Below are positions 1 to 64,000 of a DNA stretch of 64,000 bases, piece by piece (the first letter of the stretch is position 1; the number at the start of each line of letters is the position of its first letter). This stretch comes from Lotus japonicus (taxonomy: Eukaryota > Streptophyta > Magnoliopsida > Fabales > Fabaceae): positions 65,797,984 through 65,861,983 of the forward strand of contig NC_080046.1 of assembly GCF_012489685.1 (NCBI RefSeq), given 5' to 3'. Position numbers and translations under genes: made by a program. The notes beneath the pieces were generated by a model. It searched no databases. It worked only from the letters and a program-made list of their open reading frames with translations, and was not told the origin of the DNA.

Positions 1-2522
1 TTAATGTCAGCAACACGCACAATGCCCCTGCGTATAAGACCTTTACACTTTGCACTTACATCATCTAATTCATATGGTTCTATTCCCCAAACCTCAGTAT
101 CCTCTTCTAACAAACTCGGTACCAGCAAACAAGAGTCTGGGCCAACATGCAAAACCTTTCGCATGCTGTCTCCATATGCTTTCTTCAAAATGGGCAATGC
201 ATGTAGGACTTCTGAAGTGCATGATGCACCACCTGCATAGACACACTAGGGCTGTTTAAGTTGCTACTGAATTGTACTTAATCAAATTTGAAATCAACAG
301 TCATACATTAGAACTTTAGAAGCCAATGAATTTCTACTAACTTATGAAATAAACACAAGACACTAACAATGTCTAACATACAGATTATGATGAGACAGTA
401 TCAAGTCCCAAATAAAAGTCTGTACCGCCTATGTAGTAAAAAAAATGTTATGAGAGATTTTGCACACTTGCTCACCCTAGAGTTCTATATTTGGATTACT
501 ATCTCTTTCCTTGTCTTCTATGGGACTGGAGAGTTGCCCAAGGCCTTAAAAGTTCCTAATCTGATCCAAATAATTCATAGTAAAGAGAGAGGAAGATGAG
601 GGAAGAGAGCATGGTAATGAAATCTTAGGTGGTGATTTACCAAAAGCCAAACTAGCCATAATTTCTATCATTAGAGCACGAAGCTATGCCAATGGTGTAT
701 AGATAGCACAAGCACAGTCAATATAACTAATTTAGTCATTGAAAGCCGAAATAGAAAACAAAAGGTAAAACAAGATGCAGAATCCTATCAATGTACACAT
801 GACATGTCAATCATGAGTCAAAAACAAACAACTCTTCTCTAGTTATAGACCACATCATCCGCCTCAAAAACAAGTTACAAGGTGGTATTGCAAGTTCAAA
901 AAACAATACCTCATTATGTGCATACTCATTGGAGGCATACCACGTAATTCAAAAATAAAAGGAGACACCTAAAACATTAACCATACTTGGTGGAAGTAAG
1001 GCATTTAGTGATTTAGGACTGCAGATTCATATACTCACATAGGATTTTTTTCAAGGAAATTGCTCTGTAAGCATAAGATTTTAAGTAATAAAAAGATAGT
1101 TTTATTTACCTTCAAGTTTGCTTACATCCTTAATATCACCACTAGATCCACCTGCCATGTGATCAAACAAATCAGGGTCAAGCAAATGCCAGTTCATGAA
1201 ACAGAACATGTTCATTGATAATTTATGCAGTGATGTCTGCCAAATTTCTATCCATTTTCTTGCTAAAGTTGACAATTTGAGAATGACATAATGAAGCACA
1301 GGAAGAGGCAGGATATATGAGGCTTGTGTAAAACCTATGGATATACATGATGATGTAATTTCTATTATTTTTGGTTTCTTATGAAGATATAACTTACAGT
1401 TATGATCTTTACTGCATTTTGTAAGGTGATGGACAAAGTAAGGCTTTTAATTTAATACGAGTCTGCTTAATTCACAAAATCTGGTTGATATAAATTCAAA
1501 ATACAAAATTGCAAGGCTAATAGGATTTGAGTTCACTCTTCTAAATGGGACTACAGTGTGCCTTTCTTATGAGGAAGTTATTGTGTCATTTTGTGTATAG
1601 CCTGATGTCAAGTTGCTACCTTTTTTTCATTTATATTCCTCATTTTTCTTTAGTTACATTGTTGTTATCTATTTAGAGTACCCCCACTGTATTATCCTGT
1701 GACCGTAGCATCGTCGTAATGAATTAAAGATAGGATACAAGCATACTAAACATTAATTTCTAAAAGGTTGTATCCAAAAGCATAAGTTTAATCTGGTATC
1801 TGAACCACAATATTTGGAGTGACAAATTCAAAAGAGCATTTCTATGTCCTCCTATAAACACTCATACAAATCCTCCTACTACTTTATAAAGAAAGCATTA
1901 AATGAAAAAATAAATGTATATCTTGAAACCTAAAAAACATTCAGTACACTCTTCAGTTAGTAAGTAGGATGATTATTAGAAAGACCGTGTATGATGATTT
2001 AGAACTGTTCAATTCAAAATCCTTATATAATTCTTCGATAAAACATCCATTATCATGAGAGTTTTAAACTTCAAGTCAAAGGATCAATTACAAACCTGAG
2101 CTGCTATAAATAAAACCAATGAGGAGGATTGCACCCTGAAAATTTGCATATATCAACTCATTAATTGCAATGTGTATTGAAAGCAAGCAGTGATGATTGA
2201 TGAACATACTGGAAAAAGTTGACAGAGAAAACTATATATAGAGTTCGGAATAGAGGTAAGAACAAGTAGAAAATACCCATACATCAGAAAATGCAGTAAT
2301 TACATCAAACAGGCGCAGAGAAATAATGCATATTAAACCTGATGATATCAGACTATTTCCATAATGAAACTTGATATAAACATTTCAATAGATATGTACC
2401 ACTATAACAAGCCCAATAGATAGTAGAGGAGAGTTCTGAGATTTAGCCTTGATAGAGGACACAAATGATATACTTCCACCATCAGCTAACCGGCGTGAAG
2501 GATTTACTGGCCTCCTTGACAT
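1..2522 (-). CDS. CGR3-like: CGR2/CGR3-like Golgi pectin methyltransferase, N-terminal part (runs off left edge)
   Basis: Type II Golgi membrane protein of the COTTON GOLGI-RELATED 2/3 family, which in Arabidopsis promotes methylesterification of homogalacturonan. Coding exons on the minus strand are 2522-2400, 2135-2096, 1151-1110 and 232-1 (continuing out of the window); phases join cleanly. The start encodes MSRRPVNPSRRLADGGSISF, the hallmark N terminus, followed by a single membrane anchor (LLSIGLVIVGAILLIGFIYS, about residues 34-53). Exon 4 begins the SAM-methyltransferase-like domain (ILKKAYGDSMRKVLHVGPDS, then VWGIEPYELDD). A non-coding first exon (about 3336-3470) is probably spliced from donor 3335/3334 to acceptor 2548/2547. 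Introns fill 233-1109, 1152-2095 and 2136-2399. The C-terminal half is outside the window, so completeness cannot be judged. CGR2 and CGR3 cannot be told apart from this part. Confidence 0.88.
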
Positions 2523-2545
2523 GATAATAGCAATGAGCCAATGGA

Positions 2546-3480
2546 CCTAGCACAAATTAAGCAACAAGTTCAACACGGGGTTTTAAATAAATAAAATTGT
2601 TTCTACATCTATATTTCATCACATGTTTTCCACTCCTTATTTTAACTTGTAGCTATATGACAGTAAATATCTCTCCTGCCTAAGTTGTTTTGTTGTAGAT
2701 AAACGTTTCTTAAAGACAAGGCCACCAATTTAATATCAGCTGAGAAGTAAATAAAAGATAAGAGGCTGCACATAGCACAATAGGTTATGCTTCAAACCAG
2801 AATCCCATGCCATCACTAGGAAAATTCAACTAAATGTGGAAACACTCGCCGTCTCCATAATTCCAATTAACCCCATGTGGTAGCAACTTAGCATAACCAA
2901 AAAAAAGTATCTTTTGCAATGCAAATTGCCAAGCAATAAGGTTACACAGCAAAATTGGCCAAACCATTCCACCAAAACCCGTAACAGAAAAATACAATTT
3001 TTAGTTAAAATTTTCATATCATTTTGCAATTTGCATTGAACACACAACTTAGCAAGTAGTTCAAACTAGTTCCAGATATTTGAACATAATAAACAAACTC
3101 ATCACTCATTTATTTACCAAGTTTCAATATTTTGAAGAATACTTAAGCTTAAGCACAAAAGGAGCAAGATCCAAAAAAGGGGTTAAGCTATAATCCACTA
3201 AGAAGCTTAAACAGATCCAATTGAGCAAATGATACACCTTAGAAGGAATCAAATGGTAAATGATGAAACTTTAGAATAAAAATGTAATCTTTACTACATG
3301 GAGTTCATGAAGATGAGAAGAAGCAAAGTGGGTACCTGATTGATACTGAAATGAAATGAAGGAAGGTGGAGATCTCTTGAGTCACCGCCCAGATCTGTGA
3401 AGTGTTCTCACTCTGAGCTGAGCTGTGACTGAGAGAGACTCAGATACCACCGACTGAATTTAGATTCTGTCATTCATACT
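2546..3480 (-). promoter_or_regulatory. 5' leader intron, non-coding exon and promoter side of the CGR-like gene
   Basis: Minus-strand leader. A likely non-coding exon ends at the donor near 3335 (CAG then GTACCC on the minus strand), and the next acceptor (TGCTAG) lies 24 bases before the start codon. Most of this stretch, from 2717 on, is the left part of the tandem duplication and recurs at 34003-34680, where it no longer has a CGR coding region attached. The transcription start is inferred from position only. Confidence 0.5.
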
Positions 3481-4383
3481 ATTTTATTTTTATTTTTTAT
3501 TTTTATTTTATCTGTTTTTGGATAATTTGTTTATTCCACTTGTGTTTGTGTGTCTTGCAATCTTTTCTCCTCACTTTCCGTGTCATTGCATTTTTAAATT
3601 GATTTCGGGGTTAAGTTGTTTGATTTTTTTTATTCGGTCACCTTCGGATACCGACTATTCATAATTCAGCAGAATATAGTTACATGTAAAGTTTTTCATT
3701 CCTCCCAATGTGTATTGAGTGAGAATTGAATTCGATAGTAAGTCATCAAAAAAGTAGTAACACGTTTCATTTAAAAAAGTATTTAAACTTAGTATATGAT
3801 AGAATATAATCCTTGATTTATTTATATGGCCGACAAGGAAGCCTTGATCTTTGTTGCTTTTAAGTGAAAATATATTAGTAATTAAAAGATATCTAAATGT
3901 ATATGCTTGAAAACAACATGTGATTGGTTCAAATTTTACATATTTAATTTCTCTTAAGTAAAGTTTCGAGTTCGATACGAAAGAAAATTATGTTGAGGGA
4001 GCTACCCTAACAAAATGTGGTTGTTGCCAACTTTAAGATTGACTAGCTTAATACATGTGCTTAGAAGAAAAAAAAATGTATGTGAAAAAAAAAGATGTTA
4101 TTTTCTCCAACATCTAAGGTGCAAATACATTTATGTAGAGTATAAGGATGAAGAAAGCCCTTTGGAGAGAACAATGCTTATTGTTGCATGCCTGCATTAT
4201 CGATGATCTCAACTCTCAACTCTCACCAACATAGGAAGCAGAACAAAACAGAGACAGATTGTCTTCACAAGGAAACAAATAACATGCACTCTCAAACAAA
4301 CCGAATATTCATTCTGCTTCTAATACATTCCATATTAAAACAAGAGCTACAAACCGAATATTCATTCATACTAAGCGGTTTCA
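3481..4383. other. Intergenic region between CGR-like gene and DUF21 copy 1
   Basis: About 0.9 kb of AT-rich sequence between two divergently transcribed genes, so both promoters should lie here. I see T-rich tracts and nothing that looks coding. It is repeated at about 34680-35656 with substitutions and indels; copy 2 has an extra stretch of about 60 bases just before the DUF21 start. Confidence 0.6.
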
Positions 4384-7209
4384 ATGGGGGAGCATTTTGA
4401 GTGCTGTGAAACCAAGTTCTTTATACGCATACTGACAGTAGCACTGCTTGTGATATTCGCTGGATTGATGTCAGGCCTTACCTTAGGCCTCATGTCATTG
4501 AGTCTTGTTGATCTTGAGGTCCTTGCTAAGTCTGGTACCCCTTTAGATCGCAAGCATGCTGGTAATTTCTGTCACTCGAGCATGAAGCTTTTATTCAATC
4601 ACAACCTCAGTCTTTCCCTTCCCAAGATATTCTTAGCTGCTGAACCTTCTATCCGTGTGTTTTCTCTTATCTGACAGATCTTTGTCATTGTAGAAATAGG
4701 AAGAACATTGTTCTGACATTATGAAGTTATTGAATCTCCAGCTTTTTATAGTTGTGTTGTCTTTTTGTCAATGCAGCGAAGATATTGCCTGTTGTGAGAA
4801 ATCAACACCTATTGCTTTGTACCCTTCTAATTTGCAATGCTGCACTAAAAGACCCATGAATACACATGAATACACACTAAAAGACCCAGCTGATATTGGA
4901 TTTGGGTGTTTCTTTTGTCAGGCACTTCCAATATTTCTTGATAGTCTTATTGATGCATTTGGAGCTGTCCTTATTTCTGTGACATTGATTCTTTTGTTTG
5001 GTGAGGTGAGAATGCTTTTCACCCTAAACGTTCAATCAATTATGAAACCCGGAAGCTACTGAGTTGTAACTTCTCCCATAATTGATTATGGCTTCAGAAT
5101 TAATTGTAGAAGGTTTTCAAACATACACTGCTTATTGTGTATCTCTGACATCCATTTATTTCTTTGAAGATTATACCCCAATCAATTTGTTCAAGATATG
5201 GTTTAGCAATTGGTGCAGCAGTGGCTCCAGTTGTCCGTGTTCTTATGTGGATATGTTTTCCTGTTGCCTATCCTATCAGCAAGGTAACACACATTGAGTA
5301 GAATTTTCTTATCAGTAGTTTGCACTTTGTAATCTTTATTTTCATAAACATGAACCTAATTTAATCTGTTATTTCTTGATTTCCTTTTCCTTCTTGGATT
5401 TTGGTGCATTTATGCGTCATTCCAGCTGTTGGACGTTGTGCTAGGGCATCGTCGTCGAGCTCTCTTTCGCAGAGCTGAGTTGAAAACACTTGTAAATTTG
5501 CATGGTAACAAGGTCAGTATTAGAGCCTAAACCTATTTATAACCTATTTTCAGCTCATTAAATTTGCTTATGAATAAGCCTTTATTCTCATAAGCGTTCA
5601 ATTAAGCTCTTCAGCCAAAAACACTTGTTTTGTGCTCATCAGTATGCTGCTGTTCTCTACCTTTTCTTTTCCAATGTAATTCACCTGGTGTCACTGAGAG
5701 TTATCTTATCTTCTTCTCTGCTGGTTACTTACACTTCTTCACTTGGAAACTCATGCTTTCTTATGATTGTTGCTTCTTCTCTATGATGAATTGTAATAGG
5801 CTGGGAAAGGTGGGGAACTGTCACATCATGAAACAACAATCATTTCTGGGGCACTTGAACTCTCTGAGAAGACAGCCAGTGATGCCATGACCCCTTTAGC
5901 TGGAACATTTTCTATTGATATTAATTCAATTTTTGATAGGTAATGTGTGTCAAAAAAATATAAAATGCTAGCTAGTCTTTGTTTCTTACACAACTTTCTG
6001 TCATTAAATTAAATTTATGCTATTAAGCAGGAATCTGATGAATCTAATATTGGAGGAAGGGCACAGCAGAGTCCCTGTCTATTATGAGGATTCTACAAAT
6101 ATTATTGGACTTATCCTGGTACATGGGGTTATATTTTTCTTTAACCCTTCAATATTGAACAGCCATTTTCCATCAGATTGAAACCTGTTGTATAAAACCA
6201 ACCACACACAGTTTAGATGTACCTATTTTAATTCAACACATCAACTTTCCTTGAAAGATTTTAATGTTATCATAAATTATTTTTTCTTTTCATCTTAATC
6301 TTAGGTCAAGAATTTATTGACAATTGACCCAGAAGATGAAACACCAGTGAAAAATGTGACCATACGCAAAATACCAAGGTATTTTGTACATGTCTTGTAG
6401 TTTTAATGCCATTATATTACTAAAGATTCATATTGAAAATTTACAAATATTGACAGGGTACCAGAAATGATGCCACTGTATGATATTTTGAATGAGTTCC
6501 AAAAGGGCCATAGCCACATGGCCATTGTTGTTAGACATTGTGACAAGACAGGGCAGCAATCTTCCAATGGTAAGCACATGATTAGGGTGTGTTTGTATTT
6601 TTGTCGGCACACATTTCAATACTGTTTGAATGTGTTTTTTGTCAATCCATGTCTCTCGTGTCATTAGACCAACTTAATGTAAATACAACGACACACACGT
6701 AATCCATTTAAACTATTTATCTTTTGCTAACATTCTATTTAGACTCTCTTTGATCCTACAAATTTCTTTCATATTCTGAGAAGTGCTCCCTTTCTCTGTG
6801 CATGTGAAATAGACATTGTAAGAGATGTGAGGGTGGATATTGATAGGGAGAAGCCTTCCCAAGAGAGAATGTTGAGAATTAGGAGACAACTCCATGCGAG
6901 GAAAAGCTATAGATATGCAAGTAATTCGTATAGGAGTGGTTCTAGGAGCAAAAAATGGTCAGAGAATATGTACTCAGACATTGTGGAATTAGATGAAAAT
7001 TCACTTCCAAAGCTTCCCCCAAAAGAAGAAGAAGCTGTTGGAATAATTACAATGGAAGATGTCATTGAACAGCTTTTGCAGGTAATAAGAACAATTTTGT
7101 TAAGTGTTAACCCTTGAAATCTTATTGAACCCTTTGTATTAATAATATTATTGTTTCTATGTAGGAGGAGATCTTTGATGAGACAGATCATCATTTTGAA
7201 GACTCTTAA
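4384..7209 (+). pseudogene. DUF21/CBS-domain membrane protein, copy 1, splice-damaged
   Basis: Homologue of plant DUF21 domain-containing proteins (CNNM/CorC-like, several N-terminal membrane segments, then a CBS pair). Exons matching copy 2 are 4384-4561, 4777 onward (exon 2), 4922-5005, 5170-5283, 5426-5512, 5800-5939, 6031-6118, 6305-6378, 6457-6569, 6813-7081 and 7165-7209. Exon 2 reads normally through [12 protein letters not shown], but the bases encoding A-M-E and the adjoining GT donor present at 36119-36128 are replaced by an unrelated stretch with a small internal direct repeat (4841-4900). The exon-2 frame then reaches TGA within a few codons. Exons 3-11 are open with normal splice sites. 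Unless another donor is used, the product would be cut to about 85 residues, hence pseudogene; a rescued isoform cannot be excluded. Confidence 0.72.
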
Positions 7210-7439
7210 CTTGACAATGATCTTTCAATAAAACCAATTGCCTTTTACATTCTTCTCTTGGTGTTTAGATTCATACTTTGGGGCATCTGGATTCTGGAAT
7301 GTGACTAGCCATTACACATACAACTAATTAAAATCTACTACTTCTTATTTGTCCACTACTGTAGCTAAATAACCACCAATTACGCATCAACACGTGTTCT
7401 TCCTTTACTTACTTTTGTTTTTTTATTTTTTTTTCAACT

Positions 7440-8950
7440 TGAAAAAGAAAAAACGACGCCGTTTTCCGTCAACACTGATGACCTTCTCTCATCAACCCAC
7501 CCCTTCAACCACACTGTTCATCACGTTTTGATATCCAAGGACTGATTTCGCGTGTGCCTCTCCTTCTCTACCCACCCCACCGTAGCAGTCATACGTTCTT
7601 ATATCCAAGGTTCAACCATCCTTCTCTCTCCTTTCCAACACAGACCAGCAACTGGCCCTAATCTGGTCACTCAGTTCCCTCCTTCTTCTCCCAAAATCAC
7701 CAAATCAACTACCATCGACCACCTCCTCTCTTCCCCTCAAATCCACAACCACCGACCACCTCTTCACCGTCAAAACCGTCACCTCCACCACAACCTAAAT
7801 CAAGCACCACCGCCATCGCTCCCTCTCTTTCCAAATCGCGCCACCGTCGCCGCCCTTCCGTCCTTTTCCCCGATTTCTCGCTTCCTTGACTGTATCAACG
7901 TCACGATTTCCCCCTTTTCCATCGATTTCCGATGTCACTCGGCGTGCTCTCATGGATTCTCCAGTAATGGCCATCACACCCTGTCAACCATTACGTGGGT
8001 AACAGTTCAATTCAATACACTGCTTAACACTTCTCATACGTTTCCTTCTAATTTCGTCCTTTTTATCAATTTTTTATCTGATATTGTTGATTTGATGTGC
8101 ATTTTTGGGGGGATTTGGTACTTGGTTTAGCAGTTCTTATACGTTTCCTCCTCATTGTTATCTTCGGTTCATGCACTTTTTATGCATCTGTCATTTCGAA
8201 GCTGTTTTGCAGTTGGGATTAGGTATGCAGATGGAGGGTTATAGGTGAAGGCTTTACAGAGGCTTCTTTTGTTTCTTCAGATCGATTTGGCTATAAATAT
8301 CCTCAATTCTCATTCAACCACACTTCTCCCAATTGGGTCTCTGATTCTCTCCCAAGTTTGTGTGCGACACAGGTTGTTGTCTTCTACCCTCTTACTTTAG
8401 TCTGGTCACTTTTCTATTCTGTGGTTGAGTCTGGATTATTATAATGGATACTATTCTTAATTGATTGATTTGTGATTCTTTGTATTTGAATTTTCAGGAG
8501 GTTACATCACATACTGAGATTCAGAGGTAATAATTTTTCCAGTTCTTAAATTCATGCAATGCATTATAATCCAGTGTTAGTTATTGTTGATATTTTCTTT
8601 TTCTTTTTCTTGGCTGATAATTTTATAAAATTTGTTATGAATTAACCTCATCAATTTTTTTATGAAATTAGAGTTTTCAATATTCATGGCCTGGTACTTT
8701 TAACGGAGTAGGATAGGACCAATTCAAAGTAATTATGTAATTTTTCAATGTTCACAACTTGGTAGGAAGAGGAATAGGATTTTGATTCATGCTTTTGTGT
8801 CACTCAAGGCACTCTGTACAGAGATTCTTTTTCTAAATACACGATTTTGGTAATTTATAATTTCAGTTGATATTTCTTTTCTGTTTTGTGAGGTTTTCCA
8901 TTTTCTTCTTCTTCATTTCCTCAAGAATTGTATTATAAATGAGATAAAAG
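7440..8950. other. Unidentified captured sequence at the 5' side of the Helitron
   Basis: C-rich, promoter- or leader-like sequence (7440-8000) with a 192-codon open frame at 7552-8130 whose composition (Pro, His and Ser runs) looks non-coding, then AT-rich sequence. I do not recognise a protein. It probably derives from the 5' end of a captured gene, but that is only an inference from its position and composition. Confidence 0.3.
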
Positions 8951-8954
8951 AGTT

Positions 8955-9170
8955 TAAGGCTAAATAGCACTTTTGGTCCCCCACGTTTCAAAAATGTGCA
9001 ATCTTAATCCCCCACGTTTAAAAATAGCATAATGGTACCTCAACGTTTAGCTCCGTTAGCAGTTTTGGTCCCTAAGCTAATTTGCCGTTAGAAACTTAAC
9101 GTTTTTGTTTGACATGGCATTTTTTTTCTGATGTGGCATTCAGACATAACATGTGAGGATCACGTGAGTC
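8955..9170. repeat. Dispersed-repeat fragment (TAAATAGCACTTTTGGTCC type)
   Basis: The text runs TAAATAGCACTTTTGGTCCC, then further stretches rich in CCCCACGTTT. A related end (TTAATAACACTTTTGGTC, reverse strand) bounds the foldback element at 55609-56004, so the two may be relatives. No coding content. Confidence 0.4.
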
Positions 9171-9200
9171 TTATCCTAACCTAATCCATTCCCAATTGCA

Positions 9201-9933
9201 ACTTGGTTCCAAATCGCGACGGTGACGACCAAATCGAGAGGAGCGAAGCCCGGCGGTCGTGAAGGAACTGCGATTGCGAGTGTGAGAAGACGGTTTCTGG
9301 GTAAGAAGGTCATCGGTGGTGAGAAGGTGGTCCGAAGGCAAAATCGAGAGGAAGGAAATGGCGACCGACAAAAAAGGTGTGTCGAAGAAGACCCCTCGAA
9401 GGCCAAAGAAGAAAACTCCGACAAAAGAGACGGTGGTCCCAGAGACGGTGGTCCCAGAGAAGATGGTCCCAGAGAAAACTCCGTTTTCAAAATTGGACTT
9501 TTGGCTCAATGGAGATTTGCCCGCAAACTATGTTTCCAGGTATATATTTTATCCTTTTCTCTATCTTGTGAGTCATGGTTGTTGAAGGATTTAAGTGCAT
9601 TGATGTATATTATTTAAGTAGGTGCCTTTCCTAGTCAAATTCTCTATCCTTTTCTCTGCTTTGTGCTTGCATGTGGTCCACGAGATTCCCTCTTCCACTA
9701 AAGTTTACAAAGTTTATTGTATTCTATTGTATTGTCTCTTCTGCAGGCCTACTGCTCCCCATAAGATAACCATGAGTGTGTATCATGGGGGTGAATTGAC
9801 ATTTGACCCAACTATGCCCTATCCAAGTGGGCTTTGTGAAGTCTGGCATCCGTATGATGTGGATCTCATTTCATCCGCACTTTTACTGTACTGCGGAACA
9901 TGCCTTTATCCTTTAAAAAATTGTACAAAATGA
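9201..9933 (+). other. Unidentified gene-like fragments inside the Helitron
   Basis: A stretch around 9316-9540 encodes a basic peptide with an imperfect 15-bp tandem repeat (ETVVPE units, 9428-9478) ending in FWLNGDLPANYVSR and a GT donor. After an intron-like gap a second stretch (about 9747-9880) encodes MSVYHGGELTFDP followed by EVWHPYDVDLIS, vaguely like the PB1-like N-terminal module of some plant MULE transposases. No complete frame exists. The origin is uncertain and the strand is inferred from the splice-like boundaries. Confidence 0.3.
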
Positions 9934-10653
9934 AGAACGTATTTTTTGGGTTTCTTAGAGTTTACACTCTACTAATCCAATTAGAGACACTTTGAATATA
10001 GTGTGGAACATGTCTAATCCCTTTTTTAAACTAAAATCAATCATCCAAATGTCCAATTAAAACCTAGAATATGCAGATTGGTAATTATTGATAAATTTGT
10101 TCATGGTGTTCTTTTGCCAAGATCTAGGAAGACTAGGATTAACAAACCATACATTTTACATGTCATTCTCCATGTTCGAGTGAAACATTTATATGATTAT
10201 ATTAATAATTGTAAGCGTTGTGTACCATTGCTTGTGTTTGATTGAATGAATCACATAAATTCCACCTGTTGCACCTTGGTCTCTATAAGTAGTGGTTTGA
10301 TGTGTTGTTTTTGTGAATTGTGGAGTTTGAAAAGTTATCACTGCTAAGATTAGTTCTTTTGTATTAATTTGTTGTCTAAGTTATATCAACAGCTTCCCCA
10401 AATTATTATGAAAGTTTTACACTCTATCAAGTACGCCTGAGATAAAATGACAAGGCATGAGCTTCACAAGCTCATGACTTTAAATTTTCCTTTCTATTCA
10501 AAGTTTTCCAGTTTTGTTTGTTCTATTCTGCCTCATGTATTGCTTTCTGTTTATCCCCACTGTGTGGTGAAACATTGCTTTTGTTTTATGATCATTGTGT
10601 GGTGGAGCAGCATGCTATGTGACTTTAAGTATTTTATGTGTCTTCTTGTGCAG

Positions 10654-11077
10654 GAAGCCAGGAATGCCTCTCTTGCAGTTGGGATGTGCCCACAAAGCCA
10701 ATGGGAGAAAGTTACCAAGGGTTCTAGGACTAGATCAATGTCTCCTTTTGACCACAAGTTCCTAGACATAAGGACTGCTGGTGCAACACTGGAAAATTTT
10801 AAGGTGTCCACTGATGAAGGTAAAAAGCTCATGGTTGTATTTAACACTAATGAGTTACAGTTTCTTGAAGTTCCATTAATTTCTCTAAAAACGGTGATGA
10901 CCAACACTAAAACCTTTTCCCTCCTTTGCAGAATTTTTTGCTTATCGCATTGTATTGTTAGTATTTGGTATTATTCTCATGACCACAACATCCTTTGTCC
11001 GCAAATCATTAGTATTTTATTATAGCAGTGCAATGGCAATTGGGATAACTCTTGTGGTACTGATTGTTCTATATCAA
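10654..11077 (+). pseudogene. PNET2-like: Captured PNET2 (NEMP/DUF2215 nuclear envelope protein) exons
   Basis: Two consecutive exons of a plant nuclear-envelope transmembrane protein of the NEMP family (Arabidopsis PNET2). Exon 10654-10819 encodes MSPFDHKFLDIRTAG with flanking NEMP sequence, and exon 10932-11077 encodes EFFAYRIVLLVFGIILMTTT and a second hydrophobic segment (AMAIGITLVVLIVLYQ). The acceptors and donors (CAG before 10654, GTAAAA after 10819, GCAG before 10932, GTAACT after 11077) are retained, so it was captured as genomic DNA, introns included. The rest of the gene is absent or unrecognisable, so this is a Helitron-captured fragment; a chimeric transcript is possible. Confidence 0.75.
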
Positions 11078-12072
11078 GTAACTTTTTTTTTTATTCTTCA
11101 AGTTTTGAAATTTGGAATGTTCAATGTTCAATTGAACCTTCTATCCCACATTGGCAAATCATTCTCTCTAAGACTCACGCTGGAAAAATCATGCACTTTT
11201 CACCCCCTCCCCCTTCCCTCTCCTCAATAAATAATTAATTTTAAAATCCTAAGGAAGGGGAAGAAGAATTTTTGGATTTTGTGCTAAGTGTAGAACCTTT
11301 GTTAGTTTAGAAAAATTCTTTGTGCCAAGAAAGAACTATGTGTTGCTCTTTAAGGTTGTATTGTGAGTGCATGTGAGACCTGGTACCCCAAACTTTCTTG
11401 CACAGTGCATGTGAGTGCATGTTTGTGATTGGTTAAAGGCTTTTGTTTCATTTTTTCTTTCAAGTTTGAGTCAATTTGCATTTAGTTTCAATTTTAGTTT
11501 TATCTCATTTTTACTACATGGCAGTGTTCATGGGAGCATTTTTTATTTTTTGGGAGAATTTAAGAGCCAATAGTAATCAAGAAGTTTATGTATAAGCTAT
11601 TCAAATGTTGTGTTTACATGATGTATTTTTTTGGTGTGATTTCCAATATAAGTTCCTTATGAATTGGAATTGAAGTCTTTGATTGTAAGTTTACTTATAT
11701 GGGTGACATATTTTGTTTCCTTTTACCTATCTTTGTCCAAACAATCAACTAGAAAGCATCTAAGAACCCTTAGTAATGTGAGTATATTGGACTATAGGTT
11801 CTTCTATAATTGGGGATTTCTATATCTCCTTATGCACAATGTTATATCGAATATTGAGGAGAAAATTGATCAGAAAGTGACTGAACTACAAAATAGATAA
11901 GTTACTGCACTTCAGTTAGAGGATAAAGTGAGATCTTAAAATGATTTGATGTCTGCCATAGATCAATGTGTGTAGTGTGTGATTCTGTGTTTTAGAGAAG
12001 TAAATATGTAATATGTATTATATTTTTATAAATGAGAACTGGCAACGTTTCTGAAACTTAATGGTGTATTGC

Positions 12073-12171
12073 AGAAATTGACGCTCTAATGCATGAACTT
12101 GATGAGGAAGAGATGCAAATGGATGAATTAGCAAAGAGGGCTATAGAGAAGTTGAAAGAATCCACTCTTTG
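12073..12171 (+). other. Possible captured last exon, unidentified
   Basis: After an AG at a plausible acceptor the frame reads EIDALMHELDEEEMQMDELA and then KRAIEKLKESTL before a TGA. The peptide is acidic and helical, like the C-terminal exon of a coiled-coil protein. I cannot assign it to a family, and whether it belongs to the same captured gene as the PNET2-like exons is unknown. Confidence 0.3.
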
Positions 12172-12940
12172 AGATGTTGATGCTGCTAAACCTGTTCAAA
12201 ATGACTCATGACAAACTGCAGCGGTTAAACGTGATGAAAATATTTATACATATATAGAATAGTTGGTTGGTTGTCTCATACAACTATTGGTAGATAGGGA
12301 TAATGAGTAATCGCTTTAGTGTGATGGTTTTAGATGATCATATGTGAGGGAATTTGATAAAGGGATATTTGAAGGAAGGTGATCATGAAAAGGCTACATC
12401 TTCTCATTTGACACTGAGCAGTAGAAAACAAAAGACTTTGACTTGATATTCATGCTATGAATAATATTGTTAAACGATATTTCACGTTAAAAAGTGAAGT
12501 TAGACCTGTCTTTTGCATTTCGATGCATGTAGGCTCATTTGCAAGCTCATGGAATAATATTTTGTTGACACTTATCCACATCCACCTTAGATATATAAGA
12601 AGAGAAAATCGAGAAATGTGTGGAAATGAGATAGGAAAGAAAGTGAGATATGAATAAATCATTACTCTTGGATATGTGTATAGATATTTTCTTTTAGTTT
12701 CAAATATCCCCCTCATAGTCTAATATATTATTACATTTCAGCCAACTTTTCATTTTTTACTGTAAAGATTGCGCTAAAGTGTAAGTCGATAGGGGTTAAA
12801 CACAATTAACATTTGAAACTCATATAGTTCATATGTATAAGAAAGATAAAACATTTAAACATAAACATAAGATAATAACGACATATAAGTGTTTGACTAA
12901 TTAAAATTGTATATCTTAAAAAATACTTCATTGTATTATT

Positions 12941-12941
<1 letters not shown>

Positions 12942-12998
<57 letters not shown>
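12942..12998. repeat. (AT)n microsatellite
   Basis: Uninterrupted AT dinucleotides for about 55 bases, about 80 bases from the Helitron 3' terminus. Confidence 0.9.
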
Positions 12999-13000
<2 letters not shown>

Positions 13001-13080
13001 AATTCTGAATAATTGTAGTTAGCAGTGGAGTTCGTGAAAAATTATTCGTGCATCGCACGGACAAACGGGTATAATCCTAG

Positions 13081-13796
13081 TTTAGAAGATTTAGATAACA
13101 TCAAAAGAAAAAGTTCATGTATTATTATTGTAATATATTTTAAGCTTTTAATTGATTGTGTCTATAGACACTTGTGCTCATGTAAGAATTACTTATTGTA
13201 TGCTCACAACAAATTTTCTTTGTCGGAGTACTAGCAATAAAAGGAAAAAAGATTAGGCAGCATATGTGATACAAATAAGTGCATATTTGTTTTTGCAAGG
13301 TAAATACGATTTTGCGTATCTCAACGCATTATTTGTCATATTGAATTTAACTTCGATCAGTTATAATTTGATTCACGCTAAATTTAATGGAAATCCAAAG
13401 ACACTCTAAAATTAACAAATCAGATGTTAGAAATAAATTTACTCTATTTCCTTTGATATCAAAGTTCATTGAAACAAATCTTATCCATCGTCGGAGCTCC
13501 TCTACCAGAGCTGACCCTAGTCCTCCACTGCGCCGCCCGCAACACTGATATTATATTCTTTTTATAGGTAAATGTTAGTTGTTAGTAATGTTAGAAAGTA
13601 ATCTCTCCTCAGTGTTCAAACCCTGCATCTTTCACCCTTCATCCCACCGTATTATTATGTTTCATAACTCTTACCACTTGAGTCATCGAGATCCTGATTG
13701 CGAAGGAAAAAGAGCGAAGTGAGTGAAAGATAAATGAAAATGAAAACCGGGGGTATTTATGTATTTTCCCAAAAAAATTGGGGCTTTTGTATAAGA
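13081..13796. other. Spacer of the duplicated unit, promoter side of the copy 1 nuclear-protein gene
   Basis: Single-copy spacer of the ancestral unit, lying between the Helitron and the MULE and repeated at about 38627-39332. In copy 2 it joins directly to the 5'UTR of the Lys/Arg/Ser-rich protein gene, so it holds that gene's promoter. No reading frame of interest. The left part has diverged by several percent from copy 2; the last 200 bases are nearly identical. Confidence 0.6.
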
Positions 13797-13805
13797 GAAA
13801 CAGAG
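13797..13805. repeat. 9-bp target site duplication of the MULE (left)
   Basis: GAAACAGAG here and again at 24072-24080. Copy 2 has it once, at 39339-39347, in the unoccupied site. Nine bases is the length typical of Mutator-like elements. Confidence 0.95.
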
Positions 13806-13847
13806 GAGCCCTGGATTTGGCACCCCAGGGCTTAGAAATGCCACCCC
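13806..13847. repeat. MULE left terminal inverted repeat
   Basis: Begins GAGCCCTGGATTTGGCACCC and pairs with the right end at 24030-24071. It contains two similar blocks, ATTTGGCACCCC and AAATGCCACCCC. Beyond base 42 the two ends diverge. Confidence 0.93.
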
Positions 13848-13888
13848 ACTTAAAAGTGGGGAAATACTATTATGCCCCTCCGTGTTTT

Positions 13889-14050
13889 ATTTCGGAATAT
13901 CCATTTCCGAAGTCTTTCTGATTTTGAGATTCCGATATGCTTCGGAGGGTAACGTTCCGAAGGCTGTTGTATTAATTCAAAACACGGGCTCGAAAGCTCT
14001 CTCATTTCCCATTTCATTCCGAATTTCTTCTTGAACTTCCATTTCCGAAG
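13889..14050. repeat. Subterminal TTCCGAA/TTCGGAA-rich block, left
   Basis: At least seven copies of TTCCGA or its complement TCGGAA within 160 bases just inside the left end. The same hexamer clusters at the right end (23865-24000), upstream of the transposase gene (23385-23475) and between the HROB-like and transposase genes (19870-20160). Clusters of short subterminal motifs are common transposase-binding regions, but that function is an inference here. Confidence 0.5.
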
Positions 14051-16304
14051 CCCTCCAAACCTTCACAGCCTTCATCAGAGCTCTCCCTTCATCGCTCTTC
14101 ATCATCTTCTTCGTCAACTACTGGAAGTAGAATTCCGCCCGCAATAGAGGTAAGGGCCTTCATATCTTCGTCATCTTGTTGTTGCTGTTAGGGTTACGGA
14201 TTCGAATTGTTGCTCTTGAAATTTTTGGGTGCGGTTTGGTATTTTGTGTATTAGGGTTTTAGTGATTTGTGGATTGTGCGGTATTGTTGAAATTGTTGGG
14301 TGCGATTTGTTGGGTGAAATTGTTGGGTGCAGCTTGAACAATTGTGCGGTTTTAGTATCTCATTCTTGAAGATGTCTGATTGAAGCTCTTGTTGATGTTG
14401 GTTTACTGTAAATTAACTTCTTCATGTTCATGCAGAGCCAAGGGAGCATGCTTTCTGCCTTGATTGTGCCTTGATTGTGCTAGAAGTGATTCACTGTGCT
14501 ACCTGTAAGTATTTCTTATCTTCTGATCCTGATCTTCATATAGTAAAACAATGGACACTAGTGGCTTTTGTATGTTTTACTTAAATATGTTGATTTTGGT
14601 GCTTAATATGTTGAATGAGATACTCAACCAAGTAAGGCTAATCCAATACTTGATACTCTTAACTAGGACAAACAGCCCTTACTCTACCCTGATAAATGAA
14701 CACCTCTAATCGTTGTGGCATGCAGATCATATTGGTCCCAACCAATTCCCATAGTGTTTCTGTACATAACTATGAAAACACACTTATGCTCTATCTTTGA
14801 TAATTTTTTAGTTTAGTTATTTTGGATTGGCTTTTTCATCAGTTAACTTTAGTTAAGTCATATTTAACATTGTGCCAACATGTTTATATTTTACATTTAT
14901 TTATATTGCCAGAATTAATTCACTTCTGAGGAGAGAAAAGAGAAGTTATCTAAACATGCTATGAGAGTACTAACTTTATGACTTGCTGCTAAAAGCATTG
15001 TATATGTTGGTGGAAATGGCAATCACACTTGTCACTACAGATGCTATTATCATAACCAGTGCTATAATTTTATCCCTTCTTGTTGATATACCATATGCAT
15101 CCCTGTCATTGTAAACAACAAAGAAAATTAGGAACCTGATATGGATGCTGATTTCAGGCAGATTTGATTAGTTAGGTTAATTTAGCATATTTCAATTTTT
15201 ATTTTTATATCTTTATTAGTTAGGAATTATTATATTTTTATTAGTAATGATTTGAATGTTTTTCTTTAACAGATAAGACATGATTGTTTCTTATCTTATT
15301 AGATATAGGATCTTTTTAATTAGATAAGATTCTAGTTTCCCTATTTGCTTGTACTCAACCCTTAAGTTGATAATCTTAGTTTCTACTTTTTAATTTGAAT
15401 AGAAACGCTGGTCTTGCTACTCATGCAGTTGTGTGCTTTTTGCTGAATGAGATGCTCAACCAGAACACTTTTGTTTCTTTTTCCCTTTGATAATCAATTT
15501 TGTTTAAAGAAAAGTTGATCCAAACATCCTCAACATACTTGATACATGTTTTGCCCTCTGTACTTTCAGTTTTCATTCTTAGAAAACTCTCTTCAAGTTG
15601 AGTAGCATTTACATATACTGGTTTATTCTTTTCAGTACATAAATATGCTAGACATGCTTATTGATCAAGTATGTTAGACATTCTTTTTATTTACATATAC
15701 TGGTTTACATATAGCATTTACATATACTGGTTTACATATACTGGTTTATTGATAATCTTAGTTTCTGCTTTTTAATTTGAATAGAAACACTGGCCTTGCT
15801 ACTCATGCAGCTGTGTGCTTTTTGCTGAATGAGATGTAACCAGAACACTTTTGTTTCTTTTCCCTTTGATAATCAATTTTGTTTAAAGAAAAGTTGATCT
15901 AAACATCCTCAACATACTTGATACATGTTTTGCCCTCTGTACTTTCAGTTTTCATTCTTAGAAAACTCTCTTCAAGTTGAGTAGCATTTACATATACTGG
16001 TTTATTCTTTTCAGTACATAAATAGGCTAGACATGCTTATTGATCAAGTATGTTAGACATTCTTTTTATTTACATATACTGGTTTATTGATCAGGAAACT
16101 GTTGAAAAGATTAGAGTTGGGATCAAAGAACAAACAGAAATCACTGTTCATTTTATCAGAGGTAAATAACCTGTCTTGGTTGATATATGTAGCCTCTTGA
16201 ATATTAAGTTTCTTCTAGCTTTCAGCTGATTGCATGAATATTCAGTTATAAAGCTCATCAATTGGTACTTTTACAATTATCTGATGAGTATTATTTTTTA
16301 ATAG
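14051..16304. other. 5' region of the MULE plant-mobile-domain gene
   Basis: 2.2 kb of AT-rich non-coding sequence between the subterminal block and the first ATG of the PMD gene, probably leader exons and introns (for example a GAG then GTAAGG donor near 14148). It holds a large tandem duplication listed separately. No reading frame of interest. Confidence 0.5.
15367..16092. repeat. Tandem direct duplication of about 345-380 bp inside the MULE
   Basis: Sequence starting TTGATAATCTTAGTTTCT at 15367 recurs at 15749 and stays closely similar to about 16092. The copies differ by a few substitutions and small indels (for example ATGAGATGCTCAACC against ATGAGATGTAACC). Between them are short reiterations of TTTACATATACTGG. 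Confidence 0.85.
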
Positions 16305-18501
16305 ATGGCTAAGAGGAAGAGCCAAGGGCGCAGGAAATCACATGTTGCTGGGAGCTCCCATGATGCCACGGAGGATGTTGAGGATCGCCACACAGCCCCG
16401 GATGATGTTGAGGATCGCCACAGACGGCTGCATGCTTCTTTTCGTAGAGTCAGAGGCAGATTTGGTGAGGACCAGGATGTTGGTGGGACATCAAATGAGG
16501 AGCGTCGAGACCCTTGTGAGATGATTCCTGAGCCTTCTCGTCAGACGACTCCCGAGCCTTCTCCGCCTTCTCCGCCTTCTCGTCAGACGACTCCCGAGCC
16601 TTCTCCGCCTTCTCGTCAGATGACTCCTCAGAGTTCGACAGAGAGTGAGCATGAGGTTGATGTGGAGCATGAGGTTGATGTGGAGCTTCAGGTTGATGTG
16701 GAGCCTGAGGTTGGTGTGGAGCTTGAGGGTGATGCTGGAGCACGACGGGATGAGGTGCCAGTCCAGACAGAGGCACCGTTTCCAGGGGGCCTGATGATCT
16801 GTCACTGTTGGTCCGTTACCCACATCACGTTGCGCCGTGTCTGTGGCATCATATTATAGGCACCGACCCGCGTTACCCCGATAGAGGTGTGTTGAAGTTT
16901 GCCAGCGCTGGGATGAAGCTGGCAAAGCTGACATGTGAGGGCGAGGGAGACGATATGAGCGCTGTTCGTCAGCGTGTGGAGGGGACCGGACTCTATCCGC
17001 TCTTCAGTTGCACCTATCTGGAGATAGACACACCCCTTCTATCTGCCCTCGTCGAGAGATGGCATGAGGATACCAGCAGCTTCCACATGCCATTCGGGGA
17101 GATGACCATCACCCTGGATGACGTGTCATCTATACTTCATTTGCCGATGGGTGATAGGTTTTATACTCCCGGACAGGCCAGCAGAGAACAGGCAGCGGAG
17201 ACCTGTGTTCTGCTCTTAGGAGGGGTAGCCACGGACTACATCATGGAGTTTAAGGCGGTGAAGACCATTGGCTTGCGATTCGGGTTCTTGCAGACTCTTT
17301 ACACTAGGGCTCTTGCTGGTTAGTTGTACTGTATACTTAATTTATTTGCAACTATTATATGTGAATTAAATGATTAATGGTTTCTTTGTTGTACTTTAGA
17401 GCATCGGCATGACCATGCAGCACGGATGTGGCTACTTCACCTCCTCGGCTCGACCTTGTTTGCGAACAAGAGTGGAGGACACTACACTTCTGTCCATTGG
17501 ATCGGCATGCTGCAGCACCTTGATCGGGTGTCAGAGTATGCGTGGGGCGCCATTGCACTAGCTACACTGTATGATGCACTTGGTCATGCCTCACGGAGGA
17601 AGACCAAGCAGATGAGCGGTTGTTCTTCCCTCCTGGTAGCTTGGGTGTTTGAGCACTTCCCACCCACCATTATTCAGCGGATTGAGGTCCCCGAGCACAC
17701 GGAGGACCAGCCCAGAGCGTGCAGGTGGATGGAGTCCCGGGCAGGGCATGCTGGACTGATGGAGAGGCGAGTTCTCTTCGATGAGATGACGGCAGAGGAC
17801 GTCATATGGACACCGTATGAGGAGCACAGGAGTCACAGAGAGCTGGACTTCCGAGCTTTATACTCAGGCTACATCCGGACTCCCATCCGGACGGCCGTGC
17901 GACCTCATCTTCCTGAGCGTGTGATGCGGCAGTTTGGGTACGTGCAGCCTATCCCGCGACACCCATCTGTTGTGATGGGCATGAGTTCTGCTGCGGAGGT
18001 CGTTGATGCAGCATACCAGGATTATGAGCCACACTTGATTCCAGGGGGGTCCCTAGTATAGTGGATGGAGCGGCAGTAGATGATTACCTGGACTGGTACA
18101 CCGGTGTATCTCACCGGTTCATCATCCCGGATGAGAGTAGGGCCGATCTCAGTGCTGTGGTAAGTGTGAACTTAATTTTCTTTATGCATTTTTGGTTTTG
18201 TGTATGCGGTTTACTAACATGTATATTGATTTATTTTCAGGCTTCTTTGCGTCGGGCCGTTGATTTGCTAGAGCAGGGACTTGAGGTCGACGACGGTCCC
18301 CCTAGAGATACACGCTCCCGCACTTTATTAGAGAAGTGCCTCACTGTCATCAGAGACTTGAGCAGGACCCAGGGCGTCACTTTCGTTGGTGTACGAGGAG
18401 GCAGATGTCGAGGCAGAGGAGGAGGCGGAGATAGAGGAGGTGGCAGAGGCGGAGGCAGAGGTCGTAGGGGTAGGGTGGGTCGTAGGGGCAGAGGGCAGTG
18501 A
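16305..18501 (+). pseudogene. Plant mobile domain (PMD, MAIN/MAIL-like) protein carried by the MULE, two frameshifts
   Basis: Member of the transposon-borne plant mobile domain family (aminotransferase-like, PF10536), often annotated as phosphatase-7 long-form homologue. Exons 16305-17318, 17400-18159 and 18241-18501. Order: basic N terminus; Pro/Ser/Thr and Glu/Val-Asp repeats (about residues 75-145); PMD core with LYPLFSCTYLEIDTPLLSAL, ILHLPMGDRFYTP, LLHLLGSTLFANKSGG and EYAWGAIALATLYDALGHAS; then a Gly-Arg-rich tail typical of RNA binding. The frame is broken twice, each by one missing base in a G run: 16785-16789 (five G where six restore the frame) and 18044-18049 (six where seven do). 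Either it is a young pseudogene or these are homopolymer sequencing errors. PMD proteins are linked to silencing and genome stability in plants; its role in the element is unknown. Confidence 0.82.
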
Positions 18502-18806
18502 CATTATTATTATGTGTACTTTTATCGCACTATTAGTTTATACACGCTTTATTATCGGTCTGTACTTTTATCGCATTATTAGTTTGGATTTCACATTATC
18601 ACGCTTTACTTGATTTGATTACATTTTTATCTCTTTTTAAATCAGGTAAAATAACAAACAAAATCCAATGGGAAGTGAAATAACGCACATAATCCAATTG
18701 AAGCAAAATAACGTACATAATTCAAGGGACGCAACATAGCCTACATAATCCAGGTCAAGGATTTTTTAAAGTTGCAAATAATTCAAAATTAGCCAAATAA
18801 CATTAA
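18502..18806. other. Convergent 3' ends of PMD gene and HROB-like gene
   Basis: About 300 bases of AT-rich sequence between two convergent stop codons; presumed 3'UTRs. An imperfect tandem repeat of AAATAACGCACATAATCCAA type lies at 18645-18755 (three or four units of about 35 bases). Confidence 0.5.
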
Positions 18807-19652
18807 TCAATCTTCTGTAATGTCGGTGAATGTTTCAGATGGAGGTCCACAGTCACTGGAGAATACCTGTGAAAATTCACATAAACGAAAATTGAGATGT
18901 GTAAAAATCCACAGTCACTTTTATTTTAATTATATATGTGTAAAAAAGATTTCCATACCTTAACTATGTTGGGCAATGTTATGTTCAGGTAACAATTAGA
19001 TTTTCTAGGAGAAAACACAGCTACCTCAAAGCAAAAAAGGAAGAAATAATGTTCAACTTGTCTAAAGAAGTAGAAACAATAGTCAAGTCGGTTAGAAATA
19101 ATAAACCTTCTGGATAAGCATAACAGATCCAACATTTATGTCCTTCGCGAATTCGCTTTCAGTGAAAACCTTGTGATGGACACTAGCACCGACAGTGCCC
19201 GTAGGATCCTGAAACTCAAACCCATATGGCATTGACAGAGGACATTTAAATACCATGACATTGATGAAAAAGAACGCGGAAGATGGAAATACCTTCAGGG
19301 TAACTGACACATCGCCGAATCCGTTTGGCGTGCATGATTTGATAACTGCGACGATGAGATCGACCCTTTCTAGATGGTGAGTGATTGAACCCAGAGGAGT
19401 TGCAGATCCGCCTAATTGCAGGGCTGAAAGCCAAGCATTGGAGTGAAAATCGGGATAAGTGTCGTGACCGTCTTCGACGACGCGCCTAACAAATTGTTGG
19501 GTTGGAATGAGGTGTCCGTCGGTGGTGGAGCTGCGTTGAATCATGGCGGCCTGGACAACACCAGCAGGGCCGGGAATGAGAGGACGAGAACTTGCAGAAG
19601 AGTTGCCTCGGAGTTTGCAAGGGTGGATGAAGGTGGGCAAATCTTGTTCCAT
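18807..19652 (-). CDS. HROB-like OB-fold protein carried by the MULE (195 aa)
   Basis: Resembles the OB-fold domain of homologous recombination OB-fold protein (HROB/MCM8IP), which in animals loads the MCM8-MCM9 helicase. Four exons with consistent phase: 19652-19293, 19208-19107, 19024-18959 and 18866-18807, open from ATG to TGA. Features in order: LIPGPAGVVQAAMIQRSS (about 25-42), FHSNAWLSALQLGG (about 68-81), then the OB strands ERVDLIVAVIKSC, FGDVSVTLKDPTGTVGASVH, GSVMLIQKVAVFSPRKSNCY and LNITLPNIVKVF, ending in an acidic tail. It has only the OB-fold core, not the long disordered N terminus of full HROB. It lies inside the element, on the same strand as the transposase and 690 bases downstream of it. 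The start is the first ATG that leaves a typical N terminus; an upstream in-frame extension to 19721 is less likely. Confidence 0.8.
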
Positions 19653-20341
19653 TTTGATTTTGAAGGTTTCGTTGAAAGAATGAAAGGAGAGGATGAATAC
19701 AAGAAAGCTTAAATCAAGCAAATTTATAGATGAATGAGTAATGGGGTTGGTTGTTGTTGGTGGTTGATAGTAATTAGGTTGGCTGTGGTTGGATGAGAGT
19801 AATGAGGTTGGTTGTGGTTGGTTGTGGATAGTGATGGAGAGACTTAAAATTAAAATGAGAAAAAAAATTAACGTTCGGATCCCCAGATTCCGAAGTTGTT
19901 CGGATCCTATAAATCCGAACTGTCTCGGAAACCTAAATGTCGAAGATTGTTTAAACTTGGGGGTGCCAAATTTAAGTATATGACACGGAAATGGAAAGGA
20001 GTCGTCCGAAAGATTTCGGACTCCGTAGTTCCGAACTATTGTTTTCGGACTAGAGCCTTCCGAATAGTGAAAACAAATGGGGTGGCATTTTACCTGACTC
20101 TAATAATACGGACATTAGCCTTCCGAAGTACTTCGGAAACCAAAGTTCCGAAATTTGCTTAACCAGTTAAAATGACAGTACCAGAAACAATGCAGGCAGA
20201 ATCACAAGTTCTCATAACCAGCTACATTGCAGGGCAGAAACAGATAAAATGCACATGAGAAATAGTTTAATACTACATCATAATACTTTGAACTTCTAAT
20301 TAGTTGTACATATGTCATTGCTACAAACATCAATCCTAGTC
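19653..20341. other. Spacer between HROB-like and transposase genes, with internal TIR-like pieces
   Basis: Contains the HROB-like promoter and transposase 3' end, a dense TTCCGAA/TTCGGA cluster (19870-20160), and two short segments resembling the element's ends: GGGGGTGCCAAAT near 19960 and GGGGTGGCATTTT near 20079. These match the two blocks of the terminal repeat in right-end orientation, which suggests a remnant of a related element end. Confidence 0.5.
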
Positions 20342-23300
20342 TCAATCTTCTCCAAGGTCTATAAAGACATTCTCTTGAGGACCACCCGTAGGATCAATCC
20401 AAGCATTCAATTCTGCCGTAAATGTAGCCAAACGCGCCGCATACGGGAAGATCCATTGGTCGGTGGGTTCTTTGGCCAAAAACGGCCATTGGGGAGCTAT
20501 TGTTGGCATAGGATGTCCCGGCTTAAGCTTGAGCTACATTTGAGAGTATAGCAATAAAGATAGATAAGAACAAAGTGGCTGAGTACAAAGTATACTAATT
20601 TAACGTGACAAGCGAGTGTAAGGTACTTCATAAAAGTTATACCTGAACAAAGTGGTTGGTGACGTGACCAACTGCTATAACGGGATGTACTTCCGGTGGG
20701 GCGCCTCCTCTCAATGGCAGATAAGTGTAACAACCTTTTAGTGAAATGGAGATGAAGACAACTTGCAACCTCGTAGCAATGAGGTACCCCATCTCCAGTA
20801 GAGACATCCACTTGTCTTCCGTTGCAATTGTACCAATCGGAAGGATGAGACGATTTTGTAGAGACTGAACCCTCTCATAACCAAATATGTTGCTATAGTA
20901 AGCGGTATTCTCTGAGAGTTCTACAAGCAACTCTTCCCTAATCAAAGGCCAACCGTCTTGACCTATGTCGGGTCTGAACAATGCAGCAACTGATCTATAA
21001 CCACAATTACCATCTGCAATAACATCTATGACTTTTTCTATATATTGATGGAAGAAAGATGGCAAATCATCCAAGTATATGCTGGTGGAGGACTGCTTGC
21101 TCTTCTTAGACTTCTTGCTTCGAGGACAAGAGACTTTGTTAGGTGTTGGCTTGAGGCTATTGTTAACATGTTCCCAATAACAAGGATCACGTTGTAAGGA
21201 TGGTTTTTGTTGACTAGGTGGTTTACTCTCCATAGCCTTGGACGAGCGCTTGGGCTTTATCTTCACTTGAGGAGGACACAGTGAACTACTAGAAGGACAA
21301 TAGAGCTCTTTTACCTTCCTCCTTAGCATACTTTGGCCCGCAACATCCAAAGTGTTGAAATAAGCGGTCAAGCCATCAATCTCTGACTTGAGGTCTCCTT
21401 GGTTTGAGGCTTGACTCCCAATGGGTACATGGTCCCAACCAAGTATCTTCCAGAAAGTATGGATTGCCTCATACGGAATTCTATCATAACTATGAAGTGC
21501 ACACGCACAAGGAAGCCCATGGGTAACTTGGAATGCGCATCCACAACCATCACGCATCACTCTGTTCTGTTCATCTTCCATGAGTTGCATGGCCTTTCTG
21601 GACACAAATCCCCTGATATTTGTATACATGGGCGACTTGAAACGATGTTCTACAAGGTTGATACTGCGCTCAAATGATGCCTTGATTTCATTGTGTCGTA
21701 CAGTGGTCAACCTATCCACTGCATCCCACGAGGCGCACAAGTCACCTCTGCCGTCTTTCAGCATCCTCTTCAAGGTTGAGTGTGCACTTTCAGCCCTGCA
21801 TACAAAAGATCATACTCTATCAATTTCTGGTAATAAAGCAAGACTATGAAATGAAAGATCACAACCAATAAAGTGTGCATTGTACCTGTTACTCGTTGTA
21901 GTTCCAAAATGCAACACAGAATTGGTCCACGCACTCACAAATTTCTCCTTGTGCTTTAACCATGTAGTAGAAATGTAGGATATGAAATCTGGGAAGTCCT
22001 TACACATGACACACATTTCCTTCCATTCCTCATCAAATTGTTCCACTGTTTCAGCATAAATCAGGCATTTCCAGTTCTCCATCACTGAAAGGGCAAAATC
22101 ATCCGTGCCAATCAACACTTTGCATTTTGCCTCCACATTCTTGTTTATGTGGAACCGGCATAATAAATTGGTACAATTGGGAAGACATTGCTTAACAGCA
22201 CTCAGTAAAGCCAAATCTCTGTCAGTCACAATCACTTGAGGTAATCTGGCATCATCGGCAATAAGAGACTTCATGCACTCCAAGGCCCAAACATAGTCAA
22301 TTGTGTGCTCCCTAACTATGTAGCAAAATGCTATGGAGAAAGTCAACCCCGTAGAAGTGAGACCAACCATTTCAAGCAAGGGGATCTGATATCTGTTTGT
22401 CTTGTACGTGCAATCCATGATGACCACATGAGGGAATGTGTTGAAGAGTCTGACCGCATCAGGATGAGCCCAAAAGAGATCCCTAATCTCACTTGAATCA
22501 GCTTGTTGCCTTTCAAAGTGAACATACTTGGCTTCTACCAACTTCTTCATCAAATGTTGCATTTCTGTCAATGGTCCCCTCTCCTCTTTTTTAAACCTTT
22601 TGTTGCAACTGTAAACTTGAGTGATTGTAGTCAAGTTACTTGGATTGTTTTCCTTCAATGCCGCTAGTATTTGTCTCGGTGGAGTCCAAGTACTAGTCAT
22701 GGTGCCCACAAGCCCCTTCTCTTCCTCTGTTAGTCGACCAACGTAGGGGTGGCCAACTAGTGATTTAGCTGGTTCATGGTTGTGTTTACCATCCATCACT
22801 TTCAGCCACCACATTCTATCACCCTTCGTAGGTCGTCCTTTGAGATTAAACTTACAATCAGTCTTTTGTGATGCGGTCTTTTTGTACTTGAATGTATTCG
22901 GGTCCTTGTATGGCCTGTAAATACCATGCTTCGCACACTTAATAGTAACAAATACCTTTCCTCCACTTATAGCATAGTCAGACCTTGCAATCACCAGCAC
23001 ATAACCATTCGCCTTTCCAACATTCTTAGCCCATTGTTCAAGCTCATCACGAGTATCAAATATCTGTTCAATGATAACATATTGCTTTAGAAATAAAACA
23101 TCCTACCAACCATCACTAATTATTCAATGATCATCACATCATTTTCCAAATACATAGTAGTATGTTCCAACAAAAATTATTCAATGAATACCTGGTCAGT
23201 TGTAAATAAATGTGTGGCGTCCACGCTTATACGAGGGGGCACCCACGGAATGATATTGCTAGGAGGCTCAACATTCCCAGAACCGCATGCGGCATCGCAT

Positions 23301-23347
23301 GCGGCATCAACCAGTAAATCTTCTTCATATAGGTACGGTTCAGTCAT
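20342..23347 (-). CDS. MULE transposase fused to an OTU cysteine protease domain (892 aa)
   Basis: DDE transposase of the Mutator/FAR1 superfamily. Exons 23347-23192, 23063-21886, 21795-20643 and 20533-20342, in phase and without stops. Domains: FAR1/WRKY-GCM1 zinc finger (about 53-155; KCAKHG, TDCKFNLKG, DGKHNHE); MULE core with D269 (VVIMDCTYK), D333 (VIVTDRDLALL) and E447 (AESAH); SWIM-like finger (CGCAFQVTHGLPCAC, Cys530, 532, 541, 543); basic linker; OTU domain (about 700-829) with catalytic-type DGNCGYRS (Cys709) and His826 in NHFVQ; C-terminal LKPGHPMP region. The fourth exon was added because the last ORF codon before its stop lies on a GTATAA donor and the downstream frame continues the family C terminus. 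OTU proteases cut ubiquitin chains; a role in protecting or processing the transposase is speculation. Confidence 0.9.
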
Positions 23348-23400
23348 TCAGCCTGCATGTAACAAACTGCAACTGGTTAACTACTTCGGACATTGGGATT

Positions 23401-23475
23401 CCGAACTCGTTCCGATACAGACAATCCGAACTCGTTCGGATACAGACAATCCGAACTCGTTCGGATACAGACAAT
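23401..23475. promoter_or_regulatory. Three tandem 25-bp units with CCGAAC-TC-GTTCGG palindromes upstream of the transposase
   Basis: Three head-to-tail copies of a 25-bp unit at 23401-23425, 23426-23450 and 23451-23475. Each contains CCGAACTCGTTCGG, a 6-bp inverted repeat around TC (unit 1 has one mismatch in its right arm). They lie 54-128 bases upstream of the transposase ATG, where a promoter or leader is expected. The half-site is the same TTCGGA motif that clusters inside both ends of the element, so the transposase zinc finger may bind both. Binding is inferred. Confidence 0.6.
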
Positions 23476-24029
23476 CCGTATCAAGCTCGACAGCATCAGA
23501 ATACAAACAAACAATGGTGGTGCAAAACGAACTTCCAACAAACAACAATGAAATGTAACTACAATGATAAGTAAAGCAGGATATGAAGGGGGAGAGAAAT
23601 GAAACTTACCAGAAGGAACTTGGTAGCAAGGTGGAACTTGGAAGGAGATGGTGGTTGAGGGTGGAGCAAGTGGAACTTGGAAGGAGATGGTGGTGAGGGG
23701 GAGGAAAACAAACGTGGAGGAAGAAGAGGAAGAGTGGTGGTGGTGGAGTTTTTTGAATCTGATTGTAATGGGGGGGTGGTGATGGGGTTGGTGGTGGATG
23801 AGTAATGGTGATGGAGTTGGTGGTGGAGGAGTAATGGTGCTCAAAAGGTGGCAGTGTGCGACAGGTTTTCGGATTCAACGAATCCGAAGTACTTCGGATT
23901 GTACGTTTCCGAATTATGTCTGTCATTTAAGTGTCAGATTCAACAAGGTATTATTCGAAACTTTGGATTCCGAAGTGTTACGAATACCCGGTGTCCGAAA
24001 GGGTAGTTCTGACATTTTTTAAAAAATCT
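23476..24029. other. Upstream region of the transposase and right subterminal block
   Basis: Strand-asymmetric, G-rich GGTGGTGGAG-type simple sequence at 23630-23850, then a TTCGGA/TCCGAA cluster at 23865-24000 mirroring the left subterminal block. Open frames here are simple-sequence artefacts. Confidence 0.5.
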
Positions 24030-24071
24030 GGGGTGCCATTTCTAAGCCCTGGGGTGCCAAATCCAGAGCTC
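24030..24071. repeat. MULE right terminal inverted repeat
   Basis: Ends GGGTGCCAAATCCAGAGCTC, the inverse of the left end. It is followed directly by the 9-bp target duplication. Confidence 0.93.
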
Positions 24072-24080
24072 GAAACAGAG
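24072..24080. repeat. 9-bp target site duplication of the MULE (right)
   Basis: GAAACAGAG, identical to 13797-13805 and present once in the copy 2 empty site. Confidence 0.95.
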
Positions 24081-24697
24081 AGAGAGGGGGAAACAAAACG
24101 AAGATTGAAATTGAAGCCTGAAGAGATCGTTGGACGGTGCCCGACGCAGACAGAGACAAGGTGCGTCGATTATTTTCCCCAATTTTGTATTTTGAGTTCT
24201 TCTCTAATTCTCTGGGTTTGCAAAGATTCCGACTTTACTGCTGTATTTGATCTCTGATTCTTCCTCCGTGAAAAAATTGGGTTTTGATTTTTACTCAATT
24301 TTGCATCTTTCTTGCCTGAAATTTCCACCCTTTATAGCTTGGAAGTTGGAACCATTTTGTGGGATGATGAAATTCTGGGGTTTACTGTATTGGGCTAGAA
24401 CATGGTTAGATTTTTATTTTTTGGTGTGAATTTTAGGGTCCAATGTTGATGATACTTTGAGTGCTACTTTTGTAATTAACTAGAAGTTTGATTAATAATT
24501 TACACTAAGAGAACTTTGGAAACTAGAAAAATGTCAGTGATATATGAAATAATGGTTGTTTGTGAATTATCCCCTCGGAACACGAAACATCACACACACC
24601 ACACTGAAGTTGTTTCTTAAATTTTTATTGAAGTCATTCATTTGTTTAAAATATTATTTTTAGAATTCTTTGTTTTGTTTTTGGGTGACATGATCAG

Positions 24698-26493
24698 ATG
24701 GATCTGGAGAGTGAAAACAGACTAGCTGCTATGCTTATGAGGGAAGCAGCTGAGTTGCGGCGGCAGGCTGAAAAAGAAGGTGTTCTGGCTTATCTTAGTA
24801 AGCCTAATGTCCGGAATCGGCCAAATTCACGCTTCCTCACTGCTACTGTACTTGGGGTACAACAATGTTAGTCACTAATTTTACTGGTTATTATTGCTTT
24901 ACATTGCCTTGTGTTTTATGGCTGTGCTTTTGAGAAAGTTTTAGGATTTTGTGGGAACTAGGAAATAATATTTTATATGCCTGTCATTTAATTGATCTGT
25001 TTGGTGAATGTGGGTATCTTTTGAGTTTAAAACATTCATATTCATTGTTTTTTTATTAGAGTGGGGGGTGGGTTTAGAAGAAGACAGGGGGGGAAACATT
25101 TACCATTACATATTATACAGACATATTGGAGAGCTTTATTCGACTTATGGGCTTTGTTCCATCTTTTTTCCTATTCTTTGCTTACTTACAGAGATCATCC
25201 AGAATGTTTGTCTCTTGTTTTTCCTTGGCTATATTGTCTAATTTATTCTGACTTTCTCTTTCTTATTATATGCAAAGACAATGGGTTGGGTATGGTTTGA
25301 GTTCTTTAGAAGTGGGCTTTCTTCTTTCTAGTGTCTTCACATGCACTGTGTGCGTCTAGTATTCATGGGTGATATATGTGACTGCTTTCTCTGTCCAAGA
25401 TGTGTATCCTCTACTCGTACTCATGGGTTACGTACTTGGTACACTTGCCGTACTTTGTTTATCAGGGTTTATAGGATTTAGGTTGGGATGCACTTCAGAA
25501 AGAAATGTATGGAATTATAACCATGGACGTGGTCAAGATCACCATTTTTCTTGCAAGATCACACTATCTTACTATCTATTGATCCTGATCACAGTCATTG
25601 GTTTCACTTTGGTGCTGGTAGTTTATCTATATTAATGAAATTGAATTTCTTTTGGTGCTTTCCCCCAGCTAATCGAGTTGTGGAAGTAAATGAGATGTGG
25701 CGAGTACGGCAAAAAGAAAAAGAGCTGGATGAACGGGTTAGAGGTACATCATCAGATAAAAGCAGTGGAGACAGAAGCCATAGGGATGATAAAACATCAA
25801 GAAGTTCCATTGGTAATAGCACTAGAACATCTGCTTCATGCTCAAGTAAAAGACAATTTGAGATGGAGGTTAAAGACACATCAAAAGATAAAAATTCAAG
25901 TGACAGAAGCCACAGGGATAGTAAATTGTTAGGAAGAACCGGAAGACATGCTGTAATCGATGAAAGCACTAGTGCTTCTGCTTCATGCTTAAATAAAAGA
26001 GGACATGAGCATCCTCCAGAAGGTTTAAAGGATGAAGAGCTTGAGGAGTTTCTCCACTCAAGGTTTTACTTTTATGCATTCTGGTGTTTTTATATGCATG
26101 CATGCCTTAATATAATTCTCTCTCTCTCTCTATATTGAATTTAGAACTAAGGAAGCTCCATATTGGTGCAGGACCAAGCGAGGCAGAGGCGCTGTTGGTC
26201 CAAGAATGGATGAGACTGGGCCTTACCTTCCTCCTCATACAGATGGGGAGCCTAGTACTAGTCCTGATGCAAGGGAACGCCGTCGGGTTATTTACGGTCC
26301 GGAGATGCCTTCATCATTGAAGTTATATGAATCCTCTGAGGAGGAGACTGATGAAGACAGGCGGAGAAAGAGTAAAAAGTCTCGCTCTAGCTGCTCAGAC
26401 AAGGAGCATTCTGAGAAGCGCAAGTCCAAGAAGAAATCTAAGCATAAGAAAAAGAAAAGGGACGAGAAAAGAAGTAAACATCATCATCGGTAA
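24698..26493 (+). CDS. Lys/Arg/Ser-rich probable nuclear protein, copy 1 (303 aa)
   Basis: Conserved plant protein without a function I can name. Coding exons are 24698-24866, 25669-26062 and 26145-26493; a non-coding first exon probably ends at the GT near 24160. The N terminus is a charged helix (NRLAAMLMREAAELRRQAEK), then YLSKPNVRNRPNSRFLTATV and VNEMWRVRQKEKELDERVRG, a Ser/Asp/Lys/Arg-rich middle, a conserved block EAPYWCRTKRGRGAVGPRMD, and a C-terminal run of Lys, Arg and His with nuclear-localisation character. This resembles splicing- or chromatin-associated NKAP-like proteins only in composition. The frame is intact, but a 10.3-kb MULE sits in its 5'UTR, cutting it from its ancestral promoter, so expression is doubtful. 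Copy 2 (39965-41962) differs by an extra exon. Confidence 0.72.
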
Positions 26494-27521
26494 TGCTGTT
26501 GTGTAATTCTATAATCTCTCACAGATGAATGTTATAATTTGCAATGGATATGGAACTCATGTTTGTACTTTGTAACATCTGTAACCTCAAAATGCAATTC
26601 CTCTTGGAGATATGAATTGTTTTGGCCATATGATGCAAGCAATTATTTTGCATTGTTTTATGGATTTCATTCCTATGGTGCAGAGTGCAGCCAATTCTTT
26701 TGGTCATATCACACTTCAGCCACATCTTTTTGCATCAAGATTATTTGCCTCTTTTTCGTGATAGTAATACAACAAATATACACCACCAGCCAAAGAATAT
26801 GAGCTTGGCAAAAAGACAAACGTAACATTCTTGAAATCGAAAATATTGGCATCACAATGTGCTAAACTAAAAAACAAGATGTTTGGACCCTCTCAAGCAG
26901 AATCTTCTCTCCATGCTTCTCCGGAAGCAATTCTATGTTTTTAATTTCCTATCAAAATACATTTATTAATCATGAAATAAACTAAGTCATTAAAGCCAAA
27001 TAGAGGGTTGAGATTTTGCATGAGAGCCAGACTCGAGAGGATCCTTGATGAAAGACAAGTGAGAAGCTTCTTAAGAAAAACGTATGTTTCACATATTGAT
27101 CTGAATCGGAAGATTACTTTAGGACTTATTTTTTGTTCTGTCCTAATTTCAAGAATACTTAATATTATATTGAATTAGAGAACATAACAATTATTTCTTT
27201 CAAAATAAAATGAACCACATACCCATTACAGCATGTTTGGATAACATTAAAAAGTCTGTTTAATTACATTTGAAACAGAAATCCCACTTTCTCAAATAAA
27301 AAAAGTGAAAGAAATTTCATCCTTTTTATGTTCACCAGAATACACACTTAATTATGTAACTATGCCATGGATCCTCCTACACCAAAATTCCCATCAAGAC
27401 TATTAGTATAATATTATTCTTTTGAGAGCACTATCACAGTATAAAGAGGGTCCGGTTCCTCTGCACTTATTTATTTATTTTATGCCTTTCCATCCTAGAT
27501 GTGTATTGAATCGGTGTTGAA
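26494..27521. other. Intergenic region between convergent genes, copy 1
   Basis: About 1 kb between the stop of the nuclear-protein gene and the stop of squalene epoxidase copy 1, so it contains both 3'UTRs. AT-rich, with nothing coding on either strand. Nearly identical to 41963-42990. Confidence 0.6.
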
Positions 27522-28989
27522 TCATGCAAATTTGGCAGGAGGTGCTCTGTAATATGCAGGCACAGTTACTGGGAAGAACATTTGTCTGATTCCTTCAGCC
27601 TTAATAATAGGAAATATAATACCAGATGCACCCTGAAATGTTAATAAAATTTTTGATTCAGAATCATAAATTCAATTCTACCATTAATCACTAATATACA
27701 GAACTTGTTCCACCATAGATTAGCATTGGTATCTGAGAAAAAAAGAGATATACTAACCGAAATCAATCTAGCTCCAATCCACATGCGTTTTGGAGAAGGA
27801 AATGGTACCAATAAACGACCAACACCATAAATAGCCACGGCAAAGAAGTGGAGAACTAAGCTTAATGGCTTTGGATTTAGACCAGAGAGAAGAGCTATTG
27901 GTCCATCTGAGAAAACACCTCCAAGTGTCAAATAATCAAAACATGCCTGCCTCATTTCCTTACTAGCTGGATCAGGGGAAGCACAAAACACCTTGTATAA
28001 TGCCCCAGCTAATGTGTTTATTGTAGATGCCACTGGCTGCAAACAAAACCAAGTTGTTTCTCATTAAGTTACTAATCAAACATGACAAAGGGTATTTAGC
28101 AAGTTAAGAATACAAGAGAGAGCTTAAGGAGGCAGGTAACACTTTATAAATTGTATATTAAGAGTCTGTTTGGATACGAGCTTATTAAGGTCTATTTACT
28201 GGAAAAAGCACTAAATATGCTCCACTTGATAAGTGCTATTTGGTTTGCATCCGAACGAGTCTACTTACCTTGCGAAGGGTGTAGAATGATTCCAGATATT
28301 TGCAAAGAGAAGAAGCACAATGCAGATCCTGCAAAGGCCTAAGAAGATCCCTTAACAAAACAATGTCAGACAAAGCAACAGTCATTCCTCCTCCAGTTAA
28401 CGGGTGGCGCATGTTGAAGGCGTCTCCCATCAGAAGGGCACCGGGTGTGGGCTGAGGAGATGCAGGCATGCTTCTGTTTGGCATGCTTCTTATGCTTCCT
28501 TTATCAACCGCTGCTACAAATGCAGATTGCAGCTCTTGCGGAACCTGAAACACAGTTCAATTCCCTTCCATTAGTTGCAGAAACGTTTGCAGCCGCAACA
28601 TAAGGAGTTATGGAGCCCCCGCATCAGCATCGCGGCCACTCCAACCTGCATTTGTCCGTAATTTCACAATGCACCAACAACCGCGACCCTAACCGCAAGA
28701 ATGATTATTGTAAGATGTAAGAATGAATGATTATTGTACCTGAGGAGCTACTACTGTTTTCAAATAATGAGCCATGTCACCATTACCAATGGATGGTAAT
28801 TTTTGGCCAGGCACATCAACCAAACACCGAATCTCAGTGCTGCTAATGGGGTAAAACAAGATGGGAGAAGGATCAGCCAAGACAACATGGCCATGGTTTG
28901 CATGTGGAAGGTTGCAGTTTTCCAGAACTAGACCAACAAAATGAGATGGTACATCAACCTGTACAAATAAGTGTACTCATCATGTGTCA

Positions 28990-29570
28990 AGCAACAATGA
29001 ACTATAATTGAAAAAAGATAAAACCATGTAGGTGCAATAACATAATATGTTTGGATCCACTTTTATTCTTCTCAGAATTGGTACCCTCTCCACAGAAGCT
29101 GCTCTTAGTATGTGTTTGGTTCCACGTTTGAGAGTATTAGAATCACTTCTAATTGACTAGAATCACTTCTAGGTGGTTCTATAGATGTTTGGCAATCAAC
29201 TTACATCATGTTTGGATTCACGTTTCAAATCTTCCAAAATCACTTCTACTAAAATGCTACTAGTAGCTTCTCTCGGAATAAATTCTCCTTCCAACATGAC
29301 AATCTACCGTGTATCCAAACACACTTAAGAGAATTGATTTTGGGAGTGCATAGAAGCTAGAAATCAATAGGGGGAGTAGCTTATGTGGTGTACATATGAG
29401 ATTTCATAACTGGATTTCACAAAATTATCCTATCGAAATCACTTTTCCTATTTTAAACGAATCCAAACAAAAATCATTTCACTTTCAACTCACTTTTTAC
29501 CATAATCAGAATTACCAAAATCAATTTTATCCAAAATTTATTCTGAGAACACTGATCCAAACACATGTGA
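28990..29570. repeat. MITE-like repeats within squalene epoxidase intron 4, copy 1
   Basis: The intron between exons 4 and 5 (28959-29671) contains blocks such as TATGTTTGGATCCAC, GTGTTTGGTTCCACG, ATGTTTGGATTCACG and the complementary ATCCAAACACA and GATCCAAACACATG. This is the inverted-end vocabulary of small TTTGGAT-type plant MITEs. The same cluster is in copy 2 (44459-45039), so it predates the duplication. A 137-codon open frame across it on the plus strand is not a gene. Confidence 0.5.
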
Positions 29571-30208
29571 ATCAACCTGAGTTCTTTTCTGAAGCACATC
29601 TCCACAAACGTGTAAATCTACCAAGTTTCCAAATACACATTAAACAAACAATCAATAATCAGCATGATTACCTTTGGGTTGCAAAGAGAACGTCTCAAGT
29701 TGGAGAAACAACCATCACATACTATGGTGAGAGGAGCCATTGCTGTGAGCTCTTGTCCACTCTTGGTTTTGTAGAGCACCCCTTTGATTGTCCCATTTTC
29801 TTCAAGTAGAGATGCGACAGTTCCTTGTTCTAACTTGACACTGCACAAAATTGGAAGTAAGAAGGTGTTTTCCAAGAATTTTTTTTAACTTCAGAAGCAA
29901 GGAATCCTTTCAGGAATGAAAATATGATAAAAACTTGTACTTTGGAAGAGATGAAGCCTTCTCTCGCATTCTCTGAATGAAACGGCCATTGTGAAAGCTT
30001 CTCCCAGAGATATCAGAGTCAAATTTTTTCAAGGGATAGGAAAGTTTGGTATTCTTCCCATCCTTGTAAAGTGCATATCCAAAGACTCTCTGAGCATCAA
30101 TTTCATCCACACAATCTGCAATGACTCATAACAATCATTTTTTAAGTGCCTTGAATTTGTCCAGCAAAGGCAGAGGAATTTGCAAATTCAATGGACTAAA
30201 AATCCTCA

Positions 30209-30568
<360 letters not shown>

Positions 30569-30979
30569 TTACCTTGCATTTTTGGAAAAAAATTGATTCT
30601 ACCGCTCGAACCTATGACTGCAAAGTCACATAGCAGCAACCTTAAGGTTGCGTTGAGCTCACCCTCATGTACAAACATATATATTGAGATAAAACTTATT
30701 TGCAGGTTGTGACTCAAGAAAACTGTTTCATTTCACAAACTTAAAAAAAAAAAAAAAAAAACTTTCTACCTTTCCAAGCGTGTAAGCAAGGGCTGCACCA
30801 GCAACACCAGCACCCACAATAACGATATCCACATCTTCTGAAGCTTCTGTTGAGCATTTTCCATTTTCTGATGTCCTTATAATTCGACCATTACTTTCTT
30901 CCTGAATTTTACTTGTGGCCTTCTTCTTAGCTGCAAAAGCAAAACCGTGCAAAGCAAACAAAAGAACCAAACTAGAAGC

Positions 30980-33441
30980 TGTAACACCCCGTTTTTAATT
31001 AAAATAATGTTGGTATTTTATTTTAATTAAGATTATATTGTATGGTGGTTTAATAGGTGATATAATAATACTTTAATGAAATAAAATATTTTTTTTGTGA
31101 TGCTGGGTGTGTTTTATGAAATGGAAGAGAGCTAGGGGTGAAAGTTAGGATTAAAAATAGAGACAAGGACTAGGAGAGATTTTAGGATTTTTAGTTCAGC
31201 CCTTGAGGAATTAGGTTTAGATGGTTTAATAAGGATAGGGAAGCAGCTAAAAAAAAAAAAAATAAGAAAGAAGATGACGCGTGAAAGAAGGAGAAAAAAA
31301 AAGAAGAAGGCTGTGCGTGAAGTAGCAGGAAGAGAGGGAGAGCGGATCGGCTTCGGAGAATTCGAACGGGAACGGGGAGCTGCACTCAATCCAAAGGTAA
31401 GGGTGGGATTTTGAGTTTCTAATGGAATTATGGTGAATGATATTAGGGATTTGGGAGATGTAGAATTGTTTCTGTTAATGATGTTCTGGAAATCTGATTT
31501 GAAATCCATTGATTTTGGGATTTTCTTTTGTGTGATTGAACGGGGTGAGGGCAGAACCATAGTATGCTAGGAGTTTTGGGTTGAGGTTCCCTTTTGATTT
31601 TCTTTATGATCACGCACATAAGGACTGTTAGGTAGCATGCTTGTTAGGTTTTGTGTCTTGTTTGATGATAAACAACTTTAATCACTTATTTTGGAACATA
31701 AAACGGACTGGTCATTTTCCTGGTATGAACCGTGACTTTCGAAGCCTTTTAGAGCCTGTTTAGAGTTCTCGAATAATGTTGCGTTGAACTGAGAAAGTGT
31801 AGGCCTTTGAAAGAGCTTTCTGGAATGATATGGTACATAATTTTTGGTTGAGAGACGAGGTCTGTAAGTTCAGTTTAGTAAACCATGTTTTTCTGCGCTC
31901 TGTATCTGCTATCTCTCCCAATGAACTTCAACGTGATTTTTCACCTTGTTAATGTGCCCAGAAAATTCTTTGATGAACTAGAAAGAGGTGGAGTTTTCTG
32001 TTAGCTTTTCAAATTGAGGTCATTTGTAATTTTTGAACAAGTAACGAATCTTGTAGGTTATCTCTACTGAAATATGCTTCTGCTGTGAGCGTAATTCCTG
32101 AACTGCTATATGATTTATGCACGGATTTGATGATGCTGTGCTGCTGTCCAAAATTTCCTGGGCTGGACAGTACACTTCGAGACCTGTTTTCGCCCAGTTA
32201 GAGTGCTCAAATGAGGATGTGATCAACTAAGAAATTGTAGGACTTTAAGTTAGCTTTCTAGGCATATAAAATACATGATTTTTGGTTCAGTAACGAATTC
32301 AGGAGACCGCTTTTAGTGGCTGGTGTTCCTGCTGTTTTTCCAGATTACGGAAATTATGATTGTTTTGGAAATATAATTAGATTTAGCTTACATGTTGTAT
32401 GAAAGTTAATGTCTTTATGTGCCATGTATTAGCTATGAGGATGATGCATGTGGCTGAACACCTTTAGCATGAAATCCATAATTTATTTACCATATGTGAT
32501 AGCTTCTTCCATGATTGCATGCTTAAGTGAGTTGTTTCATTGATTTGGTGCCAAAATTGCCTAAGATGTCAGGGTAATTGTATAGTTGATAAAAATGCAT
32601 GTGTGCTGAATTGTGTTGTTTTAAGCGATGTTAGTGATGTAGTGATATAGGCGCAATGCCTCATGTCGAAGTGATGATTATGAGATGTATACGTCCTTTT
32701 GAGTCGCATAGCATCTGCATACTCTGTGATGGCCTGTATTGGCGATTTGTGATGAAGGCTTATGCCTTGTGCCTCCAATAATTGGCAATTAGTGATGAGG
32801 GCTGAAGCCTTGTTGGTACCACATACATATGCATAGTCATTGTTGTGTTCGAATTGTATCCGAGTCGATGACGTTATTTGTGACTGTTTTAGTAACTGAG
32901 CTATATGAATATAAAAAGAAGTGGTGTGGCATTAATCTAGCATATTTATTGCCATTCTTATATTTATGATACTCGATATCTCACCCCTTCTGTTTGAATG
33001 TTACCCTTGTTGGTAACGTGCAGGTAATCAGGAGGAGTAGTCTATAGCCTTTATTTCGAGTTGGAGTCCTTGCTCTGATACGTAGCACTCGGGGGGGAAA
33101 TGGACGCTTGTTTTCCTTCTGTTATAATTTGAATTAAGTTGTTATTTGAGAAGTTGTTTCTGTTTTAAGTTGTGGGCAAGATACTATGTTTTCTTTAAGT
33201 TTTAAAGACATTGGATTCGCTGCATAACTATTTGTCAAAGTGAACTAGTTCAAAGACTAATTAACTGTCACAAGAGCATTTAAGTTTATTTATGAGTTCA
33301 TCTCAAAGTTTATGTGCTATGTATCTGTTACAAGAGCATTATGTTAATGTTTTAAGTGATTATGTAATGCCTCATGAGTGTTAAAATTTTTATCACTCTG
33401 ATATTTGCAATACATATGCCGTTTAGAATTGGGGTGTTACA
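30980..33441. mobile_element. Solo LTR of a Gypsy-type retrotransposon, 2,462 bp
   Basis: Begins TGTAACACCCC and ends GGGGTGTTACA: an 11-bp perfect inverted terminus with the TG...CA of LTRs. It is flanked by a 5-bp target duplication, GAAGC, at 30975-30979 and 33442-33446; copy 2 has GAAGC once. No gag-pol sequence is visible and the two ends are not direct repeats of each other, so this is a single LTR left by recombination between LTRs rather than a full element. The TGTAACACCCC terminus and long LTR are common in plant chromoviruses such as Tekay; the lineage call is tentative. Confidence 0.85.
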
Positions 33442-33446
33442 GAAGC

Positions 33447-33995
33447 TACAATCCCTCCCAGAATATAATGATAATCCATCGAAATGGATTGGTGAAGCTG
33501 TATAAATTTCAGAAGTAAAGGAAAGATAATTAAGAAGAAAGGTGGTAATGAAAAAAAAGAGTTTGATTATCTAGTTTCTTGGGAGTCCTTCCTTATAAGG
33601 GAAAGTGGTTGAATATAAGTACATCATATACTTGTTTTCTTTTTCTTTATTTTTTTTATATAGGAGCCAAAAATTCAATTAATTTCCAACTTTACCACCG
33701 ATAATGCTTTTTAATTATTTCGCTTTCATTTCATTCTCAAGTCCCGGAAATTTGGAAGCATTTGGAGCAATGATAATGGCGGTTGCAGCTATTTGTTTGT
33801 ATACATGTGGTAAATGTTGGTTGGGGAATCATACTAGAAACCAGAAACTTAAGGGTAGCAGATAGAAATTAATTCAAACTAGTACACTCAAAATATTGTC
33901 CTTATGGTATCCATGTGCGACACCGTTATTTAAACAGAAATATAAATAAATGAACTATCCGGAGACCAAAAAATAAATGTAAAAAGCGCCATTAA
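33447..33995 (-). promoter_or_regulatory. Upstream region of squalene epoxidase copy 1, cut at the duplication junction
   Basis: About 520 bases upstream of the ATG, nearly identical to 46445-46998, then replaced by the duplicated CGR leader. In copy 2 the same upstream region continues into unique DNA. Confidence 0.55.
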
Positions 33996-34002
33996 CCAAG
34001 GC
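33996..34002. other. Tandem-duplication junction with 7-base filler
   Basis: Shared sequence from the right end of the unit stops at 33995 (GCCATTAA) and shared sequence from the left end starts at 34003 (CAAGGCCACC). The bases between, CCAAGGC, belong to neither flank and repeat the adjoining CAAGGCC, as in end joining with templated filler. Confidence 0.8.
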
Positions 34003-34680
34003 CAAGGCCACCAATTTAATATCAGCTGAGAAGTAAATAAAAGATAAGAGGCTGCACATAGCACAATAGGTTATGCTTCAAACCAGAATCCCATGCCATG
34101 ACTATGAAAATTCAACTAAATGTGGAAACACTCGCCGTCTCCATAATTCCAATTAAACCCATGTGGTAGCAACTTAGCATAACCAAAAAAAAGTATCTTT
34201 TGCAATGCAAATTGCCAAGCAATAAGGTTACACAGCAAAATTGTCCAAACCATTCCACCAAAACCCTTAACAGAAAAATACAATTTTTAGTTAAAATTTT
34301 CATATGACTATGCAGTTTGCATTGAACACACAACTTAGCAAGTAGTTCAAGCTAGTTCCAGATATTTTAACATAATAAACAAACTCATCACTCATTTATA
34401 TAACAAGCTTCAATATTTTCAAGAATACTTAAGCTTAAGCACAAAAGGAGCAAGATCCAAAAAAGGGGTTAAGTTATAATCCACTAAGAATCTTAAACAG
34501 ATCCAATTGAGCTAATGATATAACTTAGAAGGAATCAAATGGTAAATGATGAAACTTTAGCATAAAAATGTAATCTTTACTACATGGAGTTCATGAAGTG
34601 TTCTCACTCTGAGCTGAGCTGTGACTGAGAGAGATTCAGATACCACCGACTGAATTTAGATTCTGTCATTCATACTATTT
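34003..34680 (-). promoter_or_regulatory. Orphan copy of the CGR-like promoter and leader
   Basis: Matches 2717-3480 but ends before the CGR coding exon. Ninety bases corresponding to 3313-3402 are missing at 34601, between two TGAAG direct repeats; the lost segment includes the leader splice donor. It points toward squalene epoxidase copy 1 on the same strand, about 0.5 kb upstream of that ATG. Confidence 0.6.
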
Positions 34681-35656
34681 TATTTTTATTTTTTATTTTT
34701 ATTTTATCTGTTTTTGGATAATTTGTTTATTCCACTTGTGTTTGTGTGTCTTGCAATCTTTTCTCCTCACTTTCCGTGTCATTTCATTTTTAAATTGATT
34801 TCGGGGTTAAGTTGTTTGATTTTTTTTTAAAAAAATCAACTTTATTCGGTCACCTTCGGATGCCGACTATTCATAATTCAGAAGAATATAGTTACATGTA
34901 AAGTTTTTCATTCCTCCCAATGTGTATTGAGTGAGAATTGAATTCGATAGTAAGTCATCAAAAAAGTACCAACGCGTTTCATTTAAAAAAGTATTTAAAC
35001 TTAGTATATGGTAGAGTATAATCCTTGATTTATTTATATGGCCCACAAGGAAGTCTTGATCTTTGTTGCTTTTAAGTGAAAATATATTAGTAATTAAAAG
35101 ATATCTAAATGTATATGCTTGAAAACAACATGTGATTAGTTCAAATTTTACATATTTAATTTCTCTTAAGTAAAGTTTCGAGTTCGATACGAAAGAAAAT
35201 TCTGTTGAGGAAGCTACCCTAACAAAATGTGGTTGTTCCCAACTTTAAGATTGACTCACTTAATACATGTGCTTAGAAAAAAAAAATGTATGTGAAAAAA
35301 AAAAGATGTTATTTTCTCCAACATCTAAGGTGCAAATACATTTATGTAGAGTATAAGGATGAAGAAAGCCCTTTGGAGAGAACAATGCTTATTGTTGCAT
35401 GCCTGCATTATCGATGATCTCAACTCTCAACTCTCACCAACATAGGAAGCAGAACAAAACAGAGACAGATTGTCTTCACAAGGAAACAAATAACATGCAC
35501 TCTCAAACAAACCGAATATTCATTCTGCTTCTAATACATTCCATATTACAAATAAATAATCTTTATGGCTATGACTCTATGAGGATGGTGGAGCTTTGGC
35601 TTCAACAATAACAAGAACAAAAATAACACGGTTGTTCCTCATACTAAGCGGTTTCA
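34681..35656. other. Promoter-side spacer of DUF21 copy 2
   Basis: About 1 kb of AT-rich sequence matching 3481-4383. It includes about 60 bases before the ATG (35550-35640) that copy 1 lacks. Nothing coding. Confidence 0.5.
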
Positions 35657-38504
35657 ATGGGGGAGCATTATGAGTGCTGTGAAACCAAGTTCTTCATACG
35701 CATTCTGACAGTAGCACTGCTTGTTATATTCGCTGGATTGATGTCAGGCCTTACCTTAGGCCTCATGTCATTGAGTCTTGTTGATCTTGAAGTCCTTGCT
35801 AAGTCTGGTACCCCACTTGATCGCAAGCATGCTGGTAATTTCTGTCATTCAGAGCATGAAGCTTTTTTCAATCACAGCCTCATTCTTTCCCTTACCAAGT
35901 TATTCTTAGCTACTGAACCTTCTATCCGTGTGTTTTCTCTTATCTGACAGATCTTTGTCATTGTAGAAATAGGAAGCACATTGTTCTGGACATTATGAAG
36001 TTATTGAATCTACAGCTTTTTTTATATACTTGTGTTTTTGTCATTACAGCGAAGATATTGCCTGTTGTCAGAAATCAGCACCTATTGCTTTGCACCCTTC
36101 TAATTTGTAATGCTGCAGCCATGGAGGTACAAGATCAACTAAACTCATTTACTAGTTTGTATTTAATCAAATGGATACACTAACATTAAATATAAGTGTT
36201 TCTTTTATCAGGCACTTCCAATATTTCTTGATAGTCTTATTGATGCATTTGGTGCGGTCCTCATTTCAGTGACATTGATTCTTTTGTTTGGTGAGGTGAG
36301 AAAGTTTTCCACCTTAAATCTTGAATCAATTATGAAACTCAGAAGCTACTATGCTTCTCCCATAATTGGTTTAGTCGGAATCAATTGTAGAAAGGTTTCC
36401 AGACATACATTGTTTACTATGTATCTCTGACATCCATTTATTTCTTTGAAGATTATACCCCAATCAATTTGTTCAAGATATGGTTTAGCAATTGGTGCAG
36501 CAGTGGCTCCATTTGTCCGTGTTCTGATGTGGATATGTTTTCCTGTTGCCTATCCTATCAGCAAGGTAACACACATTGAGTTGAATTTTCTTATCAGTAG
36601 TTTGTAATCCTTATTTTCATAAACATGAACCTGGGGCATTTGGTGCATCATTTCAGCTGTTGTTTCTTAATTTCCTTTTCCTTCTTGGATTTTGGTGCAT
36701 CATTTCAGCTGTTGGACATCGTGCTAGGGCATCGTCGTCAAGCTCTTTTCCGCAGAGCTGAGTTGAAAACACTTGTAAATTTGCATGGTAACAAGGTCAG
36801 TATTGGAGCCTAAACCTACCTATAACCTATTTTCAGCTTATTAAATTTGCTTATGAATAAACGCTTATTAAGCGTTCAATTAAACTGCTTAGCCAAACAC
36901 ACACTTGTTTTGTACTCATCTTGTTATTATCAGAATGCTGCTGTTCTCGATCTACCTTTTACTTTCCAATGTAATTCACCTTATGTCACTGAGAGTTTTC
37001 TTATCTTCTTCTGTACTGGTTATTTAGACTTCTTCACTTGGAAACTCATGCTATCTTATCCTTGTTGCTTCTTCTCTATGATGAATTGTAATAGGCTGGG
37101 AAAGGTGGGGAACTGTCACACCATGAAACAACAATCATTTCTGGGGCACTTGAACTCTCTGAGAAGACAGCCAGTGATGCCATGACCCCTTTAGCTGAAA
37201 CATTTTCTATTGATATTAATTCAATTTTTGATAGGTAATGTGTGTCAAAAAAATATAAAATGCTAGCTAGTCTTTGTTTCTTACACAACTTTCTGTCATT
37301 AAATTAAATTTATGTTATTAAGCAGGAATCTGATGAATCTAATATTGGAGGAAGGGCACAGCAGAGTCCCTGTCTATTATGAGGATTCTACAAATATTAT
37401 TGGACTTATCCTGGTACATGGGGTTATATTTTTCTTTAACCCTTCAATATTGAACAGTCATTTTCCATCAGATTGAAACCTGTTGTATAAAACCAACCAC
37501 ACACAGTTTAGATGTACCTATTTTAATTCAACATATCAACTTTCCTTGAAAGATTTTAATGTTATCATAAATTATTTTTTCTTTTCATCTTAATCTTAGG
37601 TCAAGAATTTATTGACAATTGACCCAGAAGATGAAACACCAGTGAAAAATGTGACCATACGCAAAATACCAAGGTATTTTGTACATGTCTTGTAGTTTTA
37701 ATGCCATTATATTACTAAAGATTCATATTGAAAATTTACAAATATTGACAGGGTACCAGAAATGATGCCACTGTATGATATTTTGAATGAGTTCCAAAAG
37801 GGCCATAGCCACATGGCCATTGTTGTTAGACATTGTGACAAGACAGGGCAGCAATCTTCCAATGGTAAGCACATGATTATGGTGTGTTTGTATTTTTGTC
37901 GGCACACATTTCAATACTTTTTGAATGTGTTTTTTGTCAATCCATGTCTCTCGTGTCATTAGACCAACTTAATGTAAATACAACGACACACACGTAATCC
38001 ATTTAAACTATTTATCTTTTGCTAACATTCTATTTAGACTCTCTTTGATCCTACAAATTTCTTTCATATCCTGAGAAGTGTTCCCTTTCTCTGTGCATGT
38101 GAAATAGACATTGTAAGAGATGTGAGGGTGGATATTGATAGGGAGAAGCCTTCCCAAGAGAGAATGTTGAGAATTAGGAGACAACTCCATGCGAGGAAAA
38201 GCTATAGATATGCAAGTAATTCGTATAGGAGTGGTTCTATGAGCAAAAAATGGTCAGAGAATATGTACTCAGACATTGTGGAATTAGATGAAAATTCACT
38301 TCCAAAGCTTCCCCCAAAAGAAGAAGAAGCTGTTGGAATAATTACAATGGAAGATGTCATTGAACAGCTTTTGCAGGTAATAAGAACAATTTTGTTAAGT
38401 GTTAACCCTTGAAATCTTATTGAACCCTTTGTATTAATAATATTATTGTTTCTATGTAGGAGGAGATCTTTGATGAGACAGATCATCATTTTGAAGACTC
38501 TTAA
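35657..38504 (+). CDS. DUF21/CBS-domain membrane protein, copy 2 (422 aa)
   Basis: Complete member of the plant DUF21-CBS family, related to CNNM and bacterial CorC/HlyC-type proteins implicated in metal-ion transport. Eleven exons: 35657-35834, 36050-36126, 36212-36295, 36452-36565, 36709-36795, 37095-37234, 37326-37413, 37600-37673, 37752-37864, 38108-38376 and 38460-38504; phases sum to 423 codons. The DUF21 domain (about 10-185) has hydrophobic segments [58 protein letters not shown] and [20 protein letters not shown]. The CBS pair follows ([73 protein letters not shown]). It ends at the usual [14 protein letters not shown]. It looks functional, unlike copy 1. Substrate unknown. Confidence 0.86.
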
Positions 38505-39964
38505 CTTGACAGTGTTCTTTCAATAAAACCAATTGCCTTTTACATTCTTCTCTTGGTGTTTAGATTCATACTTTGGGGCATCTGGATTCTGGAATGTGAC
38601 TAGCCATTACACATACAACTAATTAAAATTTAGAAGATTTAGATAACATCAAAAGAAAAAGTTCATGTAAGGATGTATTATTATTGTAATATATTTTGAG
38701 CTTTTAATTGATTGTGTCTATAGACACTTGTGCTTATTGTATGCTCACAACAAATTTTCTTTGTCGGAGTACTAGCAATAAAGGGAAAAAAGATTAGGTA
38801 GCATATGTGATACAAATAAGTGCATATTTGTTTTTGCAAGGTAAATGCGATTTCGCGTATCTCAACGCATTATTTGTCATATTGAGTTTAACTTCGATCA
38901 GTTATAATTTGATTTACGTTGAATTCAACAGAAATCCAAAGACACTCTAAAAATAAACAAATCAGATGTTAGAAATAAATTTACTCTATTTCCTCTGATG
39001 TCAAAGTTCATTGAAACAAATCTTAGCCATCGTCGGAGCTCCTCTACCAGAGCTGACCCCAGTCCTCCACTGCGCCGCCCGCAACATTGATTTTATATTC
39101 TTTTTATAGGTAAATGTTAGTTGTTAGTAATGTTAGAAAGTAATCTCTCCTCAGTGTTCAAACCCTGCATCTTTCACCCTTCATCCCACCGTATTATTAT
39201 GTTTCATAACTCTTACCACTTGAGTCATCGAGATCCTGATTGCGAAGGAAAAAGAGCGAAGTGAGTGAAAGATAAATGAAAATGAAAACCGGGGGTATTT
39301 ATGTATTTTCCCAAAAAAATTGGGGCTTTTGTATAAGAGAAACAGAGAGAGAGGGGGAAACAAAACGAAGATTGAAATTGAAGCCTGAAGAGATCGTTGG
39401 ACGGTGCCCGACGCAGACAGAGACAAGGTGCGTCGATTATTTTCCCCAATTTTGTATTTTGAGTTCTTCTCTAATTCTCTGGGTTTGCAAAGATTCCGAC
39501 TTTACTGCTGTATTTGATCTCTGATTCTTCCTCCGTGAAAAAATTGGGTTTTGATTTTTACTCAATTTTGCATCTTTCTTGCCTGAAATTTCCACCCTTT
39601 ATAGCTTGGAAGTTGGAACCATTTTGTGGGATGATGAAATTCTGGGGTTTACTGTATTGGGCTAGAACATGGTTAGATTTTTATTTTTTGGTGTGAATTT
39701 TAGGGTCCAATGTTGATGATACTTTGAGTGCTACTTTTGTAATTAACTAGAAGTTTGATTAATAATTTACACTAAGAGAACTTTGGAAACTAGAAAAATG
39801 TCAGTGATATATGAAATAATGGTTGTTTGTGAATTATCCCCTCGGAACACGAAACATCACACACACCACACTGAAGTTGTTTCTTAAATTTTTATTGAAG
39901 TCATTCATTTGTTTAAAATATTATTTTTAGAATTCTTTGTTTTGTTTTTGGGTGACATGATCAG
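38505..39964. other. Spacer, promoter and 5'UTR of the nuclear-protein gene, copy 2
   Basis: Holds the DUF21 3'UTR, the empty Helitron site at about 38627, the spacer, the empty MULE site at 39339-39347 and the non-coding first exon of the next gene (donor after AGACAAG near 39427, matching copy 1). The open frame at 39276-39524 is not supported as a gene. Confidence 0.55.
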
Positions 39965-41962
39965 ATGGATCTGGAGAGTGAAAACAGACTAGCTGCTATG
40001 CTTATGAGGGAAGCAGCTGAGTTGCGGCGGCAGGCTGAAAAAGAAGGTGTTCTGGCTTATCTTAGTAAGCCTAATGTCCGGAATCGGCCAAATTCACGCT
40101 TCCTCACTGCTACTGTACTTGGGGTACAACAATGTTAGTCACTAATTTTACTGGTTATTATTGCTTTACATTGCCTTGTGTTTTATGGCTGTGCTTTTGA
40201 GAAAGTTTTAGGATTTTGTGGGAACTAGGAAATAATATTTTATATGCCTGTCATTTAATTGATCTGTTTGGTGAATGTGGGTATCTTTTGAGTTTAAAAC
40301 ATTCATATTCATTGTTTTTTTATTAGAGTGGGGGGTGGGTTTAGAAGAAGACAGGGGGGGAAACATTTACCATTACATATTATACAGACATATTGGAGAG
40401 CTTTATTCGACTTATGGGCTTTGTTCCATCTTTTTTCCTATTCTTTGCTTACTTACAGAGATCATCCAGAATGTTTGTCTCTTGTTTTTCCTTGGCTATA
40501 TTGTCTAATTTATTCTGACTTTCTCTTTCTTATTATATGCAAAGACAATGGGTTGGGTATGGTTTGAGTTCTTTAGAAGTGGGCTTTCTTCTTTCTAGTG
40601 TCTTCACATGCACTGTGTGCGTCTAGTATTCATGGGTGATATATGTGACTGCTTTCTCTGTCCAAGATGTGTATCCTCTACTCGTACTCATGGGTTACGT
40701 ACTTGGTACACTTGCCGTACTTTGTTTATCAGGGTTTATAGGATTTAGGTTGGGATGCACTTCAGAAAGAAATGTATGGAATTATAACCATTGACGTGGT
40801 CAAGATCACCATTTTTCTTGCAAGATCACACTATCTTACTATCTATTGATCCTGATCACAGTCATTGGTTTCACTTTGGTGCTGGTAGTTTATCTATATT
40901 AATGAAATTGAATTTCTTTTGGTGCTTTCCCCCAGCTAATCGAGTTGTGGAAGTAAATGAGATGTGGCGAGTACGGCAAAAAGAAAAAGAGCTGGATGAA
41001 CGGGTTAGAGGTACATCATCAGATAAAAGCAGTGGAGACAGAAGCCATAGGGATGATAAAACATCAAGAAGTTCCATTGGTAATAGCACTAGAACATCTG
41101 CTTCATGCTCAAGTAAAAGACAATTTGAGATGGAGGTTAAAGACACATCAAAAGATAAAAATTCAAGTGACAGAAGCCACAGGGATAGTAAATTGTTAGG
41201 AAGAACCGGAAGACATGCTGTAATCGATGAAAGCACTAGTGCTTCTGCTTCATGCTTAAATAAAAGAGGACATGAGCATCCTCCAGAAGGTTTAAAGGAT
41301 GAAGAGCTTGAGGAGTTTCTCCACTCAAGGTTTTACTTTTATGCATTCTGGTGTTTTTATATGCATGCATGCCTTAATATAATTCTCTCTCTCTCTCTAT
41401 ATTGAATTTAGAACTAAGGAAGCTCCATATTGGTGCAGGACCAAGCGAGGCAGAGGCGCTGTTGGTCCAAGAATGGATGAGACTGGGCCTTACCTTCCTC
41501 CTCATACAGATGGGGAGTTTCTCCACTCAAGGTTTTACTTTTATGCATTCTGGTGTTTTTATATGCATGCATGCCTTAATATAATTCTCTCTCTCTCTCT
41601 ATATTGAATTTAGAACTAAGGAAGCTCCATATTGGTGCAGGACCAAGCGAGGCAGAGGCACTGTTGGTCCAAGAATGGATGAGACTGGGCCTTACCTTCC
41701 TCCTCATACAGATGGGGAGCCTAGTACTAGTCCTGATGCAAGGGAACGCCGTCGGGTTATTTACGGTCCGGAGATGCCTTCATCATTGAAGTTATATGAA
41801 TCCTCTGAGGAGGAGACTGATGAAGACAGGCGGAGAAAGAGTAAAAAGTCTCGCTCTAGCTGCTCAGACAAGGAGCATTCTGAGAAGCGCAAGTCCAAGA
41901 AGAAATCTAAGCATAAGAAAAAGAAAAGGGACGAGAAAAGAAGTAAACATCATCATCGGTAA
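39965..41962 (+). CDS. Lys/Arg/Ser-rich probable nuclear protein, copy 2, with a duplicated exon (343 aa)
   Basis: Same protein as 24698-26493 but with five exons in total counting the leader. Coding exons: 39965-40133, 40936-41329, 41412-41531 (new) and 41614-41962. A 202-bp tandem duplication (41316-41517 and 41518-41719) copied the end of one exon, the 82-bp intron and the start of the next. Because the exonic part is 120 bases, the new exon adds exactly 40 residues in frame, repeating EAPYWCRTKRGRGAVGPRMD and its surroundings. The repeats differ at one base (GCGCT against GCACT, both Ala). Promoter and leader are uninterrupted here, so this is probably the expressed copy. Function unknown; the basic C terminus suggests a nuclear protein. 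Confidence 0.74.
41316..41719. repeat. 202-bp tandem duplication creating an extra exon
   Basis: Units 41316-41517 and 41518-41719, with one substitution between them (about 41458). Single copy in the other duplicate at 26049-26250. Confidence 0.95.
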
Positions 41963-42990
41963 TGCTGTTGTGTAATTCTATAATCTCTCACAGATGAATG
42001 TTATAATTTGCAATGGATATGGAACTCATGTTTGTACTTTGTAACATCTGTAACCTCAAAATGCAATTCCTCTTGGAGATATGAATTGTTTTGGCCATAT
42101 GATGCAAGCAATTATTTTGCATTGTTTTATGGATTTCATTCCTATGGTGCAGAGTGCAGCCAATTCTTTTGGTCATATCACACTTCAGCCACATCTTTTT
42201 GCATCAAGATTATTTGCCTCTTTTTCGTGATAGTAATACAACAAATATACACCACCAGCCAAAGAATATGAGCTTGGCAAAAAGACAAACGTAACATTCT
42301 TGAAATCGAAAATATTGGCATCACAATGTGCTAAACTAAAAAACAAGATGTTTGGACCCTCTCAAGCAGAATCTTCTCTCCATGCTTCTCCGGAAGCAAT
42401 TCTATGTTTTTAATTTCCTATCAAAATACATTTATTAATCATGAAATAAACTAAGTCATTAAAGCCAAATAGAGGGTTGAGATTTTGCATGAGAGCCAGA
42501 CTCGAGAGGATCCTTGATGAAAGACAAGTGAGAAGCTTCTTAAGAAAAACGTATGTTTCACATATTGATCTGAATCGGAAGATTACTTTAGGACTTATTT
42601 TTTGTTCTGTCCTAATTTCAAGAATACTTAATATTATATTGAATTAGAGAACATAACAATTATTTCTTTCAAAATAAAATGAACCACATACCCATTACAG
42701 CATGTTTGGATAACATTAAAAAGTCTGTTTAATTACATTTGAAACAGAAATCCCACTTTCTCAAATAAAAAAAGTGAAAGAAATTTCATCCTTTTTATGT
42801 TCACCAGAATACACACTTAATTATGTAACTATGCCATGGATCCTCCTACACCAAAATTCCCATCAAGACTATTAGTATAATATTATTCTTTTGAGAGCAC
42901 TATCACAGTATAAAGAGGGTCCGGTTCCTCTGCACTTATTTATTTATTTTATGCCTTTCCATCCTAGATGTGTATTGAATCGGTGTTGAA
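41963..42990. other. Intergenic region between convergent genes, copy 2
   Basis: About 1 kb matching 26494-27521 almost exactly. Presumed 3'UTRs; no gene seen. Confidence 0.6.
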
Positions 42991-46481
<3,491 letters not shown>

Positions 46482-47775
46482 CTTCAATGGATTGGTGAAG
46501 CTGTATAAATTTCAGAAGTAAAGGAAAGATAATTAAGAAGAAAGGTGGTAATGAAAAAAAAGAGTTTGATTATCTAGTTTCTTGGGAGTCCTTCCTTATA
46601 AGGGAAAGTGGTTGAATATAAGTACATCATATACTTGTTTTCTTTTTCTTTATTTTTTTTATATAGGAGCCAAAAATTCAATTAATTTCCAATTTTACCA
46701 CCGATAATGCTTTTTAATTATTTCGCTTTCATTTCATTCTCAAGTCCCGGAAATTTGGAAGCATTTGGAGCAATGATAATGGCGGTTGCAGCTATTTGTT
46801 TGTATACATGTGGTAAATGTTGGTTGGGGAATCATACTAGAAACCAGAAACTTAAGGGTAGCAGATAGAAATTAATTCAAACTAGTACACTCAAAATATT
46901 GTCCTTATGGTATCCATGTGCGACACCGTTATTTAAACAGAAATATAAATAAATGAACTATCCGGAGACCAAAAAATAAATGTAAAAAGCGCCATTAAAA
47001 TAAATATTGTCCTTTGTTGGTGTCTGTCACCTGTTAAGTGATTCTAAGCTTAATCTCGTGTAAATGAATGTTAAGTATCATTAGTTTGTTAAGTATCATT
47101 AGTTACACTTAAGACAAACGAAATTATGTCTTCTAAAGTGAATATAGTACTAATACATGGTATGTGACTGTGAGTACTAACAAACACCCACCATCACCAT
47201 ATATGTCTACCAATCATTATGTTTTCTTTTATCAATGTTCTTTGAAGAATGGCGTGGCAAATGCAACGTCATTACTTTTGTATTGCTCATAATATTAATA
47301 TTAATGGCTAGGGCGTTCGATTTGGTGTCATTAGGGGCCACAAGAATTTATGGCAATTTATTTTGGACGGATACCTATCCATTTTATGGCATGTTTAGTT
47401 TCTCATCTTTGTGGCCAAGGGCTTCTTGAAATTCAATGCTAGTCGGTTGTAGACATGTATGTAGTTGAATGTGATAGGAGTAGTATCTAATCTAAGAGAC
47501 TAATTAATTTATTTTTATTTCCAGTCCAGAATGGAATTGGGCTTTCTGAATTGAGCCCACTTGTGAAAAACCGCAATTACCAAATGACCCTTTGGTTGTT
47601 CTCTTACCATAACGGCTAGTTAGAGAGAGGAATTTAAAACTAGATCGTTTTACTACAACAACCTTGATCATCGCTCGCTCTTACCAAAACCAAAACCAAA
47701 ACCAAAACCAAAACCAACGACTGTGTCTGTCTGTCACGCTCTTCTCTTCTCTTCTCTTCTATTCGCTTGTTAGCT
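46482..47775. other. Divergent promoter region between squalene epoxidase copy 2 and the 675-aa protein gene
   Basis: The first 517 bases belong to the duplication; from 46999 the sequence is unique. Small repeats: TTAAGTATCATTAGT twice at 47071-47104, (CCAAAA)n at 47684-47717 and TCTTC-type pyrimidine repeats at 47740-47760, probably leader of the downstream gene. A 64-codon open frame at 47235-47429 has no support as a gene. Confidence 0.5.
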
Positions 47776-50700
47776 ATGGCAGCAGAAACTGCGTGTTTGC
47801 CAATTATTGAAGAAGAGGAGCAAATTGATGAAGACTTCTACGAGAAGATTCAAGCTCCCAAGTTCGTCGACCTCACCGCACCCGATAAACGCCCTCCCGA
47901 TGATGACCGCCACTGGTTCTGCTTCCGCGTCGGTAACTACCTTCTTCCAATCCATTACTACTGTCAAATTCAAACTGATTTCGATTCAATTTCAGCTCCA
48001 TTTGATTTTGCATCACTTTAATTTTAAATTCAGGTTGTGACCAGAACCATGAGCAGGAGCTGGATCCTGAAGAAATTTACAAGAATTTTGTTCTTAGGGT
48101 TTGTTTGTTCTATTTTTCTTCAACTTTGTCTTTCAATTGAGGATTGACTCTCTTTTGGAGCATGGACATGAACATTTTGATGATAATTGGGTGTTGTGTT
48201 GAATTTTCAGGTTATGGCTGCCAGAAGCCCTAACGTCAAGCTGAGAAACGCATTGGATAGAAGAGAAGCCAGGTAGCTGCTTAACTGCATGTTTGGAAAT
48301 CATTTTACAGTTGATTCTAGAGTCAAAATCAATTCTGGGATCCAGAAGCTACTCAATTTTAGGGAGAAGCTTCTGCATTCCAGAATTGATTTTAAGGAAA
48401 AATAAGCTGATTCAACCATGCTATAAAGTGTGACCAATAAGCACTTTAGAGAGCATATTTGATTTCCCTTTTAGGCAAGACACACTCTATCCAACACATT
48501 TCTTGCTTGTTGATATTTATATAGAAATATAGAATCCACTAAATCACATGGTTCTATTCTCAATTTGGTCAGATTCACATAAGTTTCATCAGATAAAAAT
48601 TAGTATGCTAACAAATGTGTGTTAAGGAGTGTGGTGTTGGCAATTTTATTTTTACCTGTGTGTTAAGGAGTACTGTAGAGCCTTTAAACTAACTTGATTC
48701 CTCAACTTTGTTGTTTGCTTAGTCGAAATATGAAGTGCCCCCTCACAGCTCCTGCAAAACCAAGGGTGTCAAGAATGGCCATGATTTCCTCATTGTCACA
48801 CAAGATGAGAGACAACAATGTGAAAGTAAAACCTATTCCTAAGGTTGCTGCAACCCCAAATGCTAAGGTGAAGCAATCATCTTCTGTGACCAAGGCTCTG
48901 ACTGGTCCTAGGAATCAAAAGAAGGCTTCCAATACAGAACAATTCAGAAGTGTTCAGAGCAAGAAAGCAATGAATGTTGCTGTGCCAAAGAGCAGATTGG
49001 TGGCGAAGGCTCTGGTTTTTCACTCCCCAAAGAAGGTGGTAAAGACCAAGTTTTCAGCAGAATTGAACACGCCCATGAAGGCTTTGTGTTCTGCAATGAA
49101 GAAGATTGATCTCAATGGAGTGAAGAAGAATGGAGATGGATGTAATAGCTCATTGCCAGTGGCTTCCAGCAGAAAGCAATTGAAAGGACGAGAGGTTAAA
49201 AGCCGTGTGTTCGATTCATTGTATTCTAAGAAACTGAAGGAACCAGAAACAAACACTGTGAGATGTTTGAAGGAAAACAAAGTCAAAGGCATGCAGAAAT
49301 GCCAGGTTAGTGTGTCTCATGAGAATGACTACAGTGACATGGAGATGGATGAAAAATCAACAAGGGGTGACTCTCTGGAAAGATACACTGAATCAGGAAC
49401 TTCTGGAGGTGTTAGTGAAATATCACAAGAAGCAAAAAGTGGAGAGAGTTCAATTAGTTCAAGTTCAAACGAAGAAGAGAAAAGTGCTACTCAAGGGAGT
49501 GAGAATGAAGAGAGAAGGAACCTGGTTTTAGGGATGGTAAAAGTTTGTGAAGCCAAAATGAGAAAGGCTGAAGAAAACTCTGTGGTTTCTAATGAAAAGG
49601 AAAATGAAGTCAAGGTCACAGAGAACGATGACAAGGAAAACGCTTCAGCCCCTAGTGAGAACATGTAAGCAATTTGATTTGTCTCAAGCTCTCTCTGATG
49701 TTTCATTATCTTATGTAATTGATGAATTTTTGCTGGCTGCAGAACGGTGAGTACCGATAATGGCGACCTCAAGAAAGTTGTTCTTGGCAACAAGCATGAA
49801 GAAAGAAAAACACACAAGGTTTGATCTAGCTTAGAATCTCATTAATGTTATTTTCATTCCCACCTGCTTCAATGATTTGACTGTAACCTTTTATGACCTT
49901 GACACAGAAATCTACATTGACCACAACTGGTTCTCAAGTTGTAAAATACAGAAAATTAAAGCCCACAAATCCCATTCCTTTTAAGCTGAGAACTGATGTA
50001 AGTAAAGGAGATTATGGTTGGTTTGTAAGGTCATTATAAAGTATATGATCCCTGATTTTTGTTTTTTCAAATGCTGCAGGAAAGGGGAATTCTCAAAGAA
50101 GCAAACTTGGATAAAAAAATTCCTTCACTTGTGAAAGAAACCCCAGCTAAAGGAGGAAAGGCAATAAAGAAACATCAAAGTGTAAATAAAGTGAGTCTCA
50201 TTATGAACCTCAAGTTGCACCTATCATTATTACTTATTAGCATTGGATATCTAAAAAGTAAAACACCCTAATATGTCATTATATGCACCCATATAAACCT
50301 CATTTTCTCTCTTTTTCTTGCTATCACTTATTTTCCTAATATGTTTGTCTACTTTGGGTGTTCTATGTAACATTTTCCAAAATAACTAAGATGTTATTCT
50401 GAACATTATCAGAAAAGTGGAACTTGTTCCGGACAAAGTGAACAAGACAGTGACAATTATAGCAGCTGCGACGAGAAACCAAACCAAACAACTAAAGAAA
50501 ATAAATGTGTAAGTTCAAGCTTGAAAGACACCATCACATGATTACTGCTTATTGTGTTTTTAGATGCAAGTGTCTGAAACTTCCCAAACGTTATGCAGGG
50601 GAACATTCAAAGTGACAACTTCAACAGCAGAAAGGTGCAACAAAAATTATCTGCCACAAAAGTTCATAGAAAGCCTCATTATGAAATTCAGAAACCCATT

Positions 50701-51116
50701 AATCTTGATGAAAATTTCAGAAGAAAAACCGAAATGATACAACGTAGAGTTGTGAGGCCCCGAAGGTAAGTAATAATCAGCTTGTCATATACACTGCTTT
50801 ACTCTATTATAATGGTCTCTAGAAATTTAATGATAAAAGTACATATTGATGCAGTGCCTTGTCAAGGAAGAAAGATAAAGTAGATCTTGCAACAGCTTGT
50901 AAACTCAGTGTTATATTGGAAAAACCCTCAGAAATTTTGAAGCCAAAGGAAGCAGCAAGGCCACTTAAAAATGATGCTTCTTCACCTACAAGTAAAACTG
51001 CAGGTTCCATTTCTAGGCCTTGTTCAAGAGGAAGGAGGGCTTTAACTGTTCCAAGGGAACCAAAATTTCAGAGTCTCCATGTGCCAAAGAGCTGCACCAC
51101 CAGGCAACCAGTTTAG
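47776..51116 (+). CDS. Basic, Ser/Lys-rich protein with TPX2-like motif (675 aa)
   Basis: Ten exons in phase: 47776-47932, 48034-48098, 48211-48272, 48723-49664, 49743-49818, 49908-49997, 50080-50190, 50413-50508, 50599-50765 and 50855-51116. Acidic N terminus with IDEDFYEKIQAPKFVDLTAP and DRHWFCFRVGCDQNHE, then EIYKNFVLRVMAARSPNVKL and MKCPLTAPAKPRVSRMAMIS. A long disordered, Lys- and Ser-rich middle follows, with an acidic stretch near 260-330. Around exon 6/7 is NPIPFKLRTDERGILKEANL, close to the FKLRTDERG motif of TPX2-family microtubule proteins, and the C terminus has VPREPKFQSLHVPKSCTTR. This suggests a microtubule- or spindle-associated protein, but overall family membership is not established from sequence alone. 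The donor that ends exon 4 (AT then GTAAGC) removes an apparent stop at 49666. Confidence 0.75.
48287..48421. repeat. 135-bp palindromic MITE in intron 3 of the 675-aa protein gene
   Basis: The left part AAAATCAATTCTGGGATCCA... is answered by the inverted ...GCATTCCAGAATTGATTTTA, with arms reaching GCATGTTTGG at one end and CAACCATGC at the other. Arms are about 55-60 bases with a short centre. The same sequence type recurs in squalene epoxidase intron 4. Confidence 0.75.
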
Positions 51117-52213
51117 GGGCTGCTATTGTTCAGTTTGCAGGGCGGTGCCGTTCAATATCGTCATTGAATTTTAGTTCTTTTCTCAAAGTTGACAGTAAAA
51201 AAAAAAAGTGTTTGTATGTGTTCATCGGCTTCTGTTTTGATTTGTATAATAACATTGTTTGATTTTTAAATTTCAGTATATATTTTCAAGTGCAAATTGC
51301 ACTGACATAACAGAAAGCTCTGGCATAAGGCTAAAGAATGCACTGATATAACATCAAATAATTCAAAAGCCTCTTCATATTTTAAAAGCTGCATGACAAA
51401 TATTGAAAAGAAAAAAACTAAAGAATGTTTATACCAACAGGAAAATATAGCAGCACCAGCACCAGCACCAGCACCATTGTCTAACCAATCAATCTCTTCA
51501 TTCCTTAAAAAGAAAGTTCCCCTGAGGACCATGCCTGTGTAACCTTGTAGCTGCTCCAATGACTAGCGATTTGTTTTAAATAAGAGTTGCGACTCTGAAC
51601 AACAGTGAAGGAATTGCCAAGTGCTGCTCCAATGCAGATGGCAACTTGATTAGATAATCCAGTGAATTCCACTGTTGCAATTGCTGCAGTGGTTTTCAAG
51701 AAAGCTACTACATGTGATCCAAAGAAACTGTTTGATGTTAAATCCTCGATGCTGTTGGGGACAAACAAATACTTTTTCTTTAAAACATTGATCTGAATTG
51801 TGATCTTCATATTCTCCATATTGACAAAAGCTCAAACTTCATACTCAGACCAACTAATGCTCATAATTGAACTTCCTTCCTACCATGGTGCAGACTTAAA
51901 GAAAAGGAGGCTAACATGCTAAGAAAATACTATCAAACTCTAGCGGCTATAACTATTAATAAATCCCAGACTCGAAGTTAATTGTTTGACCAAAGTAGTT
52001 AACTCAAATAGTCTTGAGAAACATTGCAGTTATCACAAAGTGGCAGTATAAGAAGCATGCGTGATGGGCAAATAAAACAATTTTCTCATTACTTAACATT
52101 TTTACAAGTTAACTATCATATGTATAGATCAAAAGTAAAACAAGAATCTCTTCTCTCCTCTCCTCTACAATTCCTTTCAGTAATGTACACAAAATCGAAC
52201 CCCTTCCACAAAA
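51117..52213. other. Intergenic region between convergent genes
   Basis: About 1.1 kb between the stop of the 675-aa protein and the stop of TIN1. It includes an imperfect GCACCA/CACCAG run (51451-51475). A 104-codon minus-strand frame (51819-51505) is open but unrecognised and sits in presumed 3'UTR sequence, so I do not call it a gene. Confidence 0.45.
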
Positions 52214-53921
52214 TTACAAGAGGAAAGGGTTGGGAGGAGGGTGAACTACTGGTATCTTTGACATGGTCATATTCCCGGTCAGCATATATGGTGCCACAGT
52301 ATCCTCCACAATAACAGGGTTTACTTGCATGACTCTCTCCGGTATGACTTTATCACCATCAACCTTAGCCAACACCTCAAAATGCAACTTCAACGTCTCA
52401 GGCTTGGTTCTCCACTCAGGGATACCCTCCAAACTAATCCCATCTCCTTCCTTCAGCTTCTTCTCAGCCTGAAAGCCTATCTTCACAAATGTCTGAGCAG
52501 AAACATCCGCTTTCAACAACCTAAAGGAACCCTTCTTGTTAGCCTTAGGACCTAGAACAGAAGATAGAAGTTTCTCAAAACCCACCAAGTTGGCATTTGA
52601 CCCATTAAGGGAGGCAATAGGCCACAATGCAGTAAACTGAGTTGGAGTAAGTAGCGTCGGGGCTTCATCCTGGAGATCAACAATAGATAGAGCCTCAATT
52701 GGGGCCTTAGACAGGGACGACAACTCCACAAGACCAGGTGCAAGTAGCTTGAGCTTCAACCTGCTATTCGAAGAGGTTGACGTCGATGAAGGAGCTGCAA
52801 GTGACGTAGGACCAACAATCCGGAGCGAGAGGAGGGGAGCACCCTGTGTACGAGAAGCACGGCGAAGATGCTCAGCTAAAGTGAGAAGACCAGCAGCAAA
52901 CCCATTCTGTGTCTGGTTCAACGGCAGGGGAAATTCAAGGGGATGACGAAGACTCACTGATCTCGCACCTTTGACAGTAACCACAGCCCCCTCAGCCAAA
53001 ATCACTTTCTTCAACACACCAGCATCCACATCATGCTGCAAGACAAAAATCAAGATCAAATCACTCCCTCATTATTCATTACTAAAATCCAAATATAGCA
53101 CTTCCTATATAATACTCCCTTCAATCTTCATCATTTCACCAAAACAAATACTCTTAAGCAGATTGAAATAAATTTCAGCATGATGGTTGTGCACGGTCAG
53201 TGTAAAACATTTTTACACATACATCAAATAACTGAATGTCACGAATTCAAATGCATTTATGATCCTTTTATTTTAATTAAATCAAAAGCTTATCTTCGAA
53301 CTTGGCAACCGGTTAACACTGACGGTGCGTTACCATTAAATTATACAAAAAAAATCACAATTTTTATATGAAACGAAAGCATTTATTAAATTGAAAATGC
53401 AAAAGTGATATAAATAACTACAATTTTCAATTCTAATTAAAAACTTTACATTCAATTGAAAGAAGCATTAGCAAAAGGATCAAATGACTTACAGGGAGAG
53501 AGATTCTCATGTCCTTAGCATCCTGAATCCAAAGCTCCATGGGACCAGCAAGCTGAAACGGAGCCAAAACGGGCAACCCGTTTTCCCCAACCCGCTTCTT
53601 CGGAACCAACCCGTTTTGATCCTCGACCCGGAAAATGGGAAGATCAACATATTCCCAGCGATTAACATCCTCAAGAAGCTTGAACGGAATCACCTTGTCA
53701 TCAACCTCAATGTCAAATTGATACTCCACGGAATGGCCCACTTTAGCATCCCTAGGATCAAACCCTGAAATCTTAAAATCGTCTTCCGCTGTAAACCCTA
53801 GCCCTTTCACAATCGATTCCTTCAAATCAGAGAACGCGTTTGGGAGGGGAGGTTTTGCGTTGGAATGGAGGAGGAGGAAGAGGAACGTGATGATGAAGGT
53901 GAGAAGCGATTTCGATTCCAT
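52214..53921 (-). CDS. TIN1: TIN1-like tunicamycin-induced ER protein (416 aa)
   Basis: Homologue of Arabidopsis TUNICAMYCIN INDUCED 1, a plant-specific protein of the ER lumen strongly induced by unfolded-protein stress and affecting pollen surface morphology. Two exons: 53921-53493 and 53035-52214. The signal peptide SLLTFIITFLFLLLHSNA (about 5-22) follows the chosen ATG, then LKESIVKGLGFTAEDDFKIS, GFDPRDAKVGHSVEYQFDIE, LAPFQLAGPMELWIQDAKDM, and in exon 2 KVILAEGAVVTVKGARSVSL, a Ser/Thr-rich linker and GNMTMSKIPVVHPPPNPF at the C terminus. The length is close to the Arabidopsis protein (about 420). An upstream in-frame ATG at 54068 would bury the signal peptide, so I prefer 53921. The intron at 53036-53492 is unremarkable. 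Confidence 0.88.
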
Positions 53922-54245
53922 TGAATTGAGTTTCGTTTGCACGAATACGAACACGAATTGGTACGAATTTGAAGAGAAGAGAATGAATGAATGGAATTTT
54001 GGGTGGGAATGAAGTGTGTGGGTAAGAAATAGGTGTGAGGAAGGTTCTGGTGTGATGAGGTGGACCAATGAGAATGGAGAAAGTTATATGAGGATGAATC
54101 TGATTGGTGGAGATTCGTGGAGTGAAAAAACGTGACGTATATTTTCGCGGCTTTGATCTCGGCGTGTAATTTTCATCCACTAATTTGTGTGATACGACGA
54201 CGTTTTGGTGATGTGATGTATTTATGAAAAAGAATACAAAAAGAA
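53922..54245 (-). promoter_or_regulatory. TIN1 5'UTR and core promoter
   Basis: Reading the minus strand, a TATA-like CATATAAC lies at about 54083-54091. About 45 bases upstream, overlapping ACGT cores TACGTCACGT (54131-54140) form a bZIP-type element of the sort bound by ER-stress factors such as bZIP60 and bZIP28. A CCAAT box and a CCACG are nearby but in the wrong order and spacing for a standard ERSE. Confidence 0.4.
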
Positions 54246-54319
54246 TGGCTTCGCCCGGGTTCGAACCGGAGACCTTCAGTGTGTTAGACTGACGTGATAA
54301 CCAACTACACCACGAAACC
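54246..54319 (-). tRNA. tRNA-Val(AAC)
   Basis: The minus strand folds as a 73-base tRNA plus discriminator A: acceptor GGTTTCG with CGAAGCC (one G-T pair), A-box TGGTGTAGTTGG, anticodon loop TCTAACAC with anticodon AAC (valine), and T-arm CCGGTTCGAACCCGG. No intron. It lies just beyond the TIN1 promoter. Confidence 0.95.
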
Positions 54320-54641
54320 TTGTTGGTATTGTTGGACAGCTTCTGAATATTAATACACTTGAACTTGTTTTTTTAGAGCAAAATGATGTATCCACAAGGT
54401 AAGATAAGAAAGATAAAAAACAAAAGGTATTAGATAAACACATAATGAGTGTAGCAACGGAAAAAAACATGAAGAAGTGGTGAATGTATTATATGATAGA
54501 ATAATGAGAAATTGAAATTTTTTTTTTTGAAAAGAAGAAATTTAAGTTAAAGAGAAAAATATGGTTTATGAAAGATATTGAAAGGAAGATACGCTACCAA
54601 TTGTATTTTCTTTTTTTAACAAACCAATTGTAAAACCTAGT
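54320..54641. other. Short AT-rich spacer
   Basis: About 320 bases between the tRNA and the LINE fragment; poly(T) and A-rich tracts, nothing else recognised. Confidence 0.5.
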
Positions 54642-55347
54642 AGAGAAAAGTAATTGGAAAGCTAGGTGTAGAGCGTTGTTTGCTGGCTTGAACCGGCAGC
54701 CTTTTCAGGTGGTGCGGGAGGCCCAGGCCTTTTGGGTGTTGGTAGCTCAAATTCTTTATCGCTCAGTTCCCCCGCAGATGGAGCGTTGGGTTCGATGGAT
54801 TTTGCTTCGTCCAGGCTTTATTTCCCTCAAAACTTATGGCAGTTCCCTTTGGGATTGGGGGGTTGTTCGTTCTACTGAGGGTAATTGGATTTTTGGTTTT
54901 ACTTGGCATGCATGTGTTTGTGACAGTCTTCGGACGAAGCTTTTGGCCATTCTTCGGGGCTTGAGTTTGTGTTGGGAGCATGGTCATAGGCGTGTGGAGT
55001 TTTTCATTGACTCGCTGCTTGCTTTAGGACTTATCACTGCATATCATCCTCTGCTTCATCAGTACGCTTGCATAATAGGTAGCATCAAGAGCCTTCTTCG
55101 TCGAAGTTGGGTTGTTCACTGCCGACACAAGCTTCGTGAAGGAAATGTTGTTGCTGATCATTTGGCCAAGCTTGGTTCAACTCATGCGAGTGTTGTCAGC
55201 GTTTGGAGTGCTCCTTTGGATGGGTTATGCCCCTTTTGCAAGCTGATGTACTTGGTGTGGCTCTTCTAATGCCTTAGTTTTCTTTTGTCCTATTTTCTTT
55301 TCTTTGTTGTTGTTATAAAAAAAATTAAGAAAAAATAAGAGAAAAGT
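54642..55347 (+). mobile_element. 5'-truncated LINE with RNase H domain, flanked by a 10-bp target duplication
   Basis: The flanking AGAGAAAAGT occurs at 54642-54651 and 55338-55347. Between them, 686 bases hold the 3' end of a plant L1-type LINE. A 197-codon frame (54676-55269) encodes a reverse-transcriptase-type RNase H: GNWIFGFTWHACVCDSLRTK, LLAILRGLSLCWEHGHRRVE, FFIDSLLALGLI and LREGNVVADHLAKLG. An A-rich tail (ATAAAAAAAATTAAGAAAAA) ends it. The apparent frame start is just where truncation occurred, so this is a dead fragment, not a gene. Confidence 0.88.
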
Positions 55348-55608
55348 TGTGAGGAAAGCTCGTTTTTCATTACTTGGAAATAAAGACTTTTTTTTTTCAA
55401 TGGTAAAAGATTCATTAGTTTTTTTTTGGTTAAAAGATTCATTAATTGAAAATAAAGAATGTTTACACTATTTATTATTTGCTAAAAAAATCTTCTGAAG
55501 GTAGTGAGAGGCGGAGTTGGCCCAAACTTTAAGATCATAGAACTATCTGGAATACTAGAGAAATTAGACTTAAGTTCTGAATGCTATAAGGGCTGGCCCA
55601 ATACATAT
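55348..55608. other. Spacer between LINE and foldback element
   Basis: AT-rich, with poly(T) and TTAATTGAAAATAAAGA-like text. No gene seen. Confidence 0.4.
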
Positions 55609-56004
55609 TAAGCTTAATAGCATTTTTATCCTCACTTATTATGATTTAACAGTTTTAATCTCTCGGGAATTTATTAGCCTACAACGTCACTCACGTTTAC
55701 TAATTGTTGCAGTTTTGGATTTTTGTAAACTTTCATCCAATATATAATGGGTTTTAATTAAAAAACCAATTAAAAATAAGGTTTGAACAACAGTTTTATG
55801 TTTTCTAATTAACAATTTTATGATTTCTAGTTTTTTTAATTGATTTTTAAATCAAAAATCGTAAAAAATTAGATGGAATTTGACGGAAAATCAAAACTGC
55901 AACAATTAGTAATTATGAGAGACGTTGAAAGCTAATAGATTTCACGAGGAATCAAAATTGTCAAATCATGATAAGTAAGAGACCAAAAGTGTTATTAAAC
56001 CTAC
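55609..56004. repeat. Foldback element of about 395 bp with arms of about 185 bases
   Basis: The left arm (from TTAAGCTTAATAGCATTTTT) matches the reverse complement of the right arm (ending AGTGTTATTAAACCTAC) along almost its whole length; shared blocks include ACTAATTGTTGCAGTTTTG, the ATTAGC...AACGTC region and ATTAAAAAACCAATTAAAAA. Arm identity is roughly 75 percent by eye. No coding content. Confidence 0.75.
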
Positions 56005-56534
56005 ATGTTAATATTCTCAACTAAAATCCTTCATCCAATTAGGCTTGTTGACCTGTCTCGTGGGCCTCTTCTTATTGCTTGGTCCCAACTCCCACGCCAG
56101 TCTACATATCATAAATGAAAAGAAATATAATTGAAGATGTGAAATATTTTTTTATTTAGGACATAATTCTTCTTATGCACAATTGATGAAATCATTGAAC
56201 AAGTAAAGTAAGACATGTGAAAGTCATTGAGCAATATGATAAATAATAGGAATCAAATCACGCTTACTCTAGCCAAACTTTAGAGAATCACATTTTCTTC
56301 TTGTATTCCAATCAATTATCAAACAGTTCTGTAATTGAGTATTTTGATTGGAACAAAACATGTGTTTGAAAACAAAATCTATTTTAATGAAATTCAATTA
56401 TGAAAACATTTTTAGTCACCAAGTTATAAAGTCATGACAAGACGTAATGTTTTGAGACTAAAGTGAGAAAGCAAGTTTTTTTTAAATAATATAAAAATAA
56501 AACTATTTATCACAAAAAAAGTAGTTTGGAAACG
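56005..56534. other. Spacer
   Basis: About 530 bases of AT-rich sequence without recognised genes or repeats. Confidence 0.4.
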
Positions 56535-56890
56535 ATTTACCAAGAAATTAAATTTGCGACGGAAACAAATCCGTCACAAAGTCCTTGTCTGAATAGAAAA
56601 CCGCTACGAAGTTTTGTGACGGGTTATAATTCGTCACAAAGTCCTTCTCAGACAGATTGCGACGGATTTCATTTCCGTCACAAATGTTTGTCACCTCATT
56701 TGCGACGGAACATATATCCGTCACAAAACCCTGGATAGCACTTTTGCGACAGAAATTTTATCCGTCACAAATTCCTTGGAAACAAGGTTATGGCGACGGA
56801 ATCGTTTCCGTCGCAAAATCTATCTTCCAACAAAACTGGTTGCTTGTTTATCTGTGACGGAATTTGCGACGGAAATTCTCTACAATAGAG
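56535..56890. repeat. CACTA-like remnant rich in GCGACGGA/TCCGTCAC motifs
   Basis: About fourteen copies of GCGACGGA, TCCGTCAC or close variants in both orientations, in pairs spaced 10-20 bases, as in the subterminal regions of plant CACTA-type elements. The left edge reads ACCAAGAAATTAAATTTGCG and the right edge has TTGCGACGGAAATTCTCTAC, resembling degraded inverted ends. No transposase and no clear 3-bp target duplication; classification is tentative. Confidence 0.55.
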
Positions 56891-57585
56891 AATGTGTTTT
56901 AAAAAAGTGTACTGCTCATAATAAATTGCTAAGATATTGATATTCTCGTATTATTATCACCATCATTCACCTCATGAAGCACCAAAAAATCATTCACCTC
57001 ATGAATAATAAAAATATATTGGTTATTTTCGGGTTTTATGCAAATATTGTTCCACTATATGAAGGTACAAAATGATTCTATTATTAGTAACAGTTAACCA
57101 AACTTTTACAAGCAGATACTGCTCCAAATAAAAACAAGTACAAGAGTCCTGACCACTTTTTTTCAAAGCAAAACACATGGAAAGTAGCAGGTTACTCAAC
57201 AACAAAGGCCTGTTTGTCAAAAATAAAAAGCAAGATATGGAAAAGTTTAACTTTTCATTCCTGCCCAAAAAAAGCCTATAAGAAGCTCCACATTCTAGAA
57301 ACAGGAGGGTATCACTCAAGGATCAAGGTGATAGTAACATGGTCAACAAGTTGAGCATGCAAAAAGAAAAAACCCTCCCGCAAAATGAACATTGATCAGA
57401 GCAAACATGCTTGATTGAGATGGCTGACATCACAGGCATTGCAAACAGAATTATCACTGAAAAACTTCAACTTGAACTGCTTTATTTGATTGATTGTACT
57501 CCTATTCTTCTGTTGGAGAAGATAGATTGATTGATTCTTCTATATAATGGGGGTAGTGGACTGGTGAACAAAATAACAAACAACT
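56891..57585. other. 3' side of the bHLH gene
   Basis: About 700 bases downstream of the bHLH stop, presumed 3'UTR and spacer. Apparent minus-strand frames (57023-57319 and 57482-57679) are not supported; the second overlaps the last bHLH exon in the wrong frame. Confidence 0.45.
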
Positions 57586-59133
57586 TCACATGAGAGATGA
57601 TAGAGCTGAACGTAGGTTTCTCACAAGATCCTTTCCTGTCATGCAAAATCCCATATCCATCTGTGAAATGCAGAAACAATTCCTTAATTTATTGAAATAA
57701 AATTATACTCATTGGAAGAAAGTAATGAAAAACAATGAATATATTAACTCATTTAGTTAAAGGAATTACCTGAGCAATAATGGTAATATCAAGGGCAAAG
57801 CTCCCAAATGTCAAGGCACTGCTATTGATAACTTTTAAATGGAACTTCTCAATCTCACTGATTGTTTTCTCTATAATTCCTTTATTCTTCAGACAGTGCA
57901 GCCTTATGAGGACATTTCTTTCACAGAATCGTGCTTCAATTTCAGGCAGTGTGTCATCAAATTCACCACCATTGTCTGAAGAAGTGTCTTCAGCATCATT
58001 ACATAGAGATTTCTTCAGAATCACCACAGATTCCACAGTTTTCTTCCGCTTCTGCTCCTCCTCTAGAGCACTCACCTTTTCTTGCATTTGCTTCAAGTAC
58101 TTGATAGCTTCTCCAAGAACAGAAGCTTTGTCCATCTGTTAGTAGGAAGTTCAAAAAAATGAAACCATTGTATTTCCAATGAAAAGTTTAGAAATACACA
58201 TTGTGTGTTGAGCAGTTTCACACTGACTAGAGATATGAGTAAAATAGTTCTTATAAATTGTACAACAATCTTCATTTCTAAGCTATCTTTTGGGATAGAA
58301 TTAGGCCTAATCCAAATTCTAAGATTGTGGCAGACAGACAAGTAAACTCAGAATGATATTAACAAAATTAAAGCTTGTTAACCGTGTTTCCTACCTTTTT
58401 CAGGCCCGGAACAAGAGCTGACAGAGCAATGAACCTCTGGCTGAGCTTCTCTCGCCGCTTCCTTTCAGCAATTACATGCTCATGATGAGGTTGAGAAAGT
58501 TTATGACATGCCCCAATCTTTTTATCCTCCTGGCAAGCTTTGAAGGCATAGTTTTGATTCATGAAGGCTCCTTGAGAGATCAACATGTTTGCGAGAGCAG
58601 TGTTATCAATTTTAGGACTCTCCATCTCCTCTTTAGGCCTCACTAGTCCCAATTGATTCATGTGATGACTTGAATCAGCAAATGAAATCAGATTTTGGCA
58701 GGAAGCATATTGTGTATCAGTAGAAGTTTTGTGGTTGAAGTTTGGGCTATTATTAGTGAATGAATGTTTTTGCAAAGCCTCTCCAAAAGCAGCGGAAGCT
58801 GTTAAGCTTGGGGGATCAATAGAGCCAAAGCGCCACTGGTGGAGGAAGTTAGGATCCTCTATCAACCCCTGCAAAATCAAAATCAGAAAATATAACCTTC
58901 CCTACTCAACTTTCAGAAGTTTCATACACATGTGTCATCAACTATCTAGCCTGCAGAAAGATTCAAATATATCCATGTTTCATTCATTTATTAATTATTT
59001 GCCTTGTTTAAATCATAAATGGTTCCAACTTGCAAAGTAAAAATTCAATTAATTTGGTTGCAACTTGCAAGACTAATTTTGCAACAGATATATGTCTTAC
59101 CTGTTCAGGTAAAGATGAAATCTCCATATGCAT
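57586..59133 (-). CDS. bHLH transcription factor, bHLH18/19/20/25 (NAI1-like) subgroup (about 315 aa)
   Basis: Nuclear DNA-binding protein. Exons 59133-59101, 58868-58395, 58135-57770 and 57660-57586. The start MHMEISSLPEQ could instead begin at the second Met (59127). An acidic or polar N-terminal region (GLIEDPNFLHQW) precedes the bHLH domain, which is split by an intron: HEHVIAERKRREKLSQRF and IALSALVPGLKK, then MDKASVLGEAIKYLKQMQEK. The basic region has His, Glu and Arg at the three contact positions, predicting E/G-box (CACGTG-type) binding. The C-terminal ACT-like fold follows (ARFCERNVLIRLHCLKNKGI, TISEIEKFHLKVINSSALTF, DLVRNLRSALSSLM). Arabidopsis relatives include NAI1 (ER bodies) and bHLH18/19/20/25 (iron, defence). 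In other plants relatives regulate specialised metabolism, but its target here is unknown. Confidence 0.87.
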
Positions 59134-62100
59134 ATTCCTGCTACCAAAACAGTTGAAGATGATGTCCTGGAAAAAAAGTCAGAAGGAAAAGCTAATTAGT
59201 TTTGTTACTTTGATTTCATATAGCTGATAGCAATATTGGCTAAATGCCCATTAAGATTAGATACATTGATTGAAGAAGAAAGCAACAAACAGAAACCACA
59301 ATATCCCACCTATTGCATGTTTGGATAAAGGTGGAAAACTATGGTGAAGTCAAGTCACCATGAAGAGAAGCAACTTCTTTTAATGTTTGCAACTATACCC
59401 CATGATTTTGGACTCACCGTGGTTTTTACCGTGTATACAAAACATGCACTAAATCTAGATCAATTATTTAGTGAGAAAAAATCTTGGAAACTTGCATTCA
59501 AATGTTTTAAGATGGAGAAGAAGCTTACTGGTTAAGGTAGATTGCAGCTCTCAATGTTGCTGCTGATTCCCTAGCTGCTTCAGCTTTATATATTTTGTTG
59601 TTGTAATTCCTTTTGTCCACTCCACCTCACTGTATCCCAACTTAGAAGAGTTGCATTATGATGCTCACGGGTTGTTGATGTGAACTGGCTTTTACATACA
59701 AGAATAGAAGCCTATGTTTCAATCAATGATAATATACTTAACGCAATTTTATATTCCAAAAGCTGACAAATAAATAACACACCCACCAATTGCTATTGTG
59801 TGGACTTTGGCGGTGTTCTTCACCAACTATACATTGAAATCTTGATCAAGGGTTTGCAAAATCTTCACTATGCGGTCCCTCTTTTTCATTTGTCCTTAGT
59901 CACTTTGTTAGATTTTTCATTGCCTTGGTCAAAGATCATTTGAAAGTCACAACTAATTTGCAAGAGCTTATCAATATCATACAACCCATATTTCAATTAA
60001 CAACATAGTGAGATCCTAAGTTGATACTGTAATCAATTACCGGTTGGTAAATTGTCAATTTTCAAATATGAACGTTAAGATTGGTTTTGAAGGAGGGTCC
60101 CCACAGAGAGTTTGGTGAAATACAAGAGTTTCCATTGACTTGAGATAATTTTAGCCAATTCCCAAAGAGCAAGTGTGTGAAGAAAAACTTATAACTCAAT
60201 GATAGTGTGACCCACTAACCGACTTGTTTAAGAGTTCACACAATAATTAAGTGGGTACTCAAATTTTCATAGTGATGAGATTAGGAGTAATAAATAGTTT
60301 TTTTTAACACCGGTATAGACACGAGAAAAAATCTTGTTTGAATCAAAAACATCTATATTTTGATGATGTTGATTCTTTAAATATGACACAAGACTCTCGT
60401 ATTTAAAACATCATTTTAAAAAATTAAGTATATATTACTTGAATTATATGTTAGTGTTACATTATCATTATAATGATTAAGGAGAATATGTTTTTAAATA
60501 ATTTTCAACCATCCAATAAATTAAAAGAATAGGTAGTTGATTTTGATGGATTGATCCTGATTCTCGTGGGAATTGTTGAGTCCAGATTCGAACATGATGT
60601 TGTGTGCTGGAAGTGGAACTGTTCTGGTCACAGTACCTTTCTAGAAATCCTGCACACGTAGACTTAAGAATTAAAAATTGTTAGTAAATATTAATCTCTC
60701 TAGTCTCTATCTCTTTCAAATGGCGGTTCCCACTTCATACCCTTCTTAAAAATGAAAAGAAAAATTTAAAGTGATAGCTTTGTTAATTTCAAAACGTTAC
60801 CAAATCTAAAAGTAAAATTTTGTTTTGGCTTGGAAGTCTAAAGTGACGGTTCATACAAATTGTTTATTTCATTGAACTGATAATCCTTAAATGTGTCCCA
60901 TTCATGCCATCGAATTGTTGAAGTGTCCATTGACAATTTCAAACCTCATCACTGAGGTTGTTCTGCCGAGGACATGGATCTTGTTTCTTTCTTTTGACAA
61001 GTTAATACTACATGAAATATAAAACATGAAAACACTGAATGAGCAGCCAATATGGACTGATCACTTACCTAAAGCCCAAAAACTAGCCCAGCTAAACAGA
61101 TATATCTGTAGATAATTGCTAAAATATTGTTTTACTCATATCTAAAAGTGACACCAAACTGCATTAACAGTTTAAGAAGATTATAATTTGTAAGCCCCTA
61201 AAGAGCAATACAATTGTACAATTAGGTGTATAAGAGCAACTCCAACGCTGGGCTCTTAGCTCAGCTGGAGGTTTTAAGAGCCGGCTCTTATTTTTTCTGT
61301 GCGTTGAAGATAATTTAGTGTGTGTTTGAGTTTAGCTCTAACGTCTACTCATGTTTAATCTATTTGAAGAAGTGAGATATTGCATCTTGAGGTCCTAACT
61401 CAACAAGGATTTTATACTTTCGTTAGCCTTTAATTCAACTGATTGTAGAAACAAACACATGCTTAAACATCACACTTTTAAACTAAAAATCAAACAAACA
61501 CTAATTATTTGTTAAGAGGCCCAAAGCTAGAAAAAAAAACTTGTGATTAAATAACTTTGTTTAATTTTTATTTGATTATTTAAATTATAGAATGTGCCTC
61601 TTCTTAGGATGGAGTCACATCCATGTGGTTATCCCTAATTGATTTTACTATACCATAATTAATTACTAGGTTTTCCAACTGAAAATCAAACACACTCTTA
61701 ATATCTGCATCTATCATTGTTCAGCCAAATGTTACTTTTATTTGATTTTTTTATTCAACACTTAATTTTTAACATTTATACTTTTGTTATTTTTTGAAAC
61801 TATTAAATATTTTTTATCAATTGAATTATTTTTTTATGTATCCCCTATTAGACAAATATCCATAAAAAAATATTTTATTCCCTCAACAAGCATCGCTCAC
61901 TTTTTAGCTTACGTGGACTCAACCAAGACAAATGTTAATAACACTCTATCGTTATCTTCTGAGGTCCCATGAGCTCTGGCATGAGGATCGGTTGCTTCAA
62001 CATCCTCCTCAGCTAAGCAACCAGTTGTAGCCTTCTCGTATCGACGATCCAAGACCTTCAACATGAGGAGCGACTACTTTACCGGCCCAACATCCTCCTC

Positions 62101-62390
62101 AGCTTAGTAACCGGTTGTAGCCTTCTCGCATCGATGATCCTAAGCCCGAGTAATAAGTTGTACATAAAGTACACACCTCATATCTCATATGATTGATCAA
62201 AATTTATATGTAAATTCTAGTTTGAGGCCCACATGAATTTAACCAATCAATCAATAATAAGAGAATCTTGTACTAAAGAAATGGTTAAAATGAGGTTGCA
62301 TGAAATAATGTATCGGGTCATAATCAGCACAGAACATACAAACACTGACTCACTCACTCACTCTAGCAGCATCTCAACTCAACTCATTCC
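59134..62390. other. 3.2-kb gene-poor region between bHLH and pyrophosphatase genes
   Basis: Holds the bHLH promoter on the left and the pyrophosphatase promoter on the right. Noted: TTGCATGTTTGGATAAAGG at 59313, a legume-type dispersed-repeat start; the segment GAGCAACTCCAACGCTGGGC at 61233, like a MITE or hAT terminus; and an imperfect direct repeat at 62004-62140 listed separately. Short open frames (59341-59535, 61784-61972, 62233-62415) show no protein features. Confidence 0.45.
62001..62140. repeat. Imperfect direct repeat of about 50 bp, spacing about 87 bp
   Basis: CATCCTCCTCAGCTAAGCAA...GATCC near 62002 recurs as CATCCTCCTCAGCTTAGTAA...GATCC near 62089, with about five substitutions. 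Unlike its AT-rich surroundings it is GC-balanced; origin unknown. Confidence 0.7.
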
Positions 62391-64000
62391 ATGGCAGCCA
62401 CCACCAGAGCAATAGCCATAACCAGCAACTCCACATGCTCTCTACTTACCAAGAAGAAGCCCTTTGTTGGCTCCCAATCTACCCTTTGCCTCAATGTTTC
62501 TAGTTCCAGGACTACCAGGTCTTTTACCTGCAGAGCCATTTACAATCCTCAGGTTTTGCTCAAGGAAGAAGGCCAACCCCAATCCCTCGATTACAGAGCT
62601 TTCTTCGTCGATCAATCTGGCAACAAGGTACTTTTCTCATCCCTCTCTTTAATTTTAATTGGGTTCAAATTTGCATATTATTATTAAACGGGCATCGAAA
62701 ATTTGGGATTTTTTTAAGATTCTGCTACTGGGTTTTGCTTAGAACTAGAACTTTGTGATGTTGGGGCATCAAAGTTTCTTTCTTTTTGTATCATTGTCAC
62801 TGCAATGGAAAGAGGGTGGTGTGTGGTTGCTGTGTTTTGATTAGTAAAAAATGGCATTCAATGTGGAATTGAAAATTGATGGTTTTTCATTTCCTGAGCA
62901 TTTGCTTGCTGTTTATTGGGAGGATGGAAGTGTTAGAAATGAATAAATCATTGGATGCTTGAGCTGATCTAGGACTGATGTCTGGTTTAATTGTAGTGTT
63001 TTCTTTGATAGATGAATACTGAATAGCTTTTTAATTTGTTGTGACTTGTGAGATAGCATTGGTATGGTGTTGGTTAATTTTGATTTTGATACACTTCAGA
63101 GTTCAGAAGCTGATAGAGATGTTTCTTGTGTGTGTGTGTGTTTTCGCTTTTTTCTTATACACTTTAACTCTCCTGTTGTGATTGGAATCAAGGACAGGTA
63201 CTGAAAAATAATCTGTAAATTATGCAGGTTTCTCCCTGGCATGATATTCCATTGCAGTTAGGTGGGGGTGTCTTCAACTTCGTTGTTGAAATACCAAAAG
63301 AATCCAGTGCAAAGATGGAGGTTGCCACTGATGAGCCTTTCACTCCCATAAAACAGGACATTAAAAAGGGAAAGCTTCGATTTTACCCGTGAGATACAAC
63401 TTCAAAGCTCACTGTTCCCTTTTCGTTGTATTTTTTGTCATTGGCCGAACACTTTTATTCCTTAACATAAATCTATTTTCCAACCAAGAGTTTATCTTTA
63501 TTAAGGGAGCATTGGCAATGTAAATGTCCTGTGGTATATTTAGAGGAGCCTAATTTAATAATTGTAGCATTTTGCATGCCTCATTCATCAGGTCTCGGGA
63601 TTCTTTTTGCCTTCTTTTGATACTTTTCTTTTGTAATTTAGCTATTTGATTTAGTTGCATATTTATCCTATTCTAAAACTTATCTTTTGCTTGCTCTCCA
63701 GTTATAATATACATTGGAACTATGGCTTACTTCCACAGACATGGGAAGATCCATCTCTTGCAAACTCTGAAGTTGAAGGAGCATTTGGAGATAATGATCC
63801 AGGTATTCCATATTTCCATTACTAATGAATCTAGACCCCAATCTTTCCCATAATGTTGTCTTGTCATAAATAGGACTGCAACAAAACATGTCTAAAATTC
63901 TTGTTAATTTGTAGTTGATGTGGTTGAGATTGGTGAAAGCCAGAGGAAAATAGGCGATGTTCTCAAGATCAAACCGCTGGGTGCATTAGCCATGATTGAT
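62391..64000 (+). CDS. PPA6: Chloroplast soluble inorganic pyrophosphatase, 5' part (runs off right edge)
   Basis: Plastid family I inorganic pyrophosphatase (Arabidopsis PPa6 type): hydrolyses the pyrophosphate made by ADP-glucose pyrophosphorylase and other plastid reactions, pulling starch and other syntheses forward. Exons 62391-62627, 63228-63388, 63702-63802 and 63915-64000 (continuing). A Ser/Thr-rich transit peptide covers about 1-48 (MAATTRAIAITSNSTCSLLT), then the mature start AIYNPQVLLKEEGQPQSLDY, RAFFVDQSGNKVSPWHDIPL, NFVVEIPKESSAKMEVATDE, QDIKKGKLRFYPYNIHWNYG, LLPQTWEDPS and the active-site signature DNDPVDVVEIGE. The last residues in the window are KPLGALAMID. Splicing is regular. 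An upstream in-frame start is not needed. Confidence 0.93.

Follow-up and report, generated by a model that had tools for sequence, protein, structure and literature searches.

Does a plant MULE that carries, besides its transposase, a relative of the host DNA-repair protein HROB and a PMD gene make use of these genes, or do they only travel in it? The question is raised by a Lotus japonicus MULE at 13806..24071 of the window, the whole stretch of 64,000 nucleotides that was analysed. Its borders, and a related site elsewhere in the window, are as follows.

13797..13805, unstranded: left 9-bp target duplication, GAAACAGAG
13806..13848, forward strand: left terminal inverted repeat, 43 nt
24029..24071, reverse strand: right terminal inverted repeat, 43 nt
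24072..24080, unstranded: right 9-bp target duplication, GAAACAGAG
39339..39347, unstranded: unoccupied paralogous site with a single GAAACAGAG, both flanks contiguous

The two arms are 95% complementary and the duplication is perfect on both sides, in agreement with the sequence-only reading, which had described inverted ends of about 42 bp and a perfect 9-bp duplication. The central 25 nt of the terminal inverted repeat occur twice in the 64-kb window, against 0 expected. At the empty site, the left 255 bases are identical to the flank of the insertion and the right flank has 1 difference in 2179 bases; since this unoccupied site is located in the same window, the MULE is a recently inserted copy. 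It possesses a 9-bp target duplication (8–11 bp, usually 9 bp, in MULEs), terminal inverted repeats and a MULE transposase domain with DDE residues; Pack-MULEs contain captured fragments without a transposase, and here the transposase frame is intact. The element is best explained as a member of an autonomous-type, three-gene family of L. japonicus. No additional pieces of the transposase, HROB-like or PMD genes were found elsewhere in the window (10 queries, E 1e-3). Among seven adjacent ORFs that were scanned, one matched RVT_3 and another matched a bHLH ACT-like model under its cut-off.

The transposase gene occupies the right-hand part of the element.

20342..23347, reverse strand: transposase-OTU gene, 892 aa, four exons (23347-23192, 23063-21886, 21795-20643, 20533-20342)
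20643..21062, reverse strand: most of the OTU-type domain (about residues 690–829), within exon 3; coordinates derived from exon lengths

The 892-aa product, reported earlier as intact with its DDE residues, has no internal stop and matches the MULE domain PF10551 at 79 bits (cut-off 27.6). Motifs containing D269, D333 and E447, which we take to be the DDE residues, were located, as were those containing Cys709 and His826, presumably the OTU catalytic residues. A CGC...LPCAC motif, a candidate SWIM zinc finger, has CxC where other species show CxH, and the Pfam scan gave no SWIM match. An OTU domain retaining Cys709 and His826 had also been proposed. Both residues are in place and the profile and model matches agree, but the Pfam OTU model had no match at E up to 10, either in the whole transposase or in its C-terminal part; the domain is thus termed OTU-type, a distant relative. 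The assignment draws on the motifs, on a profile comparison in which solved OTU proteases were matched (OTUD5, E 0.0016) and on a structure model of the Lotus relative P0127 (61% identical), which among PDB entries most resembles the folds of OTU proteases (E 1.5e-4). Among 39 relatives, the catalytic positions are occupied by Cys in 35 and by His in 30 (6 gaps). Judged by this model of its relative, the transposase carries an OTU fold and is deubiquitinase-like by likeness. The OTU-type domain is an old feature of this transposase clade, being also present in other legumes and eudicots.

The PMD gene lies on the opposite strand, at the other end of the element.

16305..18501, forward strand: PMD gene, exons about 16305-17318, 17400-18159 and 18241-18501, with a Gly/Arg-rich tail; splice sites placed by eye

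PF10536 matches the middle part of the product at 178 bits, and both the domain and the tail are as previously described; that description had, however, passed over two one-base frameshifts, in the G runs 16785-16789 and 18044-18049, which break the frame in this copy. The frameshifts are either real or a residual sequencing error; programmed frameshifting seems unlikely. According to the accessible parts of published accounts, PMD genes in angiosperm MULEs, often antisense, are already known (PMC6446971) and PMD proteins take part in Arabidopsis silencing (PMC5418596).

The third gene is located between the other two.

18807..19652, reverse strand: HROB-like gene, 195 aa, PF15072, four exons (19652-19293, 19208-19107, 19024-18959, 18866-18807)

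It had been read from the sequence as an intact four-exon OB-fold gene, and this was confirmed: PF15072 scores 103.6 bits (cut-off 30.8), and the protein is identical over its full 195 aa to an annotated L. japonicus protein, LOC130725797. A sequence comparison with the PDB gave nothing at E up to 1; the OB fold was recovered in a structure model. An acidic N-terminal motif of the kind seen in plant host HROBs is present in none of 14 Lotus sequences (against 13 of 106 other sequences, many of which are incomplete), and because of this absence the protein is named HROB-like. The WTDEQL-type C-terminal motif of host HROBs is likewise missing from all 14 Lotus sequences. The IPGPAG-type stretch that precedes the OB fold was found by pattern match in 13 of them. 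In human HROB, as far as the accessible text describes it, the OB fold binds MCM9, the stretch just before it binds MCM8 and a motif of the acidic type docks RPA1 (PMC11055865, PMC7290032); the plant segments were matched to these by position only. From its sequence, the HROB-like protein looks like a shortened version of a host protein for DNA repair, reshaped for use by the element.

A further feature is located at the C-termini of the HROB-like protein and the transposase.

18807..18833, reverse strand: last 8 residues of the HROB-like protein, TFTDITED, and stop, resembling the transposase tail
20342..20368, reverse strand: last 8 residues of the transposase, VFIDLGED, and stop

Thirteen of the 14 Lotus HROB-like sequences end in the transposase-like peptide, and the remaining one is cut short ahead of it. 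The probability of such likeness by random chance is 2e-6 to 8e-5, for a peptide that was spotted by eye and a profile built from 14 hand-picked tails. None of 106 other HROB-domain C-termini scores as high as the Lotus tails; the 25565 8-mers taken from inside other HROB proteins include 4 that reach the tail score of subfamily I and 7 that reach that of subfamily II. The peptide is absent from 10 of 35 comparable transposase C-termini. That HROB exon 4 recently received a copy of the 3′ end of the transposase gene is not supported, since 49 of 500 shuffles reached the same DNA similarity. The subfamily II form, FTNITED, is presumably a poor fit to either a SUMO-interacting or an EAR/TOPLESS reading. 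Many transposases of the clade carry the peptide, both in legumes and in certain other eudicots, and it would give a handle toward a host partner.

These features could be read in a second way. An HROB-like protein that has MCM8–9 contacts and lacks the RPA dock may withdraw MCM8–9 from host recombination, leaving donor breaks to other repair or guarding the element from recombination-based loss. The absence of the host motifs speaks for this too, and in human cells HROB that lacks its RPA1 motifs reaches damage only poorly, according to the part of the source available (PMC7290032). The transposase-like peptide, however, is left unexplained, and this competition is improbable.

The HROB-like sequences of Lotus form a single clade (100/99) nested in legumes (99/99), with subfamilies in the order (I,II),III at 95/87. 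The transposase tree gives the same order at 84/72 and 86/89, although a grouping of II with III is not rejected there (p-AU 0.109); no correspondence could be drawn between the PMD subgroups and those of the other two genes. Extra residues are present at identical intron positions in P0002, P0009, P0029 and P0071. The sequences are best explained by one capture event that predates the divergence of the Lotus subfamilies, in which a legume HROB gene was taken up, apparently in its genomic, intron-containing form. In a divergent subfamily, the transposase P0129 and the HROB-like P0010 have adjacent gene numbers on a contig of equal length (chance 0.5%), which suggests that the two genes were together already earlier; this pair is the one direct hint of co-occurrence outside the present copy. 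Each of the three genes has multiplied in Lotus, and most copies are predicted to contain all three.

In a protein database biased toward intact reading frames, HROB-like frames of 194–196 aa are found across the three Lotus subfamilies, at 64–78% identity. Differences between subfamilies avoid the columns conserved in host or outgroup proteins, with p 0.0061 for HROB (3 representatives), 0.00014 for the DDE part of the transposase, 4e-7 for its OTU part and 8.7e-6 for the PMD domain. The HROB constraint is weaker with six representatives (p 0.023) and absent inside subfamily III (p 0.55). Such absence would suit a passenger, a host gene transduplicated in the manner of Pack-MULEs and multiplied without serving the element. 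Capture of host genes by MULEs is known, according to the accessible part of one account (PMC13317346), and the PMD gene has decayed in this very copy. Against this stand the survival of the frames in three subfamilies, the sparing of host-conserved positions and the transposase-like peptide, and passenger status is rather unlikely. Since they have multiplied in Lotus, spare conserved positions and, in the case of HROB-like, are apparently adapted, transposase-OTU, HROB-like and PMD look, from their sequences, like element genes. The three-gene kit of the sequence-only reading stands to this extent; its PMD part is broken here, and its OTU and PMD parts are older MULE features.

Non-coding arrays of TTCGGA/TCCGAA sites accompany the genes.

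13891..14049, unstranded: array A, 6 sites, 2 perfect dyads, subterminal, PMD side
19874..20152, unstranded: array B, internal, 12 sites, 5 perfect dyads, in the gap that separates the start of HROB-like from the end of the transposase gene
23385..23480, unstranded: array C, 6 sites, 2 perfect dyads, directly upstream of the transposase start
23868..23999, unstranded: array D, 6 sites, 2 perfect dyads, subterminal, transposase side

Dyads TTCGGA-N9-TCCGAA with at most one mismatch number 15 in the window, all inside the element, against 0.03 expected. By analogy with VANC in VANDAL elements, which, in the available part of the source, finds its targets via motif arrays (PMC5735166), the PMD, HROB-like or transposase protein might work on these putative target arrays and keep the element expressed. 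The part that PMD proteins play in Arabidopsis silencing speaks for such a role; the arrays may, however, just be transposase sites. The PMD-linked DOWN motif (a single instance, from the MORC1 promoter, in the accessible text of PMC9899485) was unenriched, with 11 near-matches in the window against 8.1 expected. An anti-silencing function is very doubtful. TIR-like motifs also occur in array B at two places, near 19961 and near 20080; together with the array they separate HROB-like from the transposase. A transposase MULE may thus have joined a MULE with PMD and HROB, array B being the remnant of an inner end; yet the outer ends and target duplication are consistent with one element, and the adjacent gene numbers in the divergent subfamily suggest an earlier union, making a composite origin a long shot.

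Several known systems share parts of this architecture; they are compared here on the accessible portions of their descriptions. PMD-bearing angiosperm MULEs (groups 42 and 45–50, PMC6446971) are alike in MULE transposase, 9-bp target duplication and a PMD strand opposite the transposase, but those portions name neither an OTU domain nor an HROB-like gene. Kaonashi and related Ulp1 MULEs (PMC13317346) join a cysteine protease for ubiquitin-like proteins to a MULE, whereas the protease-like domain in Lotus is OTU-type and within the transposase, and the Pfam scan gave no Ulp1. Ginger1 (PMC2836005) has a C-terminal OTU domain on its transposase and has been suggested to be linked to DNA repair; unlike the Lotus element, it is an animal element with an unrelated Gypsy integrase-like transposase, and no HROB or PMD gene is described in the text available. 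VANDAL/Hiun elements with VANA, VANB and VANC (PMC5735166) are also multi-gene MULEs with non-coding motif arrays, but their accessory proteins differ, and anti-silencing by the Lotus element is hypothetical. Host HROB (C17orf53, MCM8IP) shares the HROB profile, OB fold and IPGPAG-type stretch; HROB-like differs from plant host HROB in its 195-aa length, the two missing motifs and the transposase-like end. The earlier remark that the full combination was not a described element holds for the open-licence literature searched, where no account of transposase-OTU, HROB-like and PMD together was found among the titles and abstract openings listed. What is new is HROB-like, OTU and PMD being older MULE features.

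The reading preferred here, tentatively and with a probability of roughly 0.4, is that HROB-like is a selected element gene, captured once, that might steer the MCM8–9 helicase to transposition breaks. The protein would retain the MCM9 side in its OB fold and the MCM8 side in the preceding stretch; lacking the acidic RPA1-type dock, it would not be targeted to RPA-coated host breaks, and its C-terminal peptide would give it a docking partner in common with the transposase. With the host dock missing, the putative MCM contacts kept and a transposase-like tail, HROB-like could redirect MCM8–9 to transposase-bound breaks, where the helicase would favour DNA synthesis and gap repair in transposition. 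MCM8–9 binding, the common partner and any effect on transposition are predictions from these features. A bolder version, which is unlikely, is that a DNA transposon took over a host homologous-recombination adaptor: with host docks lost and a transposase-like dock gained, MCM8–9 would refill donor gaps and copies would rise, while the OTU domain of the transposase would trim repair ubiquitin signals. To our knowledge, the mechanism of MULE gap repair and copy gain is unsettled. An element equipped with a recombination adaptor of its own would make MULE gap repair and copy gain directly testable.

The element at 13806-24071 is a regular MULE skeleton with two old accessories, an OTU domain on the transposase and a PMD gene; its third gene is HROB-like, the element's version of the DNA-repair protein HROB (human C17orf53/MCM8IP). 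The features are as follows.

13806-24071: MULE element, with inverted ends and flanking GAAACAGAG
13806-13848 and 24029-24071: terminal arms, 43 nt each, 95% complementary
20342-23347, minus strand: transposase gene, four exons, 892 aa
within the element: HROB-like gene, four exons, 195 aa, HROB profile 103.6 bits
within the element, strand opposite to transposase and HROB-like: PMD gene, 178 bits
24072-30980 with 39339-46449; 33441-33995 with 46443-46998; 2717-13805 with 34003-39347: duplicated blocks

GAAACAGAG is present on either side of the element, and a search allowing up to 3 mismatches found the arm's central 25 nt nowhere in the window but at the two element ends. Self-comparison of the window revealed a tandem segmental duplication, about 99.3-99.95% identical in its right part and 92.7-96.5% in an older left part, the identity switching about 255 bases before the element's left end. 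In the same comparison, a single GAAACAGAG at 39339-39347 is the junction of sequences matching both element flanks (left 13081-13805, 94%; right 24072-26250, 99.95%). The left flank shows no differences from this empty site in the 255 bases adjoining the element and frequent differences before 13551; the right flank has one difference in 2179 bases and the next block, overlapping it by about 209 bases, six in 4939. Since sequence on both sides of the insertion point belongs to the identical tract, the element was, judging from these alignments, most likely inserted after the duplication or a conversion event. The one clean target sequence at 39339-39347 speaks against an excision having occurred in the second copy. 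With about 6.5e-9 substitutions per site each year, the 7 differences in about 7100 bases correspond, as an order of magnitude only, to roughly 80,000 years or less. Direct repeats of 238 nt (97%) and 88 nt (95%) are located at 15367-16086, ahead of the PMD start. A 163-aa ORF at 54778-55269 in the window matches the reverse-transcriptase-like family RVT_3 (51.7 bits).

The transposase has Pfam matches to MULE (79 bits), ZSWIM1-3 RNaseH-like and AFT; Pfam itself gave no match to OTU. Among the best 120 of its 430 relatives, the top is a Lotus cluster of 63 sequences at 96% identity; further Lotus clusters include four at 54-61% identity and one at 39%, and many other relatives come from soybean and further legumes or from other eudicots. 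The OTU Cys is present in 35 of the 39 rows of the transposase alignment and the His in 30 (6 gaps, 3 other residues). A profile built from 12 OTU regions matched OTUD5 (E 0.0016) and a viral OTU (E 0.0045). In the model of P0127, a transposase relative with 61% identity across 70% of the query, pLDDT exceeds 90 in most OTU-region blocks; the best PDB folds are OTU proteases (E 1.5e-4), and the ISCth4 transposase was matched too. The OTU part is genuine in fold, and old in this transposase clade rather than freshly captured. An OTU domain on the transposase is also known from Ginger1 transposons, for which a part in repair has been suggested (PMC2836005). The zinc-finger-like motif of the transposase reads LPCAC (CxC) in most aligned legume relatives and LPCAH (CxH) in Melia, Cannabis and some others.

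The PMD frame of the window's copy is disrupted at the G runs 16785-16789 and 18044-18049; relatives P0242 and P0243 read intact at the first and P0241 at the second. Twelve of the 26 PMD relatives, all from Lotus, group with the window's PMD as one clade, in which a Gly/Arg tail is common to several subgroups; beyond it, the tree has long branches and uncertain placement. PMD was originally described in a rice MULE and, in grasses and Amborella, occurs fused to a transposase (PMC5418596); PMC6446971 presents it as a frequent companion, often antisense, in angiosperm MULE groups.

The element contains 30 copies of TTCGGA or TCCGAA, against 9 in the remaining 54 kb. All 15 TTCGGA-N9-TCCGAA dyads with at most one mismatch, 11 of them perfect, lie within the element (expected 0.03). 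They form four clusters: in the two subterminal regions, directly upstream of the transposase, and in an internal region upstream of HROB-like that also contains two TIR-like motifs. All 30 sites are outside gene bodies, which says little alone because most non-genic DNA of the element is upstream of genes. Candidate binders of the dyads are the transposase and an anti-silencing factor; in the latter case, the arrays would resemble the VANC arrays of VANDAL elements (PMC5735166).

Across 195 residues the HROB-like protein is identical to a Lotus japonicus protein, LOC130725797, and the window is assigned to this species on that basis. The best 120 of its 230 relatives include fourteen Lotus clusters with 65 member sequences in three subfamilies; the window's copy belongs to I, to which II is about 73-78% and III 64-65% identical. 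Full-length Lotus forms have 194-196 aa; in addition, two isoforms are longer and one form is shorter. In a 44-row tree, nine Lotus rows and one further row form a single clade (100/99) within legumes (99/99), with I and II paired (95/87). Transposase trees give the same order (84/72 or 86/89); topology tests reject I+III (p-AU 0.0066) and do not reject II+III (0.109). Transposase P0129 (LOC130736031) and HROB P0010 (LOC130736032) are each on a contig of 95,628,465 bases; with 13 HROB and 4 transposase numbers visible and uniform numbering, consecutive numbers would arise by chance in 0.5% of cases. On the assumption that such numbers stand for adjacent genes, the pair would be an instance of co-occurrence. 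Extra residues appear at the first intron position in P0002 (I), P0009 (II) and P0029, and at the second in P0029 and P0071. These can be read as introns retained at shared positions, and HROB-like would therefore have been captured as genomic DNA.

Numerous HROB-domain proteins of Tanacetum coccineum are also among the best 120 of 230 relatives, six (P0041, P0046, P0048, P0064, P0072, P0088) with the source name 'transposase, MuDR, MULE transposase domain protein'; Asteraceae may possibly hold an independent HROB-MULE association. Vigna has a second, long-branched HROB-domain group (P0055, P0076, P0090, P0097, P0112), and the acidic N-terminal motif is retained in its three rows with a pattern-recognised start (P0055, P0090, P0112).

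An acidic stretch (EPWEALDVDDSD-like) is present in plant HROBs with an intact start, and a WTDEQL-type motif close to the C-terminus in many that are full-length. A pattern search found neither in the 14 Lotus rows; among the 106 other rows of the best 120, many of them partial or divergent, it found the former in 13, the latter in 17 and both in 2. Human HROB docks on RPA1 through two acidic N-terminal motifs (PMC7290032); according to PMC11055865, a stretch ahead of its OB fold binds MCM8 and the fold itself binds MCM9, not DNA. Mapped to human HROB by position, HROB-like would retain both MCM contacts, without the RPA dock.

The HROB-like C-termini, TFTDITED (I), SFTNITED (II) and DFIDITEE or DFIDIAED (III), recall that of the transposase, VFIDLGED, and those of its relatives (DYIDITKD, HYVDLNED, DYVDINED, ECIDLADD and similar). 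Among the best 120 transposase relatives, 35 were accepted by rule as having a comparable C-terminus, and [VI][DNS][LI] is found at or within one residue of this place in 25 and absent in 10. Against a profile of 14 hand-picked transposase tails, the HROB-like tails, which are not independent since the subfamilies are related, reach scores that a random 8-mer would attain with a probability of 2e-6 to 8e-5. None of the 106 other HROB-domain C-termini scores as high, and 0 to 7 of the 25565 8-mers inside those proteins do. Near the stop codons of the two genes, DNA likeness does not exceed chance. In the models of HROB-like and of the transposase relative, confidence is low over the tail, as is typical of disorder.

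Constraint was assessed by a protein-level stand-in for dN/dS: changes between Lotus subfamilies are fewer in columns where host or outgroup proteins are conserved than in the remaining ones. For the window's transposase vs P0127, p was 0.00014 in the DDE part and 4e-7 in the OTU part, and 0.056 in the post-DDE part, 0.13 in the tail and 1 in the linker. For PMD, it was 8.7e-6 in the domain and 0.07 in the region after it. HROB changes are rarer in conserved columns (p 0.0061 with three representatives, 0.023 with six); within subfamily III, the test gave p 0.55. No description of the combination of OTU transposase, PMD and HROB-like was found in listings of the open-licence literature. HROB-like is the one unusual gene of the element, and apparently an adapted one.
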